A stretch of 64,000 bases of DNA from assembly GCF_019649055.1 (NCBI RefSeq), contig NW_026570275.1, positions 558,001 through 622,000 on the forward strand. Direction: 5' to 3'. Numbering within the stretch: position 1 is the first letter of the stretch; every line of letters starts with the position of its first letter. The stretch is from Paramacrobiotus metropolitanus (lineage: Eukaryota > Tardigrada > Eutardigrada > Parachela > Macrobiotidae). Shown here piece after piece: positions 1 to 64,000 of the stretch. The notes below the pieces were generated by a model that worked only from the letters and a program-made list of their open reading frames with translations, ran no database searches and was not told the DNA's origin. Made by a program: the position numbers and the translations under genes.

Positions 1-1826
1 TTTACATGAAAAATTAACAGGACTTACCCTGCGGCATTTTCTATTATAATGGCGGCATATAAAAAAACTAATGTGGATCACTCGATCTTACCAGCTTTCA
101 TCCAGTTCCATCCATCACATATGCTGAGAAAATTAAAAACTGGAAAAGCGATTCATACATCGCCAATAAATCAAGAACATTCCACGGTATTTCACTGGAT
201 AAAGATAATTAGTGCAAATATCGCGAGTCCCACACTTTTCCGCCACTGATTCATATGGATATCTGTCATGCCGAATTTCCCTCTTCAGACACAGCCAACT
301 GATCCTGTTAACGCGAATACGAGCAGCTGTCTTTCAGACAGAAAAGTGAGCCTTCATAATCCAGGCTGCATCCGCATTCAATTATCACAGTTTTCTTTTA
401 ATTCCTGCCAGCTTTTGAAAATGCCTCTCTGGTAATCCAGTTACAGCGTCTCTTAGCATGCAGCTTGTCTAAACTCAGTCCTGTTCAGAGTTTCTGGGTT
501 AGCGTGTATTTTTCTGCAAGAGAATACAAGTTAACTTGCAAAAAGTTCTTGCAGCACGATTCACTGATCCGAGGCGCGGTTGCAGGATTTGATTCGCAGG
601 CAACAATGTAATATACAATTAAACGCCGTCAGCAATTCGTATGCACAAATGTGCTAAATTGTGGGCAGTCAACAAAATTCTGCATTCAGACAAAATGAGC
701 TGAGTCGCAAGTCAGTTCAAAACGCTGAGAGAATAAAATAACAGCGAATAAGATGAAAACGTGTCGCCACAACTTATAAATGTTTTCGTATTGCGTCAAA
801 CTTTGCTCTTTCTTTAATACAAATCTTCTGAATTTCAAATGCATAAACATATTGTTAGCATTCAGATTATCTTAGAAAGAAACGATAATAAAAACTATTT
901 TGAACAGAAACATGAAGTATGCATGCTAGTAAATTCATTTCTTAGATTACGTTGAGTAATGTTATGATTGATGGTTATGTTATGTTTGATCTTCCCCCGC
1001 TCAGAAAAGAAATCGCAGCAAAAAAGGTTTTCCATTAAATTGAGTCACGGATTATGTCTCTGAGCGCGCTTTGTAGAGCCAATTTCCCTACCTCATAAAT
1101 ATTCATTATTAGTACACACATTCGATGAATTTCCAGCAAACTTGGCAGGCATGACAGCAATCTTAACATGAAAATATTAGACATAAGATTCTTACCACTG
1201 TAGCAGCGCCCGACCCAGACCATGAAGCCGACTTATACACTCTCTCTTTATCTAACGCTGCCGCATTGGTTTTTGTACCAACGCGGCCACACAGACTAGG
1301 CATAGGCCCCATGGCCCATACCGCCCAAGAGCACAACGCCGGGAAGTAGCCTCCAGGCTACTTCCAACACAACATTACATAACTTCTCGCATGTTGTGAG
1401 TAGTCAGCATGACCAAGCTGACAACTACACTACCCTACTTTGGGAAAAAGAAACAGACATAGAAAACAAAAGAACTAAAACCAAGAAGGAAATAGAAGAC
1501 TAAAGAAACTAAATGAAATAAAAATAATCACATACATTAACAAAGGTTTTCTTGATTCCAGATAGGAGTAAGATTTAGGTGGTTATAGTTGCATAAATAT
1601 GTGAAGCCGACGCTAAGGTATTTGTTCCTTACTCGCAGGTAAAGTGGACAGCGAAACTGTCGCTGTTTTATGTTGTAGTGGACGGTGATAGCAGTTTTCG
1701 TCCAACTTTAAATAATACCTCCGATGCGGTCGTAGTCCTGGTTGTCGTTATGTTATTTCCCGAAACAGGAACTGTCGTAGGTGGTACTCTTTAAGTTAAC
1801 GGTTTAATGGAATCGTCGTTGTCGTT
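1..1826. other. Left flank, non-coding, with short hairpins
   Basis: I see no convincing gene here. The stretch is AT-rich, with many short open frames that are not supported by anything else. Around 1261-1286 there is an imperfect inverted repeat with 9-nt arms (one mismatch). At 1343-1364 there is a perfect 10-bp inverted repeat with a 2-nt spacer. An A-rich, G-poor tract follows at about 1440-1545. Similar clusters of compact hairpins recur in the right flank of the window. Confidence 0.5.
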
Positions 1827-2084
1827 GACTGTGAGACAAACACCCATTGCGAAACCCTGTGGCTAAAATTGCCATTCGGGATACGTAAGGTACTTTTGGG
1901 ACTGTTATACAGATCCCCTGATTCTAACGCCTTTAATACAGAGTTTTTGTTTAATCACGTGGACGAAGTTTTAACGAAGCACTCGGATTGTGATTCTGTG
2001 ATTTCTGGGAATATCAATATTGATATTTCTAATGCTTCTTCGCCTTACTATCGTCATATTCATCGCTTAATAGTAACTTTGACT
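1827..2084 (+). pseudogene. Remnant of non-LTR retrotransposon endonuclease (EEP) domain
   Basis: In one frame the translation contains the sequence LWLKL, then a segment reading LLGLLYRSPDS, and about 35 residues later a segment reading SGNINIDIS. That spacing and wording match the apurinic-like endonuclease domain of CR1/Jockey/L1-type retrotransposons, where a 'vvYRPP' strand is followed by a 'GDFNID' motif. The catalytic GDxN aspartate position reads GN here, so it is changed. No reverse transcriptase follows. It is a short, isolated and probably 5'- and 3'-truncated fossil that lies just left of the copy 1 insertion. Confidence 0.6.
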
Positions 2085-2242
2085 GTCAAGGTCATCTCCT
2101 TCCCGCCCACAGGATAGAGCAGCGTACCTGATAACCGCGGTCCGCAGCCACCGTTTTAGCTAGACGGAATAGTTGCGGTGTAACTGCAAATATTGCACGG
2201 GAAGCTGGAGAAACTAACCGACGAGGAAGTTCCACATTAAAT

Positions 2243-2812
2243 TGACGTATGGGAGTAGGATCATACGCCGGATGTACGTACGGATGCTGACTGTCCGCCT
2301 TCCACCTGCAACACAACGGATAATCTAGTCAATCAATGCTGTGATTTGCTGTTCTCTTTTACTAGCGATGTATATGATGTCATAACGCGAAGTCTATATA
2401 AGTTTCTGTCGCCACTAATATCGGGATCAGTAGTCTGAGATTTACTTCTGAGACTGCTTCTAATTACAATTTCATAGTGTTGTGAACTGTGATGTGAATT
2501 GGATAAAGAGACAGCAATACTTGTTCCTTCTGATGTACATGATCGTTCCCGGATTATTGCATAGAATACAGGTTTGCTCGTGACACAATCGTCCTAGCTC
2601 TTGCCGATCCTCACAGGACTTACGACCGGAGATTGTAGTTGGACTTTCGTTAGGGATTCCTGACTCGTGTTCCTGAATCGTTCGTCAGTTCTCCACCATA
2701 GTTCTTCTGTTACAGTTTGAGAGTACGAGTGCCTACCGACTGAGATTTACAGGCGTGGAAGAGTAAAGATTGTTCATGGAGCCTTAACCGGCGTGAACGC
2801 TTATACACGACA
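2243..2812 (+). repeat. 5' LTR of copy 1
   Basis: A 570-bp repeat with TG..CA ends. Near its left end a 6-bp inverted repeat (arms 2246-2251 and 2262-2267) is conserved with compensatory changes in copy 2. A TATATAAG box at about 2395-2402 is the likely Pol II core promoter at the U3/R boundary. A second imperfect inverted repeat follows downstream of it (around 2430-2460). The primer binding site starts directly after the final CA. Confidence 0.93.
2395..2402 (+). promoter_or_regulatory. TATA box of the LTR promoter
   Basis: TATATAAG lies 152 bp into the LTR. It is retained in all four LTRs of the window, although the sequence just after it differs between the two subfamilies. Transcription would start roughly 30 bp downstream; this is inferred from position only. 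Confidence 0.6.
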
Positions 2813-2830
2813 TGGCGCCCACCGGTGTCT
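2813..2830 (+). other. Primer binding site, tRNA-Lys type
   Basis: The first bases after the 5' LTR are TGGCGCCCA. This matches the complement of the 3' end of a metazoan tRNA-Lys, as used by several gypsy elements and by lentiviruses. The following bases (CCGGTGTC) depart from the textbook tRNA-Lys sequence, so the exact isoacceptor is uncertain. The same site follows the 5' LTR of copy 2 at 28825. Confidence 0.75.
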
Positions 2831-3587
2831 TTTAATTTTCCCGATGTAACAGAAAATTATCGGTGGAAAGTTGGATGGTAATTTTCGGTAAAAGTGGTCC
2901 GTTTTTGAAAGGCGTCGAACCGCAAAGGTACGCCGAAGGAGGTCAGCGTTCCCGATCTGGCCTAGTTAATTCATTTTCAGCGAGCTTCCTCACTGGTGAG
3001 CTTCCTCGCCAATTAAATTAATTACCTAATTTAAATTGGACCGTAGGAATTAAGCAGTCGAAACCTCAAAGGTCGGCTGTGCTAAATAAACTAGTACTGT
3101 ATGGGTAATTTCCGGGTTGTCTGCGAAAAGCAGTAACCGCGGCGAATAAAGCGTAATCTGCAGTGTCAGTGTACCTGGCCTGCAGATAGAGCAGATAGTA
3201 AGCACCGAGCCATTGTCAGAGGCCAGGTGAGATAACGATCTCCAGCAGCTAGATAAAGGCAAGCCGCAAGCGGTAGCCAGAATCAGCAGTTAGAGAGAGT
3301 TGACCGTGAAAAAGGTAAACACCGGCAAACGGTGATTGACCTGTGAATTTTAAAATTACAGCGGCACGCAAAGTGCAGCAGTGTAATTTTAGGAATTATT
3401 TACAGTCGAAACCGCAAAGGTCGACTGCCTTTAAACTATCACTGAACAATTCAAACCTCAAAGGAGGATTGGGAAGTGATTGTTATTGCACAATAGCAAT
3501 AACGGTATTTGTCGGAAATAGTAGCACAATCGCTACTGTGGGTAATATTTTAATTAGCCGCAAAGGTTAATTTAAAATAAAAGCAAA
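2831..3587 (+). promoter_or_regulatory. Structured 5' leader with eight pentaloop hairpins
   Basis: This untranslated leader holds eight short hairpins whose apical loop is GCAAA or a close variant. Positions are 2911-2934, 3055-3079, 3121-3133, 3320-3334, 3364-3376, 3403-3427, 3447-3471 and 3553-3571. Four of them share one design: a 5-6 bp lower stem, a 5'-side bulge or internal loop of 2-3 nt, a 2-3 bp ACC/GGT-like upper stem and the pentaloop. A separate nested hairpin sits at 2980-3009. All have counterparts in copy 2, including G-U or compensating changes. The likely role is Gag-RNA packaging or translation control; that is an inference from position and repetition. Confidence 0.75.
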
Positions 3588-6500
3588 ATGTCAGGTGGTA
3601 CAGTCGCAAAGACTCGTCCGCCACCGCGTAAAGTACCGGAAGACAAGGTCATAATTGGTGCATACGAAGGAGCACAAGCTCAGACCCGATTTCGGTTCAA
3701 AACTAAAGATATACCGTTGGGTTTAATGTATTTAGCCCTGAATGTTGAACCACCAGAAGCGCCAGAGGCATTCTGTGGAAAGGAGTGGGTTGAATACCAG
3801 GAAATCAAACGATTTTTAAATTCAAGAATAAAGCAACCCAAATATTATAAGACATGGGTAGACCACGAGGAGTGTATCCCAGAAGCTTACCTGGATATCA
3901 CAGATGAACAGTTTGAAAAGGCGGTCAATGATGCGTATAACTGGAAAGCAGATTATATGGAAGATTTGGGGAAGCGCAGGCAAGCAGCGCAAGCAGCTCA
4001 TTTAGCAGCTAAATCATCTGGAAAAACTCCAAAAAAGCAAGCCGCAAATGAGCGAGTCACGCGAGGTACCAAGGAGAAAAATCCAGCACAGGCGTCTGGT
4101 GCGATATTGGATGAACCCATATCGGAAACTCCAAGCGTGGCTGAGAGCCAGACAGAACCCCAGTCGTCCCAGTCGGACAATAATTTGATAGCGTTGTCGG
4201 CTGCGGATAAAGCGGACATATCCGAGGGATCAGAAACAAGAGCAAGTAAAAGCATTCGCGGTGGAACGATGACATTCCATCCGGCACAGATGAAACTTCA
4301 CAGTTTTGTGTCCGAAAAGGACTTCGAACAACCTGATGAGGACTTCCTAGCTCAAGCTATGGAAGTAGATGAACAGCTTGCAGCGGCTGAAACGGATCAG
4401 GACGTGGGGTTAATCGCACGGAAAACCATGCCGGTGTTGCTGCAGGGCCTTCGTACCTTAATTGCGTCTACAAAATCAAAAGTAGATGAAATGGGTAATA
4501 CTATGTCGTTAGACGCCCGCGTCGATGCAGAACGAAATGAAAAGCTGAAATTCCAAAACGACTTTAATGAAATGCGGATTAAATTCGATAATGAACAAAC
4601 GGAAAATGATAGATTGGCTAACGAAATACGTATAGCAAACACTAATCTGCATGATTTAAGAGAAGCCAACAGAAATGCGGAGGCCGCGTTTAATGCAGTT
4701 AAAGATGAGCGCGATACTTTAACAGACACGAATCGTAATTTGGAAAAACAGTTGGAAAATGCTCAGAGAGATCTTTCAAACGCGAAAGCTACGATTGATG
4801 GCCTCGGTGCTCATCCAACACCGGATACGGCAAAACAGATTGTGGATTTAGACCAAAAATTAAATAAAGCACTGAGAGATTTGAGTGCCGAAAAAGATGC
4901 GCACCAAGTCACAAATAAAAAACTAACTGATGCGCAGAATTTGTCCCAAAAACTTACCAAAGACTTGGAAGCCGAAAAGAAACGAGCTAAAGACGCTGAA
5001 GAGTCCCTTCAACGGGATCTCACACAAGCGAGAGTGCAGCTGAATAACAAGTCTTCGGTCGGCCCGATGCACATTCCTAAGGAAAAGGATGATTTGTCAC
5101 AAAAAGAAATTGAAAGATTGCAAGGTCTGTTGACCACAGAGCGAGAGAATGTTCAAAAAGCCCAAAAGGAATTAAAAGATTCGAAAAAGGATAAAAGATG
5201 TGATAATTGTGAGAACGCGATTCAAGCGAAAAATACAGCACAAGCTGACGCATATGAAAAGTCTGAAAGGTGTAATCGACTGTATGAAGAAAATACGCAA
5301 TGCCGAAAGGAATGGCATGAAAAACAAGACCAACTTACCAAGATGGAAGTGGACCTAAAGCAAGCGTACGACGAACTTCGTCAGCTTCGAAATACAGATG
5401 CTGCTCTTGGCGGTGGTGAGGGATACTTTCAAAGGGAAGCGCCGCTAGCAACAGGGGACGTATTACGTCCTTCCGCTTTCACACCATTTAATCCCCAAAA
5501 TTTCTCGTCATACGTTGATCAGCCTTTAGCTACTGGCAGTAATCCAGCTGGTATCTTGCGGAGGCCTAGGCAAGAATCAAGAGTCGAATTTTCGGAGGCT
5601 CACTCCATGCCTCGCTCGTCTTCAGAGAGTCAGATTCCCAGGGAAACGGTGCCACCTAAGCAAAAGAAAAATAAACCAACAGATTTACGCCAAGAGGTAT
5701 TCAAAAAAATATCTGACGACGCTAGTCGCCAGATGCGCGGAACAGAAAACAGGGATAGTTCCGACACAGAAAATGAACTGATGGATGATGCCCTGATGAA
5801 GGATGAACACCGTCGCCCCAGTAGCACGGCCAGCAATGAATCTATGTCCAGAAACCCTCAGCTGGAGGAATGGCTGAATAGACAGACCCAAATTTCGGAT
5901 AGAACGACGTTTACACAAGAAAGCGTTGTTGAACTTTTAGCGAAGTTTGTGGAAAAAGACAGCGATAAAACGGTAGGTGGCATGAAGCTCCTTGCCTTTG
6001 ACGATGCTCATCCAGAAAAAATTCAAAGATGGCTCATGAATGTTGAACAATGTAGAGCCACGAATAACTGGAATGATGAAACAACGTGTCGCAGAGTAAT
6101 CGGTGCATTCACTGGTCCGTCTTTTCAATGGTTTGAGAGATTCTGGAAAGACAATAAAGGCAAATCATGGTCTGGTTTCTTTAAGCCCGCTATTGTAGAG
6201 CACTTCAACAGCTCGCTGTCTAAGGCCGATATTCGCCGAAAAATGAATAATCGTAATTTAGAATTTTATGAACCAGTTCGCGCCTACCTGGACAGTTTCC
6301 TTCCATGGTTCGAAGAGTTAAAAGTGTCCGATGAGGAACAAGTTGAAGCACTCCTAGAGGGCGTTCAAGAGCACAGACCGGCATGGTTTCGTGAAATCTA
6401 CAACGCAGCGCCTAAAAACTATACCGAATTCGAAAAGAAATTGCAAGAGTGCGAAAAATTATGGAAACGTATGAATAAGGATAAGAAGACACCTGAATCA

Positions 6501-7209
6501 ACTCAGAGAAATGCTCCTGCAGAGCCCAGAAGCGCCGGTAATAATAATAATAATAATTCGAATTATGACAATCGAGGCGGCCGCGGAGGCTCGTCTCAGA
6601 GAGGAAATTTTTATTCAAACCGGGGAGGCCGCGGAAATTATGGCAACAATCGCGGTGGATATTCACGTTCGTATACGGAAACGGTGATTCCGCAGCCGCA
6701 GAATTCGGTGGCTCCAATCCAACCTGTCCTGAATGTTCCCCAGCCGCAATTTGTTCCAGTCCCGGTGTATTCACAGCCACCATTCGTTGAACAACACCCA
6801 GTACAATTTGCGCAGACCTTCTCACAGCCAATTCCTATGCAGGCTCCTATGCCTGTCCCAGTTCAAATGATGAATCCAATGATGCCGGTCATGCAGCCGC
6901 AATTCCAACAACTGGTACAGAATTTTGATCCACAGTACCAACAGAACAGCCCGGCGAATAACAACAATTATGATGGCGGTAATAATCGTGGAAATTACCG
7001 AAATAATAATAATAATTATCGCGGACGAGGTGGCTATAACAACAACAATAATCGTCAGCAAAATAACCAGAATTACCGGCAAAATCAGCAGGCCGGTAGT
7101 CAGCCTCCGTTTGATGAACGAAATATCCTGAAAGATAAATGGCGAACAAATCGCGGAGTTGAGATTTGCTTCCGCTGTCATGGTCTTCATCCCGCTGCAG
7201 GTTGTACGA
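3588..7209 (+). other. gag: Gag region: coiled coil, capsid-like domain, RG-rich tail, zinc knuckle (copy 1)
   Basis: The first ~270 residues are basic, then acidic and serine/glutamine-rich. A heptad-rich coiled coil follows (nt ~4480-5400). The capsid-like retrotransposon gag domain begins at nt ~5984 (KLLAFDDAHP) and ends near 6475. It carries the typical W-rich helices, with WLMNVEQC and FQWF motifs. An asparagine/RGG-rich segment (nt ~6541-7090) would bind RNA. The zinc knuckle at nt 7167 reads C-x2-C-x3-H-x4-C, one residue shorter than the usual CCHC spacing. The coiled-coil block makes this Gag far longer than usual. Confidence 0.8.
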
Positions 7210-7419
7210 ATCAGTTTGTACTTCCCCGACAGTATGAACCGTCTGCAGAATTACTGGCAAGGTACAACAACCCGCAGCAGCAAATTAATATGATGGAGTT
7301 GGACTTACCGGCTGGTTTGTCTTCGCCGACGCCCCAGTGTAACAAAATGGAAGTCCAGGACTTTTCGCAGTATCCTTTAGCGGATCAGGTGTGCCTGTTG
7401 CAGACGCTTGATGCCCAGG

Positions 7420-7760
7420 CTTGGTATTCTGTAATCGACATAAATTATCAGAAAGTGAAGACTATGCTGGATACAGGTTCTGGCATTTCCGTTATGTCTT
7501 TAAAAATGGCTAAAGATTTAAAATTAAATATTCACCGCTGCCCCGATCATATTAAGGGCAGGGTTGTACATACGGCTTACCAGGGAAGACAGTTGATTGA
7601 ACCGTTATCGGTGGTGGTCACCATCCATGAATTTGGGATGGCTTTCGAGCACGCAGTCCTTGTGAGTTCCACTTTCGATAGGGACCACGTTGTTTTAGGT
7701 TTAGACTTTTTAGCTACAAAGCCTTTTATCTTAGATATGAATACTATGACTTGGCGCCTC
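7420..7760 (+). other. Aspartic protease domain (copy 1)
   Basis: A retropepsin signature LDTGSGISVMS starts at nt ~7467, with the DTGS active-site aspartate codon at 7470. About 75 residues later comes a segment reading VVLGLDFLA, which matches the 'iLG.dfl' flap-distal motif of gypsy proteases. The nucleotide sequence around this domain is almost identical in copy 2, including at synonymous positions, which is unlike most of the gene. Confidence 0.85.
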
Positions 7761-8277
7761 TCGCGTAGACAGCCTAACGTTCCGGCATTCTTTCGTCGTG
7801 AAACTCACCTGATGTCGGATGTCATCCGCTCACACGATTTTGACCCGTTAATTCCTGTGGGAGTTAAGCCGTCCCCGTCGATTCCAGCGTTGATGTTAAC
7901 AGAGCGCATCGGTGTCGCTAAAGAAGCAAAATTTGTACCGTATGAGTCAGCACATTTAATTCTGGCGAAGGCTGACCCAGAAATTTGTATCTTACACCTA
8001 CAAAAGGCCAAGCAGGAGTGGCCGCGTCCAGTCCCGTCGCCACTAGCGATAAAGGCGGCTGATGTTCCAGTAAAAGCGGAAGTTAAAGAAATTATGCCCG
8101 TGCAGTCGGTGCCGACAAAAAAGGGATCTGACCAGCGTGATGAAGAGTTTGTGCGCAGTGTAGTACAGGAGATGATCCGTCAATATCTCCCAAGAGCAGT
8201 TTCCGTCGCTGATGAACCAGTTCGTCCTGCAATTAAACAAGAGATTAAAGTGGAGAAAAACCCAGAACCAAGTCAAG

Positions 8278-8333
8278 TTCGTGGGGGAGGCGGTGAATTA
8301 ATTGTAAATAGTATGCAGTCAAGTTCGCGGGGG
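8278..8333 (+). other. Two internal G-tracts resembling the 3' polypurine tract
   Basis: TTCGTGGGGG at 8278-8287 repeats the ten bases before the 3' LTR exactly. TTCGCGGGGG at 8324-8333 differs by one base. Both lie in the protease-RT linker, which encodes repeated S-x-V-R-G-G or S-R-G-R segments. Counterparts occur in copy 2 at 34295-34304 and 34341-34350. Confidence 0.5.
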
Positions 8334-8460
8334 AGAGAACAGGCGTCTTCCCAGCCGCCAATTAAAAAGGAAAAAGTTGCGCAGCCGTCGCCGGCAAGCA
8401 GCCCGAGTACCTCGTCTTCGACATCGGTCAGTCTCGTGCCTAATTCCGGCTCCAGTCAAG

Positions 8461-8475
8461 TTCGTGGGGGTGACG
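8461..8475 (+). promoter_or_regulatory. Candidate central polypurine tract (copy 1)
   Basis: The 15 bases TTCGTGGGGGTGACG are identical to the junction of the 3' polypurine tract with the start of U3 at 25125-25139. The same 15-mer occurs at the matching place in copy 2 (34478-34492). Lentiviruses and some retrotransposons use an internal copy of the PPT as a second plus-strand start. For a genome longer than 20 kb this would be useful. It also encodes part of a glycine-rich linker, so coding bias is an alternative explanation. Confidence 0.55.
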
Positions 8476-8748
8476 ACTCCCTGCAACTTCCGATTCAGAT
8501 TTCGTCGGTGGACGCAGTATTAAAGCAGCATCCTGCAGCAAAATATCTCTACATGGGCGTCATGGAAAAATCAGCGAAGGTTGTTGAATGTCTTAGTATG
8601 GATAATAAACTACTAAATGTCATACCTGTTGAACGCGATCGTAGAGACGTCGATGAAGTCCACGACTATCCGTCTTATATGGCACGCAATCCAGAGTTGA
8701 AAAAGTGGATGACGCCGATGGACAGGCCACAGGATAAACAGTTGTTTC

Positions 8749-9125
8749 CATCGGAACAACGTTTCAGAGATCCACAGTTTTGGCGCGAAACTCAGCAGCA
8801 ATGTGTTGATAGCCGGATGTGGTATAAAATGTACAAGAAGCCGTCGCATGCTAACACTAATTTTACTAAGTACGAGGTTAATCGGTTTATAATCTGTGAA
8901 GGGATTTTGTGTAGAGTACCTGATCACTCGGGTGCTTGCCCACGGATTTACGTGCCGCACCAATGGCGACAAAAGTTGATAGCCTACTTCCACGAAATAC
9001 TAATTCATAAGCAGGCGTATGGCCGGCATGAAAAATTATATCCGTATTTGGTGAAATTGTTTTACTGGCCGGATTGTATTATTGAAATTGAACGGTACGA
9101 AAAGAACTGTGATGTATGTCGAAAT
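8749..9125 (+). other. First HHCC zinc module, between protease and RT (copy 1)
   Basis: A segment with Q-x3-D-x2-F-W, then I-x-V-P-x-Q-W-R, H-x4-H, the sequence FYWPD and C-x2-C matches the H2C2 zinc-binding N-terminal domain of gypsy integrases. It sits about 500 residues upstream of the RT core, a place where gypsy elements do not normally carry it. It resembles module 2 (12007-12363) and module 3 (13768-14189) of the same polyprotein. It is present and intact in copy 2. Confidence 0.7.
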
Positions 9126-10499
9126 TCAGTTAATGACCGTCGGCATTTTGAAACGATTAAAAGAAACAAACAGTTACACGCACAGAAAGCTACAGGGAAA
9201 CGTAAAGTCACCTTTTCCGTCGATAATCCAGCCCCGGCAGGAGAATTCGAAAATGGTAGCTTCGTCCCTGCTGATGGAATGAAACCCATTAATATCGGCC
9301 CGTGTCCGGTCTCCTACGAAGATAAACAGGCGGAGAAGCAAAGGGAAATAAATTCTCAAATGATTAGTAACTCACCGCCGCCGAAGCCGTCCGAGTTCGT
9401 TTCACAGAATGTCAGAGCGACCTACGATGTTTCGACAAATGTTAATATTAATGAACAGTGGGAAATCTGGAATGACATTCAGAAACAAAAAGCATTGAGC
9501 GAATCTGAAGCTGTTAATCCAGTACAACCCACTGTAGGAAATTACGAACCATCACCGGAAGGTTCGGGAAGGAGTACTCCCAGGCGTAAAAAATCCAGTT
9601 ACAGCCGCAGAATCCGGCGCGAGTACGCAGAGCGCGAAGCTGCAAGCCAAATGTCGGCCGAAACTGTGCAACCAGTCCCTGTTCAGCAGTTGCCAGTGGC
9701 TAAAAACTTGCCCAAGCGGTCACAGGATGTCCGTGAGTCCACAGATATTCCGGCATGCGTATATTCGAAGGATGTCATCGAACTGGCGTACAGTGACGCC
9801 CATCTGAAACAGGCGCAAGCACAGGTTGAAGTTAATTCGGTAGAACATGATATTTACCGCTTCGAGCCAGAACCCGGTCCGATTGATTGCTTCAAAATGG
9901 AGCTGTTTCCAGCTTCGCCGGTCATAATTCAACCCTACTCGCAGGGAATTATTCGCGCTACGACGTCTATGTCCGATGAGCAATTCATGGAGTTCCAGGA
10001 TGAGTATTTATAATCTCAGCCCTTTCTTTATGAAGGCAAAATTCCTGAATCGAACAAGAATGCAGTACTGTTGGACGGCGTCTTAACGCTTGATGAGTAC
10101 GGTAATTGTAGGGTCTGCGTTGTCAATGTTTCGGATAAACCATTGGTTCTGAACGAGGAAACTAACCTGGGTGAACTTGCGCTCGTCGATGCGGTTTATC
10201 AGATGGACTCTCCGGAGTTCCAGGAGAATTGTCAAGAGGCGATTAGTGACATTCCCAGTAAGGAGGAAGGCATTTCAGTGCCGGGAAAAATTACCGAATG
10301 TGTGGCCATGCAGTTGCCGCCACCCGCCGTCAGTGCTGTTGATCCTGAAACAGAGGAAACTTTCGCAAAAATTAAAGTTGGGGACATTTGTCCAAGTAAG
10401 GATGAATTGAAGGCTATATTTTATCAGGCGAAGACTGTATTGCCGACTAAAGCGCGTCCTGTGGGATGCTGTACCATTTATGAGCACTCCGTGGATACA

Positions 10500-11840
10500 G
10501 GCACCATTTTGCCGGTTAGAACTCCCCCGTATCGTACATCTTTTGAAGATCGAAAATGGCTCCAGGCTAAAACTCAAGAAATGATTAAAGACGGTATCAT
10601 CGAGCCAACAAATTCGGCATGGGGAAGTCCTATTTGCATCGTAAAAAAGAAGGATAAATCCCGGCGTTTAACCGTGGACTTCCGTAAGCTTAATAAAAGA
10701 TTAATGGGCAGTAGTTACCCGCTTCCCAGAGTTGACGATATTCTTAATGCCCTTGACAAAGCAACGGTTTTTAGCAAGATCGATTTAAAAACCGGATTTT
10801 GGCAAATTAAAATAAAACCAGAGGACCGGTGTAAAACAACAATGGTGGGCGAAGAATTCACGTTTCAATACAAAGTCTTACCTTTCGGGATGAAGGACGC
10901 GCCTTCGGCTTTCCAGCGCGCCATGGATTTGACGCTTGCGAACATGAAGTGGAGGAACGTGTTGGTTTTTATTGATGACATTATTGTCTTCAGTAAAAAC
11001 CTGGCAGATCATATGCGGCATTTACAGGAGCTTTTTCTAAGGCTCCAGGAATGCGGCTGGACCATTAATCCTGAAAAAACTGAATTGTTTGTGAACTCGA
11101 TTACCTTTTTGGGTCATACGGTTGATCAATTTGGTATAAGCACGGATCCAGAGAAGATCCAGGCGGTTAAGGAATTCGGCCCTATAAAAGATAAGAAAGA
11201 TATTCTCAGATTCTTGGGCATGGTAGGATATTATCGCCAATTCATTAAGAACTTCCAAGAAATTGCTGAGCCGCTTCAGAAATTAATTCCTAAAAAAGTT
11301 ACCTTCGAGTGGGGAACAGATCAGTGTAGGGCTGTCGAGCAGTTGAAGGAGGCCTTGGTGACGGCGCCGGTCCTGGCCCGTTACGATCCAGAGGCCTTGT
11401 CGAGAGTGGTTGTCGACGCCAGCACTATCGCAGTCGGCGCAGTGCTCATGCAGTGCCCGCGAGATAAGCCGACGGATGTGTCGACGAACTAGAAACCAAT
11501 TGCGTATTTAAGCCGCAAATTGACCGAGACGCGGAAAAGGTTGTACTTCCCAACTGAGCTTGAAGCTTATGCCGTAATTTGCGCCCTAAAAAAGTGGAAG
11601 CATTATTTGTCGGATTATCAGTTTGAAGTCCAGACCGATCATCAGGCTTTGGTTTTCCTAAATAATATGCGCGATGCCGCTGACCGCCTTGGGCGCTGGG
11701 CTTTATACATACAGCAATTCAATACTAAACCGGTACACATTCCCGGCAAAGAGAACGTTATTGCTGACGCGTTAAGCAGAAATCCAGGAGAACAACCGGA
11801 ACCTGACTCTGACGACTCAGACATCGACTTTGACTATCGG
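10500..11840 (+). other. pol: Reverse transcriptase and RNase H domains (copy 1)
   Basis: RT motifs in order: the LTVDFRKLN segment, YPLPRVDDIL, SKIDLKTGFWQI, LPFGMKDAPSAFQRAMD and FIDDIIVFSK, with the catalytic aspartate pair at nt 10974-10979. The connection and RNase H follow, with RVVVDAS and, after the TAG at 11490, TELEAYAVICALKKW and TDHQAL. These are Ty3/gypsy signatures. The TAG falls inside RNase H and the TAA at 10011 falls before RT. As it stands the copy cannot make a full-length Pol without readthrough. Confidence 0.9.
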
Positions 11841-11989
11841 CAAACTTACCCTTTCGCCGGTGATGCCGCGATGATCGAGTGCTGTTTCGCGATCCTGGAA
11901 CGAGACTACGTGGATATCCGTTTCGAGATGATGTCGGCCGAAGTCAAAGCCATTTCTGAAGAAGATATGAAGGCTTTCGATGCAGACAA

Positions 11990-13275
11990 AGTGCAGAAGC
12001 TGATTACTGACGATAAGGCTTCATACTGGGCTGAAGAGCAGTCTCGAGACGTGAGGATTACCCGATGGCGGTTGCTCCTAGAAAATAAAAAGGAAAAGAT
12101 GTCAGACCACGAGAAATTACATTTAAACAAATTTGTGGTGAAACAGGGCGTTGTATACTACAAGTTCGAATTAAACCGGAAGATTTATTATTGCTTGTAC
12201 GTGCCAGTGCACTGGCGGTTACAATTCCTTCAAGATAATCATGACTCACCATTAGCGGCACACTTGGGTGTCTTGGCCACCTACAAGCGAATGTACAAAT
12301 ATTTTTATTGGCCCCGTATGTTTGAGTCTGTTAAAAGTTATTGTGCTTCTTGCCCGGCGTGCCTTGCACAAAATCCTCTCGCTACGGCACCGGCCGGCGC
12401 TCTCCAGTCAAACCCGACCGTTCCTCCTCGGTTAGTTTGGGCAATTGACGTTGCTCCGGGCCTCCCAACGACGGAATCTGGAAACAAAAACATTATTATT
12501 GCAGTTGATTACGGAAGCAAGTATATGGTTGCGGAGGCAGTTGAGAGAAATGACGCTGCAACATTGGCGTTGTTCTTTTATCGTCGTATCCTGACAGTCT
12601 TTGGCATGCCCGTACACATTACCTCAGACCGCGGCAGTAATTTCATGTCTGAAATGTTTCCGGAGCTCCTTGCTCTCGCTGGTGTCGCTCACGCACCGAC
12701 GGCGTCAGGCCACCAGCAGGGCAATGGACTTGTTGAAAAACGCGTAGGGGAAATCAAAAAGGCGCTAGCGAAGTATGTTAATGAACAGCAAAGTGACTGG
12801 GATATATTCCTCCCAGCACTTTGTGCTGCTTTTAACAGCAAAGTTGTGGAGCGAACAGGCCGCACACCATTCTTCATGATGCATGGCACCGAGATGCGCT
12901 TGCCCATAAACAATTTTTTGCCATTTGAAGAAGATTTCGTAATTCCCGCCCATGTATATGTACAGCAGATGCAACGCGGCCTTGGTGAAGCCTTGGATTT
13001 AGTGAATGCAGAAGAGTTTCGGCATAAGCTTAAAGATAAAATTAGATATGATGCCAATATCTCACATGTATCGTATAAACCGGGAGATCAAGTTTTGGTA
13101 TACGTGTTACATCGGAAAGTGGGGAAGAATCCATCCCTTATGCCCCGTTGGACTGCTGGATGGGAAATTGTGCGTCAGTCAGGGCCAGTGCATTATGTAG
13201 TAAAAAGTAATCGGCGTGGAAATGTTAAAACTGACACTGTACATGTCAGCCGTTTAAAGCCGTATAATTTCCGCG
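11990..13275 (+). other. pol: Integrase: HHCC module 2, DDE core, GPY-like C-terminus (copy 1)
   Basis: The HHCC domain (H-x6-H and C-x2-C, nt ~12007-12363) is followed by the catalytic core. The core has WAIDVAPG (first Asp, nt ~12441), TSDRGSNF (second Asp, ~12624) and GLVEKRVG (Glu, ~12732). The C-terminal part has GDQVLVYV, then a GP-x-HYVV stretch and VHVSRLKPY, the usual GPY/F-type ending. I see no chromodomain. After it the polyprotein continues for ~300 residues, which is unusual. Confidence 0.88.
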
Positions 13276-13767
13276 ACGTCGATACTATTCTACAAGACGA
13301 GCATTTACCGAAATTACTCGACTGTGTGGAAAAGGAATGCCCAGATGAATTGGTTGAGGCGCCCGCGCCGCCGCCGGTGATTCCATCCGTTGATTCAGCA
13401 TCGTCGCGCCTTGATGCTGAGTATGCTGAATACCTGGATAACCAGATGGAAACGGTTCCATTGCTTAAAACCCGCTCCGGGCGTGTGGTGAAACCTGTGG
13501 AAAGACTTGTAAACCAGATGAACGACAAAAAGCGTAAAAGAGACCCGTCGGCTGATGCTAAAAAGCGCATGGCCACAAATGATAGAGAACCGGCTGTTCT
13601 GAATGTATCCCAGCCGGGAGGGGGTCAATCCGAACTAGCTGAACCATTGGCCAGTCATACTTCGTCAATTACCTGTAACGCAATGGAGATTGGGCCGGCG
13701 CAGCCCGCAAAAACTCCTTTAGCAGTTGTAGAAGACAGAGTTCTTCCAGCCCCGGCTTGGGCGCGTC

Positions 13768-14189
13768 CGATTGAGCAGTTCTGGCCTCAGGGTGTAATAT
13801 CTGATGATGCCCTGGATAAACAGGAATTCTGGAGGTATCGACAAATGGAGTGTAGTGACATGATGTTGTGGGACGCCGTTGTTGATGGAGACTGCACTCT
13901 GGAGGAATCTGCATACGCGGCCTGGCATCTCCCTCTAGTTCTGAAAGTAAAAGGCATTATCTGCCATTACGGCGAAAGAGAGGATATCCAGAAAAGAATC
14001 CCTAAAATTCTGATCCCGTTTCAATGGCGTAAAATATTAGTTGAATCAGTACACCGTCGGTTACTTCATAAGTATGGCAGTGCCATTTCGCCATATGATT
14101 ACTTGTACAGAAACCTTCGGTTTTTCTGGCCTGAAATGAAGTCTGATTTAGCGAAATTTTGCCGGATCTGTACCTTATGTAATCTGGAT
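13768..14189 (+). other. Third HHCC zinc module at the Pol C-terminus (copy 1)
   Basis: The last ~140 residues repeat the architecture of modules 1 and 2: a D-K-Q-E-F-W helix, I-L-I-P-x-Q-W-R, H-x4-H, RFFWPEM and a final C-x2-C (CTLC), ending three residues later. It is linked to the integrase by a long low-complexity, lysine/proline-rich spacer that includes the sequence KKRKRDP, a plausible nuclear localisation signal. The module is conserved in copy 2. Confidence 0.7.
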
Positions 14190-14192
14190 TAA

Positions 14193-14530
14193 AAGGCCAG
14201 GCGGCCGTGTAAATCTGTACATTTATTTTATTTTTGAATTTTAAGAATTGAAATTTTTACTCTCTACTGCATTAAATTGCCTGGAAAATTCCCAAAATTG
14301 TTTGTACGTACAGATTGACGGTGTGTATTCGCCATTGGACAGTCCGCGATGACGTAGTAGCGTTCGTTGCTCTTTTGCATATCAGCTGCGTAGGGAAGCT
14401 GCTGATAGCTGGCCGCAAATGATATTCATACCGGCAAGATCAGCGTTAGTCGTCAATTCGCTTTCAGCTTCGTCTGAGTTTCCTCTTCTTATACACTGAA
14501 TTTGTGGCTAAATTACTGTATATTGCTGCA
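14193..14530 (+). promoter_or_regulatory. Near-invariant spacer between pol and gene A (copy 1)
   Basis: About 290 bp here differ from copy 2 (40210-40500) at only about one or two positions, while the coding sequence just upstream differs every few codons. It has no open frame. It contains an AT-rich block and a 10-bp palindrome (TGTACGTACA) paired with an upstream inverted TCTGTACA. The likely roles are an accessory-gene promoter, a splice acceptor region or an RNA export/packaging element. The alternative is a recent recombination tract between the subfamilies. Confidence 0.6.
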
Positions 14531-15361
14531 ATGCATCGTCCAAAAGTGCCGTCGCATCCTTCCTTTCAGCATGAGGACACCACAAGTTCCTCAGAAGACT
14601 CGGTACAAGTTGAAGCGGACATCCCGCCGCCAGAGAATCCTGATCCTCACGTCGGATGGCCAGAACCGACATTTGAGTGGTCCCATCGCATGGTGGATTG
14701 TGGCCTTCGTCCGTCTCCGCATGATTATGCTCGTGGAGCGCTGAGCTACATTCCTCCCTCTGGTCTGCAACGTTCTCATTACACTCCAGATGCTGATTTC
14801 GTGGGATTGCACCCGGATACTCGCCTGCGCTTCCGTGCCAAGATTTTTCACAATGGTTCGCAGATGACGGTGGACAAATATAACCGCTTTGTCCACACTC
14901 TGGATCTGTCAAAGGACGCACACTATGCTTTACTTCGTTACCTGCGTGTGGACTTCCGACAAGGATGGCTTATCGGGCAGATTGTCTACGAACTCCGTCG
15001 GAACCACGGCATCAATGTTGTGCGTAATCCAGTAGAGTTTCTCACCGCCTTGAATTATCATCCGGGAGAGACTGGTGATCGTGGAGCCGTCGTCACATTG
15101 GTGGACGTATATAACCAGCATATTACGGATGATGTTTCGATGATTGATGAAGACTTACGACTGGAAGCGGAGCAGCGTTATTATCAGCGCTTGGATGCGG
15201 TGCAGCAACGCCCGTCGGGACAACAACGGCAAGGACTGACACTTCGATGGTCGCTGACGGAAGGACAGGAGAAACGCGGCCCGGGCAAACTGGATGCTTC
15301 GATTGCCAAGCGTCATCGTCCACGCCGCGATGATGACGATGATATGGGCGCTGCTGTTTAG
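14531..15361 (+). CDS. Accessory gene A, unknown function (intact, copy 1)
   Basis: A 276-residue protein starts at the ATG at 14531, chosen because copy 2 has its ATG at the same place (40549) and the upstream codons are not conserved. The N-terminus is serine/acid/proline-rich. The middle (DKYNRFVHTLDLSKDAHYAL) looks like a compact helical fold. The C-terminus has a basic KRHRPRR patch followed by five aspartates, which could act as a nuclear signal. Most differences from copy 2 keep the reading frame and many are synonymous, so it has been under coding selection. No family is recognised. Confidence 0.8.
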   Translation: MHRPKVPSHPSFQHEDTTSSSEDSVQVEADIPPPENPDPHVGWPEPTFEWSHRMVDCGLRPSPHDYARGALSYIPPSGLQRSHYTPDADFVGLHPDTRLRFRAKIFHNGSQMTVDKYNRFVHTLDLSKDAHYALLRYLRVDFRQGWLIGQIVYELRRNHGINVVRNPVEFLTALNYHPGETGDRGAVVTLVDVYNQHITDDVSMIDEDLRLEAEQRYYQRLDAVQQRPSGQQRQGLTLRWSLTEGQEKRGPGKLDASIAKRHRPRRDDDDDMGAAV

Positions 15362-15943
15362 CCGTTTCCCTTCAATACAGCATTTAATAGGCTTTTCACG
15401 TTATTGTGCCCTCTACTTCGCCACTATCTGGTGTTTTTCACGGTTTGAAATGAGTACCCTTTTCTTTCTTTGAGTTTACAAATTCGGTACAGCCTTTTAT
15501 CTGTCAGTTCTACAATTAGCTTCTAGCGTTGCTTTACAATGCACAACTTCTCTATGTCTTGGCTTACCGTTGTCGGCCTTGCACAATATTAAATGGGCGG
15601 TTTGGCAATAAATGGTTGAATGGTGTTTAAATCCGATTGTTTACAATTGCAATTCCCGGGAAATCCAAGCAAAACAGTACAGCTAAACAAAAAAGGTGTA
15701 AATATCATTGCGTTCTGGAAAAAAATGCAAAGTCTTCACGTTTGAACATGTAAACAATTATGTCACTGTATCAACCGCCCGCATGTAGTCAGATGTTAGG
15801 GCAGTCGCAGTTTGAGTGCACACAGCTGTTTCTGGTCTGCACAGCTGCAGTGTGTCAGTCGTTTCATGTTCAGAATTTCAGCTTTATCTTTTCACCTCAT
15901 TCATAGCCTCTCTGGTTTAAACTCTTCACCTTTTTTTTTAAAA
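15362..15943 (+). other. Spacer between genes A and B (copy 1)
   Basis: No gene is visible. Near its 3' end is a block shared with copy 2 around 'TCAACCGCC' and 'AGATGTTAGGGCAGT' (about 15770-15800 here, 41799-41833 there). A TCAACCGCC word also precedes gene F. This may be a promoter element for the accessory genes; that is an inference. Confidence 0.35.
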
Positions 15944-16731
15944 ATGGAGATGGAATTTTATAAATCCGAGCGCGGACGTATGATTTGTGCTGAGCAAGAT
16001 GAGAAGAAGCGCCGTAAGTTCGTCAGATTTTCTGATTCTGTTGCGTATGTTCTGGCGAACCAGGAACACATTTCCGAGTTTGTGTACTTTTGGCGTTCTT
16101 TGGACGGCCCGTATATTTCCATTTCGGAGCTTTGTAAACTCTCTAATTCCGAAATTATGGCCTTGAATTTTACAGAACCCGAGCCATTGGATTTTGAGGC
16201 TCAGGTGGCTTTAGAGATCGAGAAAGTTCGTGCGTCGGAAATGCAGATGTATTACTTGAAGATCGGTTTTATTCTGTATCCCGACACTCCTGTCCTACGT
16301 GAAGCATCTGAACGGCTTCGGAAGGAATTTGGCTTGCCATCCTTATTCAACCTGCCGGAAACTCCGCGTGAGCGTCATCAGCGCATGGTGGAACACAACA
16401 AGCGAGTGATGGAAGAAGAGCTTTGTTGTGTGGAGTGTGAGAATAATGGCCAAGGCTCGTGTGGTCGGATGCTGTATACTTTGGACGATGAGCCTATTCT
16501 AAGCTGTGGGGATCTGGCAATCTCGAGGACTGGAAAGAGCCAGACTTAGATTTGGATGACTGGTGGGCAGAGCACAAGCTGGATTTTAAGGATCCGATTG
16601 AATTTTTGCCTGTGGACATGCTGTGGATGGATGAAGACTTCGGCACTGATCAGAAACCGAAGAAGAAGCGCAAGCACATCGTAGTGCAGCGCCATGTTCT
16701 CCGTGGCATTCCCCACACCTACTGGAAGTGA
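15944..16731 (+). pseudogene. Accessory gene B, nuclear zinc-cluster protein, frameshifted (copy 1)
   Basis: From the ATG at 15944 the frame is open to 16549, but about 1 nt is missing near 16500 relative to copy 2. The conserved C-terminal third (WGSGNLEDW to HTYWK, ending with TGA at 16729) is therefore out of frame. A cysteine cluster C-C-x2-C-x7-C lies at about nt 16423-16461. The out-of-frame tail contains PKKKRK, the classical SV40-type nuclear localisation sequence. The intact protein would be ~262 residues. A small nuclear regulator of Tat/Rev type is a guess. The N-terminal half is badly damaged in copy 2. Confidence 0.65.
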
Positions 16732-17380
16732 GGACTTTTGTTGATCGGCCGTTTGTGTGTTTAAATTACAGCTCGATGATTTAAATTGTATGGGCCTTTT
16801 TCTTTAAAATCTCTCGCTGTTTCCTGCCCTTTATGTGTGTTTTGAGGACGCTGAGCGCAACATGCCTAATCATGTATAATTTTATAGCTGCTGCCTTTTA
16901 GCATTTAAAATGAGTGTTGTTTTGCTCTCCTCCCACCCAGTTGTGATCGAGCCTACAGTTATGGCTCTGTTTTCCATGAATTTTGTACTGATGGAATGAT
17001 CCGTAATTTCATAGGCTTTAAGTATTTTGTAAAAAGGAATTAAAAGCCTGTGGAAGTTAGGATCTTGCGTGTTGAAAGCGGTAAATTGTCGAGCGTATAT
17101 TCGTTTAATATACACACTCTAGTGAAATTGCTGACGGTGCTAAGAAGTGTTCTTGCAATATACACGCTCTGCCGTAGGCCGTGTGTTAGTGGACTTCGCT
17201 GGTTACGAAGTATGCGGTCGCCAGCGGGGGCGGCTGTCAACTCCTATCCTGAATGTATCCCAGTGTAAAATTTTCGTAAAAATTTAAATTATATTATTCC
17301 CTTTCACTGATACGCCTGATACCGTGGGATAAACTCTTGTTTTGTTTTGTTTATTCCATTGTCGCAGTTTTTGTATCAGC
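16732..17380 (+). other. Spacer between genes B and C (copy 1)
   Basis: No convincing gene. A block around 17190-17265 ('GGACTTCGCTGG' to 'CTGAATGTATCCCAG') is conserved in copy 2 (43250-43330). The last 40 nt are T-rich and end in CAG just before the gene C start, compatible with a splice acceptor. Confidence 0.4.
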
Positions 17381-17563
17381 ATGACGCCCCCAGCCTCTGA
17401 AAAGAAGAAAGCGGCCAAGCAGGCGCTGGAAACCCGTGTGACGGCGTGGACGGAAATAGTGGCTCAGAAGATGGCCGAACGCACTGAAGCTCAGCAACGT
17501 TTTGAGCGTGGCAGAATCGCTGTCAAGGAGGCAGTGTCTAAGCTTCCCCCGAAGACTCCTTGA
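17381..17563 (+). CDS. Accessory gene C, 60-residue helical basic protein (copy 1)
   Basis: The protein begins MTPPASEKKKAAK and ends KLPPKTP. Copy 2 encodes the same length with only a handful of changes. It is rich in A, K, E and R and predicted to be one long amphipathic helix, with W near the centre. The stop TGA (17561-17563) overlaps the ATG of gene D (TGATG); in copy 2 the overlap is TAATG. Conservation of length and of the overlap supports a real coupled pair. Function unknown. Confidence 0.75.
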   Translation: MTPPASEKKKAAKQALETRVTAWTEIVAQKMAERTEAQQRFERGRIAVKEAVSKLPPKTP

Positions 17564-17826
17564 TGTCGCATCATTGGGTGGATTTATGCAGGCTGATTTT
17601 GCCCACTATTGTTAGAATGTCTGGTATTCTGTGCGAAATGCTTGAAACCGTGCTTCACTCGTATGATCTCCTTCGCCTTCATCCTTTTATTCGTACGCTC
17701 ATGTCTCTGCTGAGATCTCATATTGTAGATTTAGTGTATCGTTTTATCTTGTATTTTTATTGTTTTACGGTTAGTTTTCTCCTTTATTCAGATTGTGTTT
17801 TGCCACACGGGTTGTACACTCTTTAG
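17563..17826 (+). CDS. Accessory gene D, small hydrophobic protein (copy 1)
   Basis: The ATG at 17563 sits inside the stop of gene C. The 87-residue product is strongly hydrophobic, with leucine/isoleucine-rich segments that could form one or two membrane helices (around residues 10-25 and 50-75). Copy 2 encodes a 120-residue version, and the first ~45 residues are well conserved with several synonymous changes. The C-termini differ in frame or length. A small membrane protein is the best guess, and translation is probably by termination-reinitiation. Confidence 0.6.
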   Translation: MSHHWVDLCRLILPTIVRMSGILCEMLETVLHSYDLLRLHPFIRTLMSLLRSHIVDLVYRFILYFYCFTVSFLLYSDCVLPHGLYTL

Positions 17827-17900
17827 CTGGTACATTATGGTTTTGCGTTTCGTCCCGCAAGGCGTTCTTGTTGTGTAGTTACTGTGCGAGTTGCGAGTTC

Positions 17901-17906
17901 AATAAA
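17901..17906 (+). terminator. Poly(A) signal after genes C/D (copy 1)
   Basis: AATAAA lies 75 nt after the gene D stop and just before the tRNA-like array. It is conserved at 43974-43979 in copy 2. It would end subgenomic sense transcripts while full-length genomic RNA must read through it. Confidence 0.5.
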
Positions 17907-18108
17907 GTCTAAGTAGTCACCGTCTGTGCTGTTGTTGGTAAATGCTGAACAGCGTAGCGCACGACCGCTCGAGACTACACTTCCGTTACGATGTTGCGTT
18001 GCTCTGCAAGTAGCTGGTCATTTGGGCGGGTAGGCCACAGGCGCATCCGCTATTAATCGTTGCTAATGTACGCCTTTGGCGCTCCCGTTAAAGAGGGTTT
18101 TGCGTAGA

Positions 18109-18209
18109 GCGACCCCGCTAGTATAGTAGTGGCTTCCGTTGCTTCGTCATTGGAGGTCGGAGGTTCTAGTCTACATAAAAACGCGATTTTGTAAATGTCT
18201 TTCCTTTTT
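18109..18209 (+). ncRNA. tRNA-like unit 1 (copy 1)
   Basis: A box TAGTATAGTAG at 18119-18129, B box GGTTCTAGTCT at 18162-18172, T5 stop at 18205. A stretch of 93 nt (18098-18190) is identical to copy 2 (44171-44263), although its surroundings have diverged. The sequences GTAGA and TCTAC at its edges can pair. Confidence 0.65.
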
Positions 18210-18335
18210 GGTTTTTATTTCATGAATCGCTATATTTTTATTTGTGGACTTAATATGGGGAATATTGGGTGAATCGCTGTTGAGAGGTGTCAAATGAACA
18301 CTGCAAGCTGTGTTATTAGTATTATTTTTATCGAT

Positions 18336-18455
18336 GACTCTTGTAGTCGAGTGGTCCAGTAAAGTGGCCAATACCAGGCGAATCCGTTTACCTGTTGCTG
18401 GTCCTGGGTTCCAATCCCCAAAAATCAAAAAGCGTTTTCATAAAACCTTCTTTTT
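18336..18455 (+). ncRNA. tRNA-like unit 2 (copy 1)
   Basis: A box TAGTCGAGTGG at 18344-18354, B box GGTTCCAATCC at 18407-18417, T5 stop at 18451. The interior is less conserved in copy 2 than in the other units. Confidence 0.6.
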
Positions 18456-18584
18456 CGTGTCCAAATTTTTGCATTTGGTTGTACTTACACAGTCGGTGTG
18501 ATACCGTTAATTTCTTATTGGTTTTCAACGAGCGGCGCACACTTGCACAGCCTTTACCGTTCAGATTTTGTTCTTTTACCGTGA

Positions 18585-18697
18585 GACGTCGTAGTGTAGT
18601 GGTTGTCCGCCTTATCTCCGTGACTACTCGGTCAATCTCGGGCCTTGGGTTCAAAACCCTTACAAGTATTGCACATTTCTTTAAACCTTCCTTTTTT
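18585..18697 (+). ncRNA. tRNA-like unit 3 (copy 1)
   Basis: A box TAGTGTAGTGG (perfect consensus) at 18592-18602, B box GGTTCAAAACC at 18648-18658, T6 stop at 18692. The body is nearly identical in copy 2, where the B box is GGTTCGAAACC. Confidence 0.7.
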
Positions 18698-18797
18698 GGA
18701 TTTTACCTTGTTATAATGACATCGAATATTCATTGCTGTTGACGTTGCTACTTTAACGATCGTTTCTGATGAGCGAATTCAAAAGTTACTGTCGTAG

Positions 18798-18910
18798 AAC
18801 AGCGTAGTATAGTGCTTTGCACCGTTGAACTACAGCAACGGGGAAATGAAACGGTTGCGGGTTCAAGTCCCTTACAGCTAATTTGCAATTTTGAGAAACT
18901 TACTTTTTTT
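18798..18910 (+). ncRNA. tRNA-like unit 4 (copy 1)
   Basis: A box TAGTATAGTGC at 18805-18815, B box GGTTCAAGTCC at 18860-18870, T7 stop at 18904. Between the boxes is a 6-bp hairpin, CCGTTG and CAACGG around an 8-nt loop (18822-18841), at the place of an anticodon arm. The loop is one base too long for a tRNA and lacks the usual T at position 33. Confidence 0.68.
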
Positions 18911-19057
18911 CGTTTTATATTTTTGTTTTCGTCTTTGGAAAAGTATTGACAGTAGTTCCCAGAATATTAGAATTAAACTCAAAGAGCTGGGCGTAAAATT
19001 GTATGCACACTCAATGGTTGACATTGCACTTGGCCGTCTCTTCGTCTGTATTCGAAT

Positions 19058-19162
19058 GACTTTGTAGTTCAGTGGCTATGAATGATGGCCTCATGTACTA
19101 CCTCCTTAACGGCCGGTCTTAATCTCAGGGTTGCATGCTGCATCTTTACGAACTACATTTTT
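19058..19162 (+). ncRNA. tRNA-like unit 5 (copy 1)
   Basis: A good A box TAGTTCAGTGG at 19065-19075. The B box is degenerate (GGTTGCATGCT at 19129-19139), in the same way in copy 2. T5 stop at 19158. Confidence 0.5.
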
Positions 19163-19285
19163 CTGCCCTATATTTTTGTACCCTTGTGGGATGAAGAGTT
19201 AATCGTTTGGTGCCTTATTGCGTCAGGTTAAATATACACGACATGGCGCTTCCGGTGTTGAACCCAACTCGGTTTTAACGTAGAG

Positions 19286-19391
19286 CACCTTGTGGCGTAG
19301 TGGCTAGACTGAGAATCCATACCGACCCGCTTCTCGCAAGTCTAGAGTTCGAATCCCTAAAGTTAATTCGTTTAATTTAAAACCATCTTTT
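19286..19391 (+). ncRNA. tRNA-like unit 6 (copy 1)
   Basis: A box TGGCGTAGTGG at 19293-19303, B box AGTTCGAATCC at 19346-19356, T4 stop at 19388. The T-arm TAGAG/CCCTA pairs with one mismatch. Confidence 0.65.
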
Positions 19392-19492
19392 CGGTTTTAT
19401 ATTTTTGTATCAATATGCAGCATTTTGTTGGATTCGAGGTTGTTAATTTTACGGCCACTCCCGACGAGCGAAGTTAAAGTTTAACTCCGCAG

Positions 19493-19605
19493 ATTGTAGT
19501 GGCGTAGTGCACTGAACTGTTGAACCACAACAACAGGTGCAATGAGGGTTGCGGGTTCGAGTCCCCTACAATTAATATGCATTTTCTGAAACCTTATTTT
19601 TTTTT
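19493..19605 (+). ncRNA. tRNA-like unit 7, with acceptor-like stem (copy 1)
   Basis: A box TGGCGTAGTGC at 19500-19510, B box GGTTCGAGTCC at 19554-19564, T9 stop at 19597. A perfect 7-bp stem, ATTGTAG (19493-19499) with CTACAAT (19566-19572), closes the unit just as a tRNA acceptor stem would. A 6-bp hairpin (CTGTTG/CAACAG, 8-nt loop) sits at the anticodon position. The T-arm is reduced to about three pairs. In copy 2 the acceptor-like pairing is lost. Confidence 0.7.
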
Positions 19606-19775
19606 GGTTTTTTGTATTTATTACTGTTATTGTGAAAATATTGCCGCTGCCGGAATGAATTTTATGGTCACGGTGACGATGGAATAATAAAGTCCATTTG
19701 CGGCCATGGTTGTGAATTCCCGTCGTAGCGTGAACTTTCGTAGTACAGCGCCTCCGGTGATTGCCAAACTAAAAG

Positions 19776-19901
19776 CATAATGTAGTATAGTTATGCTAGC
19801 GTATGGGCAAGAGCAGGATTTAGTTGTCCACCTAGATGCAAGGTTCAATCCTGCGTGAATACAAATTTTGCAAGTGTTAAGAGTTTCTCTCCATTCTTTT
19901 T
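19776..19901 (+). ncRNA. tRNA-like unit 8 (copy 1)
   Basis: A box TAGTATAGTTA at 19783-19793, B box GGTTCAATCCT at 19842-19852, T5 stop at 19897. GCAGGATT and AATCCTGC form a perfect 8-bp stem that spans the B box. The interior and 3' part are almost identical in copy 2, over about 85 nt. Confidence 0.65.
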
Positions 19902-20314
19902 ACTTTTCTTTGGTGATTTCTGTAACTTTATTCCCCTGATAGAATATTAGAATTGTTTTTAGCACTTCATTCACGGTTGCGGGTGCGATATTTGATTTTA
20001 AGCTGTTGATTTCTCACTCTGCACTGGAATGCACTATAGTTACGATTGCGCATATTGTTACACCGAGTTTATTGCGGTAATTCAAATGCTACATAAGTCC
20101 AAAATTAATCTCGAATTAAGATCTGTCCGACCAGCAAAATTAATGACTATATGAGAATCGGTACGGAATTATGAGAATTACCTGTTAAAAAGCATCGATG
20201 AGATTAGTTCAACGAGATTAAAAGATTAAACGGAAGAAACAAAAGTCGGCTGAATTTCAGAGCACAACTATCAGACAATCGCGGGAAACACAATGCGTAT
20301 TACAACACCGCCGT
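19902..20314. other. Interval between the tRNA-like array and gene E (copy 1)
   Basis: No gene is visible. This is probably the 3' untranslated region of the antisense gene E. A minus-strand AATAAA (TTTATT at 20068-20073) is retained in copy 2 at 46100-46105. Confidence 0.4.
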
Positions 20315-21718
20315 TTAGTCTAAATCCAGATTATCCTTGGCGATTTTCAAGTTATTCAGACGCTGCTCCAGCGCCTCACGGATATACGCGATGTGTTTGG
20401 CGTCCATTGTCGCTCGTGCCTTCAGCGTGTTTACCAGCGCTTTGCAGTTTTCCATAATGTCTTTTTCGCGCTCAACCTGCTGCAGTAACTTATCGATAGC
20501 ATCCGGTTCAGCAGCGCTCACTTCAGCGCCAGGTCGTTCAGCCTTCTCCTTCATCTTCTGGCTTTTCTTCTCGGTATCCGTATTTTTCGATCGGGGAACG
20601 TATTTAGGACGGCCGCCCGTGGCTTTCAGCTGAGTGAGAATGATTATTGGCTCTCTTTCAATTCGCCCGTCCTTGCTGGCCCGAATCACCAAATTCTTGT
20701 TAGTTGTGTTGTTCTTTGATGGCTCAATCGCGTCCAGACGTTCCATGACGCCGTCAACGACTAAGTCAACATCCTCTCCCACGAAACCAAAACTGCAGTC
20801 CGTCACATGTTGCTCGATTTCCCTTCCGTTGATTACGACTTTCATAGTGCCCATCTTCATATCTATAAATAATTGTAATTATTACTGTGCTCGTGCATCA
20901 AATACAAGCATAGATGTTCAAACAAAAGGATAAATTATCGCATGTTTACTATCAAATCTAGCCATAAAATTGCCGACGATTGCTCACGTAAATGTGTAAA
21001 TACAACTGCTTCGAAATACATAGAAACACTCACTGATTGTCTGTGCCAGAGTGTTGCAAAGGCAGCATCCCCGGATGCTCCGCAGCCACAGGTCAATGCA
21101 ACTGTCGACAAATAAATTCCCATAGACCACGACAACGTGCTTGTCTTTGACCAATCGGCGCAAGCCCCGTTCGAGCCAGTAATCGCGATCCTCGAGCAGT
21201 ACGTCGTAAGTGCAGGCCCAATGTTGGATTTCGGCCCGTGACATTGCATAGCGGCCATGATACAGGATAGCACGAACCATCCGGCGAAATTTTCCATATG
21301 TGTCGATCACCTTCACTTCGGGATCGCGACTCTTGTGCACTTCTTCGGCCACTTCGAGCACAAAGCGTCCGTCGCGAGACATCTTCTTCAGTAGGATTCC
21401 GGCGTTGATCGCATCGCCGAGGAAGAAGTCCACCCGGTCAGCGGTGAAGTCGTCATGCATGTCGATGACAAACTGTTTGACGGAAGCCATATCCACGTAA
21501 AAACCACAAATATCTGCTTCCAAAATGCAAGCATGGGCTGCGGTATGCATCGCCAATTGTCGACTGCTTTGCGTGGTTTCCTTCGCCATCAAAGGCTCCG
21601 CCATGGCAAACTGGATCGATTCGCGAGTTCGCTCCTTCCAGTATCGAGCATGCTCAATTGCATCCGTCTCGGGCGATGGTAGTGGCTCTCCAGCTGGTCC
21701 TACAGGCTGCGCTGACAT
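20315..21718 (-). CDS. Antisense accessory gene E, two exons (intact, copy 1)
   Basis: Exon 1 is 21718-21034, exon 2 is 20862-20315, and the intron of 171 nt is 21033-20863. The donor reads A|GTGAGT, the acceptor TATAG|AT, and the frame is kept across the junction (an Asn codon). The predicted protein has 410 residues. Exon 1 encodes a globular helical region (AMHTAAHACIL, DDFTADRVDFFLGDA). Exon 2 encodes a short beta-rich segment, a lysine-rich linker and a C-terminal coiled coil ending NLDLD. Copy 2 keeps the same donor and a matching acceptor with the same phase. The gene is transcribed against gag-pol, as HBZ is in HTLV-1 or the antisense gene is in the Grande retrotransposon. No family is recognised. 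Confidence 0.78.
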
Positions 21719-22323
21719 GATGATTCCGAAAAATAACGAATTAAAAATGTAACAGAAAGGAAAGCAATGTAGTAATAACAGAAACAGTAACCCGTCACCG
21801 CAAAAAGGATAAAATTGATATTGTTGGGTTCTTCACTTCCACTTTTTAATGATGAACAGCTGATATTCTCTGTGCTGATGAACCGGCATTCTGTCGTGTG
21901 TCAGCCGCCCTGTTAAGGCAATGCTATCGGAAACTGTGTGGTTTCCGGTCTGTGTTCCGAATATTTCCCAGCCGCGTGTTTTGGCTCTAGCTTTCCTGTT
22001 TCGAGTTCCTCTGGTCACCATCGTAGGTGTCGTGTATTAAAATCTGGTCTTTGAGGTCGTATTTTGTAAAATCTCGGCGAAGCAATTGGTATTCGGTGTG
22101 ATTTAAGGTAAAAATCAAAGTGCGCACAGATTTTCAAAAATCCACTTGTCGCCTGTCAACCGCCTGATGGTGCACTCCGTGAATTTTGAGTTTTCGGTGT
22201 CGGTGCCAGTGCAGATCATCTGTTGTGCTTTTTCTCTGCACTCCAGTTTTTCAATGTTCCAAATTTGCTGGCATTGATAGTATCCTGTTTTTCCCTATCT
22301 TTCATCATTTTTACATTTTGAGA
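21719..22323. promoter_or_regulatory. Divergent promoter interval between genes E and F (copy 1)
   Basis: The starts of antisense gene E and sense gene F face away from each other across this interval, so it probably holds promoters for both. It contains a 7-bp inverted repeat CGGAAAC..GTTTCCG around 21929-21948, conserved in copy 2 with a changed loop. The word TCAACCGCC near 22157, also found before gene B, is present too. No TATA box stands out. Confidence 0.5.
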
Positions 22324-23498
22324 ATGTCGCCGCCTGCTAAGAAGCCAACCGCGCGCAAGGCTGCTTCGCGTACACCGCGCCCGAGTCGTGCTACAGCGGG
22401 GCTGAACTTTGGTTATTCTCCGGACAGCGATGAAGCCCGTTCTTCATCGCGTGTCACTCGGTCTCGAGTCTCTCGTCGTACTGCTGCCCAGCCAGTGTTT
22501 TCTGCGCAATCTTCTGGGTCATCTGGATCGGTGAGTGCAGTGGTGGCTCAGCAACCTTCAACGAGTTGGGCAGATGCAGTAGTGAATGCTTTACAGCGTC
22601 GATATGATAAACAACGACGACGCACAATTCTGCGACGCAATGCAGCTGTGGTTCGCCGCCGTGCCCGTCGGGGATCATTTCCTACCAGCCCTGACGTTGA
22701 GATTCGTCAGCCATCCCCGAAGAAACTGCAGACGCAGGCAGAGAGACAGCTAGGCACTCCGGATCTTACAGAAGAGGAGCCCTCGTCTTCTGAAACTCCA
22801 TCTGTGCGAGCAAAGCGAGGTATTTCCACAATACCCTGTTGTTTTGGTCCTCTTACTTTAATGATAATCATAGTATTCATTTTTGCTTACTTCTGCTTGC
22901 ATTTATCAGCCTAAATTTCCAATTGTCTTGTTGTGAGTCTGTTTGGTGTGCCTACCTCCATTAACGGATATTTGGTCTGTGTGTTCTCGTTGCATATCCG
23001 TGATACAGTTTACCGGGGATAATTCTTTGCCTCGCCGGTGTTAATTGTTGCCTCTTGTTTATATCAGATGAAGAGCATCTGCGTAAAGGCGGAATTTTAT
23101 ACGCGCCCTACAACCCGGATGCACCACGGCCGGTCTTCAAGACTAAGCAGACGGCTCGCAAACGAGCACATTCCGGAGTTTTTCCAAGAATGGCTGTTGC
23201 GGATAAGCGTGGTGAGCTCGTCGTTACTGAAGCTTATTTTACTGGACTGAATAGATTCCACCGTTATTACCCACGCCTCTATTTATCGCGATTTTTGTTT
23301 GTCAATGGAAACCTCATTAATCGTTTTGATTTATGTGTATTAACCCGGACGCTTCCTACTTCTATTGCACTTGAATTGCGTGGTCAGTATATGTATCTCA
23401 ATCCAGTCTTTGTCCGTTTGTTTGAAGAATTGGGGACACGACAGAAGGCGGATGCAGTTGCGCGCCAAGCGGTTGCTGATGCTGGTGCCGTGGTATAA
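22324..23498 (+). CDS. Accessory gene F, spliced Arg-rich protein, 3'-truncated (copy 1)
   Basis: Exon 1 is 22324-22819 and exon 2 is 23068-23498. The 248-nt intron begins GTATTT and ends ATATCAG, and the junction makes GAT (Asp). Exon 1 is exactly 496 nt in both copies. It encodes a serine/proline-rich start, a dense arginine motif (RRYDKQRRRTILRR and RRRARR) and an acidic end. Exon 2 encodes a conserved domain (EEHLRKGGILY, PRPVFKTKQTARKRA, RFHRYYPRLYLSRFLF). The copy 2 product continues ~160 residues further; here a deletion replaces that part, leaving ADAGAVV and a stop. If unspliced, exon 1 would run to 22914 and end in a ~22-residue hydrophobic helix. An RNA-binding regulator is plausible from the arginine motif. 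Confidence 0.75.
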
Positions 23499-23522
23499 AA
23501 TCGGTATAAATAGGTATAAAAT
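23492..23522 (+). promoter_or_regulatory. Triple TATA-like cluster before gene G (copy 1)
   Basis: GGTATAAA occurs three times in about 30 bp, ending the truncated gene F and starting the gene G upstream region. Copy 2 has a single GGTATATAAG at about 50320-50330 in the same position, about 150 bp before gene G. This suggests an internal Pol II promoter for gene G. Confidence 0.55.
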
Positions 23523-23673
23523 CGCCTGCGCGTAGTGTGCAGAATTTGGCATTGTGGATTTTTCGTTTTGGCCTTCTGGCATGCTGGATTTTCACTGTGT
23601 GTAGACTGTGATTTTGACGCTTTTTTCTTTGCACTTCTAGCGTTTAAGGTCACTAGTTTTCTTTAGTTTGGGC

Positions 23674-24480
23674 ATGCCGCCTATTGATCCTAACCGAGCT
23701 TTCGACAAGCTGGTTGACGCTATTTTTCATTCATCCTCCAACCAGCAACAACAGTATACTGCCGGTTATAATCACCGAGGAAGGGGTGGAGCCCGTGGTG
23801 CTTACCGTGGCAACTTTCGTCCGTACGGCCGAGGAAATCATAGGAACTTTGGAGACAATGACTTGCGTCGTGGAAACGATCATTGGCGTCGTAATGGCCG
23901 ACCTCTGGGCGCACCGGAAGTTATTGAAGTACCTGATGGAGTTGATCACCCAGTTGCTCCAGTGGAAGCTGCCGCCGCAAACATGGAGGTTGATGACCCG
24001 GGCAACCAAGCAGCGAATGCACTGAATCCGGTCCAAGGCAACGGAAATGTGGCTGCAGGTGAGCCCAATGGTGTCAACCCTGCTGTCAATCTACATGGCC
24101 CGCCAGCCTTGAACGCTGTTGCTGCTATTCCCCCGGCTGCAATTCCTATCCAGCACCAGCATGTTCAGCAGCAGCAGAACGCCGAGTTTCCGGGTTTGCC
24201 ACCAAATGTGTTGCCACTCGCTGAAGTGCCGATTGTCCGCGATGCCCGCGACCGCTCCCCGGCTGATCGTCCACGTGCGCCGTCTGCGCCTTCCGGTCCC
24301 GTTGGTTCAGCTGAGCATAATTTCGTACCTGGTTATTTGGCCCAGCAGCAGCAACGTGAATTGGATGCTGATCGCCGACGTCAGATGGCCGCTGACGTTT
24401 CTCGCCGTTTGGATGCCGCTGCAGCGTCTGGCTCTGGTATTACTGGTCTCTTTTCATTGGCTCCCAGTGCTGGCAAGTAA
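23674..24480 (+). CDS. Accessory gene G, RGG-rich protein (intact, copy 1)
   Basis: The protein has 268 residues from the ATG at 23674; copy 2 has the same start context (50480). After a short helix (PIDPNRAFDKLVDAIFHSSS) comes a Q-run and an RGG/RG-rich region (RGRGGARGAYRGNFRPYGRG), typical of RNA binding. A long proline/alanine/asparagine-rich segment and a conserved C-terminus (AADVSRRLDAA.. to APSAGK) follow. Most differences between copies are silent or in the low-complexity part. It is the last gene before the 3' LTR. A nucleocapsid-like or RNA-chaperone role is an inference. Confidence 0.75.
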   Translation: MPPIDPNRAFDKLVDAIFHSSSNQQQQYTAGYNHRGRGGARGAYRGNFRPYGRGNHRNFGDNDLRRGNDHWRRNGRPLGAPEVIEVPDGVDHPVAPVEAAAANMEVDDPGNQAANALNPVQGNGNVAAGEPNGVNPAVNLHGPPALNAVAAIPPAAIPIQHQHVQQQQNAEFPGLPPNVLPLAEVPIVRDARDRSPADRPRAPSAPSGPVGSAEHNFVPGYLAQQQQRELDADRRRQMAADVSRRLDAAAASGSGITGLFSLAPSAGK

Positions 24481-25124
24481 CCTTGACTCACCTCTGACAG
24501 TGACCTTGTTTGCTTTCTTTGATCTCGTATTGTTACTGGCTTTGTTGCATTGCCTTGACTTTTGATTTTGTTGTCTTTTACTGGTTTACATTATTGTATC
24601 AGTGTGCTGGTAGATTGCACTCACCATTTTGATACGCTTATTTGCAGCTTGTTTGTTGTTGTTGACATTTGTTGCTATACGATGTGATTTGTAGTACTCG
24701 AGAATTCGTAAGAATAATACTGGTTGGTTCATCTGGTCTTTCCGTTCGTTTAAGGCGTGGTGCTACCGAATTACACATCATTCATGATTACACTTCAACA
24801 TTCTCAATCTCATAGTTAATAAAGCTTTATGCCGTATACTGCACATACACACCACCGTCCCAACTCAAACGGCACAGTATCAGTAGTTCATAGTTCGCCT
24901 TCCTGGATCCTTGGACCTCCGCCCTGCCAACCCGTGGACTTCCGGATGCCTTTTCGCCAAGGATTTCACACACTAACTCTCTCGGAATCGCGGCGTACAG
25001 TCACATTGGGCATCGGATGGACATGTGGATTGTGCGGTGGATCGGGATCAGGATGGATGGAAGTGCACAAATCGCACTGGGATGTTGCGGGATGGATTGT
25101 TTATTTTGGCACGGCCAAGCATCG
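24481..25124 (+). other. 3' untranslated region before the 3' LTR (copy 1)
   Basis: No coding gene. A T-rich first half is followed by AATAAA at 24818-24823. A block of ~230 bp (24895-25124) is well conserved in copy 2 (51685-51913). The short open frames over this block are not supported by conserved codon patterns. Confidence 0.5.
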
Positions 25125-25134
25125 TTCGTGGGGG
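25125..25134 (+). promoter_or_regulatory. 3' polypurine tract (copy 1)
   Basis: TTCGTGGGGG directly precedes the TGACG start of the 3' LTR. It is short for a PPT and only its last six bases are purines except for the T. The identical ten bases precede the 3' LTR of copy 2 (51914-51923), and exact copies lie inside pol. Confidence 0.65.
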
Positions 25135-25704
25135 TGACGTATGGGAGTAGGATCATACGCCGGATGTACGTACGGATGCTGACTGTCCGCCTTCCACCTG
25201 CAACACAACGGATAATCTAGTCAATCAATGCTGTGATTTGCTGTTCTCTTTTACTAGCGATGTATATGATGTCATAACGCGAAGTCTATATAAGTTTCTG
25301 TCGCCACTAATATCGGGATTAGTAGTCTGAGATTTACTTCTGAGACTGCTTCTAATTACAATTTCATAGTGTTGTGAACTGTGATGTGAATTGGATAAAG
25401 AGACAGCAATACTTGTTCCTTCTGATGTACATGATCGTTCCCGGATTATTGCATAGAATACAGGTTTGCTCGTGACACAATCGTCCTAGCTCTTGCCGAT
25501 CCTCACAGGACTTACGACCGGAGATTGTAGTTGGACTTTCGTTAGGGATTCCTGACTCGTGTTCCTGAATCGTTCGTCAGTTCTCCACCATAGTTCTTCT
25601 GTTACAGTTTGAGAGTACGAGTGCCTACCGACTGACATTTACAGGCGTGGAAGAGTAAAGATTGTTCATGGAGCCTTAACCGGCGTGAACGCTTATACAC
25701 GACA
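25135..25704 (+). repeat. 3' LTR of copy 1
   Basis: A 570-bp LTR, differing from the 5' LTR at about two positions by eye (for example GGGATT for GGGATC, and CTGACA for CTGAGA). This indicates a recent insertion. It is followed by AATCAG. Confidence 0.93.
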
Positions 25705-28249
25705 AATCAGATGGCGCCCCGGGAAGTGTCCAACAGCCATTCTTTCACCATTCAACGTGTAGCAGCCCTGCACCTAAAATTGTGCAACAGCGGTGCATCA
25801 GCTGTAGTGATAACAATGGTTGCATTGGATGCCGGGTACTCTAAATTCTGCAGCGCTGGGTCTTCATTATCCAGACGATACTCGGCAGGAATAACGTACT
25901 GGCCCGGCCACTCAACAGCATACATGTCATGACCATTGCGCCGCACTTTACCGAGGACATTGTATTCCCACATTCTGTCCCGCGGCACCCAAGCTTCGTT
26001 AACCCTTGCTCCTTGGACAGCAGGAGCCGGATCTGCAGCCAAAATCGCCTGCCAAACACCAAAACAATCCTAATGGATATACATTTATTGAAAACTTGTT
26101 GCAATTAAATAACTGCCTCGGCCGTTCTTCGTTGTCGCCTGGTGGTACGGGATCCACGACTGGTTCAGCATCCACGAGCGCAGCATCAGGTCCGATAACA
26201 GGGATACCTTCATTCAAACCCAGAAAAGAAAAACAAGATACACGCTTTATGCATCCCTATAATTTCCGGCAAACTTAGCGTGAACAGGAGGATATTGAAC
26301 GCACGTCAACAAGTCACGAGCATGTTTGTATGCGCAAATGTCGTCGTTCCGGAAATATCGCGAAAGACGAAATCCCGATCTTAGTCTAGCAAGGAATCTC
26401 TTGCGTTGACGGCGGAAATCAGCTCTTTGTTGCCAAAATACCTGGTCCCCACATACGTGGATGTGAGCTACAAATTCACATGCAAGTCGGGTTGCCCACA
26501 TGAGTTATTATCGCCCATTTGAGTTTCTGAACGAGCACTCGCTTGCGTATCTTTGAGTGTACGCTGATCAACCTTATGTTTTTCGGTAACTTTTCGCAAC
26601 GATTTGTGTGAAACGGTTTCCTGCTTAACTACGTCCGCGTTGAGCGTATCACAGTCGGCGAGCTTTTGACACTGTGCCGATGTGTCCAATCCACATTGGA
26701 TCCGTTGTGTATGCGCACAGCGCACTCGCTCGGTGCTGAAGAACTTGGTCATTTGTTGAACCACTGCACCATGTTCATGGCCATCGTTTTGAATCAGAAA
26801 AACTATGACCGTTTGAGAAAATGCACGTTTCCTTTGCTGATAATGCTGGAGTAACCGCCGTACGCGCTTTTTGGCAACAATGCATCAACAGCAGACGGAA
26901 AAGAGCCACTTCCCAACACGAGCGCCAACACTTATGATGCGCATCATGCATCTGCCCCGGCAATCGTATACTTTCTTCGACGAAAGAAGGAATAAAGTTT
27001 TTGCACAGCCTGGAAATTGTTGATACAACGGGCGCGTGCGTACACTAAATCTGTGAATAATAAACCAGATGCGCATAGGCGCTTCGCGCACTTACTTACA
27101 TCGAATTTCACCATGCACCTTAAGACAAAGTAGGCAAAACCGCGTCCTTTTGCACGGCTCCCGTGTAAGTCTGTACGTGTAGAACCATACCGTGTGCGCA
27201 CTACATGGCCACCGCACTTACATACAGAATGCACATTATAATTAAACCGGAAGTGGAGTACTGTACTTTAGATACGAGAATTAAAGTCGAGAATTATTAC
27301 TAATTATTATTCATACTTTAAAGCAATATCAATACATCGTTGATAAACAAAAAAAATGAAACAAAACAAAATACAACACAACAAAACAAAAAAAAATGTA
27401 TGGAAACAAAATAAAATGAAAATTTATTTGCACCTGCAACACGAAAATGCGAAAATCGATGTAGCTTGGTAGCCAGCAACAGAGTATGCTATAAACGTAG
27501 CCTGGAATGCAGGGTGACATTAAAAAATTGAATACCACAAAAATATTTAAAATAGTAAACAATAAAGGTGCTAGCACGTTCACACTGTTCTGGGTAGCCA
27601 GATCAATGCGGGAACCCGCTGTATTACAAACCAAAATGCCACAACAAATTTGCGTTACCGTTCTGCTGCAACGTACACTTCTACGGTAAACAAATAAATT
27701 AAAACTAACCCAGTTTATCGTTTATGTTTAAGTTATTTTAAAGAAAAATTATTACATACCAGACGCGTGCTATCCAGCATTATGGGTACCAGCGCTACCG
27801 AAGAACAAGCACACAGCGCAGTCGACATATCTGCCTGCTGGGTAGCCAGGAAGCAGGGTTAACTGCGATGCACTGGTAGTAGCAAATAACAAGAACATCA
27901 CAGATTTTTAAAGAAAGCCCAGATGCATATTTGCACGCCACTTGGCCTTTCTCTGTCCATCTGCAATACACTTGGCAGAACTATAAATGCTGTCACGAGT
28001 AATTTGGTATCAAGTCACGGCAGAGTTAGATAGACCTAACTCACTTAAGAAAGCAGGAGCCACACGGTTTATTTGTCCGACCACAACTGGAATCCCAGAA
28101 AAGCAGGCTTCCCTGCTGCATGAACCCAGTACAGAATAGAAACTGTTCAGTTTTCCACAGTAATTTACGCTAAAAAATTTGAAAAATTAACTTAGAAAAA
28201 GCCCGTTGTTCTACTGCCAGTATTCCTGACGCTTAGTTAAAGTATGGGG
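25705..28249. other. Gap between the two elements
   Basis: No firm gene. On the minus strand an open frame at 26042-25752 gives a 96-residue product containing WVPRDRMWEYNVLGKVRRNG and EWPGQYVIPAEYRLDNED, which looks like real coding sequence but which I cannot place. A second minus-strand frame at 26764-26468 is less convincing. From 27280 to 27420 the DNA is A-rich. The word GGGTAGCCAG recurs near 27590 and 27840. The last ~250 bp hold nothing I can support. Confidence 0.45.
25752..26042 (-). CDS. Hypothetical open frame, possible fragment of a host or transposon gene
   Basis: The frame encodes 96 residues of mixed, protein-like composition (tryptophans, alternating hydrophobic residues) and ends at a stop near 25752. 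A further minus-strand frame upstream (26217-25999) could be a preceding exon, but I could not find a donor/acceptor pair that joins them in frame. Function unknown. The 3' LTR of copy 1 begins just beyond its end, so the insertion may have cut into a transcription unit. Confidence 0.3.
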   Translation of the reverse strand: MAADPAPAVQGARVNEAWVPRDRMWEYNVLGKVRRNGHDMYAVEWPGQYVIPAEYRLDNEDPALQNLEYPASNATIVITTADAPLLHNFRCRAATR

Positions 28250-28824
28250 TGACGTGTGGGAGTAGGATCACACGCCGGATGTGCGTACGGATGCTGACTG
28301 TCCGCCTTCCACCTGCAACACAACGGATAATCTAGTCAATCTCATCTGTGATTTGCTGTTCTCTTTTACTAGCGGTGTATATGATGTCATAACGCAAAGT
28401 CTATATAAGTTCTTGTTATTCCTAATATCGGAATCAGTAGTCTGAGATTTACTTCTGAGACTGCTTCTAATTACAATTTCCTAGCGTTGTGAACTGTGAT
28501 GTGAATTGGATAAAGAGACAGCAATACTTGTTCCTACTGAAGTGCATAGTTGCTCCCGGATTATCGCTTAGTATACAGGTTTGCTCGTGACACAATCGTC
28601 CTAGCTCTTGCCGATCCTCACAGGACTCGCGACCGGAAGTCGTGATTAGCTCGTTCCTAAGGGATTCCTGATCTTCTCGTGTTCCTGAATCGTTCGTGCC
28701 ATTTCCACCTTAATTCTTCTGTTACAGTTTGAGAGTACGAGTGCCTATCGATTGAGCATTACAGGCGTGGAAGAGTAAAGATTGTTCATGGAGCCTTAAA
28801 CGGCGTGAACGCTTATACACGACA
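28250..28824 (+). repeat. 5' LTR of copy 2
   Basis: A 575-bp repeat from TGACG to GACA. The inverted repeat near its left end is CGTGTG/CACACG (28253-28258 and 28269-28274), where copy 1 has CGTATG/CATACG: a compensated two-base change. The TATATAAG box is kept at about 28402. Confidence 0.93.
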
Positions 28825-28842
28825 TGGCGCCCACCGGTGTCT
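28825..28842 (+). other. Primer binding site, tRNA-Lys type (copy 2)
   Basis: TGGCGCCCA and the next nine bases match copy 1 and start directly after the LTR. Confidence 0.75.
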
Positions 28843-29613
28843 TTTAATTTTCCCGATGTAACAGCAAATTATTGGTGGAAAGTTGATGGTAATTTACTGG
28901 TAAAAGTGGTCCGTTTTTGAAAGGCGTCGAACCGCAAAGGTACGCCGAAGGAGGTCAGCGTTCCTGATCTGGCCTAGTTAATTTATTTTGAGCGAGCTTC
29001 CTCGCAATTGTGAGCTTCCTCACTGGTGAGCTTCCTCGCCAATTAAATTAATTTAATTTAATTTGGACCGTAGGAATTTAACAGTCGAAACCTTAAAGGT
29101 CGGCTGTGTTGAATAAATAACTACTGTGTGGGTAATTTCCGGGTTGTCTGCGCAAAGCAGTAACCGCGGCAAATAAAAGTGTAATCAGCAGTGTCAGTGA
29201 ACCTGGCCTGCAGATAGAGCAGATAGCGAGCATCAAGCCATTGTCAGTGGCTAGGTGAGATAACGATCTCCAGCAGCTGGATAAAGGCAAGCCGCAAGCG
29301 GTAGCCAGAATCAGCAGCCAGAGAGAGTTGACCGTGAAAAAGGTAAACACTGGCAAACGGTGATTGACCTGTGAATTTAAAATTACGGCAGCACGCAAAG
29401 TGCAGCAGTATAATTTTAGGAATTATTTGCAGTCGAAACCGCAAAGGTCGGCTGTGTTTCAAACTCGCTGAACAATTCAAACCTTAAAGGAGGGTTGGGA
29501 CGTGAGGTTACCGTAATTGCACAATTGCAATTAATAAAAGAAAATCAGTAGCACAATCGCTGCTGTATTCGGTATTTTAATTAGCCGCAAAGGTTAATTT
29601 AAGATAAAACAAG
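28843..29613 (+). promoter_or_regulatory. Structured 5' leader with eight pentaloop hairpins (copy 2)
   Basis: The eight hairpins of copy 1 are all present: 28923-28946, 29082-29106, 29148-29160, 29348-29362, 29391-29403, 29430-29454, 29473-29497 and 29580-29598. Loops are GCAAA in six and TTAAA in two. The third has GCAAA where copy 1 has GAAAA. Stem changes stay paired (for example CACTG with CGGTG through a G-U pair). The nested hairpin (28992-29039) is expanded by one more GAGCTTCCTC unit. Confidence 0.75.
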
Positions 29614-32600
29614 ATGTATGGCAGTTCGATTCCCAGAAATCGTCCTCCGCCGCGTAAAATCCCTGATAATAAGGTAATCATTGGAGCGTATGAGGAGTCG
29701 AGAACTCAGACAAGGTTTAAATTTAATGCGAAAGAAATTCCATTAAATTTAATGTATATCGCCCTTAATGTTGAACCACCAGAAGCACAAGATGCATTCT
29801 GTGGGAAGTCATGGATTGATTATCAGGAAATTAAACGAGCCATTAACTCCAAAACAAGATTACCGGCCTACTTTAAACCTTGGATCGAGTACGAGGGATG
29901 TATCCCCGAGGCTTACCTGGAAGGTTTAACAGATGAGCAGTTCAAAATGGCATTGCAAGATGCAATTAAATGAAAGCCTGAATACATGGAAGATTTGGGT
30001 AGACGCAGATTAGAGGCGCAAAACGCGCATGCAGCGTCTAAGGCGACGGGAAAAACTCCCAAAAAACAGGCGGCGAATGAGCGAGTCACGCGAGGTACCA
30101 AGGAGAAAAATCCGTCCCAGGCGTCTGGTGCGATATTGGATGAACCCATATCGGAGACTCCAAGCGTGGCTGAGAGCCAGACGGAACCCCAGTCGTCCCA
30201 GTCGGACAATAACTTGATAGCGCTGTCGGCTGCGGATAAAGCGGATATCTCCGAGGGATCTGAAACAAGAGCAAGTAAAAGCATTCGCGGTGGAACAATG
30301 ACATTCCACCCGGCACAACTAAAATTACATAGCTTTGTGTCGGAAAAGGATTTCGAACAACCCGATGAGGACTTCCTTACCCAAGCTAGGGAAGTCGATG
30401 AGCAGTTAGCTGCGGCAGAAACTAACCAGGACGTGGGCTTGATAGTTCGGCAAACTATGCCCGTATTGATCCAAAGTCTCCGCACGCTCATTGCATCCAC
30501 AAAAACAAAAGTTGATGAAATGGGTAATACAGTGTCGTTAGACGCCCGTGTTGATGCGGAACGAAATGAAAAATTGAAATTCCAAAACGATTTCAATGAA
30601 ATGCGTATTAAATTCGAAAAAGAACAAACAGAAAATGACAGATTGGCCAACGAAATACGCATTGCGAATACTAATCTACATGATCTTCGACAAGCCAATA
30701 GAAATGCGGAGGTTGCGTTTAATGCAATGAAAGATGAGCGCGATACTTTAACAGATACGAACCGAAATCTGGAAAAACAGTTGGAAAACGCTCAGAGGGA
30801 TCTTTCAAACGCGAAAGCTACGATTGATGGTCTCAGTGCTCAACCAACACCGGACACTGCAAAACAAATTGCTGATTTAGACCAAAAATTGAATAAAGCA
30901 CTGAGGGATTTGAGTGCCGAAAAAGATGCGCACAAAGTCACAAATAAAAAACTGACTGATGCGCAGAATTTATCTCAAAAACTTACTAAAGATTTGGAAG
31001 ACGAAAAGAAGCGGGCTAAAGATGCGGAAGACTCTCTACAGCGTGAACTCACGCAAGCGAGAGTGCAGCTGAATAAGGTATCTTCAGTCGGCCCGATGCA
31101 TATTCCTAAGGAAAAGGATGATTTGTCCCAAAAGGAAATTGAACGGCTACAGGGTCTGTTGAACACAGAGCGAGAGAATGTTCAAAAGGTCCAAAAGAAA
31201 TTAAATGATTTGAAAAACGATAAAAGATGCAGTAACTGCGAGAACGCGATTCAAGCGATGAATAAAGCACAAGCCGATGCCTACGAAAAATCTGAAGCGT
31301 GCAACCGGTTATATGCGGAAAATGCGCAATGCCGAAAAGAATGGCATGAAAAACATGATCAGCTTACCAAGATGGAAGTGGATTTTAGGGAAGCATGCAA
31401 CGAACTTCTCCAGCTTCGAAATCCAGATACTGCTCTTGGCGGCGGGGAGAGACACTTTCAAAGGGAAGCGCCGGTAGCAACAGGAGACGTATTACGTCCT
31501 CCCGCATTTACACTATTCAATCCCCAAAATTTCTCGTCATACGTTGATCAGCCTTTAGCTACTGGCAGTAATCCAGCTGGTATTTTGCGGAGGCCTAGAC
31601 AGGAATCACGAGTCGAATTCTCGGAGGCTCACTCCATGCCACGCTCGTCTTCAGAAAGTCAAATTCCAAAGGAAACGATACCTGCTAAACAGAAGAAAAA
31701 TAGTTCGACAGATTTACGCCAGTAAATTCTAAAAAGAACAGCTGGCGAATCTGGCCGCCCGATACGTGGAGCGAAATACAGAGACAGCTCGGATACCGAA
31801 AACGAATTCGGGGATGACGTCCTTTTGGACGATGAGCACCGCCGTCCCAACAGTGCGACCAGCAATGAGTCTTCTTCCAGAAACCCACAGCTGGAGGAAT
31901 GGTTAATTAAACAGACGCAGATTTCCGACAGAACGGCGCTTACACAGGAGAGCGTGGTGGAATTAATTGCGAAACTTGCGGAAAAAGATGGTGATAAAAT
32001 GGTGGGAGGTATGAAGTTACTTGCCTTTGATGATGCTCACCCCGGAAAAATTCAAAGATGGCTCATGAATGTTGAGCAATGCAGAGCCACAAATAATTGG
32101 AATGATGAAACTACATGTCGCAGAGTAATTGGCGCATTTACTGGGCCGTCCTTTCAATGGTTTGAAAAATTCTAGAAGGACAATAAAGGCAAATCGTGGT
32201 CAGATTTCTTTAAGCCGGCTATTGTAGAGCACTTTAACGGCTCTCTGTCTAAAGCCGATATTCGCCGGAAAATGAATAATCGCAAGTTAGAATTTTATGA
32301 GCCTGTTCGCGCTTACTTGGATAGTTTCCTCCCATGGTTTGAGGAGCTAAAAATATCCGACAAAGAGCAAGTTAAAGCACTTCTTGATGGCGTGTAAGAC
32401 CACCGACCAGCTTGGTTCCGTGAAATCTATAATGCAGCGCCTAAAAATTGCTCAGAATTTGAAAAGAAACTACAAGAATGCGAAAAACTGTGGAAGCGCA
32501 TGAATAAAGATAAGAAAGCACCTGCGCCACAGAAGAGTGCTCCTGCCGAACCCGGAAGCGCTGGCAATAGCAATAATTCGAATTATGAAAATCGAGGCGG

Positions 32601-35600
32601 CCGTGGTGGCTCGTCTCAACGAGGAAATTATTATTCAAACCCGGGGGGCCGCGGAAATTATGGCAATAATCGCGGTGGATATTCCCGTTCGTACACAGAA
32701 ACGGTGATTCCGCAGCCGCAGAATTCAGTGGCTCCAGTCCAACCCGTCCTGAATATGCCCCAGCCGCAATTCGTTCCGGTTCCGGTTTTTCAACAGCCAC
32801 AATATGTTGAACAGCAACCTGTACAGTTTGCGCAGACGTTTCAACAGCCAACCCCTATGCAGACTCCTATGCCTGTTCCAGTTCAGATGATGAATCCAAT
32901 GATGCCAGTCATGCAGCCGCAATTTCAGCAGCCGGTACAGAATTTTGATCAGCAGTACCAACAGGATGGCCCTGCGAATAATAACAATTATAATGGCGGC
33001 AACAATCGGGGAAATTATCGAAATAACAATAATAATTATCGCGGACGAGGTGGTTATAATAACAATAATAAGCGCCAGCAAAATCAGAATTACCGGCAAA
33101 ATCCACAGGCCGGTAGTCAGCCTCCATTTGATGAGCGGAATATTTTAAAAGACAAATGGCGAACAAATCGCGGAGTCGAAATCTGCTTCCGCTGTCATGG
33201 CCTACATCCAGCGGCAGGTTGCACCAATCAGTTTGTCCTGTCTCGACAGTATGAGCCGTCTGCAGAATTGTTGGCCCGATACAACAACCCACAGCAACAA
33301 ATTAATATGATGGAGTTGGACTTACCGGCTGGTTTGTCTTCGCCGACGCCCCAGTGTAACAAAATGGAAGTCCAGGACTTTTCGCAGTATCCTTTAGCGG
33401 ATCAGGTGTGCCTGTTGCAGACGCTCGATGCCCAGGCTTGGTACTCTGTAATCGACATAAATTATCAGAAAGTGAAGACTATGCTGGATACAGGTTCTGG
33501 CATTTCCGTTATGTCTTTAAAAATGGCTAAAGATTTAAAATTAAATATTCACCGCTGCCCCGATCATATTAAGGGCAGGGTTGTACATACGGCTTACCAG
33601 GGTAGACAGTTGATTGAACCGTTATCGGTGGTGGTCACTATCCATGAATTTGGGATGGCTTTTGAGCACGCAATGCTTGTGAGTTCCACTTTCGATAGGG
33701 ACCACGTTGTTTTAGGTTTAGACTTTTTAGCTACAAAGCCTTTTATTCTGGATATGAATACTATGACGTGGCGTCTCTCGCGTAGACAGCCTAATGCCCC
33801 GGCATTCTTTCGTCGCGATACTCACCTGATGTCGGATGTCATCCGCTCACACGATTTTGATCCGCTAATTCCTGTGGGAGTTAAGCCGTCACCCGCAATT
33901 CCTGCATTGATGTTGACGGAGCGTATAGATGTGGCTAAAGAGGCAAAATTTGTGCCGTACGAATCTGCACATTTAATATTAGCGAAAGCCGATCCAGAAA
34001 TTTGTATCCTGCACTTACAAAAGGCTAAGCAGGAGTGGCCTCGTCCAGCCCAGTCGCCACCTGTGATAAAAGTGGCTGATGCCCCGGTGAAAACGGAAGT
34101 TAAGGAAACAGCAACCGTACAGTCTGTACAGATTAAAAAGGGATCAGATCAACGTGACGGAGAGTTTGTTCGAAGTGTTGTCCAGGAGATGATTCGTCAA
34201 TATCTCCCTAAAGCAGCCTCGGTAGCGGATGAACGCATCAGACCTGTAATCAAGAAAGAAATTCAAACAGAGAAACACCCAGAACCAAGTCAAGTTCGTG
34301 GGGGAGGTGGCGCAACAACTGTAAATAATATGCAGTTAAGTTCGCGGGGGAGAGAACAGGCGTCTTTCCAGCCGCCAATTAAAAAAGAAAAAGTTTCACA
34401 GCCGTCTCCGGCAAGCAGTCCGAGTACCTCGTCTTCGGCATCGGTCAGCCCTGTGCCTACTTCCGGCTCCAGTCAAGTTCGTGGGGGTGACGATCCCTTG
34501 CAGCTTCCGATTCAAATCTCTTCGGTAGATGCGGTGTTGAAGCAACATCCTGCAGCAAAGTATCTCTACATGGGCGTTTTAGAGAAATCAGCGAAGGTTG
34601 TCGAATGTCTTAGTATGGATAATAAGTTGTTAAATGTTATACCTGTTGAGCGTGACCGCAGGGACGTCTATGAAGTCCATGACTATCCATCTTATATGGC
34701 ACGCAATCCAAAGTTGAAGAAGTGGATGACGCCGATGGATAGGCCTCAGGATAAACAGTTGTATCCTTCGGAGCAACGTTTCAGAGATCCGCAGTTTTGG
34801 CGCGAAACTCAGCAGCAGTGTGTTGATAGCCGCATGTGGTACAAAATGTACAAAAAGCCGTCGCACGCTAATACGAATTTTACCAAGTACGAAATAAATC
34901 GGTTCATAATCTGCGAAGGGATTTTGTGTAGAGTACCTGATCACTCGGGTGCTTGCCCACGGATTTACGTGCCGCACCAATGGCGACAAAAGTTGATAGC
35001 CTGCTTCCACGAAATACTAATTCATAAGCAAGCGTATGGCCGGCATGAAAAATTATATCCGTATTTGGTGAAATTGTTTTACTGGCCAGATTGTATTATT
35101 GATATTGAACGGTACGAAAAGAATTGTGACGTGTGTCGAAATTCAGTAAATGATCGTCGGCATTTTGAGACTCTCAAGCGTACCGAACAACTACATGCAC
35201 AGAAAGCTACAGGAAAACGCAAGGTTACCTTTTCTGTTAATAATCCAGCTCCCGCAGGAGAATTTGAGAATGGTAGCTTTGTCCCCGCAGATGGCATGAA
35301 GCCCATTAACATCGGCCCGTGTCCGGTTTCCTATGAAGATAAACAGGCGGAGAAGCAAAGGGAAATAAATTCTCAAATAATTAATAACTCACCGCAGCAG
35401 GTGTATTCCGAATTTACATCAGAGGAGGCCAGAATGGCATATGACCTAGCTAAGAATGTTAATATTAACGAACAGTGGAAAATCTGGAATGAAATACAGA
35501 AACAGAAAGCGTTGAGTGAGTCTACTGCTGTTAATCTAGCACAGCCCACCGTAGGAAATTACGAACCATCACCGGAAGGTTCGGGAAGGAATTTTCCCAG

Positions 35601-38600
35601 GCGTAAAAAGTCCAGCTACAGCCGTAGAATCAGACGAGAATATGCGGAAAGAGAGGCGGCAAGTCAGATGTCTGCTGAGACAGTGCAGTCGGCACCGGTA
35701 GTGCAACAGCCAGTGGCCAAAAATTTACCGAAACGGTCACAGGACGTCCGTGAATCCACAGATATCCCGGCATGCGTATATTCCAAGGATGTCATCGAGT
35801 TGGCGTACAGGGACGCCCATCTGAAACAAGCACAGGCGCAGACGGAAGTTAATTCTTTAGAACACGATATTTACCGCTTCGAGCCAGAACCTGGCCCGAT
35901 TGACTGCTTTAAAATGGAGTTGTTTCCAGCTTCACCGGTCATAATTCAGCCCGATTCGCAGGGAATTATTCGCGCTACGACGTCTATGTCCGACGAACAG
36001 TTCATGGAATTTCATGACGAATACTTGTACACCCAGCCGTTTCTGTATGAAGGAAAAATTCCCGAAACAAATAAAAATGCGGTATTACTGGACGGCGTTT
36101 TGACGCTTAATGAGTACGGTAACTGTCGGGTCTGTGTTGTTAACGTTTCTGACAAACCACTCGTTTTAAATGAAGAAACTAACCTCGGCGAAGTCGCACT
36201 TGTTGATGCAGTGTATCAGATGGATTCCCCAGAATTTCAGGAGAGTTGCCAAGAAGCAGTTGGTGACATTTCCACCAATGAGGAAGGTGTCCCAGTGCCA
36301 GAGAAAATTACCGAGTGTGTGTTGATGCAGTCGCAGCCACCCGCCGTTAGTGTCGTTGATCCTGAAACAGAGGAAACCTTTGCGAAAATTAAAGTGGGCG
36401 ATATTTGTCCTAGTAAGGATGAATTAAAAGCTATATTTTATCAGGCAAAATCAGTCTTACCGACTGAAGCGCGCCCTGTGGGCTGTTGTACCATTTATGA
36501 GCACTCCGTGGATACAGGCACCAGTTTGCCGGTTAGAACTTCTCCGTATCGTACGTCATTCGAAGATCGTAAATGGCTCCAGGCTAAAACACAGGAAATG
36601 ATTAAAGACGGTATAATTAAGCCAACAAATTCGGCTTTGGGAAGTCCTATATGTATCGTGAAAAAGAAAGATAAATCCCGGCGTTTAACCGTGGATTTTC
36701 GTAAATTAAATGAACGATTAATGGGCAGTAGTTACCCGCTTCCCAGAGTTGACGACATATTAAATGCCCTCGATAAAGCTACGGTCTTTAGCAAGATTGA
36801 TTTAAAAAGTGGCTTTTGGCAAATAAAAATTAAACCTGAAGATCGCTGCAAAACAACAATGGTGGGAGAAGAATTCACATTCCAATATAAAGTCTTACCT
36901 TTTGGGATGAAGGACGCGCCTTCTGCATTCCAGCGCGCCATGGATTAAACGCTTGCGAACATGAAGTGGAGGAACGTGTTGGTTTTTATTGATGACATTA
37001 TTGTCTTCAGTAAAAACCTGGCAGATCATATGCGGGATTTACAGGAGCTTTTTCTGAGGCTCCAGGAATGCGGCTGGACCATTAACCCTGAGAAAACAGA
37101 ATTATTTGTAAATTCAATAACGTTCTTGGGTCATACGGTTGATCAATTTGGTATAAGCACAGATCCAGAGAAAATCCAGGCGGTAAAGGAATTCTGCCCT
37201 ATAAAAGACAAAAAGGATATATTGCGCTTCCTGGGCATGGTAGGATATTATCGCCAGTTTATTAAGAACTTTCAAGAAATCGCTGAGCCGCTTCAAAAAT
37301 TAATTCCTAAGAAAGTTACCTTCGAGTGGGGAACGGATCAGTGTAGGGCTGTGGAACAATTAAAGGAGGCCTTGGTGACGGCGCCAGTCTTGGCCCGTTA
37401 TGATCCCGAGGCTTTGTCGCGTGTTATTGTGGATGCCAGCACTATTGCGGTGGGGGCAGTACTTATGCAGTGCCCGCGGGACAAACCAACGGATGTGCCG
37501 ACCAACTGGCGTCCTATTGCATACTTAAGCCGCAAGTTGACCGAAACACAGAAAAGATTGTATTTTCCTACCGAGCTTGAAGCCTATGCTGTTATTTGGG
37601 CTCTCAAGAAATGGAAGCACTATCTTTCTGACTACCAGTTTGAAGTCCAAACCGATCATCAAGCGTAAGTATTTTTGAATAACATGCGCGATGCCGCTGG
37701 CCGCCTTGGGCGCTGGGCGTTATATATCCAGCAATTTAACACTAAACCAGTTCACATACCTGGCAAAGAGAACGTAATTGCTGACGCCTTGAGCAGAAAT
37801 CCAGGAGAGCAACCGGAACCCGACTCGGATGACTCGGATATAGAGTTTGATTATCGGCAAACTTACCCTTTTGCCGGTGATGCAGCGATGATTGAGTGTT
37901 GCTTTGCGGTTTTGGAGCGAGATTATGTGGGTATCCGGTTCGAAATGATGTCGGCTGAGGTGAAGGCAGTCTCTCAAGAAGATATGCAAGCCTTTGACGC
38001 TGATAAGGTTCAAAAGTTGATTACGGACGATAAAGCCTCTCATTGGGCTGAGGAGCAGTCTCGTGATGCCCGCATTGTCAGATGGCGACTGCTCCTGGAA
38101 AACAAAAAGGAAAAGATGTCAGAACACGAGAAGTTACATTTAAACAAATTTGTAGTAAAACAGGGCGTAGTTTACTATAAATTCGAGCTAAACCGGAAGA
38201 TTTATTATTGCATGTACGTGCCTGTGCATTGGCGCTTACAATTCCTTCAGGATAATCATGACTCACCATTAGCGGCACACTTGGGAGTTTTAGCCACCTA
38301 TAAACGGATGTATAAGTATTTTTATTGGCCCCGTATGTTCGAGTCTGTCAAAAATTATTGTGCCTCTTGCCCGGCGTGTCTTGCACAAAATCCTCTTGCT
38401 ACGGCACCGGCCGGTGCTCTCCAGTCAAACCCGACTGTTCCTCCTCGGTTAGTTTGGGCAATCGACGTTGCTCCGGCTCTCCCAACGACGGAATCTGGAA
38501 ACAAAAACATTATTATAGCTGTCGATTACGGAAGCAAATATATAGTCGCGGAGGCAGTTGAGAGAAATGATGCCGCCACATTGGCGTTGTTCTTTTATCG

Positions 38601-40209
38601 TCGTATCCTTACGGTCTTTGGCATGCCCGTACACATTACCTCGGACCGCGGCAGTAATTTTATGTCAGAAATGTTTCGAGAGCTTCTCGCTCTCGCTGGT
38701 GTTGCTCACGCACCGACGGCGTCAGGACACCAGCAGGGTAATGGACTTGTTGAGAAACGTGTAGGGGAAACCAAAAAGGCATTAGCGAAGTATGTTAATG
38801 AGCAGCAAAGTGACTGGGATATATTCCTCCCAGCACTTTGTGCTGCATTTAACAGTAAAGTAGTAGAGCGTACGGGCCGCACACCATTTTTTATGATGCA
38901 TGGCACCGAGATGCGCTTACCTGTGAATAACTTCCTGCCGTTTGAAGAGAATTTCGTGATTCCCGCTCACGTTTATGTACAGCAGATGCAGCGTGGCCTG
39001 GGTGAGGCCTTGGATTTAGTGAACGCAGAGGAGTTTCGGCATAAACTAAAAGATAAAATTAGATATGATGCCAATATATCCCATACCTCGTATAAAGCCG
39101 GAGATCAGGTTTTGGTGTACGTATTACATCGGAAAGTGGGGAAAAATCCATCCCTTATGCCCCGTTGGACGGCTGGATGGGAAATCGTCCGCCAGTCAGG
39201 GCCGGTGCACTATGTAGTAAAGAGTAATAGGCGTGGGAACGTCAAAACTGACACAGTTCATGTTAGCCGCTTAAAGCCGTATAAATTCCGCGACGTTGAT
39301 ACTATCTTACAAGATGAGCACTTACCGAAGTTGCTTGACTGTGTGGAGAAGGAATGCCGCGATGAATTAGTTGAGGCACCCGCGCCACCGCCGGTGATTC
39401 CGTCCGTTGATTCAGCATCCTCGCGCCTTGATGCTGAGTACGCTGAATATTTGGATAACCAGATGGAGGCTGTTCCGCTTTTGAAAACCCGTTCTGGGCG
39501 TGTGGTCAAGCCTGTGCAAAGACTTATTAATCAAAACAATGACAAAAAGCGCAAAAGAGACCCGTCGGTTGATGCTAAAAAGCGTTTGGTCACAAATAAT
39601 AGAGATTCGGCTATCCTGAATGTATCCCAGCCGGAAGGGGGCCAATCGGAACCAGTTGAGCCGTTAACTAGTGATTCCCTGCCCATTACCTGTAATGCAA
39701 TGGAGATTGTGCCGTCGCAATCATCGAAGTCATCCCCAGTCACAGTAGAGGACAGAATTCTTCCAGCCCCAGCTTGGGCACGTCCGATTGAGCAGTTCTG
39801 GCCTCAGGGCGTAATATCCGATGATGCCCTTGATAAACAGGAATTCTGGAAGTACCGTCAATTAGAGTGTAGCGATACCATGATCTGGGATCAGGTAGTC
39901 GATGGAGACTGCACTCTGGAGGAATCTGCATACGCGGCCTGGCATCTTCCTTTAGTTCTGAAAATAAATGGCGTTATCTGCCATTACGGCGAAAGAGAGG
40001 ATATCCAGAAAAGAATACCCAAAATTCTTATTCCTTATCAGTGGCGTAAGATTTTAGTTGAATCGGTACATCGTCGGCTACTGCATAAGTATTGTAGTAT
40101 TATTTTGCCGTATGACTACTTGTACAGAACCCTTCGGTTCTTCTGGCCGGAAATGAGGCGCGATTGTGACAATTTTATAAAAATTTGCACGCTGTGTAAT
40201 AATGATTAA
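29614..40209 (+). pseudogene. gag-pol: gag-pol, single frame with six nonsense codons (copy 2)
   Basis: The same frame runs from ATG at 29614 to TAA at 40207, 3,532 codons, without any frame shift. Nonsense codons lie at 29971 (TGA, Trp in copy 1), 31723 (TAA, Glu), 32173 (TAG, Trp), 32395 (TAA, Gln), 36946 (TAA, Leu) and 37666 (TAA, Leu). Domains are as in copy 1: coiled coil, gag capsid-like domain, N/RG-rich tail, short-spaced zinc knuckle, protease (DTGS at nt 33487), first HHCC module (34766-35142), RT (FIDDII near 36990), RNase H, integrase (38024-39290) and the third HHCC module (39785-40206). The stops sit in gag, RT and RNase H, so this copy could not make Gag or Pol by normal decoding. 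Confidence 0.9.
34478..34492 (+). promoter_or_regulatory. Candidate central polypurine tract (copy 2)
   Basis: TTCGTGGGGGTGACG is identical to the 3' PPT/U3 junction at 51914-51928, at the same place in pol as in copy 1. Related G-tracts lie upstream at 34295-34304 and 34341-34350. Confidence 0.55.
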
Positions 40210-40548
40210 AAGGCCGAGCGGCCGTGTAAATCTGTACATTTATTTTATTTTTAAATTTTAAGAATTGAAATTTTTACTCTCTACTGCATTAAATTGCCTG
40301 GAAAATTCCCAAAATTGTTTGTACGTACAGATTGACGGTGTGTATTCGCCATTGGACAGTCCGCGATGACGTAGTAGCGTTCGTTGCTCTTTTGCATATC
40401 AGCTGCGTAGGGAAGCTGCTGATAGCTGGCCGCAAATGATATTCATACCGGCAAGATCAGCGTTAGTCGTCAATTCGCTTTCAGCTTCGTCTGAGTTTGC
40501 TTTCTCTTTACACTGAGTTCGTGGCTAAAATTACTGTATATCGCTATA
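40210..40548 (+). promoter_or_regulatory. Near-invariant spacer between pol and gene A (copy 2)
   Basis: This matches 14193-14490 of copy 1 with about one or two differences in ~290 bp. Divergence resumes at about 40500, before the gene A start. There is no open frame. Confidence 0.6.
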
Positions 40549-41394
40549 ATGCATCGCCCGAAAGTACCGCCACATTCTTCCTATCAGCATGAGGATACCA
40601 CTAGTTCCTCGGAGGATTCAGTGCAGGTTTTGGCAGATGTCTTGGCCGATGTTCAGCCGCCAATGTATCCCGATCCTCACGTTGGATGGCCCGAGCCAAC
40701 GTTCGAATGGTCGACTCGCATGGTGGATTGTGGCCTTCGGCCATCTCCGTATGACTATGCTCGTGGAGGGAAGAGTTACATTCCTCCGTCTGGTCTGATT
40801 CATTGACCCTACAATCCAGACACCGATTATGTGGAACTTCATCCGGAGACTCGACTGCGTTTTCGTGGCAAGATCTATCACAATGGATCGGAAATGACCC
40901 TGGACAAATATAATCGTTTTGTCCACACTCTGGATCTGTCAAAGGATGCACACTATGCGTTGTTGCGTTACCTGCGGGTGGATTTCCGACAAGGATGGCT
41001 CATCGGGCAGATTGTTTGCGAACTTCGTCGGAACTATGGCATCAATGTCGTGCGTAACCCCGTCGAGTTCCTCACTGCACTGGATTATGTACCAGGAGAA
41101 ACCGGAGACCGCGGTGCTGTCGTCACACTGGTGGATGCGTATAATCAACACATTGAAGAAGAAGTCTCCTACGTAGACGAGCACTTACGTTTGGAAGCGG
41201 AGCAGCGCTATTTTGAGCGTTTGAATGCCGCGGATCCGCGCTCGTCAGCCCAGAAGCGGCAAGAACAGCAACAGGCCCGTTGGTTATTGGAAGAGGGACA
41301 GGAGAAACGTGGCCCTGGCAAACTGGACGCCTCGATTGCCAAGCGCCATCGCCCGCGCCGTGATGATGACGAGGACATGGCTCCTGCCGTTTAG
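40549..41394 (+). pseudogene. Accessory gene A with one nonsense codon (copy 2)
   Basis: The frame is collinear with gene A of copy 1 and is interrupted by TGA at 40804-40806, where copy 1 has serine. The part after the stop is fully open. The C-terminal basic/acidic tail (KRHRPRRDDDEDM) is preserved. Full length would be 281 residues; a short indel near 40630 makes the N-terminal acidic stretch slightly longer. Confidence 0.75.
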
Positions 41395-41986
41395 TCGCCC
41401 TGTAAACATGTACATGAGACTGTTTCGTCGCTCTCGTATATCTGCTGTACGGGTCTAGCATCATTTTAGTTTAAATAAGACGTCTTGTCGTTTACAATTT
41501 TCAGCACAGAATCCCCAGTCTTTTAGTCTTGATTCTGCCTTTTGGTGATACTGATGCCATCCTTTAACTAGCATTAAAGTTCTATAATGTGATATCACCG
41601 GATGAATTCCTACCTCTTGGCACTTGAACATCAGAATTAGTAATCACTTATAAGATCCGATAATCCGTAAAATTCAGATACATAACTTCTACCTGTCTGA
41701 CTTTTGTAGAAATACCAAGAAAAGTATCTAATGGCTTTAAAATACAATGAAAGACTTCAGCTTTCACGTTTCAACATGTAGAGTTCTGCCGTTGTTTCAA
41801 CCGCCCGAATGTCGCCAGATGTTAGGGCAGTGGCAGTCGCAGTTGTACAGCTGTTTCCGGTCTAACTGCAGTGCGTCAGCACTTTTCTTGCTCAAACTTG
41901 TCAGTTGATCTTTGCCTGTGTTCCTGCGAAATTCTAAATTTAGACTTTGGGTTGTCAGTCTAAAAATTCTATATCCTTCCGGCTTT
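41395..41986 (+). other. Spacer between genes A and B (copy 2)
   Basis: No gene. Much of it is not alignable by eye to copy 1, except the 3' block with TCAACCGCCC and GATGTTAGGGCAGT (41799-41833). Confidence 0.35.
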
Positions 41987-42801
41987 ATGATGGATCCTTT
42001 TAAGGAGCCTTTTAGTTACAAAAATGGCTTTGGCCGTATCGTTTCTGATGAGTTTGCGGAGAAACTCCGTGGTAGGTGATAGCTGGTTGTGTGTGTGTGT
42101 TTCTACATAGGCCCGCACTATGTTTTTGTGTCTGATGCGATCGTTATGGATGGAAATGATGATTTTCTTTGGTGATGACAACCCGCGTGTGTATTTGAGT
42201 TGAAGAACCCGAAAACTATGAGAAGCTGATTCGCGTGGAGGAACAACAAATCCGTGCGGATCAGACGGAACTATATTACGTTGAGTGTGGAATTTGGCCA
42301 GGACCTGATACTCTGGTCTGCCGTGCTGCTGCAGATCGCATTCGTGCGGGTTTGGATCTTCCACCGCTGCCACCGAGACCGGAATCCCCGCGCACTCGCC
42401 GTCTTCGCCGACAAGCTGAAGAGGCTGAAGAGAAAAAGCGCATGGAAGAAGAACTCTGCTGCGTTGATTGCGAGAACTTCGGCCCGGGTTATTGTGGCCG
42501 TATTCGATGGTCTGAGCCTGAAGTTAAGCAGGCAGCCGAGCCAGCGGTTGAAATGGATGAGCCTGTCCCGAATATCTGGGGATCTGGCGATTTGGAAGAT
42601 TGGAAGGAGCCCGCCTCCGATCTTGCTGACTGGTGGGCAGAGAACAAGCTGGACATCCCGGACCCACTGAAAGTTTTGCCAGTGGATATGCTGTGGGTGG
42701 ATGAAGACTTCGGTACTGATCAGAAACCGAAGAAGAAACGTAAGCACATCGTTGTGCAGCGCCACTCTCTGCGTGGCATTCCCCACAGCTATTGGAAGTG
42801 A
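41987..42801 (+). pseudogene. Accessory gene B, N-terminal half decayed (copy 2)
   Basis: An ATG at about 41987 begins ~29 codons similar to the start of gene B and then meets a stop at about 42078. The next ~130 bp are degenerate, with small indels. From about 42205 the frame is open to TGA at 42799. It includes the C-C-x2-C-x7-C cluster, two W-rich acidic motifs (DLEDWKEP, LADWWAE) and the nuclear signal PKKKRK. This copy shows the intact C-terminus that is out of frame in copy 1. Confidence 0.65.
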
Positions 42802-43444
42802 GGATTTTGCTGAACGGCCGTTTGTGCGTTTAGATAACGCTTTGATGATTTAAACTGTATGGGCTTTTTTTTTTCGTTTAAATCTCGGGTTGTTTCGTGC
42901 TTTTCCGCGTGTCTTAATAATGTCTTAGCACGCTCGTAGTGAATAATTTTACAGCTGCTGCATTGTAATCTTTAGAATGAGCGCTGTTTTGCTCTTCTCA
43001 AACAGTTGTGATAGGAGCCTAATTGTTAAAGGCTCTCTTTTCTGTGAAATGGTAATAATGCGATGGCCCTGTGGTCATAATTTTGCAGAAGCCGTCGCAT
43101 AATTTTTCTTGTGTTAATGATTGCCAATAATATTCAATTTCGGAATTAAAAAGCGTGAGAAACGGATATTTATCGCTACATGTAGTACATGCATTAACTC
43201 CGGTGTAATGAGCTGACGGCAGACCTGCCGCCGGGTGGCACTCTCATTTCATGGACTTCGCTGGCTACGAAGTACGCGGTCGCCGTGTATGGGCGGTTGT
43301 CAGTATCTTAATCTGAATGTATCCCAGTTGGTAATTTTGTTAAAATTTAATTGTTGGCAGTCTTCTGTGTTTCATTCCGCTAAATTTAGCCGCGCAAACT
43401 TTGTTCAGAGGAATTTGAGATATAGTCTCTATCTCTTAAACACT
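42802..43444 (+). other. Spacer between genes B and C (copy 2)
   Basis: No gene. A segment at about 43248-43330 is shared with copy 1. The remainder is diverged. Confidence 0.4.
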
Positions 43445-43627
43445 ATGTCACCGCCGGCTAATGAGAAGAAGAAAGCGGCCAAGCAGGCGCTGGAGAACCG
43501 TGTGACAGCGTGGACGGAGATAGTGGCGCAAAAGATGGCCGAACGCACTGAGGCCCAGCAGCGTTTCGAGCGCGGCAGAATTGCCGTCAAGGAGGCCGTG
43601 TCTAAGCTCCCTCCTAAGATTCCTTAA
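43445..43627 (+). CDS. Accessory gene C, 60-residue helical basic protein (copy 2)
   Basis: Same length as in copy 1, with about four amino-acid changes near the ends and several silent ones, so the frame is under selection. The stop TAA (43625-43627) overlaps the gene D start as TAATG. Confidence 0.75.
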   Translation: MSPPANEKKKAAKQALENRVTAWTEIVAQKMAERTEAQQRFERGRIAVKEAVSKLPPKIP

Positions 43628-43989
43628 TGTGGTATCATCTGGTGGACTTCTGGAGGTGGATTTTGCCCACTATCGTTAGAATGTCTGGTATTTTGTGCGA
43701 AATGCTTGAAACCTTGCTTCACGCGTATGATCTCCTTTGCCTTCATTCTTTTATTCGTGCACTTATGTCCTTCTTTTCTTTGAGATCTCATACTGTAGAT
43801 CTAGTGTATCGTTTTACCTTTTATCTTCGCTGTTTTACGGTTAGTTTTTCTCTTTTATTCAAGGTTGCGTTTTGCCACACGTGTTGTACACTGTTTAGCT
43901 GGTACATTATGGTTTTTCCGTTTCATTCCGCAAGACGCTTTTGTTGTTTAGTTACTATGCGAGTTGCGGATTTAATAAAACAAGAGTAG
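43627..43989 (+). CDS. Accessory gene D, small hydrophobic protein (copy 2)
   Basis: 120 residues. The conserved core is LPTIVRMSGILCEMLET, then hydrophobic segments rich in F, L and C. It is longer than the copy 1 version because the stop used there is bypassed by indels. The last codons overlap the AATAAA at 43974. Confidence 0.55.
   Translation: MWYHLVDFWRWILPTIVRMSGILCEMLETLLHAYDLLCLHSFIRALMSFFSLRSHTVDLVYRFTFYLRCFTVSFSLLFKVAFCHTCCTLFSWYIMVFPFHSARRFCCLVTMRVADLIKQE
43974..43979 (+). terminator. Poly(A) signal after genes C/D (copy 2)
   Basis: AATAAA sits at the position equivalent to 17901 of copy 1. Confidence 0.5.
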
Positions 43990-44181
43990 TTGCCGTCCAT
44001 GCTGTTGTTGGTAAATTCTGAACAGTGTAACGCACGACCGCATGAGACTACACTTCCGTTGGGATTATGTACTGGTTTTCATGCAGCTGATCACTTGGGT
44101 GGGTAGGCCACAGGCACATTCACTATGGATTGTTGTCCATGTACGCCTTTGGCGCTTCCGTTAGACAGGATTTTGCGTAGA

Positions 44182-44282
44182 GCGACCCCGCTAGTATAGT
44201 AGTGGCTTCCGTTGCTTCGTCATTGGAGGTCGGAGGTTCTAGTCTACATAAAAACGCGATTTTCTAAAAATCCTTTTTTTTT
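44182..44282 (+). ncRNA. tRNA-like unit 1 (copy 2)
   Basis: A box at 44192-44202, B box at 44235-44245, T9 stop at 44274. Identical to copy 1 over 93 nt. Confidence 0.65.
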
Positions 44283-44410
44283 GGTTTTTATTTTACGAAT
44301 CGTTATATTTTTATTCGTGGGACTGAATATGGGGAATATTGGGTGAATCGCTGTTGAGAAGCGTTAAAATGAACATTGCAAGCTGTGTTATTAGTACTAT
44401 TTCTGCCGTT

Positions 44411-44522
44411 GGTTATCGCAGTGCAGTGGTCTAGACAGGAGATCAATACTAGACGACTCCCTGCTAGGTCCTGGGTTCTACTCCCTAAAAATTCGAAAGT
44501 GTTTTCGTAAAACCTTCTTTTT
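44411..44522 (+). ncRNA. tRNA-like unit 2 (copy 2)
   Basis: A box CAGTGCAGTGG at 44419-44429 (first base off consensus), B box GGTTCTACTCC at 44474-44484, T5 stop at 44518. Confidence 0.55.
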
Positions 44523-44651
44523 CGTGTCTGAATTTTTGCACTTTGTTGTACTTACATATTCTGTTTGATACCGCTAATTCCATATCAGTTTTCAATGAGC
44601 GGCGCACAGATGTACAACCTTTATCGTTCGGATTTTGTTCTTTTGCCATGA

Positions 44652-44765
44652 GACGTCGTAGTGTAGTGGTTGTCCGCCTTATCTCCGCGACTACTCGGTC
44701 AATTTAGGGCCTTGGGTTCGAAACCCCTACAAGTAATGCACATTTCTTTAAACCTTCTTTTTTTT
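44652..44765 (+). ncRNA. tRNA-like unit 3 (copy 2)
   Basis: A box TAGTGTAGTGG at 44659-44669, B box GGTTCGAAACC at 44715-44725, T8 stop at 44758. Confidence 0.7.
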
Positions 44766-44866
44766 GGGTTTTATTTTGTTATAATAACATCGAATATGCA
44801 TTGCTGTTGACCATTGTAATTTTATGGTCCTCTCCGATGTGTGAATTCAAAAGTTTCGCCGTAGAT

Positions 44867-44981
44867 AATTCCGTAGTGTAGTAGGAAGATCTGTTGAACT
44901 ACAGCAACGGGGAAATTAAAAGGTTTCGGGTTCAAGTCCCTTACAGCTAATTTGCATTTTCTGGGAAACTTACTTTTTTTT
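44867..44981 (+). ncRNA. tRNA-like unit 4 (copy 2)
   Basis: A box TAGTGTAGTAG at 44874-44884, B box GGTTCAAGTCC at 44929-44939, T8 stop at 44974. The central hairpin is CTGTTG/CAACGG, kept by a G-U pair. Confidence 0.68.
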
Positions 44982-45128
44982 CGTTCTATATTTTTGTTTT
45001 CGCCTTATGAAAAGTATTGACAATAGTTCCCAGAATTTTAGAATTAAATTCAAAGAGCTGGGCACAGAATGGTATGCGTACTCAATGTTTGACATTGCAC
45101 ATGGCCGTCCGTTCGTTTGCATTTGAAT

Positions 45129-45240
45129 GACTTCGTAGTTCAGTGGCTATGAATGATGGCCATTCGTTTCATGTACTACCTCCTTAACGTCTCGGTCTTA
45201 ATCTGAGGGTTGCATGCTGCATGTTTAAAACTACCTTTTT
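45129..45240 (+). ncRNA. tRNA-like unit 5 (copy 2)
   Basis: A box TAGTTCAGTGG at 45136-45146, degenerate B box at 45208-45218, T5 stop at 45236. Confidence 0.5.
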
Positions 45241-45373
45241 CTGCCCTATATTTTTGTATTTTTGTGGGATGAAGTTACGCCAAGGGTTAATGGTTTAGTG
45301 CCTTATTGTAGTCAGGTAAATATACACGACATGGCGCTTCCGATGTTGAATCTAACTCGGCTTTAGCGTAGAG

Positions 45374-45481
45374 CACCTTGTGGCGTAGTGGCTAGACTGA
45401 CAATCCATACCGACCCGCTTCTTACAAAGTCTAGAGTTCCAATCCCTAAAGTTAATTCGTTTAATTTAAAACCTTCTTTTT
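45374..45481 (+). ncRNA. tRNA-like unit 6 (copy 2)
   Basis: A box TGGCGTAGTGG at 45381-45391, B box AGTTCCAATCC at 45435-45445, T5 stop at 45477. Confidence 0.62.
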
Positions 45482-45582
45482 CGGTTTTATATTTTTATAT
45501 TAATATGCAGTATTGTGTTGGCTTTGAAATTAGTAATTTTGCGATCAGTCCCGATGAGCGAACTAAAAGTTTAACTTCGTAG

Positions 45583-45693
45583 ATTGTCCTGGCGTAGTGC
45601 TCTGAACCGTTGAACCACAACAACAGGTGCAATGAAGGTTGTGGGTTCGAAACCCCTTGAAATTAAATTGCATTTTCTGAAATCCTACTTTTT
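45583..45693 (+). ncRNA. tRNA-like unit 7 (copy 2)
   Basis: A box TGGCGTAGTGC at 45590-45600, B box GGTTCGAAACC at 45644-45654, T5 stop at 45689. The acceptor-like stem of copy 1 is disrupted here. Confidence 0.6.
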
Positions 45694-45807
45694 CGTTTCT
45701 ATATTTTTATTGGCACTCTTGTGGAAATATTCCCGTTGTCGGCGTGAATTTTTACTATATTGCGGAGTTTCGTAGTGCAGCGCCTTTAGTGATTGCCAAA
45801 TTAAAAG

Positions 45808-45933
45808 TGAAATGTGGTATAGCCATGCTAGCGTATGGGCAAGAGCAGGATTTAGTTGTCCACCTAGATGCAAGGTTCAATCCTGCGTGAATACAAATTT
45901 TGCAAGCTTTAAGAGTTTCTCTCCATTCTTTTT
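45808..45933 (+). ncRNA. tRNA-like unit 8 (copy 2)
   Basis: A box TGGTATAGCCA at 45815-45825 (weaker), B box GGTTCAATCC at 45874-45883, T5 stop at 45929. The GCAGGATT/AATCCTGC stem is intact. Confidence 0.6.
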
Positions 45934-46322
45934 AATTTTCTTTGATGACTTCGGTAACTTTATTCCCCTGATGGAATATTAGAATTGTTTTTAGCGCTTG
46001 ATTCACGATTGCCGGTGTGATATTTGATTTTAAACTGTTAATGTGTCATTCTACACCGGAGTTTACTGTAATTACGATTCCGCATACTCTTACACCGATT
46101 TTATTGTAGTTATTAAAATGCTACATAAATCCAAAATTAATTTAGGATTAGACCAGATCTGTCCGACCAGCAAAATTAACGACTATATGAGAATCTGTAC
46201 GAATGAGAATTTTAAAACCAGAACAGAAGTGAGATTAAACGGAAGAAACAAAGTCGGCTGAATTTCGGAGCACAATTATCAGACAGCCGTAGGAAAAACC
46301 ATCGCACGTAAATCATAGCCGT
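45934..46322. other. Interval between the tRNA-like array and gene E (copy 2)
   Basis: No gene; the likely 3' UTR of gene E, with a minus-strand AATAAA (TTTATT at 46100-46105). Confidence 0.4.
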
Positions 46323-47654
46323 TTAGTCCAGATCCAGTTTATCTTTGGCGATTTTCAAGTTATTCATAGGCTGTTCCAGCGCCTCACGGATGTACGCGAT
46401 ATGCTTGGCGTCAGTAATCGCTCGCGTTTTCAGCGTGTTCACCAACGCTTTGCAGCTCTTCATAATTGCTTGCTCTCCTTCAACCATTTTCAGTAGTTTG
46501 TCAATATCGTCCGTGTGATCATTCTTGTCAGCGCCGGGCTTTTCAGCTTTTTCCTTAGTTTTCTTGTCGTCTTTTTCCTTCTGCACATTTTTCTCTGGGG
46601 CAACATATTTCGGACGGCCGCCCATGGCTTTTAGCTGGGTGAGAGTGATAATTGGCTCTCTTTCAATCCGCCCGTCTTTGCTGGCCCGGATCATCAAATT
46701 CTTGTTAGTCGTGTTATTCTTTGATGGCTCAATTGCGTCCAGGCGCTCCATTACGCCGTCAACGACTAGATCGACGTCTTCTCCCACATAGCCGAAACTA
46801 CAATCGGTGACATGTTGTTCGGTTTCTTTTCCGTTAATTGCGACTTTCATAGTGCCCATCTTCACATCTGCAAATGGTGTTCGGTTATCATGGTGCACGA
46901 ACATATTGGCCACAAGTCTAGCCATAAGTTGCTGACGAAAATGTGTAAGTATTAAAAATGCTTCGAGAAACACTCACTGATTGTTTGTGCCAGCGTGTTG
47001 CAAAGGCAGCATCCGCGGATGCTTCGCAGCCACAAGTCAATACAACTATCGACGAACAAGTTTCCGTAGACCACGATGACGTGCTTTTCTTTGACCAGTC
47101 GGCGCAGCCCCGTTCGAGCCAGTAATCGCGATCCTCAAGCAGCACGTGCAGGCCCATTGCTGGATCTCGGCTCGCGACATCGCATAACGGCCGTGATACA
47201 GAACAGCACGAATCATCCGACGAAATTTTCCATATGTGTCGATTACTTTTGCTTCGGGATCGCGGTTCTTATGCACCTCTTCGGCCACTTCAAGAATGAA
47301 GCGCCCGTCGCGCGACATCTTTTTCAGCAGGATTCCGGCGTTGATCGCATCGCCGAGGAAGAAGTCCACTCGATCAGCTGTGAAATCGTCGTGCATGTCA
47401 ATGATAAACTGTTTAATCGAAGACATATCCACATAGTAGCCCGTAATTTCGGCCTCCAGAATGCAGGCGTGCGCCGCGGTATGCATCGCCAGTTGTCGGC
47501 GGCTTTGCGTGGTTTCCTTGGCTGTCAAAGGCTCCGCCATGGCAAACTGGATCGATTCGCGAGTTCGCTCTTTCCAATATCGGGCATGTTCAATCGCATC
47601 CGTTTCGGGCGATGGTAGTAGCTCTTCAGCAGGTCCTACAGGCTGTGCTGACAT
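46323..47654 (-). pseudogene. Antisense accessory gene E, two exons, with small deletions (copy 2)
   Basis: Exon 1 is 47654-46978 (donor A|GTGAGT) and exon 2 is 46867-46323 (acceptor TTGCAG|AT). Splice sites and phase are as in copy 1. Exon 1 is 8 nt shorter because of a 7-nt deletion near 47147 and a 1-nt deletion near 47107, which together shift the frame before the splice junction. Exon 2 remains open and codes for the same C-terminal coiled coil. The intron differs in sequence from copy 1 while its borders are kept. Confidence 0.72.
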
Positions 47655-48281
47655 GATGACACAGTGATCCAGTGAAATAATGAATTAAAATGTAACAGGA
47701 AGAAAAGCAATGTAGTAATAACAACAGAAACAGTAACCCGTCACCGCAAAAATGATAAAAATGATACTGTTGGGTTCTTCCCTTTCACTTTCAAATGAAG
47801 AACAGCTGATATTTGCTGTGCTGCATAACCGGCATTCAGTCGCCTGTCAGCCGCCCTCATTTGACAATGCTATCGGAAACTGTGCAGTTTCCGGTCTGTG
47901 TTCCGAATATTTCCCAGCCGCGTGTTTTGGCTTTGGCTTTCCTTCTTCGAGTCCTTTTAATCCCTATGATTTGTATTTTGTATTAAAATTTGGTTTTTGT
48001 GGTTGAAATTTACAAATCCTCGGCGAAACAAGCGGTATGCTGTGTGATTTAATGTAAATACTCAAAGTGGTACAAAATGTGCAGAAATCTACTTGTCGCC
48101 TGTCAACCGCCGGGTAGTACACTCCGTGAATTGTGCGTCTTCGGTGTCGGTGCCAGTTGAGATTTGTTGTTGTGCTTTTTCTCTGCACTCCAGTTTTTCC
48201 ATCCTTCCTTTTGAATTTGCTGGCATCCGTTTCATTCGGTTTTCCTTGTCTTTTACAATCCATCATTTTTAAGTTTCGAGA
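47655..48281. promoter_or_regulatory. Divergent promoter interval between genes E and F (copy 2)
   Basis: It corresponds to 21719-22323. The inverted repeat CGGAAAC..GTTTCCG is kept at about 47873-47892, and TCAACCGCC occurs near 48105. Confidence 0.5.
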
Positions 48282-49927
48282 ATGTCTCCTCCTCCTAAGA
48301 AGCCAACAGCGCGCAAGACTGCTTCGCGTACACCGCGCCCGAGTCGTGCAACAACGGGGCTGAATTTTGGTTATTATCCGGACAGCGATGAAGCCCGTTC
48401 TTCATCGCGTGTCACTCGATCTCGAGTCTCTCGCCGTACTTCAGCTCAGCCGGTGTTCTCTGCGCAGTCTCCTGGGCCATCTGGATCGGTGAGTGCAGCA
48501 GTGGCTCAGCAACTTTCAATGAATCGGGCGGATGCGGTAATGAATGCTTTACAGCGCCGATATGATAAGCAACGGCGACGCACAATTTTACGACGCAACG
48601 CTGCTGTGGTTCGCCGCCGTGACCGTCGGGGATCATTTCCTGCTAACCCTGACGTTGAGATCCGTCAGTTATCCCCGAAGAAACTGCAGACACAGGCAGA
48701 GAGACAGTTGGGTACGCCGGATCTTACAGAAGAGGAGCCCTCATCATCTGAAACTCCGTCTGTCCGGGCAAAGCGAGGTATTGTCATGTTTACCGTTATG
48801 TTTACTGTTGTCTTGCTGTAATGTTGTGGTTTCTCACACGTTTTAACCCCACTTGTGGTATTTTCGTTTTTCATGCAAGCGTCCCTTGTCACAGTCCTTA
48901 TAGTACGCGATAATGGTTACCATGTCATTTCATTTTGTTTTACTCCTCTCCCTGTGAGTTTTTGTAGTTAATTAGGGTTAACCCATGGTTGCGCCTATTA
49001 TCTTTTCAACCGTCTGTAGACGAAGAGCATCTGCGCAAAGGTGGCATCCTCTATGTTCCGTATAACCCGGATGCACCGCGGCCGGTCTTTAAGACCAAGC
49101 AGACGGCTCGCAAACGAGCGCACTCCGGAGTATTTCCAAGAATGGCTGTTGCGGATAAGCGCGGTGAGATGGTTATATCTTCAGCTTATTTTCCTGGTCT
49201 AAATCGCTTCCATCGTTATTATCCTCGGCTTTATTTGTCTCGTTTTCTGTTTTGTAATGGCCAATTGATTAATCGTTACGATTTGTCTACAATCACTATG
49301 AAATTACCTACCGAGCTCGCGTTTGAACTACGACGCCAATTCCTTTATCTTCACCCTACTTTTATTCGTTTATTTGAAGAATTGGGGAAGCACCAGCGAA
49401 TGGATGCGGTTGCGCGTCAAGCGGTTGCTGATGCTGGTGCCGTGCAAAATGCTTCAACTTCGGCTGCCGGCCCGTATTATTTTCGTACTCGTGGGGAAAA
49501 GCGCAAGTATAAGGAGGTTTCACCGTCCTCCTCGTCCTCTGCGCCAAGCGAAGTCTCCGTCTCGGATGACGGTGGCGATTGTGGCGATCCTTGTGACGAT
49601 CCTTCTGCAGTGTTGTCCGCCGAGGAGGATGCTGATGTCGAAGCTGACGAGAATGTCGACATGGAAGTTGATTGTGATGATGGTGATCGTGATGGATCCG
49701 ATTTGGAAAAAATGGATGTTGACCCGCTGCCATCACTGCAGCCAGCTGTCGTTCTTCCACCATCGGTTGTTGTGGCCCCGATTGCGTTTGTCCCGCGGGA
49801 AGATTCGCCTGAATTTGAGGAACAGCCACCTTATGTTGCTCCAGTAGTTGTTCAACCTGTTGCTGCTCAGCCTGTTGCTCCTGTTAATCGTAATTTGGTG
49901 CAGCAGCCACACTCTACTGAATGGTAA
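48282..49927 (+). CDS. Accessory gene F, spliced Arg-rich protein, full length (copy 2)
   Basis: Exon 1 is 48282-48777 (496 nt), the intron is 48778-49019 (GTATTG...CTGTAG, 242 nt) and exon 2 is 49020-49927. The junction codon is GAC (Asp). The predicted protein has 467 residues. The arginine-rich stretch lies around residues 88-127. After the conserved exon 2 domain comes an acidic, serine/aspartate-rich region (about residues 340-410) and a proline/valine-rich tail ending HSTEW. An unspliced message would end 14 codons after the donor with a short hydrophobic stretch. The arginine motif plus acidic tail suggests a nuclear regulator, but no family is recognised. Confidence 0.75.
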
Positions 49928-50479
49928 TCTTGCTGCATCGGGCGTAGTATTTCGTTCTTCTTTTCCTATTTTACGCGCCTATTTTGCAAATACCGCCGTT
50001 TTTATTCTATTCCACGGCGATGGATCTGAATTAATCTGTTGCAATCACAATTTGTGTTTTCGATTAATGTGAACTGTGCGCTCTTTAGTTTTATTTTTAC
50101 AATTTATTCTTTGATTTTACACGCGCGCTGAGTCAATGCACTGGTCTTTTGTCCATTTACATTTGTACTATAGCTATCGGTGCTGAATCTTTGGTTGTAC
50201 CTGGATAGATCTGATTTTTGATTACGTTGAATTAAAAGGATATAGCGCGAAGCGCTGATTGGCTGTCTCCCTTACCTGTATGGAATCTGCCGCATTCTAA
50301 AATTTTACATCGATGGATCGGTATATAAGCACTGGAGTGTAGCGTGCAAAAATCGGCATTGTGGATTTTTCGTTTCGGCCTCCTGGCACGCTGGATTTTC
50401 AGTGTGTATAGACTGCGATTTTGACGCTTTTCTCTTGCACTTCTAGCGTTAAAGGTCATTACTTTTTTTTAATTTGGGC
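49928..50479 (+). promoter_or_regulatory. Interval with the TATA box of gene G (copy 2)
   Basis: No gene in the first ~380 bp, which copy 1 lacks through its deletion. A TATATAAG box lies at about 50323-50330. From there to the gene G start the sequence matches copy 1. Confidence 0.5.
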
Positions 50480-51274
50480 ATGCCGCCTATTGATCCTAAC
50501 CGAGCTTTCGATAAGCTGGTTGACGCCATTTTTCATTCATCCTCCAACCAACAGCAACAGTATAATGCCGGTTGTAATCACCGAGGAAGGGGTGGAGCCC
50601 GTGGTGCTTTCCGTGGCAACTTTCGTCCGTACGGCCGAGGAAATCATAGGAATTTTGGAGACAATAATCTCCGTCGCGGAAACGATCACTGGCGTCGTAA
50701 TGGGCGACATCTGGGCGCACCAGAGGTTATTGAAGTACCTGATGGAGCTCCTCACCCAGCTGCACCAGTGGAAGCTGCCCCCGCAAACATGGAGGTTGAT
50801 GACCCGGGAAACCAAGCGGCGATTGCACCGAATCAGGGCCAAGTCGGCGGAGCTGTGGTTCCAGGTCAGCCCGATGCTGTCAACCCTCCTGTCAATCTAC
50901 ATGGCCCGCCAGCCTTGAATGCTGCTGTCGTTCCTCCGGCTGTCATTCCACCTGAACAGCAGCAGGCCCCGCAGAACGCTGAATTTCCCGGGTTGCCAAC
51001 GAATGTGTTGCCACTTCCTGAAGTGCCGATTGTCCGCGATGCCCGCGACCGTTCTCCGGCTGATCGCCCACGTGCGCCGTCTGCGCCTTCTGGTCCTGTG
51101 GGTTCTGCTGAACATAATTTTGTACCCGGTTATTTGGCTCAGCAACAGCAGCGGAAATTGGATGCCGATCGCCGACGACAAATGGCCGCTGATGTTTCTC
51201 GCCGTTTGGATGCCGCTGCGTCTGGCTCCGGTATTACTGGGTTGTTTTCATTGGCTCCCAGTGCTGGCAAGTAA
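50480..51274 (+). CDS. Accessory gene G, RGG-rich protein (copy 2)
   Basis: 264 residues, with the same layout as in copy 1: short helix, Q-run, RGG-rich stretch, low-complexity P/A/Q region and conserved C-terminus ending APSAGK. AATAAA follows at 51280-51285. Confidence 0.75.
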   Translation: MPPIDPNRAFDKLVDAIFHSSSNQQQQYNAGCNHRGRGGARGAFRGNFRPYGRGNHRNFGDNNLRRGNDHWRRNGRHLGAPEVIEVPDGAPHPAAPVEAAPANMEVDDPGNQAAIAPNQGQVGGAVVPGQPDAVNPPVNLHGPPALNAAVVPPAVIPPEQQQAPQNAEFPGLPTNVLPLPEVPIVRDARDRSPADRPRAPSAPSGPVGSAEHNFVPGYLAQQQQRKLDADRRRQMAADVSRRLDAAASGSGITGLFSLAPSAGK

Positions 51275-51913
51275 CCTTCAATAAACTTTGTCCTTGATCT
51301 TTTATTTTTCTTTGATCTCACCTGTGTTACTGCTTATTGTGTTATCAATTTACTGCACTTCAGCCTTACTGCTTTTCCTGTTGTTTCTTTTACCGGTTTG
51401 TACTGTGCGTCAAGGCGTAATTTTGTGCTGGTGCGGATATTTTTGCTTGTTTGTTGTTGTTGACAGTTGTTACTGGATGATGTAGTACTCGAGAACTCGT
51501 AAGAATACTACTGGTTGGTTGATTTGGTGCTTTTGCTCGTTTAATCCATATTTCTACAGAATCGCACATAATCACATTTTAAGATTTTAATTTCACAATT
51601 CATAAAGCTTTATGCCGTATACTGTACATACAAAACACCATCCAAACTTAAACGGCACACTACACTGGTAGTAACTCATAGTTTGCCCTCCTGGATCCCT
51701 TGGACCTCCGCCCTGCCAAACCCGTGGACTTCCGGATGCCTCTTCGCCAAGGATTCCACACATTCACTCATTCGGAATCGCGGCGTACAGTCACATTGGG
51801 CATCGGATGGACGCGTGGATTGTGCGGTGGATCGGAATCAGGATGGGTGGAAGTGCACAATCGCACTGGGATGTTGCGGGATGGATTGTTTATATTGGCA
51901 CGGCCAAGCATCG
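51275..51913 (+). other. 3' untranslated region before the 3' LTR (copy 2)
   Basis: No gene is supported. The last ~230 bp match copy 1 closely. Confidence 0.5.
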
Positions 51914-51923
51914 TTCGTGGGGG
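51914..51923 (+). promoter_or_regulatory. 3' polypurine tract (copy 2)
   Basis: TTCGTGGGGG directly before TGACG of the 3' LTR, identical to copy 1. Confidence 0.65.
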
Positions 51924-52498
51924 TGACGTGTGGGAGTAGGATCACACGCCGGATGTACGTACGGATGCTGACTGTCCGCCTTCCACCTGCAACACAACGG
52001 ATAATCTAGTCAATCTCATCTGTGATTTGCTGTTCTCTTTTACTAGCGGTGTATATGATGTCATAACGCAAAGTCTATATAAGTTCTTGTTATTCCTAAT
52101 ATCGGAATCAGTAGTCTGAGATTTACTTCTGAGACTGCTTCTAATTACAATTTCCTAGCGTTGTGAACTGTGATGTGAATTGGATAAAGAGACAGCAATA
52201 CTTGTTCCTACTGAAGTGCATAGTTGCTCCCGGATTATCGCTTAGTATACAGGTTTGCTCGTGACACAATCGTCCTAGCTCTTGCCGATCCTCACAGGAC
52301 TCGCGACCGGAAGTCGTGATTAGCTCGTTCCTAAGGGATTCCTGATGTTCTCGTGTTCCTGAATCGTTCGTGCCATTTCCACCTTAATTCTTCTGTTACA
52401 GTTCGAGAGTACGAGTGCCTACCGATTGAGCATTACAGGCGTGGAAGAGTAAAGATTGTTCATGGAGCCTTAAACGGCGTGAACGCTTATACACGACA
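51924..52498 (+). repeat. 3' LTR of copy 2
   Basis: A 575-bp LTR with about four differences from its 5' partner. It is followed by GGGG, the second half of the target duplication. Confidence 0.93.
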
Positions 52499-52687
52499 GG
52501 GGAAACGATCATGTGGTTTCGAATTTTGTCCTTGGCGATGGGCAGCCTCGATCTAACTCAAAATGCTGACCCACCAATCAAGATCGCAGAAAGGCAAAGT
52601 TTGTAAGTAGCTGGCGTCGCTTAGACCCGTTACAAGGTACGCCCATCTTGAACGGTTTTCGTTGACGCCCACCGACAGACATCAAGC

Positions 52688-52765
52688 AAAATGCGACTTA
52701 CATCGAAGCCCAGCCAATTTGGACTTGGTACGCCTATTTCTCGTTTCGATGTAAGTCCGCGTTTT
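52688..52765. repeat. Short palindromic element
   Basis: A perfect 13-bp inverted repeat, GACTTACATCGAA (52695-52707) and its complement (52745-52757), is framed by AAAA and TTTT. It may be a tiny MITE or the remnant of one. Confidence 0.5.
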
Positions 52766-52841
52766 GACTCTGCGCATCCTCTGGAATATCTCCCCAGTTT
52801 TACAAACGATCATCGCGCATACCGAGTAGCTAAACAGCTTG

Positions 52842-53395
52842 CGGCTAACAAGCAACGATTTTCGGAGAAGGTAATCTGAAGATTACATGAATGATGAACA
52901 TACCATTCTATAGAAAAATTTGGCTCTATTAAGTAGTATTTTTTACAACGGGGTGAGTATTATCATTTTTTTGTAATAACCATGTAAAATTAGTATTGCC
53001 ATGCGTTCAGTGACGTGTACGCGCGCACATCCAAATGCCGCCCATCGCGCAAAAATATTACAATCCCGTCAGTATTTCATGTGGATGCAAACCGAGAAGT
53101 TACAAAGAATTTTTTTAGCCGTCAAAGTAACTGCAGAGAAGGCAGGGCAGCGCCCAAGTTTGAGCAAAGTTCCGTATTTCTGTTGCGTCTATAAGCGGTA
53201 TCTTTGATGTGCGCCGGTACACAACAAGGAACGTTCTGCAATACTAATTTCACATAATTATCACAAAAAATGATAATACTTGCCCCGTTGTAAAAAATAG
53301 TACTTCATAGAGCCGATTTTCTCTATAGAACGGTAAGTTTCATGTAATTGAGGAATACCTTCTCCTAAAATCGCAAAATCGCTGCTTGTAAGCAA
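52842..53395. mobile_element. Foldback (long inverted repeat) element
   Basis: The left arm (about 52842-53032) and right arm (about 53205-53395) are imperfect inverted copies of each other, with a ~170-bp spacer. Matching landmarks in reverse complement include TTTTTTACAACGGGG, AGTATTATCATTTTTT, TTCTATAGA and GGAGAAGGTA. No transposase lies inside. It fits a non-autonomous foldback or MITE-like DNA transposon. Confidence 0.7.
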
Positions 53396-55120
53396 CCTTC
53401 GACCGAGCTTGGTTATAACAGGGACGACGCACACAAGTTCGGTATCCTGAGAGAATAGGTTTTCACAATATGGAGACCATGAAAGCACCAACGACAGTAT
53501 TTAGCATGTTATTACTTTACGGAAGAGTACAGATACGTCACAGTATGAAAGAGCCGAGTTATCATTTTCTTGCCATAATTCGGCATTTTTCTGCACATGT
53601 TTGGTTTTCTCGTATTGGACATACGATTTCGTTACACATTAAAGGCGACGCATAATCTATCACGTTAGAAGCTACTGTGATGCTCTGAGCCGTGTCCAAA
53701 ATGCCTGGTAACGAATTATGAAGATTGTTATCCGTCACATTCTGTGGTTTGCAGTATACGCTTGAAAGCGAGATTATTTTGTGTTGAAAAATTTCCGTTT
53801 TTGTAACTTGTAAATCATTTGTCTTGTGACCTAATCACTAAAACTGAACATGTTCCCGTCGAAGGCGCTCGAAGCGAAAGACTATGCGGTTTACATTGAT
53901 TCAAAGTCATAACGGACCAAAATCCAGAGACACACGAACACGCAGAGTTCCTCCATTTCGACTTTGTAATATACCCGCGCCCAAAAACGAAAAATTTTAT
54001 TACGAATTAAGCTGCTTTGCAGAACTATGACGAACAGGAGGAATGAATTCTTCCATGTAATACACCTGACACTGTGCGAATTTCGTTAATTTTTATTTTC
54101 AGGTTTGTCCAAAAAGTTTAAGTTTTCACATCAGTATTTCACCGCAAATAACGACAAAAGAGTATTTTTTGTGATCGATGCCGAATGCTGGTAAGAAATC
54201 CAAAGAGCACCAGAGCTTATTGCTCAGATTCCACTCTATGTGATACAACAGTTTCTCATGGTTTTGGAACAAGCTGAATAATTTCGAAATTTACAAATTT
54301 GACTCCACCATAAAACAGGTTTTGAAGGGTGCTAGATTCTAATCAATGATGAAATCACCAAAATCAATATTAGTTTAATTTTATACATCTTTCAGCATCT
54401 TCTCGGCTCACACAGTCGTAACACTTGGATTGTACACAGCCTTGGAGACAGTGAGAGTGATTCAGACTGCTAGGAAATGGGCGCCACCGCCCAGGTTGGC
54501 GGTGGTTGCCGCACCGATTCTCCGGTCTTTTTTGGATTTTTCGAATTTTGACCGTACATAAAATGTACGGTCTTCACTCTGTTTGATTTGCCTTCTCCCA
54601 GCCAAGAATATCTTGACTGGTCGATTGTGTTTTCCTTTGCTCCCATCTGGGCTTCGTTATCTTCCTGCGGATGATTTAAAATTGTCGGGCGATTGGGCCT
54701 TTATTAAAATTTCATTTTAACAAACGATCTGTTTGGCAGCCGTCTCATTTCGTTCGCACTTCTGTGCAAAGCACGTAGCGTGTTTTCACTGTGGAAATAA
54801 GCGGGTTCGATCTCCGCTTCCCTGTACAGTTTGATTTCCTTACGGGCAAGCAGGCTTTTAGCCCTGTAAGCCACATTTAGCCGATTGTCCGTTCTCTGAA
54901 CTGAGCGCATCGTCAACCGTGCGCAGCGCTTAAAGAAAAAGTAAATGGCTCTCTAAGAGCATAGAAGGTTCGGAACCGCTTTCAATTAATGCCATTATAG
55001 TTTATCTTTAAGTGCGTCAATTGCAAGTGTCGCTTTGTAAGGACCACTTTACGTCGTTTGCGGCCCTTAATATCCGATCTTTGCTGTTGTTTTAGCTTAC
55101 CACTGACATGTTCTACAGCC
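53396..55120. other. Right flank, non-coding, hairpin cluster
   Basis: No supported gene. Perfect or nearly perfect hairpins lie at 54484-54505 (8 bp), 54550-54572 (10 bp, 3-nt loop) and 54598-54620 (9 of 10 bp). A minus-strand frame at 54916-54704 is not recognised; it might belong to the decayed Polinton to its right. Confidence 0.4.
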
Positions 55121-55129
55121 TTGTCAATT

Positions 55130-55390
55130 GCCGACCCGACACGACAGCTTTATGGGCCATATTTTTAATATGTGGCTAAGCTTTTGTTATTAAATTACTT
55201 GAAGGGGGTGCGGCTTCGCTGAAAACTTTTTTAGCAAAACCGATAACTTTCCCCCAAAACCCAGCGCCGGTCATGGGGGCGCCGCGGTACACCGGCATGC
55301 CAAACCGATGTTGTCGGCTAAAGGCTTGCAAATAACGATTCTCATCAAACTTGAGCTCTTGAAGAACCAGTTCTCAGCGTTTCTTGGGTC
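55130..55390 (-). pseudogene. Remnant of a Polinton-type small minor-capsid/protein VI-like gene
   Basis: On the minus strand, about 55330-55180, the translation contains GMPVYRGAPMTGAGFWGKVIGFAKKVF and then PHIKNMAHKAV after a stop. From memory, a 'PVYRG..G.G' motif with a following amphipathic helix is typical of the small protein encoded next to the F54H12.2-like gene in Polinton/Maverick-related elements. Several stops are present. Confidence 0.4.
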
Positions 55391-56018
55391 GAAAATGTAA
55401 CTTTCTTATCGTGGTACCGGGATGAAATGAAACTTCCGTCACTAATTCTTCAGCGAGTTTTACTTCGATGGTCTCGTATGTGTGTTTGTTAAGTGGCACA
55501 TAATGCGGAGTTCCGTAAATTATTGTAGTCACGGTGTAGGAACTGGCAACCCTGGTAATTGTGCGTCCCAGCGGTACCATTGCATCGCCGACAAACTTGT
55601 GCTCAATAATGTCGCGATAAACGTGAGCGATACGACTCTACGTGCCCGGTAGTAACTGGTAAGTCTGACCGCCGGCACTCTTGCAATAGTCCCAGCGCCC
55701 TCGTGTACTCTGATCCAAGAAACGTGAGCGAAGTATCGGGATTTACCACCAGCTGTGTGGAGCAAACAGTCACGTCAGTGTGTCCACAAAGATGGTGTCC
55801 TTATCACGCACTAGAAAAATTGTTTTCCGAATTAGTTGATTCTCGTCAATGTAGGACTCCTTGTTTAGATACCCACTGTGAGTCGGTGTAGTCGTGGTTT
55901 TAACAAGCTCTGTCAAACCCTCAGTAAACCTGGGATGCATCGGTGGTAAAATAATTTCGGAAAGACCCACTTCCCAGTTTTCATCAAGATCGATAAGATT
56001 GACAGTTTGATGGCACAA
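55374..56018 (-). pseudogene. Remnant of Polinton F54H12.2-like (penton-type) gene
   Basis: Minus-strand pieces read NLIDLDENWEVGLSEIILPP (56018 onward) and, after frame breaks, YVPLNKHTYETIEVKLAEE and TIRKLHFR (to 55374). This matches my recall of the N- and C-terminal motifs of the transposon-derived F54H12.2 family, proposed as a capsid component of Polintons. At least one stop and one frame change separate the pieces. Confidence 0.6.
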
Positions 56019-56049
56019 AAATCTCCATCAGTTTTCTTAGGTCCCAGGT

Positions 56050-56950
56050 CTTCTAATGCGTAAATGTAATTAATCTGTCGTTTCTTAACTTGTACAATTT
56101 AAAAAATTTCTCCAGTGCAGTTAGTCTCCTATCCATTCTCGAACGTTTGCTTGCGTTTTGCTGCACGCACATGATCTCCTTCTTGAAAAATAGGGTTTTT
56201 TGCCTGTGGATCGCCTATCATATCTTGGCGTATGATGCGTGGTTCATCCACATCCATTTGACAAGGGGCAAATCCTGTATTAGAGCGAACAGAATTATTA
56301 TACGATTATAAAATCTTAGGTAAAATATCGAAGTACTTGTAAGTATTATTCTCTGTCATGTATACGTATAAACGATCCTTAAATGTTCGGTTAAATCGCT
56401 CTACCATGGCACATTTGACATCGGCGTTTCTTTGTTGTAAAAAATCTGATGTTGTGATCAGATAAAAAATTTTTTCAGGGGTTATTCACAAATTCTTTAC
56501 CGTTATCGCTTTGGCAGTACAGTTGCCGATCGGATTCTTCATAAATATTAGGCAGAGCTCAAATAATTTCTTCGGGTTTCTTCGATTTGACTGGCTCAGC
56601 CCAGCCGTAGCGGGAAAAACAATCGACCCAAGTTAGTAAATACTTAACGTCCTTATTGTCAGTCGCAAATTTTGCATATCTGCCAAGTCAATGTATTGTT
56701 GGTCACCGATATTAAATGATAAAATCTTTCGACGTTTAAATCTTGACTGAAAAGGTCTTTACTCTGCAAATCCTTTTCCACTTGCTGGCGAGATAATCCA
56801 TGACTTTGCGCTTCCCTGTATAAACGTTCGACGCCTCCTAGACTACCAGGAGTCCTTCAATCTTAACACTTAGATTCGTTTTTATCACGCGTTCGACCTT
56901 TTTGGCAAATCCTCTCCTCTGCCGCATTGTTAGTTTCGTTCCAATTCGTC
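56050..56950 (-). pseudogene. Remnant of Polinton/Maverick integrase
   Basis: The minus-strand translation around 56420-56100 gives DVKCAMVERFNRTFKDRLY, then NTYKYFDILPKIL and SYNNSVRS after one stop, and FQEGDHVR. Further upstream are LYCQSDNGKEF and AGLSQSKKPEEII. These are the second Asp and Glu regions of the retroviral-type integrase of Polintons (F54H12.3 family). It lies directly before the F54H12.2-like remnant on the same strand, as expected. It contains several stops and frameshifts. Confidence 0.7.
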
Positions 56951-58320
56951 CATTAAACGATCAGTGGGAAATATATATTATCAAAAAAATTTCGAGCCGT
57001 ACTTTGGGCGTAGGGCTGGCATGCCCGCTGCTTTAATCTTCACGGCGCTCCACATGCTCTTAAAAGCAACGAAAAACTTAGCCATAAATGTGAGATCCTG
57101 AGCCTCCCCGTCTGCAATACAGCCGACGGGCAAAACGCTACCAGCGTGGGCTGGTTTGGATTAGAAAACCCGCTGAAAACTCATGCAGCGGGTGGCATAT
57201 CTGAATTTATCGAATCATTCTTTGCGATCACTGCTAACGGTACACGCAACGCTTGTCACTGTCCCGATAAATGTCAGGATTACGTCAATGACAGCAGATA
57301 AGAAATCTGTGTAGTTTCGTTGTCCTCCTTCTTTTTTTGGCGTTGAACAATTAGGTATGAGACTTACCGCCGTATAGCCGTATTTCTTCAGAATTGCGCG
57401 AGGATACTTTTGACGAAGGACATACCCCACAGTATTTGATAGGACTATTCCGTAGAAAAGATAAACATACGCAAATCATTATTGCGCGACTGTTATTGCT
57501 CAGTAAAAATATTACCTTAAACTACTTTCCCGTGTAGTAGTGTATTGACGACTTGACCTCACAAGGGCGGTAATATCCAAGTTTCGAAGGATGCTGCGGC
57601 ATTGCAATTTTCCAAAACGCTGTGTTTCAACTAACTTCTTTTGGCACAATTTTGTTTGTTGGTTACATATGTGATCCCACGCTGGCCACTCAGCCGAAAG
57701 ATAAGATACAGGAAAAGTCACAGTAAAGACTCACGATGGATGACCTAATCGACAACTGTTTAAGGTATCGAGGTAAAGCTAGAGGAATATTCAATGCGCA
57801 GTATTGGGATCATTCAATGCGCAACTTAGGTACGCTTGATAGCGCCGCAGGATCCTGAAAATTATCGAAATTTTGCGGTCTATAAATACAAATCACTTGG
57901 GCTCGCCTTTCATTTGATTGAATTTACAATAGCATTATCATGAGTTACATCGGGCGGCTGTTAACCCTCACTCATTTGTGAGCCAACTCGGCAAAGTTGA
58001 TTTTGCAATACTGCAACAGTTTCTTAAATACTCGGGCTGTAACTTAATCTGTCCTGAGTTCGCTGAGCTCTCCTCGGAAATCCCGGCTTGGAAACCATAG
58101 ACGCCGCCGCTAATTAGCCTCAGAGGAAACCTGCTGCAGATTCTTCCAACAGTTTTACCTTAAGGATGAGGAACTTCCAAAAAAACTGTTGTCTTAGTTA
58201 GACAGTTCAAATTCTCTATAGGATATATCGAGCGCTGGGACTTGGATGTTTTGGCCGGTAGTCTTGGATGCGCGGACAAACGCCAGCTTGTCGCAACACA
58301 TACACTACTGTATACTGCGA
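56951..58320. other. Right flank, non-coding
   Basis: No gene is supported. Three successive hairpins lie at 57106-57193, the last a perfect 7-bp CCCGCTG/CAGCGGG pair. A CAACAGTTTT..AAAACTGTTG inverted repeat lies near 58148-58195. Confidence 0.4.
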
Positions 58321-58329
58321 CAGTGCCGC

Positions 58330-58530
58330 TGTGTAAGTGGCTGTTGTCTGTTCCCTATCTCCGTGTTTGCTGTTTTTGTCGTGTTTTTCTCCATCTAGTA
58401 GATTCTAATTCTGGTAGATTCTTCAGTTGCTAGATTTCGTCGTCTGAGCTGCTTTTTCCTTTTTGCCCCGCAGCAATGTGCTGCTGTGGCCTTTTATGTG
58501 TTGTGTGTGAGAGAGAGATAAAGTGTGCAG
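58330..58530 (+). repeat. Dispersed hairpin-rich repeat, copy a
   Basis: About 200 bp resemble 61985-62150: shared words TGGTAGATTCTTCAGTTGCTA, CGTCGTCTGAG, CCCCGCAGCA and ATAAAGTGTGCAGT, in the same order. The family is unknown. Confidence 0.55.
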
Positions 58531-61500
58531 TGTTGGCGTTCAGTTTCCGTTTCTGTTCGCCCACAGGGGTGAACTAGCCGTTCATCCCCTGTCAAAGTAT
58601 TATATACTATTACAATCCAGTTTAAATGTAATAATAGTTTTAGGGGCCACTAGATTAGCTGTGGACCATTTCATTTTATTGCCAACCAACGAGATAAAAT
58701 CTCTTTCGGCATACCTTCTCATCAGCGTCGGCGCAAAATCACAAAATTAAATAATTTTGTATTTCCTAATGACTCGCAAACACCATTTTCTATCCAACTG
58801 CATTCAAATTAGGAAAATCATTACTAAAATTTTGAAAATTTAATTTCGGAGCGGTACCATCTCCCGCAGTCCAAAATTAAGACGGCGAAACCGGCCGCCT
58901 CTGGGTATGCAACAAAGAACAGCATATTACGGTGGGCTCTTTTGAACAGAGGGACGGCAAATTTATAGTTCCAGTTCTATCAATAGGCCGTACAGTGCTT
59001 TTTCGAAAATTGTTTCTGCAAGAAAACTAGGGAAAATAAATGGCGCTTGACGAAGGACATCATGACATGACGAATGACATATATTGAAAATACTTTACTA
59101 TATTGAAATTAGCCAATTATTGCAGACAGCAGCCATAACGTTGTAAATTGTAATTCATTTACTTGATGACACCGCCAAAGAAAAATGCCGCTATTTCCGC
59201 TATGTTGAAGGTAGGATGCGACACTAGCATCTCCAAGAGGCTGCACATTTCTTACCTGACAATCTATGCCGCAACCACGCATTTGTTATAAACCTGTAGA
59301 AGCTAAACTTAAAACTATAGCAATAAATCACTGATGACTATGCAGAACTGCACACGGCACCATTCAACGCAAAAGCGAGGTATAATTAGAAACCAAAATG
59401 AACTACAACCGTTCGTCAGCGAAAGAACCTGAATAGATATGCGGTGATGCACACAGTCACTTGATTGTTGCAACGATATCACTTCTTGCCTAAAGAAGCA
59501 TACACAAAAACGAATCGCGGATGCTATTACGTCCTTCCGGCAACTTTGTACAAGGAAACGAAGCAGGATTTACATTCACGCAAAGCACAGTGGCGAGAAT
59601 GCATGTATATACTAGGTGACACATGCACCGTGATATCGGAGGTAATTCAATTCAGCAAGCGACCACGTCGAAGATATAAAAGGAAATAAGTGTAGCTAAT
59701 TTTTGGCTGTCAAGTACCGATTATTTCAGCCGATTTTATTTCTTTTTTCGGTTTCGTCGCGCCGTTGCCGAAATTAAAAATTAGTCAAAGGATGGACATG
59801 TTTATTGGCGTTGCATTACAATGAAATTAATATGAAGAGCACCTTAAATATTTACTAAAACTTGAACGAAGTAAACGAACATTACCAGAATGCAGATAAT
59901 TAAAGGCAGATAGAGTAATATCAAGAACATTTCCAAATAAACTTGTGGAGGCTTTCTAACCTGATGCGTGTGCCACTTAAATTAAAAACTTCGGGATTTT
60001 GGATCCATATTTTTTTGCGAAATGATTGCTCTTTGTGCAGCAATTTATAAGCGCCCGCTTTCTTTAGACCGGGCGCTTTTATGGCTTTGAAGAGTTTTTT
60101 TGTGTCACATTCAAGAAAAATTCGCAACAGCGACTGTCAAGAGGGAAATTCGTGGCTGAAGCGCAAGTTGCATGTGCGCGATGTACGGTGTCACGAGCGG
60201 CAGTTGAAGCAATTTGTTCGGGAGTGTTATGTTGGCATCAGTTGCTAATGGAAGCCGCATGCGTGCTGCCGGTGCCGGTAAGCCGGATTTGCGCGTGTGT
60301 GGTGGCGTGTGCCAGCCAGACGCCGAAATGGGAAGACGCCAGTCGCGTGGATCACTGATTCCCACCATTCCTAGCTTACCTAATTCACAGCTGCTTAAGC
60401 GTTGTCATGTTTGCATGTTCTTGATGAGAACTGTTACAACGGTGCACATATGGAATGTGGCGATGCTTGTTTTTGTAGGCTATCATAGTGCGCGTTTACT
60501 GTACGCTGTATGTGTTAGTCTACGAGTATGTTCGTTCAGCCGAGTGGAAGGATACGTGATTCCTGTCGGCCATATTTAATCGCTTGTTAATGCTTTACAC
60601 ATTATCATTACGATCATTCCATTACACCGAATCTGGAGTTCAGTCTGTTGTCTGTTAATCATTAAAATGTTAACAACCAGTTATTGCGCATTGTACGATT
60701 ACGAGTCTATCACTATGCTCCTCCGATTCAATCAACCACTCTTTAAACATTTCGAATACATTTCGAATAAGTATTGCAGAAAATTTGGATTTCAGGAGAC
60801 GCATTGAACCCGAGAACACCGCATACCAAAAATTATTTTGAGGAACAAAGTGGAGAGGAGAAAATGAAACAAGAAGCTGCACTGGAAGCGTTTTCATGTG
60901 CGGATAGCCAACTTGCTATGACAGCCACTAACAGTACTCGATAAAAGCTTTTTGAATCCTGTCACACGCTTGGCATCCGCACGCTTTTGAATTCGTTTCG
61001 TTCTCGCCTATATAGCCTTCTAGCCTATATAGCATTCCAGCCGTTTCTTCCAGACTCAACACTTGCTTCCTTCCCGCCCACCGAATGTGGAGAGAGGGCT
61101 GAAGTTGCGGAGAAATTTACCGCTCCGCAAAATGTAGGCCAAAGTTCGGTCAGATCCGCGCACGTGCAACGGCATTCTGCACGCGGTTCTGGACCTTATG
61201 CCAGCACACTGCTACCTTTGGGTATCATCGGTCTACTGCTGCGGCAAGGCGGATGGGTTTACACAATTCGCGATTCCCGTTCGCTGTTTACAATGCTCTT
61301 CAAGGCAGAGAGCTATCATTTCATCCGCTGCACTCGCTATCCCAAGGACGCTGCCGACCAGGCAATGAGTCCTAAAGTTTTTACCCCAGTAATTTCGCTA
61401 AAAATTGCCTTCTCTGAAGAGGTGCCTCTGTTCAGCAGAGTACGGTCGAAATTAACTGAGACGTGTACAAGCTAAACGCCATTTCCAAACGAACTCAAGA

Positions 61501-61984
61501 CACAAGTAAAAGAACAATTAGAATAATTCTCTTATTATCTATAAAACAGTCACGTAGCTTCTACAAAGGAGAAAAGCCATAATGTGGAAACGAGAACTGT
61601 TCTGATGTCTGAATCTCCTCATAAGTCAGGCTAATCTTCCAGTATTTGTTGATTTGTTAGACATACTGCATGCAGAAAATTCTTTCTGCGTACTGACCAC
61701 ACAAAATTCCGACGAGCGAAAAGTTTTGCCGGCGTTCTAACATCGGCCAGTCAGTTCGCCCAAAATATGCACGGGACGTTATATGGGAAGGATATCCGAA
61801 ATACTCATTCCTTTCTGTGGAAGAAGCTAATTTATTGCAATCTACATTTTGAATTTAAAAAATAAGGCTTTAGCGTAGTTATCGCACACTTCGCGGTCGT
61901 TTAAGCGCAGTAAGACCCAATACGGATGTGAGGAGGAGTGGCCTCCCCGTACGCCCGCACTGGTGCGGGTGCTAAGTTGTTTGC
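58531..61984. other. Right flank, mostly non-coding
   Basis: I find no gene that I can support. A perfect 9-bp hairpin, AAGCGCCCG/CGGGCGCTT, lies at 60049-60078 and is followed by a T-rich stretch. A GC-richer island spans about 60130-60350. A 162-codon frame at 60987-61475 has no recognisable motif and contains a TTGCGGAG/CTCCGCAA hairpin, so I do not call it a gene. A CCCGCAC/GTGCGGG hairpin lies near 61954. Confidence 0.35.
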
Positions 61985-62150
61985 TGTATTTTGATAGCAT
62001 TTTTCTTGATCTACCAGATATTCAATCTGGTAGATTCTTCAGTTGCTATCCATCGTCGTCTGAGTAACTTGCTGTACTTTTAGCCCCGCAGCATTCTGCT
62101 GCGGGAGCATCTGTAGTATCATGTAAATGGGATATAAAGTGTGCAGTTGA
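61985..62150 (+). repeat. Dispersed hairpin-rich repeat, copy b
   Basis: Direct-orientation relative of copy a (58330-58530). Here the hairpins are perfect: CTACCAGAT/ATCTGGTAG (9 bp) and CCCGCAGCA/TGCTGCGGG (9 bp, 3-nt loop). Confidence 0.55.
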
Positions 62151-63789
62151 TTGTCGGGTGTCTTGCGTTTCCGCATAACTCGTATTATACAACACTGCTC
62201 ACTCTGCAGGATAGATTCCGTTTCTGTCTCTGTCCGTGGATTCTTCCTAGACCCACCATCATACGGAGAATTCCGGTAATGCTTTCGTACGATTTATCTG
62301 TAGCACGCTACTGTCGATACTGAGCGCAATTTAAATTAAAGAACCTACGGAAGCGAAGACGAAAGATTCCAATTTCGATTTAACAGCGGCCGCTGAAATT
62401 GATTCTTGGCGAATATTGAGAGTTGGCTGTTGCTCAGCACAGTCCAGCTTTCGCCTAAAAGCGGCACGGATTTGGCCTTTTAGTGAGTCAGTACTAGACC
62501 AAATCCGTGTCCGCTGTTTTACTCCTTACTTAAGATGATGCTGACGCTTCTTCAACCGTCTTAAGAACATCCGCCTGTACAAATACTTTTCAGGCTATAT
62601 AAATTTAAAGCGCTGCGAAAGCGCGTGGTAAGCGTGAATTCTCTAAGTAACTCCACTCGATAACGCGTACAGTTTTCATAGTTTGCACCGTGTGCAGTTT
62701 TCTTAGCTTTCTTTAAGTTTAGTTCAGACACCTGCTGGAAATTTTTATGTGACAAGAACGCTAATTTTATGGTAATTAAGGTACATATTAACATAGCTTC
62801 TAAACTTCTGCGCTTCATTCATCAAGTTCACTTTGTGCACTTCATTTATCCGTAAAATCCAGTTGCACCAGATCGATACGGAAAAATAATACACGTTACT
62901 CGATGTCGTTCTGCTCATTCAGCTCACGGCGGGAGAAGGCGTCGGCCGGGTTTGGGAGTGATACAATTTTTCGCACAGTTTTTCACCACAATTGTTTTAA
63001 TGTTTGCTGTTTTTTTAATTTTTTTAATGTTTTAATGTTTACTATATTACACTGCTTTTGAAATGAGTGGATGTACGTCAACGCGCCCAGCCAAAGCAAA
63101 TTGATGGTGTTTTACGAATTTAGCGCGAATGCGGGGCGGACTGCTATTCCGAAAGTGAGCGGAAGGCTTGCTTCTAGTGAATTCTTTCATTCAAGCGCTC
63201 GATTTCTTTCCAATCGACCGCGCGTGGGTTTCAGTTGTAAGTACAAAGCATTTCAAAATTTATTGACTCATTTTCGCCCTATAAATAAATTCCAGATGGA
63301 AAAAGTGAAGAGCGTTTTGGTGTATGTGACCTACTCCAGGTGGTTATGAATAGTTCACTAAAATTCCATTGGATTCCCTTGAGCGTTTGGAAGTTTTCAG
63401 ATACCTGGGTATCCGCTGCTTGAATGCTCAAAAGATATCTTTTAAGTGGGCGGATTTTTTAATAATGCCATCGTGGTGGTGCTGTTAAGGTAACATCACG
63501 ATGATGCATTATCCCTGGCAATGACTGCAATGACGCGCTATGATAGCTATTTATTATGATTCAACCAGCAATATTCGCCTGACGCAATACAACCACTAAC
63601 TGGACGCGATAAGCATGAACCTGTTCACGTGCTAGGATTGTGCCTTCAATTTCCATGCGCTAACGCTTGACGATTTTTTACGAAATCGAAAAATAATTAT
63701 CGCCAGTTTAGCTTAATGGTTGAATGGTCTGCTCATCGTTGCCGCACTGGAAAAACCCGTTGAACAATGAGGCGCACCAGCGGCGTCGG
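62151..63789. other. Right flank, non-coding
   Basis: No supported gene. A long hairpin lies at 62457-62530 (arms of about 19-21 nt with one bulge, around GCACGGATTTGG). Low-complexity T/A runs lie at 63000-63060. Confidence 0.35.
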
Positions 63790-64000
63790 CTACGCTTGAA
63801 ATGGACTCGGTCCAAAGCTAGCAGCCTTCTTTGCGTCAGCGGAGCGGGTCTTATGGGCGCCGGGCAAGAAATAGAAGTGCACCGGGCAGACCATCTCTGC
63901 TGAGTCGCCATAGCGGATGGTGACGTTCTTAATGGGCTGATGGAATATTTCGCGGGGAAGTGGGTCGCGCTTACCCAGTTGCGCTTGGTCACCACCAGCT
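63790..64000 (-). CDS. Partial coding sequence at the right edge, unknown product
   Basis: One minus-strand frame is open from the window edge to a TAG at 63790-63792, about 69 codons with no internal stop. It is GC-rich with protein-like composition (for example DPLPREIFHQPIKNV and CPVHFYFLPGAHKT). It could be the last exon of a host gene that continues beyond 64000. I do not recognise the family. No start codon is visible in the window. Confidence 0.45.
   Translation of the reverse strand, partial: AGGDQAQLGKRDPLPREIFHQPIKNVTIRYGDSAEMVCPVHFYFLPGAHKTRSADAKKAASFGPSPFQA

Follow-up and report, generated by a model that had tools for sequence, protein, structure and literature searches.

An array of eight compact units at positions 18098 to 19905 of the window, the whole 64,000-nucleotide stretch of Paramacrobiotus metropolitanus DNA that we analysed, is probably a battery of eight independent type-2 Pol III genes that would make noncoding RNAs of ~85 to 125 nt. 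The units have been kept through the evolution of the LTR retrotransposon that carries them, yet they do not encode tRNAs, so the element likely produces a small-RNA set of its own, as the initial annotation had proposed. The geometry, terminators and conservation of the units can be read directly from the sequence, as can their lack of tRNA and primer identity; we infer Pol III transcription, the existence of the unit RNAs and any function that they may have.

The carrier element

The carrier is a Ty3/gypsy LTR retrotransposon, with a pair of LTRs, a primer-binding site (PBS) and the domain order reverse transcriptase (RT), RNase H (RH), integrase (IN). The window holds two full-length plus-strand copies, both of which contain the array. 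Element A (2243 to 25704; 23.5 kb) has LTRs at 2243 to 2812 and 25135 to 25704 that are 99.6% identical and end in TG...CA. Element B (28250 to 52498; 24.2 kb), where the same domains were found, is bounded by LTRs at 28250 to 28824 and 51924 to 52498 with 99.1% identity and by a 4-bp target site duplication, GGGG. The gag-pol of both copies is interrupted by in-frame stops, and their protease matches (27.6 and 27.9 bits) fall just below the Pfam cut-off of 28.2. Of the 400 proteins that match the RT of the element, the 120 listed reach at most 44% identity to it.

The array occupies a gap between two convergent blocks of genes, namely the plus-strand genes on one side and the minus-strand ORFs at 20318 to 21832 on the other. 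Just upstream of the array, an AATAAA on the plus strand (17901 to 17906) is a candidate poly(A) signal for the plus-strand block. Its conservation is 0.97 to 1.0 against a line average of 0.85, and its assignment is tentative because further AATAAA motifs occur at 15607, 19686, 21111 and 24818. On the minus strand, antisense ORF 1 (20318 to 20878; 187 aa) converges on the array and is followed by antisense ORF 2 (20987 to 21718; 244 aa from the first ATG); neither has a Pfam match that reaches the cut-off. ORF 1 is an orphan protein of the lineage. A search of 5.8 billion proteins gave 112 candidates, none of them at E ≤ 0.001; this genome contains 64 matches, some loci being split into several, of which 50 are without internal stops.

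Architecture of the units

To delimit units we required an A box like GTRGYNNAGNGG and a B box like GGTTCRANNCC, the textbook B-box consensus, with at most 3 mismatches together and 40 to 66 nt apart; the A-box pattern was adapted after the units had been seen. Seven of the eight units in the window pass this rule, and all lie on the plus strand. Unit 1 (18104 to 18210) has its A box at 18118, its B box 44 nt on at 18162 and a run of five T near 18205. In Unit 2 (18329 to 18455) the boxes at 18343 and 18407 are 64 nt apart, a distance that is 55 to 56 nt in some copies, and five T follow at 18451. Unit 3 (18577 to 18697) combines boxes at 18591 and 18648 (57 nt) with six T at 18692, while Unit 4 (18790 to 18910) has boxes at 18804 and 18860 (56 nt). 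A host tRNA-Trp gene has 15 nt of its T arm in common with Unit 4. Unit 5 (19050 to 19162), whose window copy is the one that fails the rule, has a perfect A box at 19064, a degenerate B box near 19118 and five T at 19158. Unit 6 (19278 to 19391) has boxes at 19292 and 19346 (54 nt) and four T at 19388; Unit 7 (19485 to 19606) has boxes at 19499 and 19554 (55 nt) and a long T run from 19597. Finally, Unit 8 (19782 to 19901) has boxes at 19796 and 19842 (46 nt) and five T at 19897; a second A-like box lies at 19782. Over the units generally, the boxes are 43 to 66 nt apart, mostly 44 to 57 nt.

With the exception of the degenerate B box of Unit 5, this agrees with the eight units of A box, B box and T run that were first described. 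Their reported spacing of 207 to 283 nt was close to the 207 to 297 nt that we obtain with our anchors. As claimed, Unit 1 shares an uninterrupted match of exactly 93 nt with the corresponding unit of the second element (117 of 123 aligned bases agree). Near-identity was also claimed for Units 3 and 8, and it is accurate for Unit 8 (119 of 124 bases, with an exact run of 82 nt) but generous for Unit 3 (125 of 136 bases, longest exact run 39).

The same architecture recurs across the genome. We counted 370 box pairs in 60 loci, with at least 5 units in 54 of them, compared to 1 pair on the reverse strand and 0.00 to 0.20 per locus in dinucleotide-shuffled sequence (20 shuffles each). By this rule, most relatives of the element carry 5 to 8 units. 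Furthermore, when 20 loci were chosen by the neighbouring ORF 1 and not by the array, 15 had at least 5 units, and in 14 of those 15 the ORF is 56 to 72% identical to that of the window. Three loci (L092, L095 and L096, with 0, 1 and 1 units) have no recognisable array in the 3.2 kb beside their ORF relative.

The terminators are also well placed. TTTT occurs inside only 10 of the 370 units, compared to 66% of 1844 non-unit windows of 75 nt. Downstream, the first TTTT lies 24 to 44 nt and the first TTTTT 42 to 55 nt after the start of the B box (5 to 95% range). Since the first TTTT is often found at 24 to 29 nt, ahead of the better placed TTTTT, the 3' end of the transcript is uncertain. Upstream, a CGTAGA-like segment (at most 1 mismatch) is present at −22 to −3 of the A box in 214 of 370 units but in 83 of 1682 spacer windows. 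Ordered A and B boxes on one strand, with a T run after them and none inside, are the features by which type-2 Pol III genes would be recognised. Together with the conservation described below, the box pairs and terminators support the earlier suggestion that a retroelement contains units built like type-2 Pol III genes.

We propose that TFIIIC would bind the A and B boxes and that Pol III would then transcribe each unit into a primary transcript of ~85 to 125 nt with a short U tail, its length being set by which T run stops the polymerase. Each unit would act independently, none driving the next, and the RNAs would be made independently of the LTR promoter. The promoters belong to the tRNA-gene type, but the predicted transcripts lack the tRNA fold.

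Conservation and the possibility of a chromatin barrier

It had been recognised at the outset that a conservation level equal to that of the spacers, or boxes that are not conserved in other copies, would refute the reading as small-RNA genes. Neither was observed. Over 40 copies, including both from the window, conservation is 0.946 in units and 0.886 in spacers, ranging from 0.899 in Unit 2, the lowest, through 0.954 in Unit 5 to 0.990 in Unit 8, the highest. A difference of this size was attained by 10 of 2093 circular shifts, the five best of which displaced the units by 3 to 7 nt. Even in diverged subfamilies the boxes are ~85% identical. Specifically, for six unit types, identity to those subfamilies is 0.86 in the A box, 0.84 in the B box, 0.75 in the T-rich segment, 0.72 after the B box, 0.70 between the boxes and 0.62 to 0.63 in the flanks. 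Units also keep their individuality: six unit clusters bring together units of close loci and units of diverged ones. Unit 7 groups with Unit 4.

Given that tDNA insulators are established, an argument can be made that the array is a TFIIIC/Pol III barrier. Such a tDNA-like insulator would lie between the plus-strand block of gag-pol and accessory ORFs and the convergent minus-strand ORFs, where it would stop Pol II collision or read-through and hold chromatin open, with any RNAs as by-products. The location of the array is what this explanation would predict, multiple units would suit it, and boxes are better conserved than bodies between subfamilies. Nevertheless, among close copies the interbox region is constrained (0.919 against 0.80 to 0.82 in the flanks) beyond the needs of a binding array. 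Terminators are also better placed than such an array requires, and the identity of unit types is retained across subfamilies. On balance we regard a barrier as unlikely, while giving it more weight than the other alternatives below.

Under the preferred reading of independent small-RNA genes, selection keeps the boxes, the terminators and, less strictly, the RNA bodies, and the products are therefore most likely trans-acting noncoding RNAs. They would sooner bind a host RNA-binding protein, a mechanism proposed for TMERs and EBERs, than act through base-pairing. A trans-acting role is weakly grounded, because no convincing RNA structure emerged and no target was found within the element. A further point against this reading is that, between diverged subfamilies, the body (0.70) exceeds the flanks (0.62) by a modest margin, and much of the signal could be due to promoter function alone. 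For antisense action on the element itself, the longest exact matches were 10 to 12 nt, within the range of shuffled sequence, and we rejected this candidate.

The units are not tRNAs or primers and match no Rfam family

The units had been called tRNA-like, a description that suits their promoter boxes but not their identity or fold. ARAGORN predicted 0 tRNAs in the whole window, and Rfam models identified no tRNA in nine array stretches (17900 to 20100 and eight further loci). In the canonical register, 0.5 to 3.4 of 7 acceptor pairs form, depending on unit type, and T stems have 2.9 to 3.9 of 5 pairs; 16 host tRNAs (of 30 loci) give 7.0 and 5.0, respectively. The best of seven registers raises the acceptor count to 1.4 to 5.6, compared to 2.4 to 5.1 in one random-partner control, and is slightly above that control in Unit 8 (4.69 versus 3.39), Unit 4 (4.18 versus 3.52), Unit 6 (4.26 versus 3.72) and Unit 7 (5.56 versus 5.08). 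With no cloverleaf and with stem pairing far below that of host tRNAs, we reject the units as tRNA genes.

Nor do they match described Rfam families. No Rfam family reached its gathering cut-off in the whole window, which excludes a match to vault RNA or any other described Rfam family at that level. At E ≤ 5, the stretch from 17900 to 20100 returned only CrcZ (E 0.33) and sR60 (E 4.5), chance-level matches far below their cut-offs, and the eight further loci had no match at E ≤ 1. A role as primer-like RNAs, also raised initially, is contradicted by the PBS. The 13 nt of this site (2813 to 2825, plus strand) match host tRNA-Lys(CTT) at its 3' end, CCA included, and not the 3' end of a unit, so we rejected a self-encoded primer of reverse transcription.

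Another alternative, likewise suggested at the start, is that Pol III transcribes the units into microRNA precursors, in the manner of BLV or of the hairpins within MHV68 TMERs. A retroelement with compact Pol III units in tandem resembles BLV, and Unit 3 folds somewhat better than shuffles. When RNAalifold was applied to seven unit types, with 100 column shuffles of each alignment, Unit 3 was the only one beyond −2 (z = −2.34). Units 4, 6 and 8 were slightly better than shuffles (−1.59, −1.63 and −1.43), but Units 1, 2 and 7 were not (+0.16, +1.65 and +0.09). Over these seven types, then, consensus folds are not clearly better than shuffled alignments, and we found no conserved stable hairpin of the BLV type. 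Predicted structures also differ among units (one fold, from 9 to 29 representatives per cluster and without a control), and no Rfam family reaches its cut-off. We consider microRNA precursors highly improbable.

An internal copy of the U5-PBS junction

A copy of the end of U5 and the start of the PBS lies inside the element at 19233 to 19257 (plus strand), 59 nt upstream of the A box of Unit 6. It matches at 17 of 17 bases, compared to a maximum of 14 in 60 Markov-shuffled internal regions, and its conservation is 0.995 against 0.888 in its flanks. With at most 4 mismatches, it is present in 38 of 40 close loci (36 of them exact) and in 17 of 20 other loci.

The copy bears on whether the array is a relic without a selected function of its own, that is, decayed tandem Pol III-promoter elements that landed in the giant element. 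These could have been SINEs or TRIMp3/Helenus-like LTR elements with their parent's U5 and PBS. Consistent with such a source, the copy stands 59 to 62 nt before the A boxes of Unit 6 and, in some subfamilies, Unit 8; in addition, an LTR element whose promoter is tRNA-like has been described in Helenus, and tandem arrays of a single family are on record (PMC10886601). However, before the other units the motif is at background (Units 2, 3, 4 and 7) or at most a trace (Unit 1). Conservation above the spacers, maintenance of boxes and terminators and persistence across subfamilies also argue against present neutrality. Small Pol III-promoter elements are an attractive origin for the array, but as an account of its present state the relic explanation has very little probability. 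We rejected SINE-like dispersal: when Units 1 and 8 were searched alone, all scored places (40 of 55 and of 43 candidates) were at element loci.

A bolder and rather unlikely proposal is that this animal LTR retroelement has a self-encoded, eight-gene Pol III noncoding-RNA battery, whereas such clusters are known from herpesviruses and retroviruses, and that the battery works with the near-invariant internal copy, which is set at a fixed distance upstream of one unit. The copy may then serve, in a genome of ~24 kb, as a second and central site for primer binding or for recognition by integrase.

Relation to known systems

The nearest kinds of system are the gammaherpesvirus TMERs, the BLV Pol III microRNAs and the Helenus and Cassandra elements. 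Like the array, the TMERs of MHV68 and WMHV are described as a cluster of eight tRNA-type genes with type-2 Pol III promoters; it is carried by a mobile genome and relatives have conserved it well (PMC2888160, PMC8223928). They differ in being carried by a herpesvirus and not a retroelement, and in having a tRNA-like 5' part followed by hairpins that are processed to microRNAs, neither of which is supported in the array units. BLV, as reported, is a retroelement with several independent compact type-2 genes (PMC4267658), but its cluster has five hairpins with the terminator between the A and B boxes, while in the array the T run comes after the B box and a conserved hairpin is not supported.

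Among LTR retrotransposons, the TRIMp3 elements Helenus, Ajax and Cassandra are described with Pol III promoters derived from tRNA or 5S genes, and in Helenus the boxes are conserved even though a functional tRNA is unlikely (PMC10886601). These elements are non-autonomous and reach ~1.3 kb, and the promoter in each of their LTRs is presumed to produce the element RNA. Here, in contrast, the array is internal to a ~24-kb, pol-bearing element with RT, RH and IN domains, and each unit is followed by a terminator; it does not belong to TRIMp3. Burro and Ogre, likened by description only, are gypsy-like elements of very great length that have additional coding capacity, and the main text of the review covering them has no word beginning with "tRNA" or "Pol III" (PMC6431247). 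Within the open-licence literature, we found no description of an internal Pol III array in any pol-bearing LTR element. Vault RNAs, EBERs and VA RNAs are non-tRNA products of type-2 Pol III genes. The array differs in having eight different units in one retroelement, none with an Rfam match at cut-off.

Some viruses (MHV68, BLV and foamy viruses) are known to have clusters of independent Pol III small-RNA genes. In the described LTR retrotransposons that we found, Pol III promoters lie in the LTR and are presumed to produce the RNA of the element itself. For annotators there is a caution, that 370 tRNA-type box pairs in 60 loci mark units without a tRNA fold. For experimentalists, there are tens of natural copies to compare, and the animal is reportedly easy to keep in culture. 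An internal array of noncoding-RNA genes that is kept across subfamilies of an animal Ty3/gypsy element would imply that noncoding-RNA programmes evolve in retrotransposons too.

Results

A single box-pair rule, applied throughout and requiring an A box and a B box 40 to 66 nt apart with at most three mismatches together, yielded 370 pairs in 60 array loci, compared to 1 pair on the reverse strand over the same 60 loci and 0.00 to 0.20 per locus in shuffled sequences. Forty of these loci (L009-L048, the close loci) were chosen by similarity to the array and include the two window copies, L009 and L034. The other 20 (L079-L098, the ORF-picked loci) were chosen among the matches of antisense ORF 1 and had no overlap with places from the array-similarity search. 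At least five pairs were found in 54 of the 60 loci, including 15 of the ORF-picked loci. Those below five were L047 (3 pairs; 1002 bases long, at a contig end) and, among the ORF-picked loci, L081 (3, contig end), L097 (239 bases only), L092 (0), L095 (1), and L096 (1). Single-linkage clustering of the units produced 12 clusters, six of them large (48 to 98 members each); units 4 and 7 fall together in one large cluster, and every one of the six includes members from ORF-picked loci.

Conservation is higher in the units than outside them. Over 40 copies it was 0.946 in units versus 0.886 in non-units, a difference matched by only 10 of 2,093 circular shifts, the five best being shifts of 3 to 7. 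By region, values were 0.974 for the A box, 0.958 for the B box, 0.946 between boxes, and 0.931 after the B box, with upstream and downstream flanks at 0.888 and 0.887. When close loci were compared with diverged ones (60 random pairs per unit type; L081 and L098 excluded from the diverged set), on six of seven unit types because unit 7 has no diverged member, identity was highest at the A box (0.86) and B box (0.84), intermediate in the T-rich stretch (0.75), after the B box (0.72), and between boxes (0.70), and lowest outside the units (0.62 to 0.63). Such a profile would be expected of Pol III genes whose products are under moderate constraint.

TTTT was internal to 10 of 370 units versus 66% of 1,844 spacer windows, and the median distance from the B box was 29 nt to the first TTTT (24 to 44; 5 to 95%) and 44 nt to the first TTTTT (42 to 55; 5 to 95%). 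Furthermore, 214 of the 370 units carried a CGTAGA-like segment ahead of the A box, while such a segment occurred in 83 of 1,682 spacer windows. Arithmetic from box, start, and T-run distances gives predicted transcripts of about 85 to 125 nt.

In the window, the array is carried by each of two full-length LTR elements. Element A spans 2243-25704, with LTRs of 99.6% identity and no clean 4-bp target site duplication seen at its ends; element B spans 28250-52498, with LTRs of 99.1% identity and the target site duplication GGGG. Both show the Ty3/gypsy domain order (reverse transcriptase, RNase H, integrase) within a giant gag-pol frame, together with a protease match slightly under the Pfam cut-off and in-frame stops. 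This single frame of roughly 3,400 to 3,500 codons (3576-14192 and 29974-40209) is broken at differing places in each copy, and contains an extra, weak H2C2 zinc-binding match, below cut-off, between protease and reverse transcriptase. Five further plus-strand stop-to-stop ORFs (14450-15361, 15800-16549, 22183-22914, 23004-23498, and 23641-24480) had no Pfam match at or above cut-off; the last contains an RG-rich stretch. An inverted repeat with arms of about 180 bp, 79% identical, lies a short way beyond element B (52856-53373). Across the 169.8-Mb assembly (533 contigs), the 21-base U5-PBS pattern, which spans the U5 end and the primer binding site (PBS), occurred 110 times with at most two mismatches versus 0 for the reversed control pattern. 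A cytochrome b copy, translated with the invertebrate mitochondrial code, had tardigrades among the closest named matches by identity (Pseudobiotus 69%, Hypsibius 69%, and Ramazzottius 68%) within the 120 listed of 8,000 matches; by E value a beetle record at 51% identity ranked first, and several environmental proteins without names reached 70 to 74%. Separately, the cytochrome b in a 214-kb contig (L103, C170:81450-82650) reflects either a misassembly or insertion of mitochondrial DNA into the nuclear genome.

At 19233-19257, 59 nt upstream of the unit 6 A box, the element also contains an internal duplicate of its U5 end and PBS start. This copy matched at 17 of 17 bases versus a maximum of 14 in 60 Markov-shuffled internals, and is near-invariant (0.995, versus 0.888 in the flanks). 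With at most four mismatches it occurred in all close loci except L047 and L048 (38 of 40, with 36 exact copies); among the ORF-picked loci 17 of 20 had it, L092, L096, and L097 lacking it. The next detected A box lay 59 nt away in 36 of the 38 close loci, the exceptions being L014 (50 nt) and L031 (269 nt; unit 6 undetected there), and mostly 59 to 62 nt away in ORF-picked loci; the copy precedes unit 6 or, in some subfamilies, unit 8. Its PBS part differs from the full tRNA-Lys(CTT) complement and, by sequence comparison, resembles the complement of the host tRNA-Lys(TTT) 3' end minus one base. It may serve as a second PBS or be recognized by integrase, it may act as an upstream promoter element, or it may be a scar of origin.

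Discussion

Several identities for the units were considered and rejected. That they are tRNAs was rejected by tRNA-gene search, Rfam, and cloverleaf pairing; acceptor-position pairing was slightly above the random-partner control in four unit types. No convincing conserved hairpin was found in the units, though unit 3 does reach a z of -2.34. A role as reverse-transcription primer was rejected as well, the 13-nt PBS match being host tRNA-Lys(CTT) with CCA, and so, to the extent that units 1 and 8 are informative, were dispersed SINEs. The clearest host likeness is in the T arm; unit 4, for example, shares 15 nt with a host tRNA-Trp gene. Antisense matches of the units to the element did not go beyond the shuffled range.

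The best-supported chain of events begins with a type-2 Pol III promoter in each unit, as box geometry and conservation suggest. Given the terminators, each promoter would yield a short, U-tailed RNA, which may then act with a putative partner, a guess guided by TMERs and EBERs (PMC8223928). The main rival is that the array serves as a barrier, an explanation that is compatible with the small-RNA chain and can coexist with it. On one side of the array, at 17901, is an AATAAA that is conserved on the plus strand; on the other, minus-strand ORFs (20318-21832) read towards the array. The AATAAA is tentatively a candidate poly(A) signal, since the motif is not rare in this stretch (five on the plus strand of 14201-25700). 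Antisense ORF 1 (20318-20878, minus strand) is an orphan without homologues at an E value of ≤0.001 in a large protein search; within this genome it gave 64 matches, of which 50 have no internal stops. Antisense ORF 2 (20987-21718, minus strand) lies within the LTR element. That ORF 1 is maintained suggests that the neighborhood of the array is also under selection.

Part of the design of the array, not all of it, is common to TMERs, to the BLV microRNAs, and to the TRIMp3 elements (Helenus, Ajax, and Cassandra), and the whole design is found in none of these known systems. We class the array, with its predicted small RNAs, among element-encoded Pol III RNA clusters, as a variant.
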